Assembly (NCBI GenBank): GCA_004565275.1
Contig: SDOX01000006.1
Location: 1,316,075-1,380,074 of the forward strand
From: Nannochloropsis salina CCMP1776
Taxonomy: Eukaryota > Sar > Eustigmatophyceae > Eustigmatales > Monodopsidaceae
Length of the DNA stretch: 64,000 nt
Direction of reading: 5' to 3'
A program made the position numbers and the translations under genes. Shown piece by piece: positions 1-64,000 of the stretch. Each line of letters opens with the position of its first letter. The first letter of the stretch is position 1. The notes below the pieces were generated by a model. The model did no database searches, was not told the DNA's origin, and saw only the letters and a program-made list of their open reading frames with translations.

Positions 1-117
1 GAGGGAGGGAGGGAGGGAAAAAAGTTGCACTGGATGACGTCGCCAAGTCCTCGGATACCAATACGACCACACCCTCCTTCCTATCCTCCCTCCCTCCCTT
101 CCTCCCTCCCTCCCCAG

Positions 118-244
118 GCTGGTGGCCTTCGAGTGCGCTTTCACGGTGGAGGGGCGGACGGACGAGGAGCTTCCCGAGGTGGTGATGGGCGTCGGGAAAT
201 TCTCGAAGATCGACGTGCAAAAGAGCGTGATCCTTGAATACTAG
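118..244 (+). CDS. 3'-terminal exon of an unrecognised gene
   Basis: The window opens inside an intron: a GGGA tract at 1-18, then a CCCT tract ending in CCCCAG at 112-117. The exon that follows reads 41 codons to a TAG at 242-244, starting LVAFECAFTVEGRTDEE and ending KIDVQKSVILEY. The rest of the gene lies to the left of the window. The tail is short and I do not recognise its family. Support comes from the strong acceptor, the clean open frame and the same intron architecture as the other plus-strand genes. Confidence 0.6.
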
Positions 245-1459
245 GGGCCTTGGACTCCCCTCCTCGCCCCCGCCCTCCCTCCCGCCCTCCCTCCCGCCCT
301 CCCGTGTCTTGTTCTCTGCTTGTTCGGTGCTCCGCCTGTGGGGTGGGAGAGCGAAGAAGAAGGGGGAGAAAGAGGGCTGTGATAGGATTGGAAGGAAGGG
401 AGAGAAGGCATGAGGGGCGCGCCAAGGAACCGGGGGAAAGAGGGAGGGGAGGAGAGGAGGGAGGGAAGTCACAGGGACCGAACTCGGCATATCCACGGAG
501 ATATCGTTGAAGCGGGAAAGGGACGAGAGAGGAGGGAGGATGGATTCTTTCGCGAACGAATGTATGGTCCAGTCGTTATCTGAGAATGGTGAATTCGACG
601 CTCGGACGAAGGGGGAGGGAAAGAGAGAACGAGGCGGGAAGTGCGTCGGGAAGGAGGGAAGCTTGGATGGGATGGACGGGAGGAGAGCATGGATAGGATT
701 AGAGGTGCCGCACTAATCAATAAAGTATATCAATAATAGCAGCCTGGAGAAGGGGAGGGGTGGGATGGAAGTGGGATGACAAAGGCGGTGAATGTCGCGG
801 TGAGATATCTGGGAGGAAAATCTGGCGAAGAGGCCGCGTGTCGCTTTTAGTGCCCGAGGGGAAATTATAAGGGAAGGGAGGACGGGCAGGGGGTCGAGAA
901 GGGTGTGGATAAGGGCAGAGAACAGCAAACGTACAGTCTGTATCAAAGATAAAATACATCGATTAGGAAATATGACAGATAGTTGAGACATCCATGTCAG
1001 ATAACTGAGTACATCCATGTCAGATAATTGAGTACGTCCTTTATATATCAAATCAAGAACTTTGGAGGTACCGTAAGATACCTTGGCGATCCTTTGTGCC
1101 TGTGCGTTTCCAGGTATTTTTTTCTGTCTGTTATGGTCATGTTCGGGGGAGGATTTGGGAACGCTCCCAGACAGAGTCTTCGCATCGTCGGAGTCAGGGT
1201 CAAGCGGAATCCCGAGACTGTGAACGCTGGAAAATTGCGACGCTGGCTCTGAGGGGGAGGATGGATCAATCTACTGAACAGATGAGCGTGCAGGGACTGC
1301 CGTAGCTGCAGGAGGCTTGACACGGAGAGGGCAGGGAGGAGAAGGAGGAAGGAGTGATAGCTCTGTCCTTTCTCTCTCTTTCTCCTGGTCCATACTTTCT
1401 TATTGCAAAATTTACCTACGTTTACATGCTATGAGGCCGGTGCTGGGTCACCCTCCGGC
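245..1459. other. Intergenic region between convergent genes
   Basis: This holds the 3' flanks of the plus-strand gene ending at 244 and of NSUN6, whose stop is at 1460 on the minus strand. It has purine-rich stretches at 300-700, a short tandem repeat at 988-1033, and no reading frame I would defend as a gene. Confidence 0.5.
988..1033. repeat. Two tandem 23-nt units
   Basis: Positions 988-1010 and 1011-1033 are adjacent copies of a 23-nt unit beginning ACATCCATGTCAGATAA; they differ at one position (C versus T). No function is visible. Confidence 0.85.
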
Positions 1460-3118
1460 TTATCCTTCCTCCTCCTCCCCTTGGGGACCCCCTGTCTTCC
1501 ACCCGCTGTCGCCGTCGTTCCGCTCGTCTTGCCAGGCTGTCCCCTTAGCTTCCCCTTCCTTTCCCTCAAAAACACTCGCCACTTTGACAAATTTTGCGAC
1601 AAAGAAACCACTTACGTCCAAGTCTCCCTCTTTCCCTTCCTCCCGTCGCCCCTCCCTCCCTCCCCCCTTCGGCAAGAAAAGCTGTACCTTGCCCCTCTCT
1701 TCGTCCGACAGAGCCTTTCCCCCCCCCGGAGCCCCCAGGCGTGGCTCGGCCGGCACCAGTTGCAAGACCGAGTACGTGTCGAGGGCGTACCGAACCATCT
1801 CCTCGTTTTCCTGAGGATTGAGGGTACAGGTGGAATAGGTCATGCTCCCCCCCACTCGCAACAAAAACACCGCCGCCCACCAAAACTTCCGTTGGAACGC
1901 CACGAACGCGTCCAAGTCTTGGCCCCGCACGGGGAGGGAGAACCGCGGTCGGAGGCCCAAGGCGGAGCAGGGGGGATCGAGGAGGACGTGGTCGAAGGTC
2001 TCGGGATAAAAACCGGGAACGAGGGGGAGGCCATCGGTGTTTTTCGGCGCCGTGGCCAACACAGCCACAGGGTGAGACGAAGGCAGGTGCCGCCGGTGCC
2101 GGAGGGAGGGGGGAAGGACGGGGTGGGTCGTGTCCAAGACGAGGGGGCACAAGGAAGGGAGCAGCCCCATTGTTTCCCCCAACGTCTGCAGCGCCTTGAT
2201 TTTTTTCCGGCTCCGGTCGCACGCCACCACCACGCCCTCCCCCCGCATGAGCGTGGCAAGGTGCGTGGCTTTCCCGCCCGGGCACGCGCACAAGTCGATG
2301 ACGGTGCTACCTGGCAAGGGCGCGAGGACGTGCCCGACGAGGAGGGAAGGAAGGTTTTGAGGAAAGAGACGGCCAGGGAGGAAACCGTTGAGGGGCGGGG
2401 CTTGAGGGCCCATGCGGTGGGTGACCCGGATCCCCAGGCCGTGGGTGGCGGTGACGAGCTCCGTACGGGGGACGAGGGCGACCCCTTGCCCGATGCAGAT
2501 GGCCTCGCCTTGGTAGTCGGCGTACAGGCAGCCTCGCTGGGAGTCTCGGTGAAGGTCCATAAGAAGGAGGACGCGGGAATCCCGGGCGATGCCAGCACTC
2601 GCGCTCCATACGCCCCGCACGAAGACGTCGGCGCCACGCAGCACAGCTTCCCCGCACAGGCGGTCGACGACCACGATGAAAGGATTCAATTTGTTGGGTA
2701 CGGGTGAGAATTGATTGAAGAGAGGCGGAGGTTTGAAGGACGACGCGTGCGGTATGATGATGGTGTCAGAAGAGAGTGGCGGAATCGGGTGCAAGTACGG
2801 CTTGGATGAGGAATAGGAGACTTGTTCTCCGTCTCGGGCTGTCTTTTCCTCAGTGCAGGTGCTTTGCTTGCGATGATTGTTCACATAAGTCGTTACCTCC
2901 TCCAACACAGATTGTGTATCCGCTTTCATAGTGTTCACACGAAGACAGGAATGGGATGGACTGGTAGAAAGTGCCCGGCGCATACGATTCCAATGCTCTT
3001 CACCGTAATGCTTCATCATACGAGAGTGGAGTTCTTCGTCGACTGGAGGCAGGTAATCAGGGAGGTTATAAATAGTGACGGACGGAGCATTCTTATGCGA
3101 CGCATACGGAGATGGCAT
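1460..3118 (-). CDS. NSUN6: NSUN6-type RNA m5C methyltransferase with PUA domain
   Basis: A single open frame of 552 codons from ATG at 3118 to TAA at 1460. The order matches NSUN6: an N-terminal helical part (SCLRVNTMKAD), a PUA domain with GEAVLRGADVFVRGVWSAS, then a Rossmann-fold methyltransferase. The AdoMet loop is DLCACPGGKATHL, motif IV is DPPCSALGLRP, and motif VI is TYSTCTLNPQENE with the presumed catalytic Cys codon at 1826-1828. The tail GFFVAKFVK matches NSUN6 ends. NSUN6 enzymes methylate C72 of some tRNAs and sites in mRNAs. Family differences are DPPCS instead of DAPCS and a low-complexity insert of about 60 residues before the PUA. The frame stays open to a TAA just above 3178 without another ATG. 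A TTTTCGCAG acceptor just above the ATG leaves room for an upstream exon. Confidence 0.88.
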   Translation of the reverse strand: MPSPYASHKNAPSVTIYNLPDYLPPVDEELHSRMMKHYGEEHWNRMRRALSTSPSHSCLRVNTMKADTQSVLEEVTTYVNNHRKQSTCTEEKTARDGEQVSYSSSKPYLHPIPPLSSDTIIIPHASSFKPPPLFNQFSPVPNKLNPFIVVVDRLCGEAVLRGADVFVRGVWSASAGIARDSRVLLLMDLHRDSQRGCLYADYQGEAICIGQGVALVPRTELVTATHGLGIRVTHRMGPQAPPLNGFLPGRLFPQNLPSLLVGHVLAPLPGSTVIDLCACPGGKATHLATLMRGEGVVVACDRSRKKIKALQTLGETMGLLPSLCPLVLDTTHPVLPPSLRHRRHLPSSHPVAVLATAPKNTDGLPLVPGFYPETFDHVLLDPPCSALGLRPRFSLPVRGQDLDAFVAFQRKFWWAAVFLLRVGGSMTYSTCTLNPQENEEMVRYALDTYSVLQLVPAEPRLGAPGGGKALSDEERGKVQLFLPKGGGREGRREEGKEGDLDVSGFFVAKFVKVASVFEGKEGEAKGTAWQDERNDGDSGWKTGGPQGEEEEG

Positions 3119-4162
3119 AGGCGCCTGCGAAAATGGGACGAAATTGTAAACGAATGGTGAGTTGAGGTCAGCAGCCACCGATTACGTATCTTTCTATCCC
3201 AATAACGCCTACGGGAAAGCCCAGACAAAACAAAAGAGACGATGCTGGGATATCGTCATGCCTTCGGGGGGAAACGTTCAACGTAAAATACTGAGCGACT
3301 GGTTGAAGTTTTATTTCGGTTTCAGCAAAAAAGCGAAATTTGGTATTGAAAATAAACATTATGCACTCACAATCTTTTTTGCATAGCTTGATCTTCCTCT
3401 TGTCTGATCCATGTGGCCAGAGACAATCGAGTGAAGGAAGAGAGTAGATAGCAAGTATACATCGGATGGGCATATTGCTCGGGCAATTAAAGTGGAGCTG
3501 GCACATTTAGTGAAATGTTCTCGTCGTGCTGGCTGATTATAACTAAAAAGAGGTAATTTGGCACCAACAAAGCAGGCACAGGAATTTTTCCAGTTGATAG
3601 CCGGACGGGAACGATTTTCGCTGGAGCTATTTAGAAACCTCTCGTAACTTACAAGTATGGCCAGTAAAGCAACAATGTACAAAACTTATTCATGTGGTGA
3701 TAGGTCCCACCATCCATTCATATTATAAGCCATGTTCTTCTTGGTTTAATTTTCGCGCTTTGCTCAGGTATTGCACTATTTATTTATTATGCCAGGTTCG
3801 GGTATCGGAGTCGACCGACCGTCACCTTCTGTGTGCGTGACCAAGACATCCTTTTCAAACAGGTCGACCACTTTTCCATTCCCTGTCGGGCTCTGTCTTT
3901 AATTTCTTGTGTTTATCTCGGTCGATTGTAGGCTTGGTTTCTTCCTGTATTGTACCTACAAATGTAAGTTACTCACTGACGTCTCCCTGATACCTAGTCA
4001 CTATCTCTCGTCTTCGTTGGCTTGCCTTACAGCATCTTGAAAGCAAAGATCAGATTGAGAGTAAGCTGTCGACGTGAAAGGATCAAACGAATTTGGAGTA
4101 AATTTTTGGGGAGAGACGCCATTGAAAGACTAGCTCTATGCAATTGTTGTTCTCTTGACACT
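3119..4162. other. Gene-free stretch
   Basis: Upstream flank of NSUN6 and 3' flank of the charged minus-strand gene. It is more AT-rich than the genes. Short open frames exist on both strands, but none has supporting splice sites, domain content or a continuation. Confidence 0.5.
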
Positions 4163-5770
4163 CTAAACATTCTACGGAAAAGGAAGATATTCATATTTTT
4201 TGTTTTGGCAGACGATAACATAAGCACCAAACTTCTCTGAATTTCTCCCTTACCTTGTCCGCGTGGTGCCGCGCCTCCATCCATTCTAGCTGAACTCGCA
4301 CGTTCTGTGTCCTCGTCTTCACAATTTCGTTCTCAATGGCGGCTTTTTCTTTGCAAGCCAGAATCATTTCCCCTTCTGCTTTCTCTTGGTCAGTCTGTCT
4401 CACTTCGTCCTCTGTTTCTTCTCCCTCCTGTGTATGGCATTCTTTCCATGGCGTTACGCATCGTTTCTCCACGCTTTCTCCGATGCGTGTGCACTTTTCA
4501 CCTTCCTTTCCCTCTGTTTTCTCGTCCACTTTTTCCTGCATTGCCGTGGCAGTCGCCGCTGAAGTCTCCTCCCAACTCAAACAAGGGTAGTATTCATGCT
4601 TGATCTCGACTGGCAAGGAGGAGGGGGAGGAGAATGAGAGGCGACGTTGTGGACAGGCAACGGACGAGCCATTCAACATCAATTTTCTTCAGGCGGAAGA
4701 GGAGTGAGCTTTCGAAACCGAAAGTTCCAGATCAGCACTTGTTCCTGCGCCCCAACCCCACAATGTGGCACGTACTTGGACTAAATAGCTCCTGCACTTG
4801 AGAACCCCAGAATTTCCAAATATATAGTGGGCTGCCGCCTGATATGCAGAAATGGATTTTTTTTAAAGAGAATTTGGTGAGGAGCAGTAAGTGTGTGTCG
4901 ATCACAAAGCGAGGCTTCTATGACCTCATTTTCATGACCTTGCATTTTATTGTACTTTCCCTCTCCCTTGTAGTTTTATCACTTACGCTTCACCGTTGGT
5001 GTCGGCTGCATGAGCACTCCTCCTCCGAACATGGCTCGCGCATCCTTTCCTTTGACAGCGAAGGATTCCCGGATGTTGATGTGCCGTACCCCTGCCCATG
5101 AAGTGCTTCCAAGACAAGAGGGACTTTTAAGCCTTTTTTCAAGGAGATGCACCCATTTCGCCATGGTACCGGCATACTCCCGTGGGGCGGCAATAGGAAA
5201 GTGGTTTTTTTTCTCACGTCGATGAAAATGCATGCCCTTCCCTTTTTTATTCAAGGTGAGCTGCTGCCTCTCATTTTGTCCATCACCAGCTGAATGGAGC
5301 GCCATAGAAACAAAGGAGGAAGATGAAGATGAAGAGAAGATGGAAGAGAAGGATGAAGACTCTGACATGTATCCATCTTCGTCTATTTTATAGTCCACCT
5401 CCTTTTCATTGTAATTCTCCTTCTCATCATGTGCACGCATGCTGATCCCAATTTTTTCTGTCACAAATGAATTTATCTCTTTTCCCGCAGTGTTCTTGTC
5501 TTGGTAGATTTCCTCTTTACGATTTATCTTGTCCCTTCTTGTAGCTTTGTCCACATTTCGTGCCTGCCTTCTCATAACGCGGGCCATAAATTCAATCTGC
5601 GGTGCCAATATTTGTATGACCTCATACACTGCCCCTATCTTCTCAGAAACTGTTCTTTTCTTCCCCTTGCTACTTCGTTTTCCCCTTCGATTATCTCTCA
5701 TTCCTTCTCCATCATCTCGATCATAAGGATGATTCCAGCGCGGGCTGCTAAATAATCCACGACCGCTCAT
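4163..5770 (-). CDS. Unrecognised charged, coiled-coil-prone protein (split gene)
   Basis: Two coding blocks on the minus strand look like one gene. Block 1 starts at ATG 5770 (MSGRGLFSSPRWNHPYD) and runs about 261 codons to a GTAAGT donor after 4987. It is basic at the start, with KRSSKGKKRTVSEKIGAVYE, then a Ser run, then MAKWVHLLEKRLK. Block 2 covers about 4680-4254 and is rich in Glu and Lys (VDEKTEGKEGEKC, EKAAIENEIVKTR), likely coiled coil, with a GTAAGG donor after 4254. A strong CCTTTTCCGTAG acceptor then gives AAT GTT TAG, ending the protein at 4163. The junction between blocks 1 and 2 does not close in phase, so a small exon or another donor is missing. No catalytic motif is visible and I assign no function. 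Confidence 0.5.
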
Positions 5771-6238
5771 ATCAATCAATAAAGGAGACAAGTTGAGTCT
5801 ACAAAAAGTTCTTGTTCTAATAGAGGAATATATGAAGCCTGATCAGAGAATGAAGAGTGTTTATCATGAGCAGAATATTTTATGAGAGGGGACACGAAAA
5901 ATGATGAGGAGAAACGGAACATAGAAACGAAGAAATGTCAGGCACAAAAGGGAGGTACGAGAAATAACTTCACGTAGAAAGATCAACTTTTCAGTCTTTT
6001 TAAAGCACGTGGCCACCCTCAACTCAGGACGAATCCAAGCGTGGGTAGAGGGTGCGATGAGGAGGGAAGGAAGGGGAGGTTGGGGGGGTGAGGAGGTTAC
6101 ACGCATACGTCACTTCAACGTCACGCAATCGCGAGCAATGTCTTTGCCAGGCTCATGCGCACATCATGTCTTCGCTCAGGTTTTACACGGCCATACATTT
6201 TATTAAATGCACTACAAGTTGACTTGATCGGTAGCACC
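5771..6238. promoter_or_regulatory. Divergent upstream region, charged protein / SET gene
   Basis: 468 nt between two divergent start codons (5770 minus, 6239 plus). It must hold the promoter elements of both genes or of a shared core. I see no specific motif that I would name. Confidence 0.4.
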
Positions 6239-8774
6239 ATGTCTTCTGTTCCCTGCCTCCTTTGCGTCCGCCGGGCTCATCAGTACGACCGGCAAAGCTG
6301 CAACAGCGGAATCGGAGCAACAAGTGGTAGCAGCGCGAAGAATAAGAGATGTGACGACCAAAAAAGCAATAGCACACATAATTGGGGCCTCTTTCTGACA
6401 GATGACGTGATAGAGGGGCAGATCGTATACCGAGGGAGCTACCAGCTTGTAAATGGTACGAAGGGAGAGAACGAGGCGAAATCATACACTCTACATTCTC
6501 ATGTCAATTTTTCTTCTGTTATCTATTTCCTCCATATTGTAATAAGCGTCTTCATTTAATTTCCCGTCTGTCATCGCGGTTGATGGACATTTCTACCCCT
6601 ATTCATATGACCGGCACACCACCCGCCTTCCCTCAATCGCTGGACCGTCCAAATGGTGTTTTTTTCATCCTTCCCGCGGCGCTCTAATGAATCACTCATG
6701 CAGACCTTCAACGTTCATAAAAAAAGTCGATAACATAGAAGTAGAAGGTACAGAAAAGACCAGAAAAAGCAGGAAAAGGAGGGGAAAGGACGACCTAGGT
6801 GAAGCGATGGACGAAGAGGTCAATGAAGAGGAGGGGTCAGACAAGGAGCAGGACTCCTTTACCTACGACGTGGTTGCAGCTCGATCATTGCGTAAAGGGG
6901 AGGAGGCCACATGCGATTATTTTCTAGCAGAATGGGAGGGCGAGAAGGTTGGAAACTGTCCGCAGCCGTGTCTCTGCAGTGCAGGAGAGGGCGTCTGCGG
7001 GGGTCTCCGGACGGGTTTTAAGGTAGGGAAGAAGGAGAGGGAGAGGGGCTAGAAAAAGCAATGCACAACGACGGATCAGTCGAGGAATGTCGGGGATTGT
7101 TTTCCACCAAAGAACTTTTGGCCCATGTCCATGAATTCTCTCAGCACCCTATCCTCTCCTTGCTGCTTTTCGCACCCCGAGTGCAGCACCTTCCCTTTTC
7201 AGAGCAGATTCTTCGTCTCCATGCCGTCGCAGACCACGTCTTTGAAGCTTTCGAAGAGGAGAAAAGCTCAGACTTATGTATGCTGGACGCTAGGTAAGGC
7301 GGGAGGGAGGAGGAGGATGGAAGGGAGGGCGATATTTTGGTACTACGTTGTACCATAACGAACGTGACAAGCAGTGACCAAGAACTAGATTTCTTTCTAG
7401 TGCCGGCAAACCTGTCCCTGCCGCCATGTCGTTCGAGAACTTCGTTTCTTTTCTTCTCCTCTCCTGATCCCTCCCCTTGCCCTGTGGCCCTCCCCATTCC
7501 TCTGACACACCTGTGAGATCTTTCTTCTGAAAAGCAGCTCACCTTTTCCTTCCCTTTGTTTTTGTTTGTATACAGAAATGGTCTTCCTCCTGGCATTTGC
7601 CTTTCCTTCAAGAGAGAGGAGGAGGAGGAGGAGGAGACGGGGAAGGAGGAGGAAGAGGAGAAAAAGAGAAAGGGAGGGAAGAAAAAGCTGCCCAAAGATT
7701 CCCTCTACATTAAGGGAGCTCAGGGGCCAAGAATCATCGCGACGCGCGCATTTTCTGCGGGCGAGACGCTATATCGTGCCTCCTCCTCCTTCTTTTCCTT
7801 CCCTCCCCCCCGAATCTCCCCTCCCTTCCTTCCTTCCTCCTCTCCTCCCTCGGCAGTTCTTGACCCTAGGCAGCCTTCGTCGTTGGCAGCCGTAGAACCA
7901 CAGATCGCACCAAGAAGATCCACAAGCCCATCTCCCCATTCCCACCCGCCGCCACCTGCCCTTCTGCTCGTGCTGGACGACTGCACCATTCCCTTGAGCC
8001 CCTACGAGCTGTACTCAACGTCCACGCCCGCCCCTCCTTCTTTCCCTCCCTCCCTGGTGGCTTCTCTTGGGGAGGGAAGGAGCAGGAGGGAAGTGTACGG
8101 GTAAGCAGGGGGAGGGGTCCGATCATTGGGAGGAAGAAATGCTGCCACCCTGGACTTGCTCAAGTTCAGCTAACTTTCATGACTGAGACTCTTTTTCTTT
8201 TTTCCCCTTTGGGTGTCCTTCCTTCTAGATGGGACTGCTTGATGCGTCACCACTGTCGGCCGTCCACGGCCTGGATATGGGAGGCCGAGGGCGGCGGCCA
8301 AGGGGAGGGAGAGGGGGGAAGGGAGGGAAAAGGGGGTTCAAAAAGCGGCAGTGCTCAGGTCCCCCACGACAATGCCACGCGCTGCCTCCGTCTTGAGCAG
8401 CGGGCCGGAAAAGGACGGAGGGAAAAAAGGCGCAGCGGGGAAGGTATTCGACGGGGCTATCGCGTGGTGGCTACCAAGGAGATAGGAGTGGGGGAGGAGT
8501 TGACGGTGGATTATCAGGTGAGAAGCGAAAGGGCCGAGCGGGGAAAAAATAAAATGGGGAAAAACTGCAATGCATTTCGACGGCATCATTACCTTGGCGT
8601 TCATCACGCGCACATCATCGTCCCATTTGCCAGGCACTGACACAACGTCATTTTCGAGGACAGCCCTGCCGCGGGATGGGAGCCACATGGAGCCTCCACC
8701 CTTCTGCAGGGGCCGTAGGCTTTCGCTGTGAATGCTCTGGGTGTGCTCGACCGGGAAAAGCTATTTATCGTTGA
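6239..8774 (+). CDS. Protein with two tandem SET-like domains and a post-SET Cys motif
   Basis: Exons 6239-6455, 6547-7022, 7145-7293, 7576-8100, 8229-8517 and 8634-8774 join in phase to about 598 residues. SET half 1 has NWGLFLTDDVIEGQIVYRG, then RGALMNHSCRPSTF (the NHSC motif), RSLRKGEEATCDYF and a Cys cluster CPQPCLCSAGEGVC. A helical linker and a Lys/Glu-rich stretch follow. SET half 2 has GPRIIATRAFSAGETLYR, CLMRHHCRPSTAW, VVATKEIGVGEELTVDYQ and a final GFRCECSGCARPGK post-SET-like motif. SET proteins transfer methyl groups from AdoMet to lysines. In half 2 the Asn of NHSC is Arg, so that half may not bind AdoMet normally. Exon 3 could start earlier, since an in-frame stretch from 7061 also looks coding. 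Substrate is unknown. Confidence 0.75.
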
Positions 8775-9718
8775 GAAGCAGGCGATGGACGGGAGGAAGA
8801 GCGATTGTAGGAGGTACCAATAGGATAGCAACTCTTCATGAAATGTGCACAAGCAATAATTAAAATTGAACATTCCTGTGATACGCGGTTGTTTTTTTAA
8901 TAATTAATAAATTATTTCATTTTCAATTATCTCATTATACCCCACCTGGAGCTCCTTCAATTATTCAGGCGGGAAGGTGCCAGTGCAAGATCGGAAAATA
9001 AGAGTAAGGAAAAAATGTTAACATCACTCACCGTACGCTTCACAGACACTTACTGTGCATCCTGACAGCGCCACCGACGTGCCGTCAACACAAAACAGTA
9101 TTTTAAACGACGAATGTGCTCCCCTTCCTGTATTACCTTGACGATTGGACGAATTTCAACGTGAAACACTAGCATCAAGTGTACAGCTTACCCTGTGACA
9201 TCACATATTAACATGGAAAGCCCCGAAGTACGTGAACTGGATGTAAGCAGCGAGCGGAGCTATGAAGCTCAGCGCGGTGATTTGCTGTGCAGGAAATAGA
9301 CCCCTCAAAATAGCATAGCGCGACCCCAAAATGGAAGAAAGGATCTCATTATCCCTAGCTATAATTATATTTATATTTATGCCGTAGGTCAAATGCTGTA
9401 TTATGCTTTTTTGGTAGCACAGATATCCACTCGGACCTGTCGGGGGACGGACATGTTGGGAGGGAAGGATCGACGATGCCCGGGAGGCTACCATGTTTTT
9501 CACACCACTTTAATACGAACACGACCACAAATATACTACAGCTTAAATGTATCAATCATGTGGAAACAGCGGAGAAAAGCGCCCGTAAGTTTTCTGCCCA
9601 ATTTGGACATCTTCGAAATGCCGTTGCCGTTTCCGCGTCTCATTCATCTCTCCTCTATTCTCGTTCCTGATTCAGGCTTCTTTATCGTGCCTCTACGTCC
9701 AGCTATATTGCTACCCTG
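8775..9718. other. AT-rich gene-free stretch
   Basis: AT-rich sequence between the SET gene stop and the first exon of the K+ channel gene; poly-A/T runs are clearest at 8880-8940. Presumed 3' flank and promoter. No supported ORF, RNA gene or repeat was seen. Confidence 0.5.
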
Positions 9719-12700
9719 ATGACGCCGAAATCGCCGCCTAATAGTGTCAAAGATGGGGACGAAGAGAACGAAGAGGTGAAAATGAGGCGCAAGAAGTGTG
9801 CATAGAGGGAAGAGCGGATGAGAGGTGGCTATTCAGACCGTAATTTTTTTACACACTTTCAATTATATAATCGTCGATATTTACTCAGAGAATTGTTTGA
9901 TAGATAGGATAGAATGTGTTTGACCTTTTGGGACGCCACTTTCCTCGATATTCGCTTACCCTTTCCTCCCCGTTGCTCTGATGTGACCTGTACTTTTCAC
10001 CAGACGGGTGCAGGTGCCTCTGTCGACAAGCTTGTGCGACTGCCTGGGGTGGACGAAGAGGGTTACTGTGAGCTGCGCCAGCGCCGTCCCAGTTTTGTTG
10101 GGATGATGACGCGCTCGCTTTCAAGGGTGTTGACACAGGTTGGAGGAAGGGGGAGATCCTAGTGGTGGTACAGGTCGTTTGGCTTTTCCGAATGTTTCTG
10201 ACACCTTATCCATTACTTCTTTCTCACACAACCCGCTGTCCCTGTCAAAGAGAACCAAACAGCAACAGCACTTTTCACATAAAACCCTCGTCTTACGTGC
10301 ACTTTACCCACATCACGTCTTGATTGGATCCCTGGTTTTTCACGCTTTCCCCCTTGAGCTTTTTTTCCCCTTCAACCAGAAACATGCTCTATCCTCTGTG
10401 AAGGTCTCTTCCTCGTTCCTTCCAACCTCATCTAGCATTCTCTTATCATCGGTTTTAACCTCTCTTCCCCTCTCTTTCTTTCGCGCGTGCATCCCATGGA
10501 CCCCGCAGGAAGACATTGACGACTGGCGCGCCGAGCACACATGGCGAACCATGGTCTTTATGACTGCCGACCACATGTATTATTCTTACTATGTACGGGG
10601 GAGGGGGAGGAAGGGCGGGGGGGAGGNNNNNNNNNNNNNNNNNNNNNNNNNNNNNNNNNNNNNNNNNNNNNNNNNNNNNNNNNNNNNNNNNNNNNNNNNN
10701 NNNNNNNNNNNNNNNNNNNNNNNNNNCCTCCCTCCCTCCCTCCCTCCCTCCCTCCCTTTCCAGGCCTGGCTGTACGGCACCGTGATGTGCACGGTCACAG
10801 GCATCTCCTGCATCGCCTTTGTCCTCTCCACCATGCCACGCTTCAACTACACGCCGTCCCAGTGCTCCCGGCCCATATGCCGTCCGTCCGACCCGGGCGC
10901 GGAGTGCGATCGGGTCATCTGTTACCCGAGGGTGGGTGGGAGGGCGAGAGAGGGCAGGTTGTAAGGCGGGCAAAAGGCTTTGGAAAGGAGAAGAAATCCC
11001 CCCCTTCCCACGTCGGAACATGACCCCTTTACAGTTCCTCGTTTTCATTCCTCCCCTCCCCTCTTTCAGCCCCACCATTATTTGATTCAGACCGAGCTCG
11101 TCACGCTCATCCTCTTCATCTTCGACTACCTCGTGCGTCTTATCACCGTCCACGCGGTGCCGCAGCGCCTCATCTATTGGGACGGACGACGCATCAACGA
11201 AGACCATAGCGTACGTCCTCCCTCCCCCCTTTACCTGCCATCCCTCTTTCAACCCTTCTTTTCAGTCACTGTCTGTTACCAGTTGTAATGAGTGACTTTC
11301 CACACAAACCTGGAATCTAATCGTTATCTTCCATCCCGCCTTCCCATTGTCTTTCCTTTCCCTCTTTCCCGTGCGATTTCCCCCTTTCTCTCGGGCCTCA
11401 ACGCGGATCCCGCCACTCCATCGAATAAAATGTTCCATTGCTTACTGACTGCCTCTGCTTCCCCCCCTCCCTCCGTCCGTCCGTAGCGTGGGTTTACCCA
11501 ACCCTCCCCCCTGGAGAAAACTTTCCGATACGCCGTCCACGCCGACCAGGTCATCGACCTCCTGGTCATCCTCCCCTACCTTCTCAATTACGTCATTTCC
11601 TCCATGAACATCATGCATTGGCGGCTATTGCGGATCACCAGGTAGGAAGGGAAGGAGGAAGGGAAGGAGGAAGGGATATGGAAAGAGGGAGGAAAGGAGC
11701 AATAGAGAAGCAGACGAAAGGAGGGAGTCAACAGAGGTTTGGCTCCAGAGAAGGAGGGGATAAGGGAGAGACGATGTAGAGAGAACAAATAAATAGAAGA
11801 GCTCATAGATTTCACATATACATGCCCTCTTACTACGATCGAGCAGGGTCTTGCGGGTACTGAAGCTAAGCCGTTATTTCGATGGAGGAGAGCTAGTGTG
11901 GAATACACTCAAGTAAAGGCTCGGGGGGGAGGAAGGGCGGTTCCACAGGGGGTGGGAGAAGGAAGAACTTAAAGCAGTCGCCGTGGACCACCTGCGCTCA
12001 AAAGTCGTTAGGAAACTACTGTGCCTTTCGTCTTATTCCTCCTCCTTCACTTACCTTCTCCTTGCCTCTCCCTCCCCAGGAATTCGGGCCCCTCGCTCAT
12101 GCTGCTGACGCTCTTTACTATTGTCTTGACCTTCGTCATGGGTGCTTTGGTACGTGCGGGAGGGAGAAAAGGGGAGGAAGAGGAAGGGAAGACGGGAGGC
12201 AGGGGTGGAGGGAGGGGGTGGAGACAGAAAGAAGAGGGATGGAGGCAATGGGGAGATTGATCGCTCAAGATTGTGTATGTCTGGTCCTCTCTCTCCTACT
12301 CGTGTCCTCCCTGCTTGCTTCCTCTCAGGCCTTCTATTATGAAGGTGGCATATTTAAGGTGACGGCAGCGCATCCTGAAGGAGCTTTCTACCGGCGGGCG
12401 CTTGAAGGAGGGGAAGAGGTAGGCAGGAAGGAAAAGGGGGGCGGGGGAGCATAGAAGAGGGAAGAGATATCTTTCATCGCTCACTCTGTGGATAACGTCA
12501 GTTTCACCCGACCGTTTAGCGTACTTTGGGTTCTCATTCATGCTTAATTCTCTATTTCGATGCTTAATTGTCTGCTAGCCTCCCGGTGTCTTTCCTTTCC
12601 TTCCTCTCCCCCAGGCTTTCCTCCACCGCTCCCTCTTTTGACCTTCTCTCACCTCTCTTTCTTCTGTAGGTATCACCATTCTCTTCGGTGCCAGTCTCCG

Positions 12701-13761
12701 CCTACTGGGTGATCATTACCGCGACAACTGTCGGCTACGGAGGTTAGACTCCCTTTCTCCGCCTCTCATTCGGCTCCACTGACTCTCCCTCCACCACGGC
12801 TATCCCATCACGATCCCCGTCATCCCTCTCCTTCTATACATAAGCCTGACCGTCCTCTCGCCCTTCCTCTTTCCTGCACTCGCCCCAGACCTCCATCCCA
12901 CCTCAGGGCCTGGGCGATTTGTCGCGGCGGCGTCCGCGTACTGCGGCATCGTCTTCCTTTCCCTACCCATCGCCATAGTCGTCAAGCAGGTTGCTTTCTT
13001 TCGCTTCCACTGTGTCCGCTTGTGCTTGTCCAGCCCTACCCTCCTTTCTTCTTTTCTTTTTTAAACAGTGCCATGGAATCACGATATCCACCTCCATTCT
13101 CATTCCTCCCTGACACAACAGTTCAATATTGCTTACGACAAGGACGCAGATGACAAGGCTGTTGAGGAGCAGCTTAAGAAGGAGGAAGAAGAAAAACGTA
13201 CGGAAGTAGGAGAGGCAGCGGGCTGAAAAGGCTTTAGATCGAACTCTACTCCATGATAAATTGAAATCTACTCCATGATAAATACTATTTCATGTGTATT
13301 TTCCCACTGGCATTGATATTTTCTCCGCTGCAACAATCTTTCCTTACCGAACGTAAAACATAACTTATTGTCGAATGCTAGAAAAAGCGGGGGAAGAACC
13401 TACAGCTTTGTCGGCAGCGGAGGCCAAATGGAAACGTAAACACGTCAGAAAATTGACAGAGATGAGGGAATTTATTCGGATGCAAATGGAAGAGGTACGA
13501 TAGGTGGGTGCGAAAAGAACCACGGGTAGGACGCCTCAATGGGCAGGAGTTGCAGATAAAAGCTTTTCTAGCCCACTTGAGTGCTAAAATCTCACTTTAA
13601 ATTATTTTGTTTAAAAAAATTTATACACTGTCGCATGTTTCGAGCAGGCCACTCCGATTTTCGAGACGATGTGGGAGGAGTTTGTGGCGAAGCATTTAAT
13701 GGAGCGATTGCAGGACCACGAAGGAGAAATGCCCAGGCAAATGGGAAGTCGGTCGGTCTAG
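9719..13761 (+). CDS. Voltage-gated K+ channel alpha subunit (six TM segments)
   Basis: Fourteen exons close in phase to about 480 residues: 9719-9775, 10004-10138, 10509-10592, 10764-10931, 11070-11210, 11487-11641, 11847-11912, 12080-12149, 12329-12418, 12670-12742, 12889-12989, 13122-13197, 13382-13494, 13648-13761. S1 lies near residues 96-118. S2 is TELVTLILFIFDYLVRL and S3 is DQVIDLLVILPYLLNYV. S4 is RITRVLRVLKLSR, with positive charges spaced by three. S5 is LMLLTLFTIVLTFVMGAL. The pore is SAYWVIITATTVGYGD, a K+-selective TVGYG filter split across exons 10 and 11. S6 is GIVFLSLPIAIVVKQFN, Kv-like. The C-terminal tail is charged and coiled-coil-prone. No T1 tetramerisation domain precedes S1; the N-terminus is only about 95 residues. 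Plasma-membrane K+ efflux is the expected role. Intron 3 contains a 100-N gap. Confidence 0.92.
10627..10726. other. 100-N assembly gap inside an intron
   Basis: Exactly 100 N. The left flank is GGGGGGGAGG and the right flank is a CCTCCC tract at 10727-10757, so the unsequenced piece sits between complementary purine and pyrimidine tracts in intron 3 of the K+ channel gene. No coding sequence appears to be lost, because the flanking exons (ending 10592, starting 10764) are both in phase 0. Confidence 0.97.
13245..13283. repeat. Two 17-nt direct repeats in a K+ channel intron
   Basis: TCTACTCCATGATAAAT occurs exactly at 13245-13261 and again at 13267-13283, in the intron after exon 12 of the channel gene. 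It is probably a small local duplication. Confidence 0.85.
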
Positions 13762-14377
13762 GACATGCGCAAAGGCGTGGACGATAAAGAGGGGGGCTAA
13801 ATTGTAGTAAATTGCATGAATTATGAGGCTTGTGCATTTTGCATGTGATAGTGGTCTTCACAGACACGAGTTTCAGGCGGCGAGCAATACTTGGAATCTG
13901 GATCTTTATATATTCGTGGATAAAAAGGTGCATGTGTGTGCACAAAGGGAGGAGCAACCAAAACCAAGCTTTGGAACGCCATCATCGTATCACCACTTAA
14001 ATCTTTCATTTATGTTGCCATGAGAACTTTCATTCAACGACAACTCCCTTTCTGAGTCGAAATTCTTTGAAGTATAAGAGAGATATCGAATTAAAAATCA
14101 TCAGTCAGTGCCTCAGAGATCATATGGACCTATTTTTGAAAGACCACACCAGGACACCGAACAACTGACGAGAAGAGGAAGTCATTGGAATCGAACAACT
14201 GTAGTGCTACAAAAATCGCCAAGCAATTCAAATTTTCAAATTTTGGCCTGTGTGCCTTTGAAATGCGACCACTTCAAATACCTTCTCTATCTTCGAGCCG
14301 CTCATTCAATCATATAATCTGACACCGGTCCGTATTCGGTCTGAATCTACGTCTTTTGCATCAGGCACGGGTAATTA
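13762..14377. other. Intergenic region, K+ channel gene to lipase gene
   Basis: 616 nt holding the 3' flank of the channel gene and the promoter of the lipase gene. I see no supported gene or repeat in it. Confidence 0.5.
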
Positions 14378-17368
14378 ATGCCTTCGGCATCTCCACATGG
14401 GAAGCCTTCTGTGCCCAGGCTTCTTGAGCCTCCGGCACGGCGCAGGAGCATCATATGGCTTTTCATCCTTCTTCTTCTTGGTTGCCCTCTTCGCCGTGGA
14501 CTTTGCGCGAGAAAGTCGAGCACGGAAGTCAACAGAATAAGAAGACGGAGACGTGAAATTCAGCCCACTGTCCGAGATGAGCTTTCTTCCACACCCTCGC
14601 ATTCGACATACTGGCCTCCTTCCCCTTCGTTCCCAAACTCCTTCTTCTTGACGAGAATCTCTTCTGATTTTCCTTATTTCTCTTCTAATTGGTCATCATT
14701 TTCATCCTGGCTCTGGCCTGATGGCTGGAGCTGGTCCGTAAATACGAAAACTAGCGCGTCCTCTCGAAATACGACGGTGGCCCCAACATCCTCCTCTACG
14801 ACATCTGGTGCTGACGAAGGCAAAATAGATTACGGGGCCTATGTGCGCGAGCATGGCGTGGTGAGTGACGTAGGGAGAAGATGGATTGCCCGAAAAAGAT
14901 TACAGGTGGAAAAGACGACTGACTTGCCCTTTCTACAACACACCTCTTCACTTAGGTACCTCAAGGTGGAGAGAATCCTGCCTGCCCCATCCAGAGAAGC
15001 ATGGACGCAGACGGCATTCTTTGCACTGTGAGCGCTTCATGGGTTGCTCGTAAGTCATTGAGGTGCTGGACTTGAAGGGGACAAGATGCATGGCAAGAAA
15101 ATTGAAGCTTGTGGCCTGTTTTTTGGGCGCGATCGCCTCCACTCGATCTCTCTCCTGTCATTTTCGTTTGTACCCGCAGTCTTTCCGACCCTAAACTATT
15201 TTCTTTGTGTGTGTCATTGTATCACCACCAACCAGACCCCTTAATGTCGGACGAAGAGGTACTCCCACATTCCCCTGGATGATATTCCTTTCCATCGTGT
15301 ACATCCCACTTCCATCTCAGTGACTCCCTACTATCTTTTCCCATTGGACAGTCACACGGACGATTCCCCCTCAGCTCAGACGTGGGAGTGCGGCCAAGCC
15401 TCCACTCAATCCTCAAAATCGCTTTCCTGAGCAATTTGTCGACCTTCGCCCCCTCCCACGGACCGTCCCGGTCCACATTTCCGACCCCGAACGGGGCACT
15501 TATTATTTTCTCTACCGCTCCCTTTTGAATTTCTATGGGGTCTTGTTCCTATGGGAAACAGGCGAGGGGGAGGGAAGAACCGGGCAGTACGAGATGGCCC
15601 TGCCGGCGGAGTGGACGCAACAACGCTTGTACCCCCTGCGTGGAGGAGAACAAGAAGGGCAGCCGGCGGTGGAAGTGGGAGGGGGAGGGGACGCGGGGCT
15701 CGTGGAAGAGGCGCCGGTGATGATGAGTTTCGTGCGCAATGCCACAGGGGATGAGGAGGGAGGTGTGGGCACAAGAGGGAGGGTGGGATGGCCGTGGAGG
15801 GGAAGGGATGAATCACGGGGACGGGAAGGATCGCTCATTTGTGGGTAATGGATTCTTCAGTGAGTGCTCGCGAGGCTGACGTGCTGTTCGTTTTCCCCGC
15901 CCCTACTCCTTTCTTCCTAAATTCCAGCCACCCTCCTCTTCCTGATCCGTGGCACCGTTTATTCGAGCGAATGGGATCTGGACTTTCAGTATAAGTATGC
16001 TGCCAGGGAAGAGGTAGCGCGTTATTTTCCTTCAGAGAAAGAAGAAGAGGAGGGACAAAGGGAGGAAGGGAAGGAGGAAGAGCAGATCCATTACGGATTT
16101 TTCCAGGCATTCGCCCGCCTGGCCGGTCCTGCGGTCCACGATGAAATGGGCGGGTTGGTTTCCAAGAGGAAAATGAAGGCGGGAGGGAGGGAGGGGGGGA
16201 AGGATGGATTGAGCCGAGTGCTTATCACTGGCCATTCACTGGGAGGGGCAGTGGCGGCGTTATTGGCTTTGTATGCTGCGGAAACATACCCGGATTTACG
16301 CGTCGACGTGGTGACCTTTGGCGCCCCCAACGTGGGAAACGCTGCCTTTGGCCGGCGGTTCAATTCCGCTGTGAACAATCGGCATGTGAGGAAATAGGAG
16401 GGGAGAGAGGGAGATGAGGACGGATTAAAATGGGCCCCGGGTCGCAGGAATATGGATACCGATGCAGGAGAACTCTTTGCTTCTTTATACAGGTCACGTT
16501 CACTGGCAGCGGGGCCGAGGGCGAGGCTTACTATGTTGGAGATTGGATCAGCCAGGTAAGAGGGATGACAGGGAAACGATGGAGGCAAGTCAGGGTCAAG
16601 ATGAAAAGAGAAATTCGTGGCATTAGGGAATGTTGCTATCGTCTTGGCGGGAGGGAGACATTTCTTCGAAATCCATCGCTTCCATTTTCCCTTCTTTCCT
16701 CCCCCGCGCGCTCAGTTTCCTTCCTATCCTTTCAATACCTTTTCCCTTTATTTGTACGCTATTAAAAAAGGTTCCGTGCGGCATAATCAATGCCTGTGAC
16801 GACTTTAAAGCCAGTTCAGATCAGATGGGGGGACGCGACAACGGAAATCCTATACCTACACACGGCATTTTTAATTATACCGCAGGTAGGAAGCGAGGTT
16901 CTTGATGATACCCGTGAGGGAAAGGAGAAACATCCAACAGGGAAAACACCGAATTTGGGGGGGCATTGGGTGCTTTTCAAGCATGCATACCGACGCTTCA
17001 TTTCTCTTCCGACGGCAGTGGGCGGGACGGTTCCTTTTAGTGCGAACGACTTGGGCCCCGCGGCGCCTCAGTGGCGGGCTCGGAGCGACCTCTCCGGCTA
17101 TCGGTATGTTGTTGGCTCACGTCGAGAGAGGGATGGCAAAGGGAAAACAAGAAAGAAAATGAGGCGTAGTATCTTGCCAGAAAAACGTCCTTGTCCTGAG
17201 GGATTTGTTTTCCTTCCGCAATACAGGTACAGCCCTATTGCCTGCCATGTGTGCAGCTACTTGTGCTTCACAGCCCCTGTAGTTGGCGATGAGGAGGACA
17301 GATGCCAGTTCATTTTAGACTGGAACACGACTGCCAAGATGCAAGATCGATGTCCTCATTGGATGTAG
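14378..17368 (+). CDS. Secreted or membrane-anchored class 3 (alpha/beta hydrolase) lipase
   Basis: Eight exons join in phase: 14378-15027, 15180-15258, 15375-15840, 15928-16385, 16493-16555, 16771-16885, 16941-17103, 17227-17368; about 711 residues. The N-terminus has Arg residues followed by IIWLFILLLLGC, a signal peptide or signal anchor. The lipase fold begins with FLIRGTVYSSEWDLDFQY. The nucleophile is in VLITGHSLGGAVAAL, with the Ser codon at 16236-16238. Next come VDVVTFGAPNVGNAAFG and YYVGDWISQVPC, which may carry the acid. The His is probably in GHWVLFKHAY. Cys pairs near the C-terminus fit an extracellular protein. The usual domain is about 250-300 residues, so the roughly 350-residue N-terminal part is extra and poorly conserved. 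Expected activity is triacylglycerol or galactolipid hydrolysis; the substrate cannot be read from sequence. The donor at 15841 (GTGGGT) is the least certain junction. Confidence 0.82.
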
Positions 17369-18978
17369 CGGGTGTAAGAAACGAGTTGTTTGTGAGGGCT
17401 GAGGGGGATGGGGGATACCTTGCGGGGCGAGAAAGGAAAAATAAGTTGTTTGAGGGGGCCGGAAACAGGTAAGTGAGGGGTATTGATGGGAAGGACAGCG
17501 CTTAGCAGGCAAATAATTAAGTTGTTTTTTCATGTTCGATTACTCGGAAGGAAAGCTTAGAGGATTTGACGTAGATGCGAGAAGTCGTCGGCGTCGGGAG
17601 ATGATACTTTGACTCTACGGATATTAACACACAAGCAATCAAGCAATAAATAAAGGCACTAGACAGATACCAATTTTGGAGAACACAAGGATGGGTGATG
17701 ATAATTTTGCCTTCTCTGTGGGATCGGAAAAACGAGGTAGAATGGATGGGCCGCTCGAAGATATATAGCCGGTTTAGACGGGGTTATAGGCTTTCCTGAC
17801 AGGACTTGATGCAACAAGAAAAGGATCATTGATTCGTGGTGATAACGACCACTGACATAATAGCGTGCTTCAAGTAGCAATTAGCCTTCCTGAAATGTAC
17901 GCGAAATTCATTTGCGTTGACCTATCACTTCTTTGGCCCAAAAGTCTCGTTTTTCGTAATGCGAAGGATGGGCGAGTAGCGCGAAAATTTGGATGCACAT
18001 GGGACCGTCATCCATTGTCACATTACCATGTGGTACATGTTCTGCGTGTCCATGATGCATCGCAATAATTCTCGTCATGTAAAGCACTTTAAAGTCCTGA
18101 AATTAGCGTCCACCAGTGCAATTTCCTTGCGATAATCTCGAGTCCAAGCTTTTCAGTGGTCAAGCTCCCCCCCGCGCGCCCCCTAGGCGATAGCGTATCC
18201 CCTGGAAGCAGAATAACGAAATATTCACCGACATCAAAACACGGACATCCCCACCCGTGCACGTGTCCTCAAAGAAAGCATTTCATTTGCAAAAGCCAAT
18301 AAAATGGCAATCAAACAAAGCATCCGAGTCCGATACCTGGGTTTTGGGTATAACTTCGTCATCGGGGCGGGAGGCAATTCTTAATTCCAATTCGGGTTCG
18401 CAAAACCCCCTCCCGATATTTGCGGGACAGCCCGTCTAATTGTTTGTTTCGACCATGCCTGACTCACGATATGAAAACACACACTTTTGTTTTATCTGTA
18501 TGGAACAAAAGTTGTACGACGTATCGCCTATATCGTCAATTTTATAGAAATCGCGATGTAGGCGTCACTGGATGAAATCCCTCAGATATCTACGTTGAAT
18601 CCGGGGTCCCGCAGTATGAGACGTCTGGGAACAGCACGGGAATAGATGATTTCATTTCATGAGCCCACTTTTCTAATAAGTATTGATTTTTTTAATCTAT
18701 CGGCACACAGGAATACGACGTCCAATCCGATTTTTCCAATTTGCACGAGGATTGCACAGTTTTCTCAGGCGATACTGTCCGGCGGCCCGTCTACTTCGGA
18801 AATAGGAGGGGAGAGGTGATCAGTGTCGTCCAAATAAATTCAGGGAGTATACTGACATTCATGATGTGTTGAATATTCGGAGGTCCATCTGGATGATTGG
18901 GAGCGTGAAAAAAGGGAACCAAAATTCTGATTTCGCCGGCCGCTCTGTGCGAGGAACAAAGGGCCACCCCGTCCGCCC
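17369..18978. other. Long gene-free stretch
   Basis: 1.6 kb between the lipase stop and the ABCG start. It contains AATAAATAAA-like sequence near 17645, possibly a poly(A) signal, and mixed AT-rich sequence. Open frames are short and show no splice continuation, domain or codon pattern. Confidence 0.5.
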
Positions 18979-21900
18979 ATGAATCTTTCAGAGGAAATGG
19001 AAGGGTGCTCAGAGACAAGAATAGAGTTGGGTGAATACAAGGATGGGTTTGAAAATAGACAAGATCATAGAGTATGGGAGGAGAGGACGCTGGAACTGCC
19101 GTCAACACCCTCAACTCGGGAAGAAGACGTGGGGGCAGGGAAGCATGCGGCAGCGGAGGTCGAGATGGAGAATGAGAAAGGAGGACGAGAGCGTGAGGAT
19201 GCAGTATCTGCGAGGTCAATAAGGAGTCAACGATGGCAAAGACATGCCGTTACGGTATGGGAAGGAGAGGGCGGGGGGCGGCGGAAAGGAGGGAACGAGG
19301 GAGGGAGGGTGGTAAGAAGGAAGGGAGGAAGGAATACCCCTCCTGTGTCCGGATTACCCCTCTGTCCTACACTCGGTTAAATTCCTCTCGATTCTCGTTC
19401 CCTCTTCCTTGTCGTTCCGGTCACTAGACGCTTGAATGGACGATTGAGGCTCTGAAGACTTCCTCCTCCTCCTCCTACCTCTCCTCCTCCTTCGCCCCCT
19501 CCGCATCCTCTGCGAGCATATGGCAGTACACCCGCCGGGCCATAAAGTATCCCTTTCAGTGTCTGGCTGCCAAGGAGAATGAGAGATTTGGCCTCAAGAA
19601 GGAGGCTAAGGGAATCGACCTCGAGGGGGGGGGTATACGGAAGGAGAGGGTAAGTTGCGCTCTCTTTCTGCCTCTTTGTTCTTCCAGACCGCGCATCCTC
19701 TTTTCGCCTACTTACTACGCCATCGTGCTCGTACTCTCCCTTTCTGTGTATGGCTGACCTCATTTTTCCTTCGACGTCTTCCTTGTCGCCCTTTCCTCCT
19801 GTTTCCTCTTCCCCGTCTTCCCCTCCTTCTCTCCCTCCCTCTCTCCCTCCCTCCCTCCCTCAGTCGAAGCGGCGGCTAGGAACGCGGACGACGTTGTTGC
19901 AAGGTATTGCGGGAAAGACACAGTCGGGAGAGTTCACGGCCGTCATGGGTCCCAGTGGTAAGAACTGAGGGAGGGAGTGAGGAAGGGAGGGTGGGAGGGA
20001 GGGAGGGGAAGTGATTCGGCGACCGCGTGCGTGGAGCATTCAGGGAGGGTCGTAACAGTTCTTGCGCTCTTTCCCCCCCCCAACCTGGCCTTTCCTCCCT
20101 TCCCTTCCCTCTTCAGGCGCAGGCAAAACCAGCTTCCTCCAGTGCGTCTCCCTCCGCCTGCGTCGTTTCCAGGGGGCGCTTCGGTTGAACGGCAGGAGTC
20201 CCGGCCCCACTTACTTCACAACCGCGGCCTTCGTAGAGCAGGACGAGATGATGTTTGGGTTTATGACAGTCCGGTGCGTGGCTCGAGGAGGAGGGGGGGG
20301 CGGGAGGGAGGGAGGGAGGGAGGGAGGGAGGGAGGGAGGGCGGGAGAGGGGTCGGTGTTTCCTCGGCTGGTGTGCGGTCTGTATTGCCTTATCTCCCCTA
20401 TTCCCCTTTCTCTTCGTTCCCTCTATCCCTTCCTCCTTTCCATTTCCTTTCCATACCCTCTCATTCTAACCCCCTCCCTCCCTGCCTCCCTGCAGCGAGC
20501 ACCTGGAGTATCACGCGCTGGCGCGCATGGGGGGGAAGCACAGGCATGCAGAGGCGAAGGAGAGGGTGACGGAGGTGGTGGAGCAGCTGGGTCTGACCAA
20601 GGCGGTCCACACGGTGATTGGAGGCTCCAGCCCTTTGTTCTCGGTCACGGTAGGGAGGGAGGGAGGGAGGGAGGGAGGGAGGGAGGGAGGGAGGGAGGGA
20701 GAGAGGGAGGGAGGGAGAGGGGGAAAGTACTGACTTGACTTGCACCGTTTATCTGCATCTGCTTGTGGTTTGCTGTCACAGGGCTACATCCTGGAAGTCC
20801 GTGACTTTCCTCCTCCCCTCTCTCACTCCGCTACCTTCCCCCCTTCCTCCCTCCCTCTCTCACTCCGCTACCTTCCCCCCTTCCTCCCTCCCTCTTCCTT
20901 CCGTCCCTTTTCCCCTTCCTCCCTTTCCCAGGGTATATCGGGGGGGGAACGAAAACGGTTGAACATCGCCACAGAGCTGTTGACTTACCCCTCCATCCTC
21001 CTCCTGGATGAGCCCACCAGCGGCTTGGACAGGTGAGGGGCCGCGAGGGCCTTCTGCGTCTCTCACATCGGGGGCCAGGACCCTGCCTTGTCCTCTATTG
21101 GATGCTCATTCGGAGCGCCTTCCTTGAATCTATGTGCCGTGGGATGCGTCCTTTCCTATGATCTGTCTGGCTGCCTCTGCGTTGCCTTTTATCCTCGCTC
21201 TCTCAAGCGTGTGTGCGGGTCGGGCGAGGCGTCGGGCATTATTCTCATCGGCCGACACTCCTTTCCCTCCCTCCCTCCCCCAGTGTGATTGCCGACAGCG
21301 TCATCACCTCCCTCCGCGACCTGGCTGCCGTCCGAGGGGTCATCGTCCTCGCCACCCTCCACTCCCCTTCCTCGGATGCGGTAGGTGTGGAAGGGGGGAC
21401 GGGCTGTCGTCGCCACATGGGCCCAAGCCGCCCCATTCACTGCCAAGAAAGCGGGGCGGGGAGGGATGTGTGGAGGGGATGGGCGCATGCTTTTTAATAC
21501 GGTCCGGAGGCGCGTGCATGGCGTTTGGGAGGGAAACGGGGGGGAAAAGATGTCCTGCGCGAGTCAAGTCCACCGACGGAAAGGGCAAAAGCCTTCGACC
21601 TGGACTGGACTTCTTCTTCAACCCGCGAATCTGGTGCCTATGCGTTTCCCATTCCCTTTCTCCCTCCCTCCCTTTCTCCCTCCCTCCCTCCCCAGGCCCG
21701 CGCCTTCTCGAACCTCCTCCTCCTCACCCCCGACGGCCGCCAGGCTTTCTACGGGCCCATGCAAGAGGCTGTCCCTTTCTTCGCCGCCCTCGGGTACGGT
21801 CTCTCCCTCGGCCCCGCCCTCCCTCCCTCCCTCCACCGGCTCCTCCCTCCCGTCTGGTTGGCTGGTTGGTATTTTGTGGATTCTCCCCATGTGTTCACCC

Positions 21901-24900
21901 TCCCTCCCTCCCTCCCTCCCTCCCACCCTCCCTCCCCTAGCCACACCCTCCCACCCGCCTGCAATCCCTGCGACTTCTTCCTGGAGCTGGTCTCCTCCGC
22001 TACCTCCCCCCGCCCCTCCTTCCCTGCCTCCTCGTCCGCTACCCCTCCCACCTCGCCCACGACGCGCCGGTCCCCAGACGCGTCGACCTTCACCACCTCC
22101 TTCACCACTGCCTCCTCCTCCTCCTACAGTGCCACCTCTGCATCCCCTCCCCCTCGCCAGCCCGGACACGAGGCCAGAAGGATGGAGGAGAAGGGGGAGG
22201 AGGAAGGAGGGAGTGGGGAGGGAAGCAGCTACCTCTCTGGGCCCACGGCGACGGTGCCCTCCTCCCCCTCCCTCTCCACCTCCTCCTCCTCCTCCTCCTT
22301 CACGCAGTCTGTCCCCAGTCCGGCCTCGCCGGCCCGGCGTCGGCTTCGAAGGACGAGGGAGGAGGAGGAGGTGGAGGAGGGGTGGAGGGAGGGAGGGAGG
22401 GACGGGGGGAAGGGGGGGCGAGCTAGTGGGAGGGAAGGAGGGAAGAGGCAAGGCTGGGAGGATGATGACGGTGGGTAGGAGGGAGGGCGGGAGGGAGGGC
22501 GGGAGGGAGGGAGGGAGGGAGGATGACAGCAGCGCCAATGCCATACGTGGGTGTCGCTCGTTTCGAGCGTGGCGGTCAAGTGCCTGAGCGTTTCTGAAGC
22601 CCTTTCCCTCCTTCATCTCTCTTCCCTGCCCTTTCCTTCCCCTCTCTTCTCCCCACCGCAGCTGCCTCTACGGCCTTCACCCTTCATTTGCAGAAGCTCG
22701 TGACGGCCTACCGAAATTCCTCCCTCGCACGCTCCTATGCGGCCTTGCTCCCCTCGGAGACTTCCCACACTCGGTGTCAGGGCGTGACGCGGGACCAGGT
22801 AGGGAGGGAGGGAGGGAGGGAGGGAGAGGAGGGAGGGAGGCAAGATCAGGGCATTTGCCTGCTTGTATGGTCCCTTTCAAGAAGAGAGAAGATGGCGATC
22901 GACTTTTCTCCCCTCCTCCCTCCCACCTCTCCCTCCCTCTCCCTCCCTTCCTTCCTCCAGGGCGCGGACCTGGCCACTCTCGTGCGTCTGAACCTGTGGC
23001 GGGGCTATCTGCAGGCTCGTCGGACTTCCTGGGCGGCTTTGGCATCTACATGGTCATGTTCGGGGGGTCGGCCTACTCATCGGAGGCATCTACGCCGGCC
23101 AGGTACCTCCCTCCCTCCCTCCCTCCCTCCCTCCCTTCCTTCCTTCCTTCTTTCCTCCCGTACTCCCTCCCTTTCTTTCCTTTCCTCCCTTCTTCCTCTC
23201 TTCCCTCCACGTTGATTCAATTTTAGCCTCTGAGAATCGCGTCGTTGAGCCCTCCCTCCTCCCCTCCCTCCCTCCCTCCCTCCCCCCCCTGTGCCCTCCT
23301 TCCAGGCCACCGCACACTGGCGCGACCTGATGGGCATGCTCTTCGCGGCCTCCGTGACCCTGCTCTTCAATGCCGCCATCGCCCACATGGTCAAGTTCCC
23401 CTTGGAGGTGCGGGAAAAGAAAGGAGGGAGGGAGGGAGGGAGGGAAGAGGTCCATCCTAGCTTGAGCGTCGACTCTTTTCATCGTCCGTGTTTTTCTGCC
23501 CCGTTTCATTTTCTTCCACCGTCCCTTCTCCTTGTTCAAACGCTCCCGTGGCACCACTCCTCCTCTCATGCTCCCTCCCGCCCTCCCTCCCGTCCTCCCC
23601 CTCGCCCTCCCTCCCGCCCTCCTGCCTTCAGGGCGCTGTCATCCTCCGCGAGTACACGAGCGGTGCCAACGCCATCGGCCCCTACATGGCTGCCAAATGC
23701 CTTGCGGACATCCCTTACGTCCTTGGCCCCATCATCTTCTCGGTTGCATTGTATTGGACCGCAGGTACCCCTCCACCCTCCCTGCCTCCCTCCCTCCCTC
23801 CCTCCTTCCTTTCTCACCTCTCGAGGTCACCCATTCCGAGCTTTTTCTCTTTTGACCGCTCTCAAACACCCATATGAGCCGATCTTACCTCTTTCACCTC
23901 CCTTCCTCCCTCCCTCCCTCCCTCCCTCCCTCCCTCCCTCCCTCCCTCAGGCCTCCTCTCGAGCTGGTCCACCTTCTGGTGTTTCACGGCCGTGGCCATC
24001 CTCATGGCTCAGTCCGCCATGTCGATGGGGGTGGCCTTGGCCTGCTTCTCCCTCGACCCCTCCATCGGTCTCACCCTTTGTACGTGGTGCCTCCCTCTCC
24101 TTCTCTGATGCTTCCTCTTCTTTCCTTCGCCCTTCTTACTGACCCCTGAATGCGGCTCGACGGTTACCCATATCCCGAGTTAACATGCCCTCCCCCCCAC
24201 GCCCCCCCCCCCTTCCCTCCTTCCTTTCCTTTTGCCTTAGTGCCGGTGTTGACGGCGCCCATGGTTATGTTCTCGGGCCTGCTCTACGAGAGAGCTTCCG
24301 TGCCGCCGGCGTTGGCGTGGATGAGGTGAGAGGCAGGAGAGGAACAGGAAGGGAGGGGGGGAAAGGGGTGCGAGCGCAGGATGCCACCCGAAAAGGGGGA
24401 ACAGGGGAAGCGCGGAATGGAGGGAGGAAGGAAGGAAGAAGGGAGGGAGGGAGGGAGGGAGGGGCGGAGGTGGTGCCTGAGGCTGGGGATGGGTGGATGG
24501 GGACACGCAGGGATGAGAGACATTTCCGTGGCTGGGGATTACTCACTTCTTGTCTCCTTCACCCTGACACAGCTCGTTCTCGATCATCAATCATGGCTTT
24601 GCCCTTATGCTCTCCTTGGAGGCACCTGCCTTGCCCTCCGGGCAGGGGGCCATTGTAAGGAAGGAGGGAGGGAGGGAGGGAGGGGGAGGGAGGGAGGGAG
24701 GGAGGGGGGAGAAGCTCGAAGCGGGGGAATGAACCACCCCGGTTTCTGACTCCTGCAGTGACTGGAGCGTGAGGTAGTTGGAGGGAAAGCAAGCCAGTAA
24801 GAGGCTACCGTGGTCTCTCTCTCGACTGTCCTTCCATTCCCTACCCCTTCCTCCCTCCCTCCCTCCCTCCCACCCTCCTCCCAGGCGTTGGACTTTGTGG

Positions 24901-25025
24901 GCGTGGATGACTCCCCGGACGCGCTTCGAGTTCATTTTGTCGCCCTATTTCTCATCCTCTCCGCCTCTTATGTGGTCGCCTACCTGGGTCTGAGCGTCCG
25001 GGCACGCTATTTCTCCTCTCTTTAG
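18979..25025 (+). CDS. ABCG-type half ABC transporter
   Basis: Seventeen exons: 18979-19254, 19428-19649, 19864-19957, 20117-20273, 20496-20649, 20932-21032, 21284-21380, 21696-21793, 21941-22470, 22662-22798, 22961-23102, 23306-23407, 23632-23764, 23951-24079, 24241-24325, 24573-24654, 24885-25025; about 893 residues. The nucleotide-binding domain precedes the membrane domain, as in ABCG. Walker A is GPSGAGKTS, signature GISGGERKR, Walker [13 protein letters not shown]. The H-loop region reads ATLHSPSSD where IHQPS is usual. Exon 9 adds about 170 low-complexity Ser/Pro/Glu residues between the domains. The membrane part includes [41 protein letters not shown] and a last helix [17 protein letters not shown]. 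Exon 11 needs two extra nucleotides to stay in frame (see findings). Half-transporters act as dimers exporting lipids or other hydrophobic compounds; the cargo is unknown. Confidence 0.88.
20302..20340 (+). repeat. (GGGA)n tract at an intron 5' end
   Basis: An almost uninterrupted GGGA array just inside the intron after ABCG exon 4. The same intron ends in a CCCT-type tract, so the two ends are complementary. Confidence 0.9.
20653..20726 (+). repeat. Long (GGGA)n tract at an intron 5' end
   Basis: About 74 nt of GGGA units with minor interruptions, starting a few bases after the donor of ABCG intron 5. It can form G-quadruplexes or pair with the CCCT tract near 20840-20930 of the same intron. 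Confidence 0.9.
22478..22522 (+). repeat. (GGGA/GGGC)n tract at an intron 5' end
   Basis: GGGA and GGGC units directly after the donor of ABCG intron 9. The end of exon 9 just upstream is also GGGA-rich and is translated as Glu, Gly and Arg. Confidence 0.85.
23905..23949 (+). repeat. (CCCT)n tract at an intron 3' end
   Basis: About ten CCCT units immediately before the acceptor of ABCG exon 14, serving as an extreme polypyrimidine tract. Confidence 0.9.
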
Positions 25026-25986
25026 GAAGGCTCGGTCATTCGCCCCCTCTCCAGGGCAAGGTGCAAGAGCGATAGAGGGGCGGGGCGGGGGCTTGGATGG
25101 GAGCAGGGCCCGCGTCAGAAAGGAGGAAATCGACGAGTTCACAAGAAGATACATGCGCGCGACCCGGAATACGTCGAGGCGTGAGAGAGGTTAGAGTCTG
25201 CGCAAGCTATATCCCTTCAGTTTCTGGAAGGACGCCTCTCTCGTATACGCGGTTGGGCTGGAGAGGTGGAAGGAGGGAGGGAGAAACCAATGATGTAAAT
25301 GGAAGACGAGAACAGCGTGCGAAAAGCAGGAAGTCAAGGGGAGGAGACAAGTTTTGCTAGTGATCACATTTTGAGGAAGATGGGTCGTGCCGATTCATTT
25401 TACTGGGAATGCTGTCTATAGATTTCATGCGTAGAGTCTTGAAAGAAAGATGGGGAAAGGAGAATCACAGGGGAGACGCCCAACCCTTACAGCTTTAAGA
25501 CACAATGCATTTTATTATATAAGCAATAGGCTCGGCGTTTAAATTTTTAGAAGGGAACGAACGGATTGAGCTTCAACAGTGTTTACAAAGGGAAGTGGAT
25601 CTCGTCTGGGGTGTCGGTCTCGAGTCAAGTATGAGCAACGCTTCGAGCGCCGGATGCATTCTCAGGACAAAGAAGAGCACAGCACAAGATTAGAAACACC
25701 GCGGGGAAAAGCATGAATTCCACTGTCGGCGGACGTGAAAGCACATCGCAATCGGAAGTAAGAAGGCAGTCTATGCAGAGAGGGTTAATGTTAATAGCAC
25801 AGATCAGTGATCGAAACAAGTGCGTAAGGATCCTGTAACAACATGAACGTGGTGTTGGCATGACAAGGACAGTATAGGAGATTCCAAAGAAGAGACAGGG
25901 CTTTTATTCGATGTTCCAGCACGTGTGTAACCCCTTCGTGATAATTTCTTGGGGCTTTTCATGATTTTAATATGTTTCATCCTAAT
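25026..25986. other. Gene-free stretch at the ABCG 3' side
   Basis: 960 nt between convergent transcription units. A minus-strand frame at 25861-25625 has a hydrophobic segment (LFPAVFLILCCALLC) but no supporting context, and I do not call it a gene. Confidence 0.45.
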
Positions 25987-26499
25987 TTACTCAAGCTTTC
26001 TGCCAGACACAATAACCGGCATGTCCTGCAGGCCAAAGTCGCCGTTCTTGATAAGCATAAGCGACGCAGAACTCCATTTGAGACAGAACTCAACTTGAGA
26101 CAAGTAGACCTTAATTTCCTCACATTTGTGCTCTTTAAATCTGACAAATGAGTCTTGACTGGCCAACGTGATGTCTTCTTTCCACGGTCTCTACGTAGCC
26201 CGGTTTCTTCAGTCCCTCCCATGAGCCCTCAATCACTTCCCTATTCCGCGTCCGAGCATCGTCATCCACCACACTGTCAATGACGGACCCCGTCATATGC
26301 TGTGGTGCTGCCTGACGCATAGGAGTGCTCCCACTCCGTTGCTAGTCTGCCTTCGCCCTTCTTATACCCCTTATGCCTTTCATCTTCACCAAGCCGGGCC
26401 TCTAAAAGTACATCTATTGTACTTTTTCGCATACTTTAGAATTTCCATACGTTTGTTAAATTGTTTATCGTATTCTTGTCTGTTTACTGATGAGTACAT
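25987..26499 (-). CDS. Doubtful small gene just downstream of GH8
   Basis: Three minus-strand blocks look coding. Block A starts at ATG 26499 (MYSSVNRQEYDKQFNKRME) and runs to a GTGAAG donor after 26390. Block B starts at 26273 after an acceptor and reads VVDDDARTRNREVIEGSWEG. Block C, 26190-25987, reads WKEDITLASQDSFVRFKEHK and ends VSGRKLE with TAA at 25987. A to B joins in phase; B to C are contiguous but one base out of frame, so either a base is wrong or the gene is broken. Block A starts 16 nt past the GH8 stop codon and is in frame with it, so these could instead be remnants of an alternative GH8 tail. I do not recognise a family. Confidence 0.3.
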
Positions 26500-26514
26500 C
26501 CCAAGAAATGCACT

Positions 26515-29500
26515 TTAGATATGCTTGCGGATATCCACAAAATACCCACTGATGGTGGAGGCTATGTTGGAAATGAGGGACAAAGTATGCATGAAAAAAA
26601 TGAATTTTGCGTTCGACATATCGCAACAAACAGCTTCTCAAAGCACATGGTCTTCCTTGCTTCCTCCTAGCATCCCGTACCTCCGAACCAAGCCAGAAAT
26701 TGGTCGAAATACATCTCGTTATGTTCGATATCCTCAGTACCTCCCTGTATGGTGGAGGAGAAGGGACCATGGTGAGCAATAAAGAGCATGAAGGCACCAC
26801 ACACATATACATCAAGATGGGAGGACTCGCCGTCGTACCGCGGGATCGACCTTGTGGCCCCAGTAGTCTCCCCCTTCGTAGAAGGAAAGGAGCTCGTCGG
26901 AATAGGGCTTAGACTCCTCCGGGCCCGCAGCCACGAATCCTACACATTGATAAGCGACAGGATTGTTGTGAAACGAGAATTATATTTCTAAAAATAGAGG
27001 AAGCGCTCAGTGCTCATTGAGGGCTGGCAAGAAGCGTGGGGACAAAGAGAGGTAGGAAGACAGGAGGGTGCAAGTGCATACCGGTGGTAGCCCACATGCC
27101 CATGGTCAAATGAGAGTGCTCGAATCGATGCCGTCGGCGTTGATTGTTATCGAAGTCCCAGAAATCGGTCATAGGGACCGGCTCGCCTGATTGTAGTGAA
27201 AGAGGCAGAGGGAGATAGGGAAGAGGGTATTTTCATTAAGGAATATATCCGACCACCGCTTGGTTTCGTGGCTCTTAGGCAGCTAGCATGTAAATCCAAA
27301 GAATCAGGCGCCTTGAGGGAGAGATAGAGAAACCACTACTAACCCGAACCCTCACCCTAACAGACAGCGAGAGGAAGAGACTAGGAAAATAAACATCTGT
27401 AACCCTAGCCCTAACCGAACGATAGAGCATGAAATGCAATCTGGAGCTAGATACTGAGCCACAAAGTGGAGGAAAATCTCACCTTCCATCGTGAAGAAGT
27501 TCGCCTCCTGAGGCCCTCCTTTTCCTTCGAGGAAGGTATAAGCCTTGGCCAAGAACTCTTTCGCGCGCTCATCCTGTCAAGGTCAAGAAGGGATATGACG
27601 GATTGGTCAGGAACGACGGCAAGTAACAGCGAACGAGGCCAAGTCGAGAAGGTGAATGCGAGAGGACTGCCTTATTCCCAGTTTCAGTCTTGCTGCGAAG
27701 CAAACGAGATGCTGAAACTGCATCGTCAAGGCTGATCAGACGTAGGAAAAACAACAGCCGCCTGCGACATCGCGAAGGAAAATCTCAGACCCAGGCGGAA
27801 AAATAGAGAAAGAATGGAAAATAAATTAAGCACGCTGACGAGACTACGTACGTTGAACCAGAGCGCATCCGTAGCCAGGCGCCAATGAGTGCGAATGGCA
27901 TCTTTGTAGAATCCCCGCCCGTCCAAATAAGCGTTGTAGCCAAGGCCCTTGAGGGAGAAAGGTGGGACGGAGGGGGCGACGGAGGGGGGGAGGGGCAACA
28001 TGAAACGACAGAGGACAAAGGAGGGTACGTTCCATGAGGGAAATATGTGCAAGAGAATATGGTGGTGAGACTGTCGCAGGAGAGGGAGGGGCAGGGCATG
28101 GATGGACAGGGAAGGGGCTACCCACTATGACCCGCGTAGTACCTGGTAGTAGAAGGTGCCGGCGGGGGTCATCCAGTCGGGAATGAGACCTTTGTCGCTT
28201 CCCACGTTTGCGAGAATCGATTCGTAGGACTTAATGAGCCAGATAGGGAAGGAGGGGGGGAGGGAAAGAGGGGGGATGAAGAGAATTACAGCGTTAAGGA
28301 TGAAGGAAGCTAAGAAGGGAGATTATAGGGTAGTGAAATGAAAGAAGAACGATAAGCGAAGGCAAGAGTGAATACGGCAAAAATACGTAAAATAGCGGGG
28401 GAGTAAGCCATTTGGAAGGTTCTTGGGAATCGAACACGTGAAACAAGTGACGAGAGGATAATGAATGGGAGGAAGAAAAACATAAAGGGAGGGAGGAAAA
28501 AACTCACCTACCTGGTCGACGACGGCCTTCCAGTCGTGGCGATCGGCGTTGGCATCAAACTCCTGTGAGCGAGATTCACGAAAACATGAGCACCATACCA
28601 AGGCAAATGTTAAAGCGAATAAAACCCAGGCCGGCGACTCCAGGCTGCGACATGACATTCCCTCGCGCACTTCTATCTTCCCTTTCATCTGTCCCTGCTT
28701 TCTCACCGCGAAGATCTTGTACCAAGCAGGAGCAAAGTAACCGGGGTTGACGAAATCCCTCCCTCCCCAGCCCGCAGCGGGCGCCAGGAATCTGGACGTC
28801 GGGGGGGCGAACGAGCGAGAAATGAGTGCTCCAAAACTCTCGAAAAGAGAAATTGCGAAGACCCACATAACCACAATCGCCCCTCCCTCTTTCCCTCCCT
28901 CTCTTCCTGTGGCCACTCACTTCCCGTCCTGGATCATGCCCACATCCCACATGGCGTCCAAGATCTCTTGGGCTCGTTTCCCATAGGAGGCGCCCTTGGG
29001 GGTGGTGTGCGGCTTCCAGACACCTTAAGTGAGACGGAGATCCGATGGCGAGACGGGAAATGAATGAGCCATGGGCGGTAACAAGAAGAAAGACTGCAGG
29101 GCAGTAATACGAGCCAGTAGGAGGAAAGCGGATAGGTAGCGACGATGCAAGGCTTTAAACTAGGAAAGGGGGAAGGGCCTTACAAGCTCACGCCAATTAT
29201 TTTCACCCTCTCCTTTCTCCTTCTCTTATCTCCATCCCTCCCTGCCTATCCCCCTACCCTTGTCCACTAAGTGCTGAGCAAAAATGCAGGCCAAGGCGAT
29301 GTCTTCCTCCGCGTCCGTCGCCGCGCCTGTCCCTTGGATGGATCCTTGCTCATTGATGCGCCAGTCGTGGAAACTGGAGAAAGGAAAAGACGAAAGAAAG
29401 AGGGGTTGGAGACACACTTGTATGGACATTCGAATTGGGGGGAAATCGTGCATGGAGGGGTATGGAGAGGGGGAGGAAGAAGCATGGGAGAGGGGCCCAA

Positions 29501-30589
29501 CTGCCTTGGGAAAACCTACTTGCGCCAGTTCCACATGTATCGCTCCGCGTTGTCCAGCTGCATGTTGAAATACTCTTGGTCGTTGCTGTACAACGCTAGG
29601 AGGAGGCCGTAGCCTACACCCTGGGGGGAATTCGGGGGCCCAGAGGACAGACAAAGGAGGGTTCGGGTTAGGAAGTGAATCAAGACCCGTTCTCCCGTCG
29701 GATTCCTTTCCTCAGTCTCCCCCCTTCTCCCTCTACCCCTCTCTTTTCTTTGGTCTCCCAATCATTTATCCCCTCCTCTCCCTTCGTTCCCACCTCCGAG
29801 ACTGCGTCGTTGGGGGTCTCGGAGCGCGGACGGTGCACAAGCTTGATGTCGTAGGGGTCGATATTGCGCGCTTTCAGGCCCTCCCAAGTGGCCTTGAGGG
29901 AATCGTGGTAGTCTGCATCGACTATTAAGGAAAGAAAGGGATGATAAAAAGAGGTGATGAGGGCAGACGAAGAGTAAGATAGGCTAAGTTCGTTGTCTCC
30001 ATCGTGTCAGGCCAGTGAGCCAGAGCTTGATGATACATCACTTCACCCCTTTATCCTCCCAACCCCCCTGGATTAAAGCATGCCGGGCACACTTGTGTCC
30101 ATCATCCCACTTTTGGGGCAAAGAGGATGCAACTATTTTAACCACACGTCTGCTCTTCCCCCCTCTCTTGCCTACCGCGCGGGATGCCGCTGGTATTGGA
30201 ATACGGCAAGAAGAATGGTTTATATTTTCCTCCTGCCTTGTTTGCCGGTGCCACCGTCATACCACGGAGAGATTGTTGAGCTACGGATTCCGTGACACCG
30301 AGAACAGCTGGGGGAATGGGTTTAATGGGAAGGGAAGGGGATAACCAAGAAAGGGAGAGACGTGAATACATTTTATCAGATTCTCCCCCTGCTTTGATGG
30401 ACATGGCCTAGGAAACAAGCGATGGTGTACGTCATGAGCGCCAATTTAGTTCGACAGATCGAGCCAAGGTAGGCTCGAGAGCAGGAGGAGATGGAAACGG
30501 AGGAGGAAAAGCCTCCAACATGTTTAGGGAGACGTAAAGCGCTTACCGGCCGTCAAAAGCACCGTTGCCGGGAGAGTTTGCAGTCGCAT
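26515..30589 (-). CDS. Secreted glycoside hydrolase family 8 endoglucanase
   Basis: Fifteen minus-strand exons close in phase to 449 residues: 30589-30547, 30307-30176, 29921-29794, 29620-29520, 29373-29258, 29023-28921, 28791-28707, 28562-28512, 28229-28143, 27947-27852, 27573-27483, 27186-27082, 26939-26839, 26744-26681, 26561-26515. The N-terminus is a signal peptide, MRLQTLPATVLLTAGVLG. GH8 landmarks follow: NDAVSEGVGYGLLLALYSND with the general-acid Glu, GTGAATDAEEDIALA with the conserved Asp, GGRDFVNPGYFAPAWYKIF, GLGYNAYLDGRGFYKDAIR, THWRLATDALWFN, and the end EMYFDQFLAWFGGASTISGY. Length is typical of the (alpha/alpha)6 GH8 domain. GH8 enzymes cleave beta-1,4-glucans (cellulose, chitosan, xylan). 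In a cellulose-walled alga it could serve wall remodelling, which is inference. Fifteen exons show long residence in a eukaryotic genome. Confidence 0.92.
27338..27418. repeat. Degenerate telomere-like CCCTAA units in a GH8 intron
   Basis: Pieces such as ACCCTCACCCTAAC at 27349-27361 and TAACCCTAGCCCTAACC at 27399-27415 resemble TTAGGG-type telomere repeats on the opposite strand. They lie in the intron between GH8 exons 27573-27483 and 27186-27082. Confidence 0.5.
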
Positions 30590-31761
30590 TGGTACTGAAA
30601 TTTTTTATCTGATATGTTCTTTGAACAGAAATAAAATGAATGCGGATAAGTGAGGCATCAAAATCGTGTCAAAGCTCTTTCTCGGCCATGTGCTTACAAT
30701 CCTATGGACGGCCCATTTGCACACAAAACACAAAAATGCAGTGTTCCAGTCGAGGCACATTCAGCAAAATCTCATGAATAGTACTGAAGGCCTCAATTAC
30801 ATATGTAAAACATAAAGTGATTATTGAATTGGTTGAGGTGGGGGCTCTGTCAATGTGTGAAACGTGTGTCGAGCGTTTCATCACATCCCTCCCTTCCCTG
30901 GCCGCGTGATCGTGGAAGGTAGCTGGAAGCATCCACAGAAATGACCACAGACAAATCCCCAACGTATTAACGCCAAAATAATCTTAAATAGACGAATAAC
31001 TGTAACTTATTTTCCTCAATATGAAGAACTTGTGGGAAAATATGGGAAAAGACTCGTAAACTAAGGGGAGACCCTAAGTTGACCTCGAGGGGCGGAAGGA
31101 GGACCGAGTCCTCGCCTTGAGGCGTCGCTTGGCCTCTTAAAAAGCATAATGGACGTGGTTGGAATGAAGAGCACACATTTTTGACATCAAACATGCATGA
31201 GATTTCCCCACCGTCGTTCGGGGCCCGCATGGTGCACGTGGTATGGTGGGAAAGGCCTGGAAACGGACAACAAACAGAAAAACGGGAGAACGCGAACGAG
31301 ACGTCACCGTCCGACCCGGAGGCCACGACTATCTCTGCCTTTTTCACCCCAAGCCCGGCGTCACCTCATCTTTTCCCATACCTTTCCACGTTATCACAGC
31401 GCTTTGGCCGCAAGAAGGAGGTAGCACATATCGAGATTTACAAGAACTGTCCGTGGGTGACGTCGTACCATTTTAGGGGGACGGCTCATCCCTCGCGGTC
31501 GCAGCGCTCTTCCACCTCCTGCATACGGCATGCCGCTGCTTCGAGCATTGCAGGATGTGGGAAGCCTAACGCCTTCTCCAGCTCATTCAAATCCTGGTAA
31601 TTTGTGTACAAGGAAATGCAGAGGGTCATTGAGTCGTCACGAGCGGAAAATGACCATAGTTCTCGTTTCAGTTTAGAGGGTCATTTTGCGGGAATGTTGA
31701 GATATCAAATTAATCCTAGGATGCCGACCAGACAGAGACATATGACCTTTTGTGCTCCTAG
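30590..31761. promoter_or_regulatory. Divergent upstream region, GH8 / receptor-phosphatase
   Basis: 1.17 kb between the GH8 start and the first exon I can place in the receptor gene. The part near 31180-31600 has open frames on the plus strand in all three phases, and at least one 5' exon of the receptor gene (extracellular N-terminus) probably lies there. I could not choose the frame. No discrete promoter motif is named. Confidence 0.4.
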
Positions 31762-34700
31762 CAAAGCTTGCATGGACATAGACCTTTGCAACTGCGCCGT
31801 AGCAGTTATGGAATAAAATCTTACTCAGATCCTGGCAAGTATCTTCTTGGTGGCTTCCCTTCCAGCTTACATTCATTGATTTTTTCCAATAATACTGTAG
31901 GACCTCATGCGAGTACGCGTTTGATCGACATCTACAGCATTGTGGGTGCCATTTTTTGTATCGCCTCCCTGCTGGCAGCCGCCGCAGTGATATGGAAGGT
32001 AAGAAAGCCTTCGATGGGAGGAAAAGATGGGCAAGGAGACCGAGTACATTCGATGTTCATCACTCCATTCCTCTCTCACGCTGCATCTCGCTCCAATGGT
32101 TGATTTTCGTAGCTTGCAAGAAGACCCATGCTCTTATCGACGAGCGGGCGCTCGGTTACGCAGGGACCTCACAGGTAGGATTCAGGCGAAGACGTCATTG
32201 GAGCTTATGACCCGTGCACTCAAGGTTTCCATTAGTTATAGCGGGCTGTGTAGAGCGGGCTTGTGAGTGTTGGACGAGTCTTGACACGTCCCTGGTCTTT
32301 CAGAAAGCTTTGTCCGCCTTGATTGCCCTCTCCTCCCGGTAGTCTGCACACTGATCGCGGCCCCTGTAGGAAGTCGCTCCCTGTGTCGCTCCCTTCCGCG
32401 CGAAGGGGAAGAAGAGTCCTTCTGTGCGCGAAAATAGATAGAGAGTGGAGGGGCGGCTGACGGTGGGGCTGAGAAAAGCGTCCGAGGAAGCGAAGTCCAA
32501 TCCGATGTCTGCCATGAGCCTCTCTTATGACTACACCGCCTCTGTTCCCTCCTCCTTTCCCGCCCTTCCTTTCCCAGCATGAAACGCTTCATGGACTCCG
32601 TGGTGCTCGTCATGTCCGTTATCGACGTCGTCTTTGCTGCGGTCCTAGTCACCACCTTGATTGTGACATGGCGCCTTTGGTACTTCCAAGGTGAGCCTCC
32701 TCCTCGGCTACCCCCCGTCCCTATCCCTGCTTTCCTCTCCCTGCTCCTCGTTCATCTTTTTCGTTTCGTCCAGCAGCTGGCTTCCAATGTAGATGTTACT
32801 TCGGAGACAGATGCGGGTTTTGATTTCCCGGACCGTCGTCTTATCTCATTTCTCCCGTTCCTGTGCCTTCCCTCCTCCCCTCCTTCCATTTCGCTTCCCT
32901 CCCTCCTTTAGGCGTACAAAACCATTGGGTGTGGTGGGCCTTCGCGCAATTTTGCTGGCTTCCTCAGTTCTACCACTGTTACATCGCCTCGGTGTGTTTC
33001 AACTGGGTGGTTCGCAAGCATTCCGTCGCCCGCCTGCAGCGCGCTTTCCGCCCGTCCTTGGTGGGGATCGTGCTGGCCGTACTCCTACAGACGACACTGG
33101 CGCTCTCCCTCAATGGATGGGATACGAGAACGGGGGAATCCTTTATGCTGGCAAAGACGATCGCCTACATTGAATACCTAGGTGAGGGGATGAGCACTTT
33201 GCTTAGGGGGCACCACGTTTGAGTTGGAGGCATGTTGGAAGACAAGGGATGACGAGAGGAGAAGGGAGAGATATGTGCCATGGTTCCTACGCTCTCATCC
33301 TGATGGACCTTTCTTCCCTCCTTTCTTTCCCTCCCCCCATCCCCCTCGCGTTCCGACAGCCGTACATGTCTGTACGCAGATGACCCTTCTCTGGTTCTAC
33401 ATTCGCAGCTGCTGGTCTCTGGTCGGCCACCTCCGCGTTGGACAGCGCGTGAACAAGCCCTACCGGAAGATAGTCTGGCGGTTCATGAAGGTCCCTCTCC
33501 TCCCTCCCTTCTTTTCTCGCTCTCTCCCTCCCTCCCTCCCTTTGCCACCCTTTCCCGCCCTTCCTCCGCCAGTCTTGCTCGGGTTTAGATTCCTTCGAAG
33601 CTCATTTCTTCTTTTCACCCATTTAGATGTGCGCCATGAGCCTTATCGTGTGGTCTTTCTGGACAGCAGTTATGTTCATGTGAGTCTCCCTCCCTCCCGC
33701 TTCCACTCAGTCCTTTTGTTACTTCCCTCTGCCCCCCGCCTTTCCTCTTTCCTTCCATACTTCCCTTTCTCCTTCTCCTCCTGGTGTCCTGCGGCCTTCC
33801 ACCCCCATTCCCTTCCCTCTTTCCCCCTCTTTCAGTCATTTACCACTCGCCCTCCCTTTTTTCTGTCTTATTTTCTCCCTGCAGGTGGTACACGGTCTTT
33901 ACAACCCAGCTGGTGGTCATCATGTTCCTGACCCTGCCTGTCTGGATATATCCCTTCTTGGATGCCATGCTCATGGTTGGGAGGGAGGGAGGGAGGAAGG
34001 GAGGGAGGGAGAAACGGAGGAAATAAAGGGTCTGGCATGTGAAGTGCACGGCGTGTTTGGAGCGTTCCGCGGAGTTTGTCTTCCCTGACAAGTTCTGAGC
34101 CCCCCCACTATGTCTCGCCTTCCTCCTCGCTACTTTCCGCGCTTCAAGCCTCTCAAGCAACCCATGACATCGATTCCCTCTCCTCCTTACGCCCTTGTCC
34201 CCTCGCTCGCGTTTCATTTTCCTCAGGGGAACATCTTTGAGCTTTATCGCCGGGGTCCTAGTTCGGAGGAGCATCGACAACGAGGGCCCGTCACGGTGGC
34301 TTCAACATCCGGTAAGTCTCCTTCCCGTTCGCTGCTCCTTCTTCACTCCTTGTCCCATGGGGTTACCTTGGAATTCTCCCCAATCTACCTCCCTCTCCCA
34401 TCGTTTTCCCCTCCTCGTTATCGAACTCCTCTATATTCCTCTACTCACGACCCCCGTTTTCGCTTCCATGTCTCGTCGCACTTTTGTTTCTACGTGCCCC
34501 TTTGCGCTCCTTTGGTAGTGAAATGTTTAGAGTCACGCGCAGGGGCCTGGCGCGCATCGCAAGAAGGGCTGGGCCATTCGTCGTATGCTTTTCGTGGGAA
34601 AATAAGGAGGGAGGAAACGTCGGCATCGGAGGTAGGGCTCGGCAGAGGGGATGGAATGGCGAGAGTCGGGAATGAGGTGCCTGTAAAGGACGGCATTGTA

Positions 34701-37700
34701 GGATTAATGACGGGCTCGGGCGTCCTTCTCTGACAGCCTGATGGTGGCTTGTGCATCTAGTACCCCTCACGTCTCTCCCTCCCGTCGTCTGTCCCTCCCT
34801 TGTCTTCCAGCGAGGCGCTTCCACTGCCACCATTTTCACCAGCACCTTGAACTTGGGAGGTGTAAAAGATATTGCGCATCTAGGAGGGTCGCTTGAGGAG
34901 TGGCTGCCCCCTGATTACGACGTGTACTGTATCGGTGTACAGGTAGGGTAGGAGGGAAGGTGATGGTGATGCGAGAACGAGACTGGAGATGTTCGGGAGC
35001 ATGCGCAAAGATGGGGCATTTGGGTTGATATCTTTACTTGCTTTTCCTCCGTCCCGGCCCTTTTCCTTCGGGCAGGAATGCATCATCCTGGACGATCTTC
35101 GGCAGGCCCTCCACGAGCATTTGGGAGGCCCTTCGGAGTACACCATGTTTCAAGCGGACGTTGGGGCAGCCACCATGCTTTACGGTACCATTGCTTTGAC
35201 GGCCTTTGCGCGCGTTAGGTAGGGGGGAAGACCGGGGGGAGAAGGGGAGGGAGAGAAGAACGGAGGGAGGACGCACGTTATCTCAGGGCTTGGTGGCCGT
35301 GCCCTGCTGTGTTAGATATGTTCTTCTCTCAGCCTGGGGGTTGTCTCCCACTGGTCTCTCATCACGCGACAAGAGACACACGGCAACTCCTGATTCCCTG
35401 CGTCCGGTCCCTCCTTTCTTCAATCTTCCCTTTTCAGTGACGTGCAGCGGGGCGCTTTCTCGGCGATCGACGCCCTGACGTCCCGCGTCAAGAACGGCGT
35501 TAATCTGGTCGTGACCAAGACGGTAGGACAGGAGGATTGAAGAGGGTGCGAGGGAAACGATGTAGGAAATGAAAGGGGAAAGGGCATGGGGCACGAGATA
35601 GAGAGTCGGATATAGCATTGAGCGATGCTGCTTGACGGAGGGAACATATAGGAGGGAAAAAATCCCAAAAGGAACCAAGGGATTGATGGTTGTATCACAG
35701 TCTCGAAGGAAGATGAGAAGGGGACAAGCGGTCAAGAGAAAATAGGCGGCGTCTTTGTCTCATCTCACGCTGTGTCTTTTCAACTGTCTTCCTCTTGCCC
35801 CCCAAATCACAGGCTAATAAGGGCATGGTGGGGCTAGCTTTCCGGTATCACGATAGGTAAGTTTTCTTCCTTTCCTCTTCCTCTCTTTCCTGCAATCTTG
35901 TCTTTCTTCTCACGCATAACTTCTTCCCTTCTGTCGTCTAAGCCGCCCTTTTCTTAAGTCGCCACGTCGAGTGGAGACGTTTTTCACTGGTGTCTCTGTC
36001 GTTCCCCTGGCCTTTTGGGAGGATTTCTTCGCGCAGTTTATCATTTACTCCCTCCCTCCTCGTTTCCCTGGCTATCCCTCGTGGTCCAGCACCCTGGCCT
36101 TCGTCACAGCCCACTTTGCCTCCGACTCCGGGGGGAAGACCCGACTGAATCGTCGCAATGGAGACGCCTACGTCCTCCTTCGGGCCCTGAATCTGACGGA
36201 TACCGAGGAGGGATTCGATTTCCACCTCGAGCACCACCACACGGTGCGTATCAATCCTTTCGAATTCCTTGTCCCATCGCCTCTTTTGGCAATCTTTCAA
36301 CCTCCCGTACTCAGCTAGCTGATCGTGCCATTAAGCATCGCTCACCTCTTTCTTCGAACCTCCCTGGCAGTTCGTCATGGGTGACCTGAATTACCGCATG
36401 AAGACGGATGCCGCCTCCATGATCACTCGCATCGCCGCAGCTGCCACCAGAGCCAAGGGAATTTTGAAAGACCGTACGACCCTTGTCTTCCTCTTTCCTT
36501 TCTCCCGCTGGCCATATCTTTCTAGCCCTCTTTTCGTGTTTCGATGGCTCATACCCTTCTTCTCTCAAGGGGGCAACATTGGAGGGCCGGGCTGATTATA
36601 TCTTTTCCCACCGGTTTCCCCCCTTTCCTCCTCTTTTTTCATGCCTTCATACAGGCTCTTCCCAGACTTCCGATGCATTACAGCCTTCACTGCAGGGCTT
36701 GGGCTTTCTGGGGGAAGAAGAGGATCGGGATGGCCGCAATGTCCGGTTCGGGTTTCCCTCTTTTGACGAGAAGATGGAAGATGCCCCGTCCTCCCATCGC
36801 GACCTTGCCTTCACGCCGGCACCGCGGGAGGAAGTGGGGGTAGAGTGGAGGGAGGAGGGGCAGATGTCATGGGTGCGGGAGAAATACCTTCGCTTGTACC
36901 CGCGGGGCGCACCTGGCGACGGAGGGAGCAGGAGTCCATTAGGCTTGGTAAGCAAGGGTGGGAAGGAGGGAGAAATGGGGTTGGGAGAGGACGGAGGTGT
37001 TTTGCGCTTTGACCCTATGGTGGTCTTAGAATGCATGGGTACGCTGCAATTGTGAATCATCTTCCGGAGAAATACCAGGGTGACTTTTTCCGTAGTCCTT
37101 TCCCCGAGAAAGACTTCGTAAATTCCACGGTCGCTGAGATACTGCCTGTCTGTTCCATCCTCTAATTTCCACTTCCTTTCTGTCCCTTCCTCGATATTTC
37201 TCGTGGCAGCTCCTACGCCGCCGGTGGTCTTCCGGCTTGAGCGTCCTGTCAACGCAGCCCGAGGGATCCGTCGAGCGGCAGGGATCTTGCCAGGTGGGGG
37301 AAAGAGGAGGGAGGGAGGGAACGAGGGGAGGACGGCAGAGAGAGAGTATGTGACTGGGTAAGGCGCGGGGGTTTCTTTCACGTCCTCGCTTTGTGTCCCC
37401 TCACTTACCCTTGGTCTCGCTCGCATTCCCATCCACCTTCCCGTATTGCCTTCGACTCAGTTCCCACAGGAGGTGGAGAGAGACGAAGACATCCTGACGG
37501 ATTCCGATGAAGAGGAGGACAGCGGGGACGAATGGGAAGAGAAGGAGGATGAGGCAGGGGCGGGGGAGGCGGAGGGGGAGGTCCAAGAGCAGGAGGAGGA
37601 ACAGGAAAAGATGGAAGAGGAGGAGAAGCTGGAGGAAGTGGAGGAAGACGAGGAAGAGGAGGAGGTGGGGGACACGGTGGAGGACGAAGGATGGGATGCT

Positions 37701-40700
37701 GAGGAGACCAAGGAGGAAAGAGGTACGTGGTCTGGGAGATTGCTCCCTGTCCTCTTTGGCTTTCAATTTTGACCTCACCTCCCTCGCCACTCTTCCTATC
37801 ATGCGCCTTTGTCTGGTCTGACATTTCTCGTCCCCCTCCCTCCTTCCTCCCTCCCTGCCTCCCTTCCTTTCTTTTTCTGGGCCGTCCAGCCACGACTGAC
37901 ACCACAAAGACAAACCAGTCGCACGATGGCCTCTCCCAGCGCTCCCCGCATTGGCTCACGCTCAGAAACTCTCTCAGAGGTACAAATCTCGTCAAGGAAG
38001 GAGAAAGAGGGAGGGAGGGAGGGGGGAAGAGGGAGAGAGAGAGGGAGGGGGCTTCAGAGAGAAGGAAGCAGGATTGAGCCGCTGTAGTGAGGAGGCAGAA
38101 AGCAAACCGAAAAGCTATGTGTCGCGACGGGCAATCAGACTCTTGAGACCATGATCTCTTTCCTCTTGTCTTTGATTCCTACTTCCCTCTGCCCCCCGAT
38201 CCCAGGCATCAAGGCAAGTGACAAGAGTCCCCTCGCCTCCAAGGCTTCCCCACAAGATTTCCCGGTCTCGCCCTCCCGTCGCGCCATTCTCGGTCGTCGG
38301 TTTGGCTGGCCAGGGCGCAAGAGGGGAGCTGCCCGGGGAGGCGGCCACCATCGTCTGCGCAGACGCGAGAGGGAGGAGGACGGGAGGGAGGGAGGGAGGG
38401 AGGAAGAGGGGGAGGACGGGGAGACCTGCGGTGGGGAGACCTCTGGTTACTTCCCTCCAGACTCAGAAGCCAGCGGAGGCGACACCTCGGGCCCTACCTA
38501 CTCCTCCCTCCCGTCCGACCCGACCTCCTCCCCTCCTTCGCAAGCGGATCGACACCAAGGGCGGCGGCCGTCTTCTCCCTCAGAGGGGCACTCGTCTTCC
38601 GCCTCCGGGGGGAATGATGTCTTCGTCAGCGGATCTTACAGCAGCGGCGGTCACCGGGTGAGGGTAGGGGGCTCGTGGTCTGGGAACAGGGGGAAGGAAC
38701 TCATGTGCAGTCCCTCCACTGCGCGGAATTCCCTCTTCTACTCTCAGTTTGAGGGGGCAGTAGATAAGGAGGGAGCATGGGCACGAGCAAGCAAATTAGC
38801 TGAATAAATTGACAAGAAGTCATGCAAGCTTAATGAGACCCTGGACAACCCCCTCCCCTCACGTTTTTCCAGTCCCGGAGCTCGAGCAGCAATCACGTGG
38901 TCGTCTCGATCCCGCCCACCATCACCACGGCGCCCTCCCTCACGCCCTCGGAGGGGAAGAAATCCGACGGAGAGGGACGGCGTGGCCGGAAGCGAGGGAG
39001 CAAAAGGAGGCTGCGCTTGAAAAAAGTGAAGCCGCAGGTCAGTAAATAGGGAAATTGAGGAAGGGAGAGGGGGTTGGAGATGAGAAAGGGAGACATGCAC
39101 GAGATATTGGCGGAAGGGCCTGTCTTTATCGTTGATACATTGTCCCTCTCTTGTCCCGATGCTTGCATCTTGACACTAAAGCTTGACCGCGTTCTCACCA
39201 TGTTGCACGTGCCGGATGTCTTTGCGTGCTTGTACTTACCTTATATCCTGCGAAACTCCTCGTCAGCGCAAGGAGAAATCCCGGGTGGCGCACGCATGGA
39301 CGTGGGTGAGGGAATTGGATGAACTGCAGTGCGAGATGAAGGTGGGATGGGGGAGGAGGGAGGGGAGGGAGGGGAGGGAGGAGAGGAAGGAGGGGGCGGG
39401 CAGACGAGGGATAGGAAGGAAGGGTGACAAAAGGAAAGACGCGACACGGGCTTGAAGAGCGTATGTGTGCGCAAGATACGGTCATCTCATGCCTCAGCCC
39501 TGCCTCTCTCTCCTCAGGCGGGTCGGGTCTTTTCGGGGTTTTCCGAAGGGGAGATCGCCTTCCCGCCCTCCTTCCGCTGGCGTCGAGGGGCCATCGCCGG
39601 AGATTTCACGGACGAAGAGATGCTCGCGGCGAGCTATGTGCTGCAAAAGAAGGGGGACGGCCAGGTGGGGAGGGGGGGAGGGGGGGAGGGGGGGAGGGAG
39701 GGTGGAAGGGAGGGCGTTCGCAGAGGCGAGGCAATATTAGAGGGGCTGCGACGCATCGAAATTTCAGAGACCTGATTTTCATCCCAGCCGACTACCATCA
39801 TCTCAATCTCTTTCCTGTCTCCGCCCCTCGATTCCCATTCTATCCTCCCGCATGATTTTCCCACTCTCCCCCTGCCCTCCTCCGTCTCAGCGCGTCCCCT
39901 CCTACACGGATCGCATCCTCTTCCACTCCCTGGCCGACGTTCGGGGCTCCCTCTCCCTCGTCGCTTACGAATTGTGCGACGCCCTCACGGGCTCCGACCA
40001 TCGGCCCGTCTCCGCCGCGTTCGAGCTGAGACTGAACAAGAAGGTAGGTGCGAGGGAGGGAGGGAAGGAGGAGGGAAGGAGGGAGTGAGGGAAGAGAACG
40101 AGCCACGGGCGGGAGGGAGGGAGGAAAGAGAGAAAGTTGCTCGGTGGCTGTCCCCGGACCTCGTGCCGCTCACCACGGACGTTGCTTGCTTTCCCTCGTC
40201 CGTCCCTTCGCGCAATGTTCCCTCGCATTTCGACAGGTAATTGGCTTCAGGACTATGCCCTCGCTCAAAGGAGACAGTAGCAGCACCCTTCCCGTTTCCG
40301 GTCGCATGCAAGTCCCGCGGGGCTACCCAGCCGTCTCCTCTCTGGGCGCGGAGGGAGAGGAGATAGAAAGGGAGGAAGGGAAAGAGGAGGGCGGAAGGCA
40401 GATTCCGACCACACCGGCGCCTTTTTTGGGTGCTATCACCCCAGCCATCGAGGTAGGATGCTTCCCTCTCCCAAACGCGCCCCCAGTGCTGGTGTCTTTG
40501 CACCACGGACGAGCTCCTCTCCTTCTCTCTCTCCCTTCCCTTATTTCTCCCTGCAATGAATGGGGAAGTGGACACAGAGGCCTGTCCCTCCACTGGCCCG
40601 TCCTATATTTTCTACTTGGTCTTTTTCTCTATCCAGCCTCATCTCACTCACTTCCTTCCTACTCAGTACCCGACGGCCTCCGTGTGGAGCGTGCGCCTCT

Positions 40701-42837
40701 CCAACGCTTCCTACGATCCCATCAAGGACCTAGCCGCAAGAGAAGACACCGAAGGTCCGGTCGGCACAACGGTCAATGTAATGCACCCCAACTGCAAGGT
40801 AAATGATATGCCTCCTGTCTCTCTTGCTCCCGCTTGGTTACCCTATTTTTTTAGCTCGGATATTGTGTATTGCTCTCCACGTTCATCGAGACGCAAGTCT
40901 ATAGCACGTCATATTTCCTCTTCCCCTACTCCCTTTCTTCCCTTCTTCCAGGCCAATGCGGACTGGACGCTTACGATTCATTTCCCCTCCTTGTTGGAAG
41001 ACCCTTTCGCCCACGACCGAAAAATGCGACTACTCCAGGAGGCTATGCACGAGGGGGGAAGGGAGGCGGCAGTTTCAAGAGAGACGCTCAAGTCCCTGCT
41101 GCAGACACCACGGGTAACGAGCAAAAGGGGTTGGAGGGAGGAAAGGAGGGGGAGGGAAGGAGGGGAAAAAAAGGGGGAGGGAAACGCGAAAGTGGAGACA
41201 GGCGTCAGCATGGATAGCGAGGACGGAATGAGGATAGGGAGATAAGCGCCGGGCATCTCCACAACACAGTCCACACGACGCTTATTTTCCCTTCTCTCCT
41301 CCATTCCTTTCGTCCTCCGACTTCCTCCCTCTCCTTCGAAGCAGGATCATCTCCGACAGCAACAGCTCCAACTTCAGCGGGGGCTCTCCCTGACCCTTCC
41401 TCCTCCTCAGTGGGATGCAAAATGCCGTGCTTCTGGGGGCTCGATCATCGATGCTGCCGCCTTGGGTACTTCCTCCTGCCCCTCAGCCCTCTCTCCTTTT
41501 CACCTCTTTCCCTCCCCGTCGTGCTCTCTTCTTCTTCTAATCTGCCTCTCCTCTGAGCCTTTGCATCAATATATGTACAAGAATAGTAGCTTTTGCCGAG
41601 GGACTTTAGCATCGTCCCCTCCTCGCTTGTCCCTTCGTCTATCTGCTTCCCGTCCCAGCCTCATTCCTTCCGATCCCGCCTTTCACTCCTCGCCTTCTCC
41701 CTCTACAGGCACGGCATTTGGACAGGCAGCGGCTCTGACTACCCGCGCGCATCAAGCGGAATGGGGGCAGGTCTCTCAGCCCGAGGGTACCAGCTTTAAG
41801 GTAAAGAGTGGAGGAAAGAGATATTTTGGAAAGGAAATCAAGCAGGGAGCGAAAGCTTTGAAAGGGAGCGCTGAGAGACGTGAAAAGAGAAGAGCGACCA
41901 AGTGTGGGAAAAAGAGTAAGAGACTGGCAAAAGACTGACAGTGTGCCCCCTGTGCCGAAACTAATGTCCGAGCTACGTCCAAGCATTTGCCGAAATCCCG
42001 AATCTCCGAGGCGTCTCAACCCGCCCTCCCCCCCGACCCTCTCCTACCTTGCCTCCTCTTCCTTTCTCCTTCCACAGGTCCTGGTCCTTCCAGAAGTCTC
42101 CCGTCATGCATTGATTCGAGTGACAGACTCTCGGGGGAGAGAAGTCGGTCAAGGTGTCATGTGCCTGCGACAGGCTTTCCCCACCTCTGTCCGCTCTTCC
42201 TCGTCCTCCTCCTTCTCCCTCTCGGAGGGCGGCAAAGAGGAGGATGGTGGAGTGATGGGCGCTCCTGTACAAGCTCTTCGCCGTTTGGTGGGAGGGGACA
42301 GGGAGAAGGAGAAGAAGCGGCGCAAGGGAGGGGAGAAGAGGTAGGTGCAGACGACCGAGGGGTGGAAACGCCTGAGGTTTGGCATATCAAGCACGGTGGG
42401 GGCTCTCTTCCTTGCTTCCCTCAAAGACCCTGTTTCTGATTGCTTTCATTCCCTGGGGTACCTTCTTCTAATCCATCTGTCCATGTGCCTGTCTTCCTCG
42501 CAGATTGGAGGTGCCTCTGTCCCTTGGAGGTCGGGCGGCTGGAGTTCTTCGCCTCTCCATTCGTATTCATAAACGAGATTATGAGTATAATATGGCGGAG
42601 CAACAAAAAGGAGAAGAGGAGAAAGGAAGGCATGAGAACGGCGAGCAAAGCCGCAATCCTTGGAAATCAATGGCGGCTGCGATGGGGGGATGGTGGCATG
42701 GGGAAAAGAGGGCCCAGCAGGGATGGAATGAAGACGAGGGAGAGCAGAAGGAGATGGAGACGGGAGTGGAATCCGACAGCCCGCGAGCCACACCAGATGC
42801 TGCTGTCTATCATGAAGGAGGGAACCATGATATATGA
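31762..42837 (+). CDS. 7TM receptor fused to an inositol polyphosphate 5-phosphatase (GPCR-bigram)
   Basis: About 31 exons, roughly 1,618 residues from 31762; the true start lies upstream. Receptor exons: 31762-31998, 32113-32174, 32578-32690, 32912-33181, 33360-33490, 33627-33679, 33885-33975. They encode seven hydrophobic segments from IVGAIFCIASLLAAAAVIW to LVVIMFLTLPVWIYPFLDAM. Linker: 34227-34311, 34519-34631. Phosphatase part 1: 34811-34942, 35076-35218, 35438-35522, 35813-35856, 36090-36243, 36371-36473, with GVQ/EC (metal-binding QE), TAHFAS, RRNGDAY and VMGDLNYRM. Acidic insert: 36655-36947, 37210-37293, 37461-37722, 37890-37979, 38206-38657, 38873-39037. Phosphatase part 2: 39267-39341, 39518-39664, 39891-40043, with FPPSFRW, PSYTDRIL and GSDHRPV. 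C-terminus: 40237-40452, 40667-40798, 40952-41113, 41345-41465, 41709-41800, 42078-42340, 42504-42837, C2-like. All 5-phosphatase catalytic residues are present. Phases close except that exon 37210 has a more protein-like second frame. Confidence 0.85.
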
Positions 42838-43696
42838 AGGGATGCCGGCTCATTGCCAGACTCATATCGTCGGAAACAGGAGGGGGAAAGAGTGGGATGT
42901 AGGGGGAAAGGATGAGGGAAAGCAAAGCCGAGACGCAAGAAAATAGTGCGCCAGAATTTACTGGTGATGGAAATCTTAGAAATCTTAGGGTTTACATGAA
43001 AAATGATTTTGTGACGTAACCCCCACAATACCAACAAGTGATACATGTACGCCCGATAGCACATATTGTTCGTGTTGCCATGACTTTTGCAAACAAATAA
43101 CTAACCCTGATAGTGATGTACAGCGCGAAAATTGCTAAGAGAACCATTTTTCATATTATTACTTTATTCATCGCAAAAAAAGAGGGAAAACCTTGTCAGG
43201 ATTACCTCGATTTACGTAGTATGTGAAATATTTGACTAAGGATCATGTTCACAGGCACGTGCAGGGGCTTACTGCCCCATTCAGACAATGTCCACTCCAA
43301 ATCTCTACAAAGCGAGACTTTTGATGAGGCGCTCGGGGCATTTTGTGTGCCTCCGAGGAGATTTTACGTCGATTGCCATTGAAAATATTGAAAGCAGGAG
43401 GACAAGCCACGTGCGACGTACTCGCTCAAACGAGCATCTCCAAGGGCTTATCCCTTCTAAGACGACCTCCCTGGACTACCCAAACAAAAAATAAACTGCA
43501 CGCCTACGACTCCCAATCCAATTCTACAGAAGGGGGCTTTCCAGCAAGCTCTGTGCGTTTTCGAGGCGTGGATCATTTTCCCGAAAGCTTCGTGGTCCTC
43601 TGTGGCCGGTGGAAGGGGAAGCAAGCTCTGCCATAAAATAGCACATTTCCTCCTGTAGCACTCCCTCGCTCCGACCTTCCCATCGATAGCGGCAGA
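42838..43696. other. Intergenic region, receptor gene to CD36-like gene
   Basis: About 860 AT-richer nucleotides, presumed 3' flank and promoter. Short open frames near 43290-43640 lack splice support or domain content. Confidence 0.5.
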
Positions 43697-46600
43697 ATGT
43701 TTGGTATTAAAAGGCATAGAAACCACTCCATGGATGAAGAGGCAGGATACGGAAGGGAGGAGGGGAATCGTTTGGGTGGTGTACGTCCCGACGACCAAGC
43801 AAAGGAGGGAGTGGAGCTAATTGATCATCATCACAGCAAGATGAGTGACTTACAGGTAAGGTTGGAAAATAAGAGAAATATGGGGGGGGGGAAATGGAAT
43901 AGGCAAAGCAAAACATTCGTAAGCAAGTTGCTCATCATGTGAAAGGAAATGTGTCTGAACCACCCTGGTCTGGCTTCGGAAGCTTGACTAGGAGTGAGGT
44001 GAAGGCAAGAATGTGTGGTATGGTCCCGACCAAGCGCTGCCACTGAATTATGATGTCGGAGTGTCCCACAGAGACTAGATCAAGGAAGCTAACTATGTTT
44101 TATGATCATGGGACATCGTTTTCGCGTCAAACAGGACACACATCGAGCGGCCGACGAGAGCAGCGAGGAAGAGGAGGAGGAAGAGGACGAAAACGAGGAG
44201 GACGAGGAGGAGGACGAGGAGGACGAGGAGGAGGGTGGCGTGAGGAAAGGGAGAAGAAAGGCGGGGGGGACGTGGTTTAAAGGGTACACGTGAGTGCTTG
44301 GGAGGAGGGGATTGATGAAGTGGCCAGGCATAGGCAGCGGTTGGGGAATGTCGAGGGTCTCCTAGGATCGGGACAAATGCCTAGATCACAGAACGTGCTG
44401 GAAGATAATAGACGCCCGTGACCGCGTGCGATTAGCCTTCCATTTAATCGCGTCCTCACTCCTTTCTCCTTGCCCTCCCTCCATCCCTCCCCTCCCTCGC
44501 AGGCTGGGCCTCACCTGGATGGGCATCGGCCTGGTGGTGCTGGCCGTGGCCGGCATCCTCTATAAGGCCTTCCCAGAGCTGTACAAAAGGAAGCTTAGGG
44601 ACAAACTGGTCGTCACGAGCATGGCGCAGGTGGGGCGGGCGGAAAGGAGGGGGCGGACGGGGGGGGGAGGAGAGAAAGGGAAGGCGTCGAGCTTGGAAAC
44701 CACGCAAGTGTCGAGAGCCTGGTGGATGTCACCTGGTATTCGCTTGGTGTATCGGCGGCATGGAGAGAGGGAGGGTGGAGGGACACATTAATTGAACACG
44801 TACGCTTTATCAAGCTTACGTCCAGTCCTTCGGCGACTCAGGTGCCGCGGTGTCCTGTACTCGCTCTTCTCTTGACCGCCCTCCCTCCCTCTCTTTCTCC
44901 CTCCCTTCCTCCCTCCTTCCTTCCCCCCCCAGGCGGAAGAGACGGTGGGCTGGCTGGGCGACGCCAGCCTGCACACCCCCACCCACATCGGCCTGCACTT
45001 CTACAACCTGACCAACGCCGCCGACTTCTTGGGCGGGGCGCTGCCGGCCTTCGAGCTCGTTGGTAAGATAGGGCGGCAAGACGAAGGGGAAGGGGAGGGG
45101 ACGGCTGCACGGGGCCCGTAGTAAGAGGGAAGGCAGGGGGCCTTGTCGTTCTCGTTCCGACGACCTCGTTCCCTCCCTCTCTCCCTCCCGCCCTCCCTCC
45201 CTCCCTCCCTTTCTGCCTCCCTCCAAGGCCCTTTCACCTACCGGCAGTTCAGGCGCCGGACGGATGTGGTCTTTGCCCCCGACGGCTCCTACGTGGACTT
45301 CACAACGAATTTCAAAGCCGTGCTCCAGCCGGAACTCACTTTCGGCGGTAAGATCCTCCCCTTTCGCCGCCCCTCCTACCTTATATCATCCTCTTTCGCC
45401 ATTTTTCTTGGCTGTACGAGCTTGAGTCTTCTCCGAAATCGACTGGCTTTCCATCCATACCCTCCAGTCACCCTTCCTCTACCCCTTCCTCCCTCCCTCC
45501 CTTCCTCGTTGTCTCCCTCCCAGGCACGGACAGCTGGAATATCACGAGCATCAACACTGCGTACGCGACGGGCGTGGCGCGAAAACTGGCTGAAAGCAAC
45601 ATGGTTCGCATTGGTAAGAGGAAGGAAGGAAGGAAAGGCGGGAGGAAGAAGCGGTGAGACCTGGCGAAGATCGATCGCTCGCGTCGAGCTCGTTCTCACC
45701 ATTGTCAAGTCGCCTCTTTTTCTTTCTTCCCTCTTCCCTTCCTCGATTTACCTCTTCCTCCCTTTCCCATGCTCCAGGCGTGCCTCGCATCCTCTCTCCC
45801 TTCCGGGACAAGGGGCTGCCGCAGCTCTCTTTGGATATAAGGGCGCTCACGGTAGGCGGGTGGAACGAGCGCGAGGGAGACTTGGCGGCGGCGGCGAAGA
45901 TCTTGCAGGACACCATGGGAGGTGAGGAAGGGAGGGAGGGAGGGAAGGAGGGAAAGAGGGAGGGGGGGGAAATGAATGTCATCAACATACTATTTGAAAT
46001 AGGCAAGGGGCGTACGAGAGGAAGAAGGCAGCTTGGTTTTTGAGATGTGTGGAAATGCACGAAGCACCTGTATTCCCGTCCACTTTGCTTTCTTTCACGT
46101 GATGATTTGCGGTCCTGGAGAGTCGCTCTTTGACGGATGCAATGTGTGATAAAACTTCGTGTTCCCACCGAATCACGGTGCCATTCTAGTGACGAAAAAG
46201 GCTTTCTGCCCTAACATTCCTCATCTTTCCTATTCGCTTCCTGGCAGCTGAAACCTTCGCCCTCCAATGGGCTCGAGGAGGCTTTGGGCCCGAGAGTCTT
46301 CCTGCCCTGACGGCCGCCCTCGGCGCGGACGCGGCGGACGTGGTAGGCGTTGGGATGGGCTCTGGAGGGGATATCGTTTGGAGGTCTGGGGAAAAGTAGG
46401 GGAGAAGATTCGTCGGTCGATCATGCCCGCTGGAGCTGCTCTTTCACGTTGCCATGGGCCATCAAAGAGGAGAATGTCAAAAAAGTGAGTGATCACATAT
46501 CGGACCCTATCCTTCCTCCTGCCTCTTCTAGGCGTATATTCGGGCCCTGCTGGACACTGACAAGGACCTAGGGATCTCCTCCACGGCTGCCGCACAATTT

Positions 46601-49600
46601 TGGGACGAGACTCAAGACTTCTCTCTCGTGGCCCTTAACACACCGTGCGTCCCTGTCCGCTTCCTCCCCTTCCTATCCCCTTTCTTCCCTCCCTCTTCTT
46701 CGTCATCCCCTCGCTTTGTCCTCCTTCGTTTTCTCTTTCCTTGCTAGCTTTCTTGTCATGCCCCTTACCTCCGACTCTACTCATTACCCATGACAGGGAA
46801 GCCCAAGCCCGCCGAGGCCTGCTCCTCTACACAGGGTCGCCGGCGGGACGGGCAGCAATTCCTAAGGAGGTGGGGGCGGGGCTGACTGACGCTCAAGTGG
46901 ACGAAGTAGCGGCCTACGTGATGCGGATTCTGAGTGCCCCTGAGGTGAGCCGCTCATTCGACATCGAGAGATTTTTCCTCCCCCCGTGGAGCCGAAGGCG
47001 TGGGAGTGGCACGAGACGGGAGCTTTGCCCCCTCAGCCTCGTCAGGGCGCTTGATCCTCTCTATCGGCCTCCTCTGGTCTCGAGCCTCGACCTCCGTTCC
47101 TTTTCGCGTGCTCAACTTTCCGTCTTTTTCCTTCCCGCTCTTTCCTTCCTTCCCTATAGGTGGAAGCCAGGGTCCTGAAGGCAGTGGGACTGGACGAGGC
47201 TGTCTACCCCACGGTCGATGCTCTGGTGATGCGGCAGGTGAGAGAGGGAGGGGACGGGAGAAAGACTGAGTGGTAGCGGCTAGCACGGCGTTGTCATAGG
47301 GTTAGGTGCAGGTAGGTCTCGATCGTGCCTGAGCGCGAATGTGCGGGTGCGTGCTGGGTGGTGGCATGGGAATTCTGGCTCACGTCCCTTCGCTCTTTCC
47401 CATCCGATTGGCTTGGCTAGTTTACCATGGCAGACGTCCTGGGCATATTGGGCGGCGCCGCCGAGGCCCTCCAAGGGATCAGCCTTCCTCAGGTCAATCA
47501 GGGGAACATCTACGTGGAAGAGTCCTTGACTCCCGGTCCTGGTGCGTGCTTCCCTCTTGGTCTCCCCGCTTTCACCGGTGTCTTATTTCGTAGATTCCTG
47601 CCAATGCTGTGTCGCCTGGTCCTTGCTTCTTCCTCCTCGTCTTTCCATGTTTTTCCCTTCCTATGTTGTCTTGTGCCGCCACACTCCTCGCCGTTCACTT
47701 CCTCTATGCACTTGCTGCCCCTGTCGCGTCACTTTTTTTTGTCATGGCCTCTTCCGACTGATTTGGCTCTTCCGTCCAGTCCCTCTGTATCCCTCTTAAA
47801 TTGTTTCGTTGTTTTCCCCCTCAACCATCTCTCGTCTCACTCCAGGTTATTGCTCTTTTTTTCACTGTTAATGTCTTACTTCTCCCCCCTTCCTCCTCTA
47901 CTCTTTTTATGACCTCACTAGCCACAGAGGCCGTCCCTATGATTGAACTGGGCTACATCCTCCGGTCAGCCAAAACCCACGCTTTCCTTCCCGCCCCTCC
48001 CTCCCTACCTACCTGGCTCCCTCCTGCCACTCCACGCTCGGTCGCGGAGCTGGAAGCACAAGGCTGGGGGGATGTTGTGAAAGGTACGAAGGGAGGAGTC
48101 GGGTGGGAAGGGGGATGGGCAGGGGACCAATGCCTCATACCCGGAAGTATGCGCACAACGACTCGGCAGTCCCTGTCAGTGACACCCCGCGGGTTTTATT
48201 TATCCCTCCCGTCGTCCTCACCGCTTTCTTCAGGGGAATGTATCTTCGACGTCCTGCTGACCAACCGCACCTACTTCGAGAACGCCGTACTGGGTATTCC
48301 TGCCTTCCTCCTAGAGGATGATTTTACCCACCTCCACGCCAGCATGGTACGCGCCTCCCCCCTCCTCTCACTCTTTATCCCTCCTCCTCACCGCTCACCG
48401 GTCCCGTCCTGCTTCACTCCTCTCACTCTCTCTTGCCCAACTGTCCAGTCGTCTCCCCTCGTCCTCGGTGGAGTAGAGGAATGTCTGGCGGTGGGGCCCA
48501 TGCTGGGGGATGGAACCCGCGCCCCCACGCCTGATTGGGCGGATTTGCAGGTGAAAAAGGGAAGGGGGGGGAAGAAGAGACCGAGGGATGATATATTTTG
48601 CCCAAATTCAATGACCAAGTACTGGATTGTCCGCCCTGACATTGAAAGAGGAGGGGAAGAAAGGGGGATAAAGAGAGATTACTATACGCAGAAGACCAGG
48701 GTCAGTTTTACCGGTAGAGGCGCTTGAAGCATTAAACTAGTCGCCTCTTTAAAAGATTATGATGTACCTCACACTCCGTCATCACGCTTCGGCCGTTTAC
48801 AGACTTATTTGAATTTCGTCGGTAAATCGTCCATCGAGCCACTATTTCGCTTCATCGTGATCAACAACAACGGCGGCCTCGTCTCGACGCGCACCGTCAA
48901 GGAACTCGCACTCGGGCACCAAGAGCCGCTTTTGACTCTCTCCTTAGGTACGAAGGGAGGGTGAGAGGAGACGTGAGGGGAAGGAGAAGCATTGTGGCCC
49001 TCTTTTCGTTGTCTCTGTCGTCTCCTTTTCAAAAAGGGTGCCACACTTTGTTGGTAAAGAGTGATTGAAATTTTGAGAACGTAGCCACTTACGCGTGAAC
49101 GAGAAAATGCAATATCAGATAGAAATGAAGGGAAAGTTTTTGTCATGTTTCAAGACTTTTCCATGTAGCATGCAAGAGCAAGAGCTGATGCAATGACTGT
49201 GATTTGCCCTTATCCTGGGATATATTGACTCACAACTCTGACTTTGCCACGCAATCTTCTCCTTACCAACTCCTTTCCTGACCCATCCCTAGGCGCAGAC
49301 GCCCCCTCTGCTTTCTACTCCCTCCTTTCCAATACAGAGGGACCTTTGGACGCCCCGCACGCCTTCTGCACCTCCTCGGCGGACGTGAATCATGCGCTCT
49401 ATGGATGTTTTCTTGACACGGAGGCTTCCACTCCCACCAAGAGCGTCTACAGGAAGGTACTAACTCCACTTTCCTCTATCTCAGACCCCGCGGGGCTTTG
49501 TCGCTTGTCAAGCTTTGGGTGTGCTTTTTCTTCAATGCATGCGGGAATGAATGCCAAGCACGTCTCACCATGCCTCCTCGAACCCGCTCCCACTTTTCCT

Positions 49601-51494
49601 TCTCCCTCACATCCTTCCTGGGCCCCAGACCCCGAGCCGGTATGCCACTGGCAAGGCCGACATCAGCGACGTCCAGCAGCTCCAAGCCTACGCGGGGCTG
49701 ACGGGAGACGTCCCTGTCATGTATCCATCCGGTCAGCGAACGCCCGTGGCGGTGAGTAGATGAGGACCCAGGAGGGCGGAGGGGGGGCCGAAGTCTTTGA
49801 CTAGTCACCTCGGACTCGAGGCACGATAAAAGCTTACACGATGCCGTGGTTGAGAAGCACAATGCTGACAAGTTCTCCTGCCTTGACCTGTTCTTCTCTG
49901 CTTCCTGCTTCTTTCCCCCCCCCATCTTTTTTAGATGCCGGACGCGGTAGCCGAGCTCGCCTCCTCCATCCCCCTGTCTACTTCCCTTCGTCGAACTCAA
50001 ACAGAAACATCCCCCCCCCCCGAGTCCATCAATGCTTCTTACTCCCCCTCCGCAATTCAGCGAGGCTTCTCTACGGGAGAGCAGTTCCCTCCTTTCCTCT
50101 TGCAGGTGAGAATTGCCTTCACAGTGGGAGCAGGGACGAATTGGAAGTAAAGGGGGCGCTGTAAACCTCCCAAGTACTGGGACACGAGCTTTCATTGTGC
50201 CGATGAGACTCACTATGACTCTTTTCCTTCCCTCCCCCAGGACTTACCCTCGCCGCCCCCTCTATGGGTGCTGCGGTTAAAGGGGCCAATTGTCATCCGA
50301 TTTTCCTACACCAACAACACCAAGGTGCGCCTCCTTCCCCACTTTGCTACAGCGCCGGTCCTTTCCGACATTTTACTTTCATGGATCCACGCGTGTAGCA
50401 TTCGGCATGCGGGAGGTGTTTTTCAAGAACTCATGACCCTTTGTCTTCTTTCTGTCATCCAGCGCCATGGCATCCCCCTCCGCCGCTTTACCCTCTCGCA
50501 AGACCTTTTTGAGGCTCGAGACGACCTCGCACTCGTCGATGTAGGGGCAGGGGAGCTCGCCGTTAGACAGAGTACCTTTATGAATGTGACGTTGGGGACT
50601 TGGATGCCTACGGTGAGGAGAGGGGAAAAGAGAGAGGGACTGGAGGGAGGACAGAGAAATGGGAGGACACCTGTGTGACAGTAGATGTAGGATGCTTTAT
50701 GTCGATGGAGAGAGTCGGTTGAAGGCCTGCTGATGAGGTTGATTGCCTCCATTTTCCTTGAGCTTCCTCCTTTGAGCGCAAGCTCCTCGCATTCTCATGC
50801 CAACACATCCCATCCCTTGCCCGGCGCTCTCCAGTTCATGGCCGACTCCCCCTCTGCCGGTTTCCAGTTTATGCCCGCGTTTGCTGCCTCTTCCCCACAA
50901 GTCTTGGAGCAGGCCGAGGGGATGGAGGGTACTACTTACATCGACGTGGAGCCCCTGACAGGTAGGAGACGCCATAGTAAGGGAATCAAGGGACCGCCGC
51001 ACGTCCTAATGCAGCGTCACTCTTACTCGAATAGGCAAGAGCTTGTCCCGGCGCACGCAGGCGCAGCTCTCTATTTCCACCTCCTCTCCTGGCTCGGGCG
51101 CCTACGATCTTTTCTACGATGAGGCCTACAAGGGTCCGTTCCTCCCAACGGTCTTTATGGTCACGGAGACCTTCCTGGATAGGAGAGATGCGAGCGGGAT
51201 TAGGGCAGCGCTATACACACCTGGTGCGTTGGCGCTTGCTCCCTCGGCAGTTTATTATCTTGTGATCAAGCATTTTAGACTCGCAAGCTTTTTTTACGAG
51301 CTTGTCTCCTCTCTCACTTCGAAAATTCCTTCTTTTTTCCCACTCCCCCTTCTTCCTAACCTCCCTGATGTGCAGGCAAAGTTGTGAATGGGATCATTTT
51401 GTCGGCCATCCCTGTGGGAATAATCATGATCTTATTGGGGTTGGTCGTATTAGGCAAAGAGTGGAGAAGAAAGAGGAGCAGTAGGATAAAATAA
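43697..51494 (+). CDS. Very large CD36 / scavenger receptor class B-like protein
   Basis: Twenty-four exons close in phase to about 1,066 residues: 43697-43855, 44135-44289, 44503-44629, 44933-45062, 45228-45347, 45524-45613, 45778-45921, 46248-46342, 46532-46644, 46797-46944, 47160-47237, 47421-47541, 47922-48083, 48234-48346, 48449-48550, 48803-48947, 49293-49456, 49629-49751, 49935-50105, 50241-50324, 50463-50612, 50763-50961, 51035-51223, 51376-51494. CD36 topology: a cytosolic N-tail with an acidic run, TM1 (MGIGLVVLAVAGILYKAF), a lumenal/extracellular domain, and TM2 near the C-terminus (IPVGIIMILLGLVVLG) with a short basic tail. Family landmarks: HFYNLTNAADFLGG, VGPFTYRQFRR, TVKELALGHQEPLL, YATGKADISD, TTYIDVEPLTG. 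CD36/LIMP-2 proteins bind lipids or lipoproteins at the plasma membrane or lysosome. The family norm is about 480 residues; the excess lies mostly in exons 8-15. Potential N-glycosylation sites are frequent. Confidence 0.88.
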
Positions 51495-51901
51495 TTTAGT
51501 CTAAGGGGAAGGGCAGACGGATTGTATAGCATCGGACCGAAGGAGCTGTTTATACATTTTGGCCGGCATGGGACTGAACCCGTCACACTGACTGCAGGAT
51601 AAGATACTGAGGATTGGTACAAACATTTGATGTGAGATCTGTATTCTTTATAAAAACAGCCAGCCATAGCTGCTGCCAAGGTTCATGACATAAAGCAAAC
51701 TTTGCGTGTGTTGCCTAAAGGAAAATATGCCGGAGTAATTTTGCGGAACTAACTCTTAGCATTGAAGACTACGGTCTGCCGTACGCTTAGTTCTTCACTC
51801 ACGGTGTGTCTTTGATGAGATATTGCGAGTCGAGTTCCGTTGCTTCACATTCGAAGCGGCATTTAAAGAATATGAGGTCGCTCGCGCAAGCTGTCGTCCA
51901 T
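51495..51901. other. Short intergenic region between convergent genes
   Basis: 407 nt of 3' flanks of the CD36-like gene and the calmodulin-like gene. A tRNA-like string near 51560 was checked and rejected. Confidence 0.5.
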
Positions 51902-52456
51902 TTACGACAATAAAATCTTGAACTCTTCATATTCGATTTCGCCGGATCTTAGGTTTAAGTGTGAGAAGAAAGCGAAATGAGTTGCATAGTTGGAACATAT
52001 GCCCAGATCTGTATTCATTTCGCCTACTTCCTCTATCATCCATTTCTATGCTTACCCATTCGAGTCGACTTTGTTAATCAATTCCTCAATATCAATCATC
52101 AGTCCGAAGTCTTTTTTTATTATATGTACCAAATTTTCCCGCTTGACATGTCCTTTCTTGTCGGCGCGGCCTCCACATGCGACAAACGCGTCTACCATGT
52201 CCCCGTCGTCATCAAATGACAATGCTCGTACTTTCTGCAATTCAATAATTCGTAAAATCTGGCCAAAATCAATTGATCCATTCATTCCCTCGTCTACGTC
52301 GGCAATCATCTGGAACAATTCCTCTTCCGTCGGTTTTTGCCCCAAATGCTCCAGCACTCCTCGCAGTGCGGCCACGTCCAATGTTCCAGTTTTGGCCGTA
52401 TCAAAAATTATGAAAGCTGCACGGCAAGCATCAATTTCTTCTTGACTCAGAACCAT
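51902..52456 (-). CDS. Calmodulin-like EF-hand protein, mostly degenerate loops
   Basis: Two minus-strand exons, 52456-52056 and 51947-51902, join in phase to 148 residues, the length of calmodulin. The start MVLSQEEIDACRAAFIIFD and the spacing follow the four-EF-hand plan. Loop 1 (DTAKTGTLDVAA) lacks the acidic residue at position 12. Loop 2 (DVDEGMNGSIDF) has two extra residues. Loop 3 has no recognisable ligands. Loop 4 (DSNGSGEIEYEEF), completed by the second exon, is canonical. Only one site should bind Ca2+ well. This pattern fits myosin light chains, centrin-like or calmodulin-like regulators more than calmodulin itself. The partner is unknown. It is divergent to TRAPPC1 with 341 nt between start codons. 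Confidence 0.85.
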
Positions 52457-52797
52457 TGCTATACTAACGAATGAGTGTCATATTTTCCTCGTGAGATATT
52501 TTTTTGGGTCGAAAAGTTTTAAAAAAATGTCGTAGGGTGGGGAGGTCGGGCGAGCTCGTAGCAGTAACGGTAGTAGCGAGAGACGTGGAGTCTCGTCCAA
52601 CATGTCCCTGCTCTCCTTTCTAACAGCCTCCGGAACCCGGCCTTCTCTTCCACCATTTTCGAAACACTGTAGAGAGACTCCGTCAGCCTCCAGGGAGGAG
52701 CAACTTCACCTCCACGGAGGCAAAGGTCGTCGATTGTCTTCCACTCATTCGGACCGCAGGAGAGGAGTTGCTGGGCCTGGTAATCTTCCTAGTGGTA
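52457..52797. promoter_or_regulatory. Short divergent promoter region, EF-hand gene / TRAPPC1
   Basis: 341 nt between opposite start codons; promoter and 5' UTRs of both genes must fit here. A frame open upstream of the TRAPPC1 ATG runs through 52618-52797, but it adds 60 residues that no TRAPPC1 has. I treat it as 5' UTR or intron. Confidence 0.5.
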
Positions 52798-53574
52798 ATG
52801 ATCTACAATCTCTACATATTCGACCGTCGGGTGAGTAAATTAGAACTATCATGCTATTTCTTTCGGATCCATCTGATCTCATCCTCCTTGCGTATGCCTC
52901 GCTCCTTAGGGCGCGTGCCTCTTTTACAGGGAATGGTGCCGGCCTCTCAACACCCTGGCAGAGGATCCTGAGGAGGAGAAAAAGCTCATGTTCGGCATGC
53001 TATACTCCATCAAAGGACTAGTTGCGGCGTTAGGAAGCAAGGTGAGCCATAATCTTCTTACTAACAACTTAGCTTCTGAAATTATCATCTCTGTTGCAGA
53101 AATAGGAAATAAATCATGTCAAGAGCTGCGCACTAAGCATCTTCTTTGACATGAATCCCGACAGAATGCTCCGTCATCCTCAGACGGTTTGAACCATTTA
53201 CGAACAAATGCGTACACGTTGCACCATTTCGAGACCTTAACGGGCCTCCGCTTCGTGCTCAACACGGACAACTCGATTGTAGATATGCGAGGGCACTTGA
53301 GGCACATTTATTCAGGTCAGTGGAGATACGCGAGAAGACACTAGCGGCTCTTGATACGAATCGTGTATGGGCTAGTTTACTGTCCTATTCACAATATCCT
53401 TATTCTCGGCAATATTTTTTCCAAAATTCGCACTTTGTCAAAGGGATTTGGGTGCAGCATGTCGTGCAGAACCCTCAGTACAAGATAGGAGAAGGAGGGA
53501 GTGCCGGCCGTTTACCCCCAGCATTCGCGCAAAGTTTGGAGCAGTATGTGACAAATTTGCCGGGATTCAAATAG
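52798..53574 (+). CDS. TRAPPC1: TRAPP complex subunit 1 (Bet5 homologue)
   Basis: Exons 52798-52830, 52910-53041, 53165-53315 and 53444-53574 join in phase to 148 residues, the usual TRAPPC1 size. The longin-like fold starts MIYNLYIFDRRGACLFYREW, as in Bet5. Next are KLMFGMLYSIKGLVAALG, YTLHHFETLTGLRFVLNTD and the C-terminal GIWVQHVVQNP, all at conserved positions. TRAPPC1 is a core subunit of the TRAPP guanine nucleotide exchange complexes, which activate Rab1/Ypt1 in ER-Golgi and intra-Golgi transport. The ATG at 52798 was chosen because it gives the conserved N-terminus at the first strand. No oddities. Confidence 0.95.
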
Positions 53575-54499
53575 TGCAGGAATGACTTGTGTACAGGTGG
53601 GTGCTGACACGTCCCACAACAAAGTAACAATACGGAAAATGCAGAGGTTGGCAGCATTGCTTCATTTGGAACCCGTAATTATACATTATAATTTTGCAGC
53701 TTCCCTAACCTTCTTTTCGGGCATTATTACCCTTAGCCAATCACTTTACTACGCTTCTTTGCTTGGTAGTCCTTCCTCTCTCTTCACTCCTTTATCTTAT
53801 ATTCTTGATTTCTACGTTTGAGCTGGAGGGTACGTAATTGTGTTTAATACTATCTCTACGCAGGGCACGTTGGAACAAAGCTTTGGCCTCGCAGTAAGAG
53901 TGATTGATGCTAACGGAGAGATGAAATTGACATGAAAAAAAATGTCGACCCTGCTAATACTACACTGTTTCGGGTCAATGCTTTTATTTTAAAATATACC
54001 CTTTAAGCAGTCTTTAGAGGACCTCATGTTTTCAAAGCTTATTTGGACTTGACCCATTCCATGATTGGCATTAATATTTGTTTTGACCACATAAAACGTC
54101 TACATATCTTGATGTTAAATCTAAAGTATGATGGTGGAGCATTGCTTCACACGACAATCACCGGGACCCCTAGAAAGGTCACAGGGAGCCATGCAGCGAG
54201 TCGGACTTATTGAGATATCTCCGAAAGAGCAAAGTACTTGTTCGCGGCCCTGCCGAGTCTTCAACTCTGGAAAGGCCCACAGCGGGCACGTGCCTGGGTG
54301 CATTCCCACGCATTTGGGCTAAATTTCTTACGCACAAGCTGACATGAAAGTCATTTAATGCTTGCAGAATTTTTTTCTTTGCTTGTCTCTTCTTGTGGTA
54401 AGCCGGCTTGAACGTCGTCCGATTAGTGCCTTGCTAGTATGAGCCTTAGCCCACCCGTCTCTCATACATTTTATTGACCCACCCACAGAATATATAGAC
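53575..54499. other. Intergenic region
   Basis: 925 nt, AT-rich in 53930-54120, between TRAPPC1 and the secreted Cys-repeat protein. No supported gene or repeat seen. Confidence 0.5.
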
Positions 54500-56208
54500 A
54501 TGCCACCCCTACATAGGATTAGTGCCGCTTGTGTTGCAGTAATGGTCGCCATGGTGTCTCGAATTACCTCTTCCTACGCATTAGCCACAGACATTCAGGA
54601 TCCTCTGGTGCCTTCCGATTTCACACAAACAAGTACGTGCCCACATTTGAGAATAGACTTTTTTTCATATCGTGTATAAGTAACAAGCTCTACTCAAAGA
54701 TTCTATCTGCATTTTCTTCTTGCTTCTTGCTGTGGCCCGGATATCTTAAAGAAAGCCTGTGCTCTAGTCACAATGTTCTTCGGATCTGTCCGACCTCCAC
54801 TCTTGCGACACATTCCCCCATCAGTTTCCCTCTCTAAATTTAGATATTCCGCACACTTTTCCTCGGTGCAGGTTGCTCTCGTTCTTCTAAAGCGGCCAAT
54901 ATTATGGACTGTACATATGAAGGCCATCTTATACACGTAACAACTGTCGACGCACATACAAACGTGGAAGCACTGGGCTCTAAAATATGGAGTGACTTGT
55001 CGACAGGAGAGATGGAAGTGGAGGCACCTGGATTCAAGTTGAGATGTTTGATAAGTAGAGGAGAAAAGGATTTTGATGACCAACCTTGTGAGGTTGACAC
55101 GTCCTGGAGACGGAAGCTTGACGCAGATTATTCCGTGGAAGCATCAGAAGTGCCCGCCTCCATGGCATCTCCATCCTTACCGGAGCATCCTTCTTTCGCG
55201 GTCTCGCTTCTTCGTGGGGCGCGTACCCTGGAAGCTAGCACCGACCTGGCCGGGCCCCAGCCGGCGACTCAGCCGTTTGACTGCCGAAGGACAGCAGCCG
55301 GTCGTAATTGCACGAACGCAGGGGGACAGTGGGCACATGTGGAGAGGAACGAAGACGGCGGCACGCACGTGACGGCGCCCGGCGTGGACATCAGGACGGG
55401 GGGGGAAGGCGGGGGAGACGTGCGGGTGGACGCCTGGGGGTTCCATCTTGTATGCCGAAAGGAGGGTGCGACAAACAAGACCACCTGTGGGGCCAGCAAC
55501 GACTGGTTTGGAAAGGGTGGGGCGGGACGCACGGGCGATGGGCCGGCTCCGGTCTCGGCAGCCAGGCCCAGGGGGCCGGAGGAGGACGTGCCCGATCCTG
55601 TCATGCACTTAGCACCCCAGCACCGGGCGGACAGACCCGCGGGAAGCAGTGGCAACCAAGGTAGGGGCAGTGAGGTTGGGAGCAGGGGCATGGCTTCTGG
55701 CAGCTCCACGACCATCACGGACGGGCCTTTCGACAGGTTTCAACCGGCGTCTCCTGCTGGCACGGTGGGGGAAAGGCTGACTACCACACTTGGACAAAAA
55801 GTCTCTAAATCGGGCACTGTTGCATCAAAAATTCTGTCTAAGGAGATAGAAAGCGCCTCCGCTCCGGCCACGATTCTTGTCGGGGTGGTAGAGGACCCTC
55901 CCCCACACCGTCCGTCGCTTGCACCAAAGTCTCCCTTACATGGCTCGACCGCTCCTTCCACCCCCGACCCCAGGGATCCCCTCTGGGTGTCGAACCCGAA
56001 GAACTGTACGCGGGCTTTCAAGGGGGAAGGGAAAGACTGCTGGGATGACGAGCACTGGGTAAACGGACGCACGGGCACGAGTGGAAGGAGGGAGGGACCC
56101 GGAGGAGAGAGTGGGGTGGAGGTAACTAGTGCAGGCAGGGCCGATTTGCCCGTATCCGCGGGCGTTGAAAAGGAAGATAGCGATGCGACAGATGCTGGGC
56201 GAAGATAA
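54500..56208 (+). CDS. Secreted protein with two copies of a novel Cys-bounded repeat
   Basis: Two exons, 54500-54632 and 54872-56208, join in phase to 489 residues. The first exon is a signal peptide: MPPLHRISAACVAVMVAMV, with likely cleavage after SYALA. The mature part has two similar units bounded by cysteines. Unit 1 is at 54910-55047 (46 residues) and unit 2 at 55309-55455 (49 residues). Both follow the pattern C, HV, a stretch ending V-x-A-x-G-x-x-I, a Gly-containing turn, V-x-A-x-GF-x-L-x-C. A third Cys pair is NCTRAFKGEGKDCWDD near 56000. The rest is Pro/Ser/Gly-rich and probably disordered, with several N-x-T/S sites. I do not recognise a family; an extracellular or wall-associated adhesive or binding protein is a guess. 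Confidence 0.75.
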
Positions 56209-56714
56209 GACGTGACACAGTAAAGAAAATGATTGTGGTCGGCCCCATGCAATACGTCGTGGGAGAGACGCTCTACCTTGAGAGAGGACCGCGAACACAG
56301 ACGTGAGAGAGGAGGTTTCATGAGGCGACAGGGTGCTGGTGGTCGGTTGACAATTTTTATTGGATGTGAGTGGTCGGTTGACAATTTTTATTGGATGTGA
56401 GTTACCTCCTTTAAAATGTTTAGAGGAAGATCGCCTCTGTAGAAAGCAATATTCAGGCAGAAATGATTGTTTTGGCATGGGAAAAGGTCACACGGACCTT
56501 GTCATCTTGAGTCGTTGACACAATAGCGAATTTTGTTAATAGATGTATGTTTGAAAGTGGGAAAGTGGTGGCCCTTCTCATCGCGAGGTGAGAAAAGCAT
56601 ACATGGAACGACACTCAAATCATGCAAAGGAAGAATCACTTATCAATGAGGGAAATGCGCCTCAATTTTTCTTTCCGCCATCTTCTACATGCACGTGATC
56701 ATCTCAAATTTCTT
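56209..56714. other. Intergenic region between convergent genes
   Basis: 506 nt between the Cys-repeat protein stop and the RPC7 stop. It contains the perfect 31-nt tandem duplication at 56340-56401 and otherwise nothing I can name. Confidence 0.5.
56340..56401. repeat. Perfect tandem duplication of 31 nt
   Basis: Positions 56340-56370 and 56371-56401 are identical, adjacent 31-nt copies beginning TGGTCGGTTGACAATTTTTA. Perfect identity suggests a recent slippage event or a selected element. Confidence 0.9.
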
Positions 56715-58099
56715 TTAAAAGATTGCCTCGTTGTCACCACCTCCTTCGTCGCCGTCATCCATCCCGTCGTAGCCATCGCTCGCGTAGTGATTCATGGCAT
56801 AGTCATCATCCTCGTCAACCTCCTCCTCCTCTTCTTCCTCGACCAAACCCTCCTCCTCCTCCTCCTCTTCTTCTTCGTCTTCGTCCCTTTTCTTGCTCCT
56901 CAGATTGTTGCCAGAGACAGGGTCTTTTTCATCGAGCTCATCTTGAGTGAGCTTTCGCTTCCATTTCTTCGTACCACTTACTTCTTCTTCCTCCTCTCCT
57001 TCACCTACGGCTTCTTCTTCCTCGTCCTCCAATATCACCCGGCACCTAGGCTCCTATGAATTATGGCAGACAAATAAAATAAATTTAACTCAAATATGTG
57101 AATGCTAATTTGTTAATCCCTTTTCCAGACACGCACTTTTGCTATGGTCGCCGTCGCCGCGGCCTCCTTGCCTCTATTTCGAAAGCCAGTTTTAGTCAAT
57201 GCTTTCTCCCCTCTGCGGGGGATCGAGGATTTTGCACGAGGGTAGAGCTCAGATGGAATGTAGACCGCACTATCGCTCTGTAAGACAAGTGACAGGATAA
57301 ACAAGAGATATGCGGCACTAGTAAGTTCAGGCTAAGATTTCCTTGGCTTAGGCGACGGGAAGGAGACAGAAATCCTCCATTAAAGTCCTTCTCTACCGGC
57401 AATGAATCTTCCTTGTGTGACCATTAGCCACACGTAAAGTACGCGACCGAACAAAGTCACCGCCATTCCCATGGGCCCTTGCACACGGACCTTGGGCTCC
57501 GGCACGTGGATGACCTCCCACAGTGACGCAAGTCTACTTCCTTTCACGCCGTCCTTCTCTGCCTCCGGTCCTCTGCTTCCATCGTTTCCAAGAGTTCCTC
57601 TATATCTATCTGAGTAGCGAGTTATCTCCTTCGTTACAGTTGCAGCGCGTGCAGCGGGTTGAAGGTAATAAACCGAATGCTGCCACCAGTGCACTGAAAT
57701 GGGAGAGATGAAGGTGGATAATGATACAAAAGGTTGGACACATGGTATAACATGTAGGACTTGTGCAGTTCTACATCCGTAAATCATTGAACGAAGAGTA
57801 CTTGGCATGCTACTTGGTATAAGACCTCCCATCTCCACTACCATCTCCCACGTACCTAACTCTCTTTGCGCCTGAATTTTTATTCCCTCATCCTCCGTCA
57901 ACGGCCTGGGCGGATATATAGGAATATATGGGTAGGAAGGCAGCGGTTCCTGTTGTGTAGAGCCGGAAGCGGCGCGAGGATCTAGCCCCATCTCCTCTGC
58001 TGTGTCTCGCAGATGGTCGAGCGCTGTGAGACCTCCACCGCCGGGCACTCCACCCCGTCCTCCAAAACGTCCACCGCGGCCCCGCCCCCGCCCCATCAT
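56715..58099 (-). CDS. RNA polymerase III subunit RPC7 (Rpc31 / POLR3G family)
   Basis: Minus-strand exons: 58099-57856, 57693 to about 57515, 57277-57137 and 57053-56715. The N-terminus is Gly/Arg-rich (MMGRGRGRGGRFGGRGG). Next is the conserved core IPIYPPRPLTEDEG...QRELVHWWQHSVYYLQP, then KEITRYSDRYR, aligning with the POLR3G segment around QELRETMKRMPYFIETPEE and RYSKRY. The last exon is highly acidic and ends YDGMDDGDEGGGDNEAIF, like the acidic RPC7 C-terminus. RPC7 belongs to the RPC3-RPC6-RPC7 subcomplex needed for Pol III initiation at tRNA and 5S genes. The exon 2 donor is unsettled: in-phase candidates follow 57515, 57491 or 57443, giving 300-324 residues. The open frame continues to 57380 if unspliced. 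Confidence 0.82.
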
Positions 58100-58567
58100 C
58101 GCTCCTCAAAGTAGATACTAGGCTACTGTCCTTGAAATGAGCACAAAAATTGCGTGAAAAAGCGGACCAGAGATGTGAGGAGGTAGTCGCGATGAGAAAG
58201 GGAAAAGGAGTGGATTTCCAAAATATTTACCCTTCCAAATAGACATTTCGCTCATCATTTCCGCGTCGCTTACAAAAAATCCTCTCAATACATTGTGTCG
58301 CTATGCCGGAGGCTCATTTATACGAGTATTTGGGAATCTAGCTGATAATTGTTTACCACCTGGGGGAGATTTCCCCGTTCCGAGCCACTGCTAGAGCAAC
58401 TTACACCATGGGTTCATGGGCCTCAAGACAGATCTTTACCGCGCAGAATGTACATAGCTGCATGTGCCGATGATACACACTAAAAAACGTATTTAATCGA
58501 ACGTCCTGCTTAACCAACAGGTGCAAGCTGCCGGGATTGGCGTTTCTTGGCAACGCACCTTCAAGTC
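58100..58567. promoter_or_regulatory. Divergent upstream region, RPC7 / CASP
   Basis: 468 nt between opposite start codons of two housekeeping genes. No specific element identified. Confidence 0.4.
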
Positions 58568-61258
58568 ATGGAGGACCTTCCAACTGGCGTTATGCCAACA
58601 GCCGCCGCGGAAACGCTACCTGTAGAGATCCTTGATCCAAACGTGACTGTTCTTCCGGTGAAAAGTGAAAGTCTGGGTGGTGGCGAGGTTCATGCGGAGA
58701 GCATGGGCACACGAGTCCGCAAATCCAGCTCCACCACCGTGGCGAGCAACAAAATGGGCCCAGGCCTCGGCAAGTCATTTTCCTCATCAACTCCCAGCGT
58801 GTCGACAACGGTGCCTAATGCAGTCGCACCTGTTGACACATCGTATAATTCTCTCTCTACCGCTACTGCTCTTGAAATCGCCTTTGAATTCTGGTCGGGA
58901 CTGGATCTATCAGGTGCTTGCCGTGCGGAGCTCGAGCGGCAAGGGCGCGAGCTCAAGGAGGCAAAGGAGGGCACAATAAGAAACCGAAAACGCCTGACGG
59001 AGGCGACGAAGGAATGGAAGAAGAAAGGTGAAAACAATAGAAGTGAGTTTGAAGTCTTGCTGAAAGCCTACCAAGAGGAGATTGACAGGCTGACCAGACG
59101 AGCCAAAGGCGCGGATGCTGCCTTCGCTAGTGCCTATCAAGTCCTGCACCAGGCGCCGGACCCCACGCCCTTTCTCGACGAAGCCAGATCCGATAATCGG
59201 ACTGGGGCTACACTTAAAGCCGAGCTTGAAAGGCTTCAACAAGAAGTGGATGAATACGAGGTGGAGTTTCGGAAGCTCAAGAATCAAGACGTCACCATTC
59301 GCAGGCTGCAGGAGAGCCTGACCGCGTACGAGCAGGGAGCGGCGGGAGATATGGCAGCATCCATCGAGTCAGCACGGGTGGAGATAGAAGCCTTGGCGAA
59401 CGCTAGGGTCTGCGAGGCCAAAGAGCGGGAGAGGCGCATGGAAGGTCGTTTGCGGGTGGCGGAAGCGGCAGAGGCAGCGGCGGAAGGGATGCGGGCTCGC
59501 GCCCAGGCTGAACTGCTGGAGCTTGCGCGTCTGGCGGAAGAAAAGGTGGCAGCGATGACGGCCGAGGGAGACTTGCTCGTGCAGGAACGCGAACGATTCG
59601 AGGCGGAGGCTGTGGCGTTGCGACGGGAGCTTGAAACTGTCAAAATGGCAGCCAGCGAGGCAGGTAGGGACGGCGCGGACGGCCAGCCGGTCTCCTTACG
59701 ATCGTCTTCTGCTTCCTCTGACACCGGGAAAAGCTGCGTGGAGGCTCTCGAAAAGGAGCTGGAGGAGATGGGGGCATCCCTCGCTGCTGTGCGCCAGCGG
59801 CTGCTGGCCAAAGAGGAAGAGTGGGCCTCGTCGCAGCGTCGCGCCCGGGAGGCGGCAGCAGCGCTAGAGAAAGAATTGGAGGAGGAGCGGAAAGCCAGGT
59901 CCAAGGCAGAGGAAGAGGCACAAGAACTGCCGTCAAGGGAGGAAGTGGGGAAACTGAGGGCGCGATTGCGATTGTTGCAGCAGTTGGGGTTCAACGGGGC
60001 GGAGGAGGAGGAGGGAGAGGGCGGGGAGGGGATGACGCTTGGAGGACCCAGTGGGACGGCAGGCAGGCGGAAGGACGCTATGGACAGGGCCCCGAGTGCC
60101 ACCGAAGAGGGCGAGGTCAAGGAGGAAAGCATCGTGGAGGACCAGGGTCAGGAGGGAGGGGGGGGCACGGGTGTGGGGAGACTGCTGATGGCCAGGCTGC
60201 GGCGCATGGAGACCGAGGTCATGACGGGACGTCGCCGGATTGCTGAGCTGGAGGGGGAGCGGGCGTGCCTAGAGAACGAGAAACGGAGTGCTGAGGCCAG
60301 GGTGGTGGAATTGAGTGCGCTGACTTCCCGGCTGGAGGATGACCTGGCGCGTGTGGCCAGCAAGGGGGGCGGTGACGTGATGGCCGAGGGGACGGTCGGC
60401 TCACACTCGCGGACACCCTCAGTCCCTCCCGGCCGGGGACCGTCCTGGAAGGCGGCATCCTTCCGGGACGAGGAAGATCTAGACGTTGATATGCACGAGC
60501 TCTTGTCCTCGACGACACAGGCCGCGCCCGCCCTTGGTGCGTCCCCCTCGGCCTCCCTCGACCTGGTCCGGATCCTCCAAGCCCAGCGCGACAGGTACAA
60601 GGCGCGAACCCGCGAGCTCGAGGGCCGACTGGCGGCCGTGGAGCAAGAGTCGGGTCGACACAAGGCACAGGCGGAGTCGATGCTGCGCGACAATCTTAAG
60701 CTCTACGAGAAGGTCCGCTTTCTGCAGAGCTATAAGAAGGGGAGGGTCGGTCCAGGCGCACTCGACAGCGCACAAGATAAGAGGATGTCCGGGTTAGAAC
60801 ACTCGGCGCTCCATCAACGGAATGTCGCCAACGACGAGGGTAAAGAGGCTCAAGAATGCGCGCTGGAAGCGGGTCGAGTGCCGACTGGCGCAGGGGCTGC
60901 CGCAACAGAAGCTCGTTATCGCGCCATGTACGAAGAGCAAATGAACCCTTTTACCGCCTTTTCAGTCGCAGAGCGCGTCCGTAAGTATCAAGACTTGAGC
61001 GTAATCGACAAAATTACGCTCCAGACAACACGGGCGTTTCTTGCCCACAAGAAAGCGCGGATGGCGGTCTTCTTTTACGCGCTGAGTCTGCACCTGCTGG
61101 TCTTCCTGACTCTGTACATGTGGGGGCATCACCACTGCACTGACCTGCATAATCAAGCAGACGCGCTCATGGGCCACCCACCCGAGCCGTTAGGGATGCA
61201 GTCATTGTCAATGGGAAGTCATACGGTAGGAGGAGGAGCCAATCATTTGCAAGGCTAA
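58568..61258 (+). CDS. CASP: CASP golgin (tail-anchored Golgi coiled-coil protein)
   Basis: One uninterrupted frame of 896 residues from ATG 58568 to TAA 61256-61258. The N-terminal CASP region is recognisable (ALEIAFEFWSGLDLSGA, RKRLTEATKEWKKKGE). A long heptad-rich coiled coil follows, residues about 110-720. The conserved CASP C-terminal domain has LQAQRDRYKARTRELEGR, LRDNLKLYEKVRFLQSY, YRAMYEEQMNPFTAF, and a transmembrane anchor near residues 834-856 (MAVFFYALSLHLLVFLTLYM). CASP tethers vesicles in intra-Golgi retrograde transport and interacts with golgin-84 in other organisms. It has no intron, unlike its neighbours. An in-frame TTG at 58547 precedes the ATG, but I use the first ATG. 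Confidence 0.9.
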   Translation: MEDLPTGVMPTAAAETLPVEILDPNVTVLPVKSESLGGGEVHAESMGTRVRKSSSTTVASNKMGPGLGKSFSSSTPSVSTTVPNAVAPVDTSYNSLSTATALEIAFEFWSGLDLSGACRAELERQGRELKEAKEGTIRNRKRLTEATKEWKKKGENNRSEFEVLLKAYQEEIDRLTRRAKGADAAFASAYQVLHQAPDPTPFLDEARSDNRTGATLKAELERLQQEVDEYEVEFRKLKNQDVTIRRLQESLTAYEQGAAGDMAASIESARVEIEALANARVCEAKERERRMEGRLRVAEAAEAAAEGMRARAQAELLELARLAEEKVAAMTAEGDLLVQERERFEAEAVALRRELETVKMAASEAGRDGADGQPVSLRSSSASSDTGKSCVEALEKELEEMGASLAAVRQRLLAKEEEWASSQRRAREAAAALEKELEEERKARSKAEEEAQELPSREEVGKLRARLRLLQQLGFNGAEEEEGEGGEGMTLGGPSGTAGRRKDAMDRAPSATEEGEVKEESIVEDQGQEGGGGTGVGRLLMARLRRMETEVMTGRRRIAELEGERACLENEKRSAEARVVELSALTSRLEDDLARVASKGGGDVMAEGTVGSHSRTPSVPPGRGPSWKAASFRDEEDLDVDMHELLSSTTQAAPALGASPSASLDLVRILQAQRDRYKARTRELEGRLAAVEQESGRHKAQAESMLRDNLKLYEKVRFLQSYKKGRVGPGALDSAQDKRMSGLEHSALHQRNVANDEGKEAQECALEAGRVPTGAGAAATEARYRAMYEEQMNPFTAFSVAERVRKYQDLSVIDKITLQTTRAFLAHKKARMAVFFYALSLHLLVFLTLYMWGHHHCTDLHNQADALMGHPPEPLGMQSLSMGSHTVGGGANHLQG

Positions 61259-61468
61259 ATGAGAATATGGCTGATCAAAAACCAAAGAACAAATTAGCGT
61301 CGTCTCTTTACTGCACCCCGCTCTTTAGAAAGAAATATTCACGGTGAGCAATGATGGGCAACAATTTGTAATTGAGAAGACTATTTCGCTCTTCGTTGTA
61401 TGTCTTCTTTTTGAAATGTGACATGTACTTTCTACTAGCTCTTGCCCATCACCTCTACACTGTCTGGC

Positions 61469-61474
61469 AATAAA
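61469..61474 (+). terminator. Possible poly(A) signal of CASP
   Basis: AATAAA, 211 nt after the CASP stop codon, in the 236-nt gap before the convergent SulP gene. Only the hexamer and its position support the call. Confidence 0.35.
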
Positions 61475-61494
61475 GATTCACTTTGCATGTGTAT

Positions 61495-64000
61495 TTACAA
61501 GACGGATACGTTCCCGAGTTCGATAGAGAATTGTTTCAGCAAGAGCTTCTGGACCAACACCATCAAGCGCGGATGTTCTTCCTCGAGACGCCTGAGCGCT
61601 GTCTGACTGAAGACACCGAGCTTGACAGGCGTCATCGCTCGCGCGAAGAATCGCCGGCGTTGATTTTCTAAAAAAAAGTCCACGAAGCCAAAGAGCGAGC
61701 CTGAATGCAGCACAACCTCCACGCGCCGTCGACGCCAGTCCCGGCTTCCATCTCCCCACGGGGGCAAACGGTCTGCGGCCCTCACAGGCTCCTCTCTGGC
61801 GTCCTCTTCCAGCGATTCAAGAGCCACCTCCCCAGAGAGAATGAGGTAGAAAGAGTCAGAGATGTCGTCCTTGTAGAAGATGGAATCTTCCTCGCGAAAT
61901 GTCTCTTCTCGTGCGTAGTGAGCTATCATCTCCAACGCATCCTCATCAACGGAACTTGCCATCGCCGATCCAATCTCCTGTCCTTCTCCGTCCTCTTCCT
62001 CCTCCTCCAAAAGCAGTTTCCGAAGGACACTCACAACGCTCAACTCTTGCATTCCACGCAACGAGAAAGCCCGGGCTCGCAGGGAATGCCCATGAGTATG
62101 CTGCGACTCTTCAGCGAGCAAAGCCGTCTCACAGGAATCCAGCGCCTGGTGCAGGGTGGGAAAGAGGCGAGTATTGTTGTCTGCAAGCAGCCGGTTTGCC
62201 CTTAAGTAGAATTCTACGCGGACGTTGCAATTGCTGTAACAAAGAATGACCTGCACGTCCTTGCAGAGGGTTTGCAGCGGCAAAAAGCAATTCACAACAC
62301 TCGACATATCGATAGCGGGCACCCGTCGGAAATCGAGTATGAGAAAGCGAGGCTTTGGGGCGTTCGCAAAATGATGGGCAGCGCCAGTACCAGACGCTTG
62401 CATTTCTTGTGTCATTGCTTCGCTGAATGGCTTCATTCCGGTCCCGTAAGTACCGGTGACTGCGGAAGCACCGCCACCAATACTCCTGCCTTCGTGGCTC
62501 GGAGGAGACGAGGGGGGAAGGGAGGAGCCAAGCAGCGCCAGAGAGGCAGCAGACGTTTGACCAACAAGCGGTGACGCTTCTGTTGCTTCCTCTTCATCCA
62601 CAGCTGCCTTCTGCGCTTCCTTAGGCGCGTCAACACTCCCTCCGTGCCAGACGCGCGTCCACAAGCTGCTAGAAAGGTTACGAAAGGTCTTCTTCCTCCT
62701 CCCTGTCAAAGCATTCGACGACACTCTTCTTCCCGCAGCCTTCGTATGAGCACCTCCGGAGCCAGTGCTCTGACCGCCAGCCCACATTTCTGCCTCCTCG
62801 GTGAGTGATCGTCGGGAGTGCGTCCGAGAAGGACGATACTCCCCCGCCCCCACCATCTTTCCTTTTCCCCGCTCGGTCGATCGTTCTTTGGCTTTCCGTG
62901 AAGGGGATTGCGCTACCCCCAACAAGGATTTGATGTGCTCGAGGGTCGTGATACTGCTTCCAAAAAAAATAGCCCCGTTAAGCTCTAGCGTCAAAATCTT
63001 CCCGTGGTCGAGAAGTCTGCGCGCACCCCTTAGGCGCGCCACGCGGCTGCGTTGGCGCTGGGCCTGAGCAGTCCGGGCGGTGCTTTTGGCGTAAGAAACT
63101 ATAAACATCGCCATCGAGAGCACTATCCCCAAGGCAAAGCCGGGAATAATGCCGAAAGCCACATTGCCCAAAAACGTCGTCCACAGGACCACGTACTCCT
63201 TGGCCGTCATGCGCAGCCGCGCCTCCACCAGCCACTCGAGCATCAGCTCAAAGGTAATGAAATGAAGGGTCGCAGCGAAGAAGTACAGCGGGATGTAGGA
63301 CATGAGATCCACATCGCAGAAAAAGACCGCCAGCTCCGCCACGATGAGGACGAGGCCGCAGAGTCGAGAACGAGTTTGCGTGCGGTACGTGAAGATGGTC
63401 TGGGAGAAGATGTAGGAGCCCGTAAACCCCCCGCACAAACCAGCGATGAGATTGGAGGCCCCCACAGTGGAAAGCTCGTGGTTTTTGTTCAGCGGCCGAC
63501 CGCCGTCCATCTCGATGGCCACGATGTCCAGGCAACTGCTGAAGGAGACGACAAAGATCATTCCCAGCAACGTGGGGAGCTGGTAGGGCACCACCCACCA
63601 CTCGATCCGGCCTAATAAGTCAGGCGGCCAGACCTGATAGAGCGCTACGGAGGCCTGCCAAGATGCTGGTGCATTGGCGGGTCCCACCCAGCCGAAGTCC
63701 CTCGCCCCCTCCATGCTCTCTCCGGCCAAGAAGAGCACGCCGTAGAAGACGAGGGGCACACAGACCATGGCCACAGGCAAAGCGAGAAAGTGCTTAAACG
63801 AATGGGCCACTATTGAAAGCACCACGCCTGCCAAGATGCCTGGAAGGACCAGCACAACTGCCCGGGGATCGTACAGGGCGCTCCAAGCCTGAAGGGAGTC
63901 CAGGTCGTGGCCGACAGATAGCGCCACGCCCGCGCGGAAGCAGAAGGCTGCAATAAAGACGATTTGCCCCCCGATCACCGGTAATGGTAGATAAGATACC
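61495..64000 (-). CDS. SulP/SLC26-type anion transporter with STAS and cNMP-binding-like tail (5' partial)
   Basis: Open frame from TAA at 61495 to the window edge, at least 834 codons; the start is outside. The frame at the edge reads VSYLPLPVIGG, a conserved SulP motif. Transmembrane helices fill about 63050-64000, including ALDIVAIE-like CLDIVAIEMDGGRPLN, GGFTGSYIFSQTIF, DLMSYIPLYFFAATLHF and GIIPGFALGIVLSM. Next comes a STAS domain in two parts, LELNGAIFFGSSITTLEHI and FLILDFRRVPAIDMSSVVN, separated by about 150 low-complexity residues. The last about 180 residues resemble a cyclic-nucleotide-binding domain (DSFYLILSGEVALES, GSLFGFVDFF). SulP-STAS-cNMP architecture is known from fungal proteins of the YGR125W/Vsb1 group, a vacuolar transporter. 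Substrate and membrane are not readable here. The gene is intronless as far as seen. Confidence 0.9.
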   Translation of the reverse strand, partial: VSYLPLPVIGGQIVFIAAFCFRAGVALSVGHDLDSLQAWSALYDPRAVVLVLPGILAGVVLSIVAHSFKHFLALPVAMVCVPLVFYGVLFLAGESMEGARDFGWVGPANAPASWQASVALYQVWPPDLLGRIEWWVVPYQLPTLLGMIFVVSFSSCLDIVAIEMDGGRPLNKNHELSTVGASNLIAGLCGGFTGSYIFSQTIFTYRTQTRSRLCGLVLIVAELAVFFCDVDLMSYIPLYFFAATLHFITFELMLEWLVEARLRMTAKEYVVLWTTFLGNVAFGIIPGFALGIVLSMAMFIVSYAKSTARTAQAQRQRSRVARLRGARRLLDHGKILTLELNGAIFFGSSITTLEHIKSLLGVAQSPSRKAKERSTERGKGKMVGAGEYRPSRTHSRRSLTEEAEMWAGGQSTGSGGAHTKAAGRRVSSNALTGRRKKTFRNLSSSLWTRVWHGGSVDAPKEAQKAAVDEEEATEASPLVGQTSAASLALLGSSLPPSSPPSHEGRSIGGGASAVTGTYGTGMKPFSEAMTQEMQASGTGAAHHFANAPKPRFLILDFRRVPAIDMSSVVNCFLPLQTLCKDVQVILCYSNCNVRVEFYLRANRLLADNNTRLFPTLHQALDSCETALLAEESQHTHGHSLRARAFSLRGMQELSVVSVLRKLLLEEEEEDGEGQEIGSAMASSVDEDALEMIAHYAREETFREEDSIFYKDDISDSFYLILSGEVALESLEEDAREEPVRAADRLPPWGDGSRDWRRRRVEVVLHSGSLFGFVDFFLENQRRRFFARAMTPVKLGVFSQTALRRLEEEHPRLMVLVQKLLLKQFSIELGNVSVL

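Follow-up and report, generated by a model that had tools for sequence, protein, structure and literature searches.

A predicted fusion of seven membrane helices with an inositol 5-phosphatase in Nannochloropsis salina

Does one gene of the alga Nannochloropsis salina CCMP1776 encode both a receptor-like membrane part and an inositol 5-phosphatase, and what would such a protein do? The locus lies within 64,000 nucleotides of contig SDOX01000006.1 (positions 1,316,075 to 1,380,074, forward strand), a stretch analysed as a whole and called the window here; positions below count from its first letter. An initial annotation had proposed that a receptor and a 5-phosphatase are joined at this locus. 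Judged from the gene model and its paralogues, a single fused protein is almost certainly encoded.

Exon layout and membrane part

The gene model covers 31762..42837 on the forward strand (Table 1) and is known here from the genome sequence alone. It comprises 31 exons in a single open frame of 1615 residues ending in a stop codon, and all 30 introns are GT-AG. The continuous phase from helices to phosphatase described in the initial annotation holds in this model. As proof of fusion, however, continuous phase was rejected. It is weak evidence because earlier layouts broke, one being out of phase at two places and a 30-exon version failing at exons 28-29, and because the exon 2 acceptor, exon 34519-34631, and exon 41345-41465 were chosen to fit. 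The 5' end of the model is missing, since exon 1 has no in-frame ATG; the search for a start codon found no upstream start exon either. The sequence DAMLM-GNIF spans the joint of exons 7 and 8, after helix 7. In the C-terminal region, no Pfam match was obtained in the scanned part (up to 41113), and stretches near 41940-42170 match the paralogues C57 and C99.

Table 1. Exons of the gene model and the parts of the protein that they encode (window positions)
Feature	Position	Strand	Content
Exon 1	31762..31998	+	Helix 1; no in-frame ATG
Exon 2	32113..32174	+	Helix 1-2 loop; acceptor picked for phase, uncertain
Exon 3	32578..32690	+	Helix 2
Exon 4	32912..33181	+	Helices 3 and 4; paralogue matches C55, C57
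Exon 5	33360..33490	+	Helix 5 and basic loop; paralogue match C55
Exons 6 (33627-33679) and 7 (33885-33975)	33627..33975	+	Helices 6 and 7
Exons 8 (34227-34311) and 9 (34519-34631)	34227..34631	+	Residues after helix 7 and linker; exon 9 placed by phase
Exons 10-15	34811..36473	+	5-phosphatase domain, first half: TLNLG, GVQE, NKGMVGLAFRY, TAHFASD..RRNGD, GDLNYR
Exons 16-21	36655..39037	+	Acidic low-complexity insert within the phosphatase domain; exon borders uncertain
Exons 22-24	39267..40043	+	5-phosphatase domain, second half: FPPSFRW, PSYTDRI, SDHRPV
Exons 25-31	40237..42837	+	C-terminal region; stop codon ends at 42837

A Wimley-White scan identified seven strongly hydrophobic segments at residues 60-78, 118-136, 143-161, 186-204, 231-249, 277-295, and 296-314, with scores of 6.9-15.5, and a weak eighth at residues 27-45. 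When the same 385 residues were shuffled 1000 times, 8 shuffles gave at least seven segments of this kind, and among 254 pieces from the window's other reading frames a single one did. The scan and its shuffle control confirm the seven segments first noticed ahead of the 5-phosphatase, but these are encoded by six exons (1, 3, 4 twice, 5, 6, 7) rather than seven. By hydropathy and gene model, all seven lie N-terminal to the enzyme in one frame. The Kyte-Doolittle scale was less clear: it recovered 5 of the 7 segments, shifted helix 5, missed helix 3, and also marked one segment within the phosphatase. The predicted orientation is weakly supported: the loops between helices 1 and 2 and between helices 5 and 6 are filled with basic residues, but the first 58 residues of the model also carry a net basic charge.

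Profile searches with the window protein returned no receptor family. Single paralogues gave matches below the cut-off in their helix regions, to 7tm_1 (E 0.029 and 0.02) and to Dicty_CAR (E 0.097 and 0.41), and the top match of a helix-only scan was Rnf-Nqr, an unrelated membrane family (E 0.012). Against solved structures, the helix profile ranked rhodopsins first, at a nonsignificant E of 0.19; two APL1 chains and MalG followed lower in the ranking. Assignment to a GPCR family by profile was rejected, as all matches fell below the cut-off. The predicted topology fits a GPCR, and the membrane part is GPCR-like in that sense.

The phosphatase domain and its paralogues

C-terminal of the helices, the model protein matches PF22669 with an E of 7.4e-34 (residues 1-1346 scanned), in line with the 5-phosphatase identity first proposed. 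The catalytic motifs of 5-phosphatases are the N of WNxxG, QE, NKG, H..RN.D, GDLNYR, DRI, and SDHRP. Read directly, the model protein holds the complete set, including every motif that had been named earlier. An active 5-phosphatase is predicted as very probable. The animal enzymes SHIP2, INPP5B, OCRL, and synaptojanin share this catalytic domain family, and the paralogue C14 matches SHIP2 chains with an E of 3.7e-11. To our knowledge, none of these animal proteins has a seven-helix part. The receptor-type phosphatases of this genome also differ from them in mostly reading PSYTDRI without the second H of HLAAH, which both stand-alone 5-phosphatases of the genome retain.

The genome holds at least 12 5-phosphatase loci. 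Nine are fused, with a multi-helix part upstream, and in one of these catalytic residues are missing; no such part was seen in two others, and a gap interrupts the remaining locus. The C55 paralogue carries helices and phosphatase together in a 535-residue single frame, and is 41% identical to the 506-residue part with which it was compared. Its helix region matches that of the window gene with an E of 2e-21, the alignment falling into two pieces that are 29% and 30% identical. When helices 4-7 of the window protein were searched alone against the genome, the C55 frame was found (E 5.5e-8) and nothing else outside the window's gene. Since the two parts of C55 lie in one unbroken frame and each has its match in the window, the fusion does not depend on splice guesses. 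At the level of sequence, shared ancestry with this single-frame paralogue is shown here.

Other paralogues have the same arrangement. Single frames run from the helices to SDHRP in C14 (length 1554) and C1 (1223), and from helix 3 to SDHRP in C57 (1241). In C55, C14, C1, C57, and C36, helices and phosphatase start lie in one frame with no intron at the joint. With tblastn, 7 of ten paralogue sequences matched the window's phosphatase or C-terminal exons, and two of these reached helix exons as well (32950-33487), with frames as in the model; the other three had no match in the window, nor did any of the ten shuffled copies at E<=0.01. A tree of phosphatase first halves, covering 10 of the 12 loci (C47 and C11 left out, C36 present only as a piece), placed the two stand-alone enzymes apart with a support of 0.96. 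The helix alignment covered eight of the nine fused loci and left out C13, whose helices were read by eye. The translation P0006 (L010:2195-4924) proved to be mostly in the wrong frame for the C13 gene; it was included in a hydropathy scan and left out of alignments.

Known receptor-enzyme fusions

GPCR-INPP fusions were reported in 2018 from oomycetes and Nannochloropsis gaditana (van den Hoogen et al., PMC5784254). They have an N-terminal seven-helix part and a C-terminal inositol polyphosphate phosphatase (see also the review PMC6033456), as does the protein predicted here. Our analysis supports the gene as a GPCR-INPP type of GPCR-bigram, a kind already known and the one to which the initial annotation, citing a 5-phosphatase type in oomycetes, had pointed. 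The suggestion that this version is little described in an alga does not stand, since seven GPCR-INPP genes are reported from N. gaditana, the only non-oomycete holder named in the part of PMC5784254 cited here. Nine fused loci were found here (one lacking catalytic residues) versus seven there, a comparison of counts and not gene by gene. GPCR-PIPKs, such as RpkA of Dictyostelium and those of Phytophthora, similarly combine a seven-helix part with a phosphoinositide enzyme, but theirs is a kinase, acting in the opposite step. Among eight PIP5K loci listed in the present genome, on both strands, none had more than three hydrophobic segments per frame within ~1.5 kb, and none matched the helix regions of the fused loci. 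This agrees with the GPCR-PIPK absence stated for N. gaditana in the same part of PMC5784254.

Two observations concern the genome itself. Its PsaB differs by eye at 4 of 737 positions from chain 8zo9_b, part of a photosystem with 'VCPI' antennae, and one light-harvesting protein aligns with VCPI-2 of 8zo9 over 223 of 223 positions; five other light-harvesting queries had no near-identical chain. We take 8zo9 to be a Nannochloropsis structure.

Alternative readings and significance

Adjoining membrane-protein and phosphatase genes might have been wrongly joined, given that exon 34519-34631 in the joining stretch was placed by phase in a genome-derived model. This reading was rejected, and is very improbable, because in five paralogues the two fused parts share a single frame that no intron divides where they meet. 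The helix part could instead be an anchor that keeps the 5-phosphatase at one particular membrane without binding any signal. The lack of any receptor family above the cut-off fits this, and so does the divergence of the helix regions: in seven paralogues the identity to the helix region of the window gene is just 12-33%, and for C1 and C36 no match to another helix region was obtained at E<=0.01. One helix would be enough for anchoring, yet nine loci retain a multi-helix part. The first rank of rhodopsins, although nonsignificant, and the pairing of the seven-helix part with several different enzymes in oomycete bigrams (PMC5784254) also speak against an anchor, which we consider possible but doubtful.

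Rather unlikely is an ordinary GPCR acting through G-alpha, its phosphatase tail activated by that signal or damping it. The genome does hold a G-alpha gene, matched at E 1.1e-113 over 332 of the 333 positions of the profile (2-333); this match contains one in-frame TGA that probably sits in an intron. This mode is among those considered in PMC6033456, and so is signalling that bypasses the G protein, which the initial annotation proposed and which there is one of several hypothetical models. Against the G-alpha mode, the helix region is distant from known receptor families. The phospholipase C profiles PF00388 and PF00387 were unmatched in the genome and equally in the control genomes, and the enzyme may still be present.

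We favor one GPCR-INPP-type polypeptide, held at the membrane and removing the 5-phosphate of PI(4,5)P2, a reading that is likely when ligand control is set aside. Seven membrane helices would be followed by a cytosolic 5-phosphatase domain and a C-terminal region common to the paralogues, with both the orientation and the membrane attachment of the enzyme predicted. PI(4,5)P2 would be the most likely substrate, with related lipids or inositol phosphates perhaps also used. The state of the helix bundle may set the rate or place of the phosphatase, but such ligand-controlled activity is putative and falls somewhat short of an even chance. It is a speculative and improbable extension that receptor-fused enzymes, at nine of at least 12 loci, form the main 5-phosphatase repertoire of the lineage, with phosphoinositide removal mostly under direct receptor control and the catalytically dead C99 as a decoy or regulatory receptor.

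The receptor-5-phosphatase fusion is real, yet of a kind known since 2018 in oomycetes and N. gaditana, as reported in PMC5784254. Direct signal transfer by GPCR-bigrams is treated as an open question in the review PMC6033456, at least in the part drawn on here. Were the enzyme under the control of the helix part, an outside signal would lead to phosphoinositide loss via a single protein, with no intermediate. Direct transfer could conveniently be tested in an alga that has several of these genes, some in one unbroken frame.

Gene model and its support from paralogues

The initial annotation had joined seven hydrophobic segments, in phase, to an inositol 5-phosphatase, and an open frame of 31 exons together with matches to paralogues bore this out. 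Exon candidates were placed by eye and then tested for splice sites and frame. A first layout of 14 exons lost phase at two places, and a set of 30 exons held it up to exon 27 and lost it at exons 28-29. Adding 41345-41465 and extending the last exon to the stop, which ends at 42837, gave 31 exons, GT-AG borders at all 30 introns, and a single open frame of 1615 residues. The exon 2 acceptor and exons 34519-34631 and 41345-41465 were chosen to fit phase, and many candidate exons hold more than one open frame; the model therefore needs outside support. Exon 1 lacks an in-frame ATG and an upstream start was not located; the true start is upstream of exon 1.

Searching the 26.5 Mb genome (103 contigs) with the PF22669 profile returned at least 20 matches, placed in at least 12 loci, named here by contig. 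At C55b, a single 535-residue frame comprises five hydrophobic segments (Kyte-Doolittle threshold 1.5) followed by the first phosphatase half, and is 41% identical to a 506-residue part of the window protein. Window helices 4-7 alone gave six matches in the genome: five in the window's own gene and one in this frame (27% identity across 106 residues, E 5.5e-8). The whole window helix region gave a two-part match to the C55b locus (E 2e-21); of its parts, 30% and 29% identical, the first lies upstream of the 535-residue frame. When ten paralogue sequences were compared with the window by tblastn, seven matched, all on phosphatase or C-terminal exons, and two of these also matched helix exons: C55 at 32983-33120 (E 0.004) and 33386-33487 (E 4.7e-5), and C57 at 32950-33105 (E 0.006). 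The matches agree with the modelled frames, some running past exon edges. The C36 frame and the C47 and C99 helix frames gave no tblastn match to the window, nor did ten shuffled control copies at E<=0.01. The post-phosphatase stretch was matched by C57 (E 0.009) and C99 (E 0.002), and C14 and C1 resemble it by eye. Across the full-length frames of C14, C1, and C57, PF22669 was the only Pfam family found. In these three paralogues, as in the window protein with its acidic exons, GDLNYR or the motif in its place is followed by a long insert.

Distribution of the fusion in the genome

Based on hydropathy and homology rather than a trained topology predictor, a multi-helix part precedes the phosphatase at nine of the 12 loci found. 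In C36 and C47, where Pfam reported no domain in the helix frame, motifs served to identify the phosphatase start. Helix regions matched one another in the pairs window-C55b, window-C57, C14-C57, C14-C47, C57-C47, and C47-C99. Those of C1 and C36 matched no other helix region, and the C13 locus was matched by none of the eight. At the other loci, C55a and C52 matched none of the eight helix regions at E<=0.01; hydrophobic stretches upstream of them in some frames, as many as five within a single frame of the stretch L048, were left uncounted. The C11 locus is interrupted by a run of N.

Fused loci and other features of the window
Feature	Position	Strand	Content	Arrangement or domains
Window gene (C72)	window 31762-42837	plus	helices and phosphatase	joined by splicing
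C14, C1			helices through SDHRP	single frame
C57			helix 3 through SDHRP	single frame
C55b	1133 kb		helices and phosphatase start	single frame
C36, C47			helices and phosphatase start	single frame
C13			helix-7-like residues (by eye) and phosphatase start	one frame; other helices in adjacent frames
C99	1877-5611 of L017 (C99:47500-57499)	minus	helix-7-like residues (by eye) and phosphatase start	one frame; other helices in adjacent frames
Acidic exons	window 36655-39037		low complexity	within phosphatase domain
Post-phosphatase stretch	window 41940-42170
100-N run	window 10627-10726		probable assembly gap
RsmB/F-type RNA methyltransferase	window 1463-3181	minus		PF01189
CASP/CUX1-like protein	window 58514-61255	plus		PF08172, PF25398
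Sulfate permease frame	window 61498-63999	minus	permease and cyclic-nucleotide-binding domain	PF00916 (E 2.5e-13), PF00027 (E 8.1e-11)

From its domains, the sulfate permease frame may encode a transporter gated by cyclic nucleotide.

Membrane part and phosphatase motifs

A Wimley-White scan found seven segments of 6.9-15.5 in the first 385 residues of the window protein, with one of 3.9 ahead of them. Shuffling the residues produced seven or more segments at >=6.5 in 8 of 1000 cases, and among 254 pieces taken from other reading frames one reached that number. Kyte-Doolittle at 1.1 recovered five of the seven, missing helix 3; its segment 215-233 merely touches helix 5, and one segment (458-476) falls inside the phosphatase. 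After helix 7, DA is conserved in all seven aligned rows, followed by G-N-x-F in the window, C55b, and C36, GDLF in C57, and HDLF in C14. Pfam receptor families were matched only below cut-off, and on paralogues (7tm_1, E 0.029; Dicty_CAR, E 0.097). A helix-only Pfam scan ranked the unrelated membrane family Rnf-Nqr highest (E 0.012), with 7tm_1 at E 0.02 and Dicty_CAR at E 0.41. The window protein itself had no receptor match in either scan. With a profile of eight helix regions, PDB matches at E<=10 numbered 14: rhodopsin accounted for ten (best E 0.19), and the rest were two APL1 sequences, MalG, and Frizzled-6. On these results the membrane part is a candidate GPCR.

The window phosphatase motifs are complete (TLNLG, GVQE, NKGMVGLAFRY, TAHFASD..RRNGD, GDLNYR, PSYTDRI, SDHRPV). 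The fused C99 paralogue carries TFDMAC, AVQR, and GNLNYR at three motif places and is therefore probably a receptor with an inactive phosphatase. At the RNxD place, C14 and C1 conform, with RNQH in C57, RNAN in C13, and RLEN in C55b.

In comparisons with PDB entry 8zo9, presumably a Nannochloropsis photosystem, plastid PsaB differed from chain 8zo9_b at 4 of 737 positions by eye (1714 bits; next chain 1491), and one light-harvesting protein aligned with VCPI-2 over 223 of 223 positions. The genome therefore probably belongs to Nannochloropsis or a very close relative.

Signalling context and relation to known GPCR-INPPs

The protein is best read as a membrane-held 5-phosphatase that would lower PI(4,5)P2 on the cytosolic side; a ligand may control it. 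A G-protein route may also operate, as one of six matches in a G-alpha profile search of the genome was above cut-off. Phospholipase C searches of the genome gave no match but lacked a working control, so no argument is drawn from its absence. Eight PIP5K loci, scanned on both strands within ~1.5 kb, showed at most three hydrophobic segments per frame, and none matched the helix regions. This is in line with the account in PMC5784254 of Nannochloropsis gaditana as lacking GPCR-PIPKs.

The same paper gives seven GPCR-INPPs, the GPCR-bigram type with an inositol polyphosphate phosphatase, for Phytophthora infestans and limits the type outside oomycetes to N. gaditana, with seven genes. The initial view that such a protein is little described in algae thus gave way to this report (PMC5784254). 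Possible modes of action of GPCR-bigrams are laid out in PMC6033456. In the open-licence literature, GPCR-INPP led to these two papers only, and Nannochloropsis and GPCR terms added nothing relevant by title or abstract start. The helix-phosphatase fusion is real, well supported, and of a kind already described, probably in the same genus. Our results make small additions to it: a count of nine loci with the fusion, a member whose enzyme is probably dead, and a C-terminal region common to paralogues.
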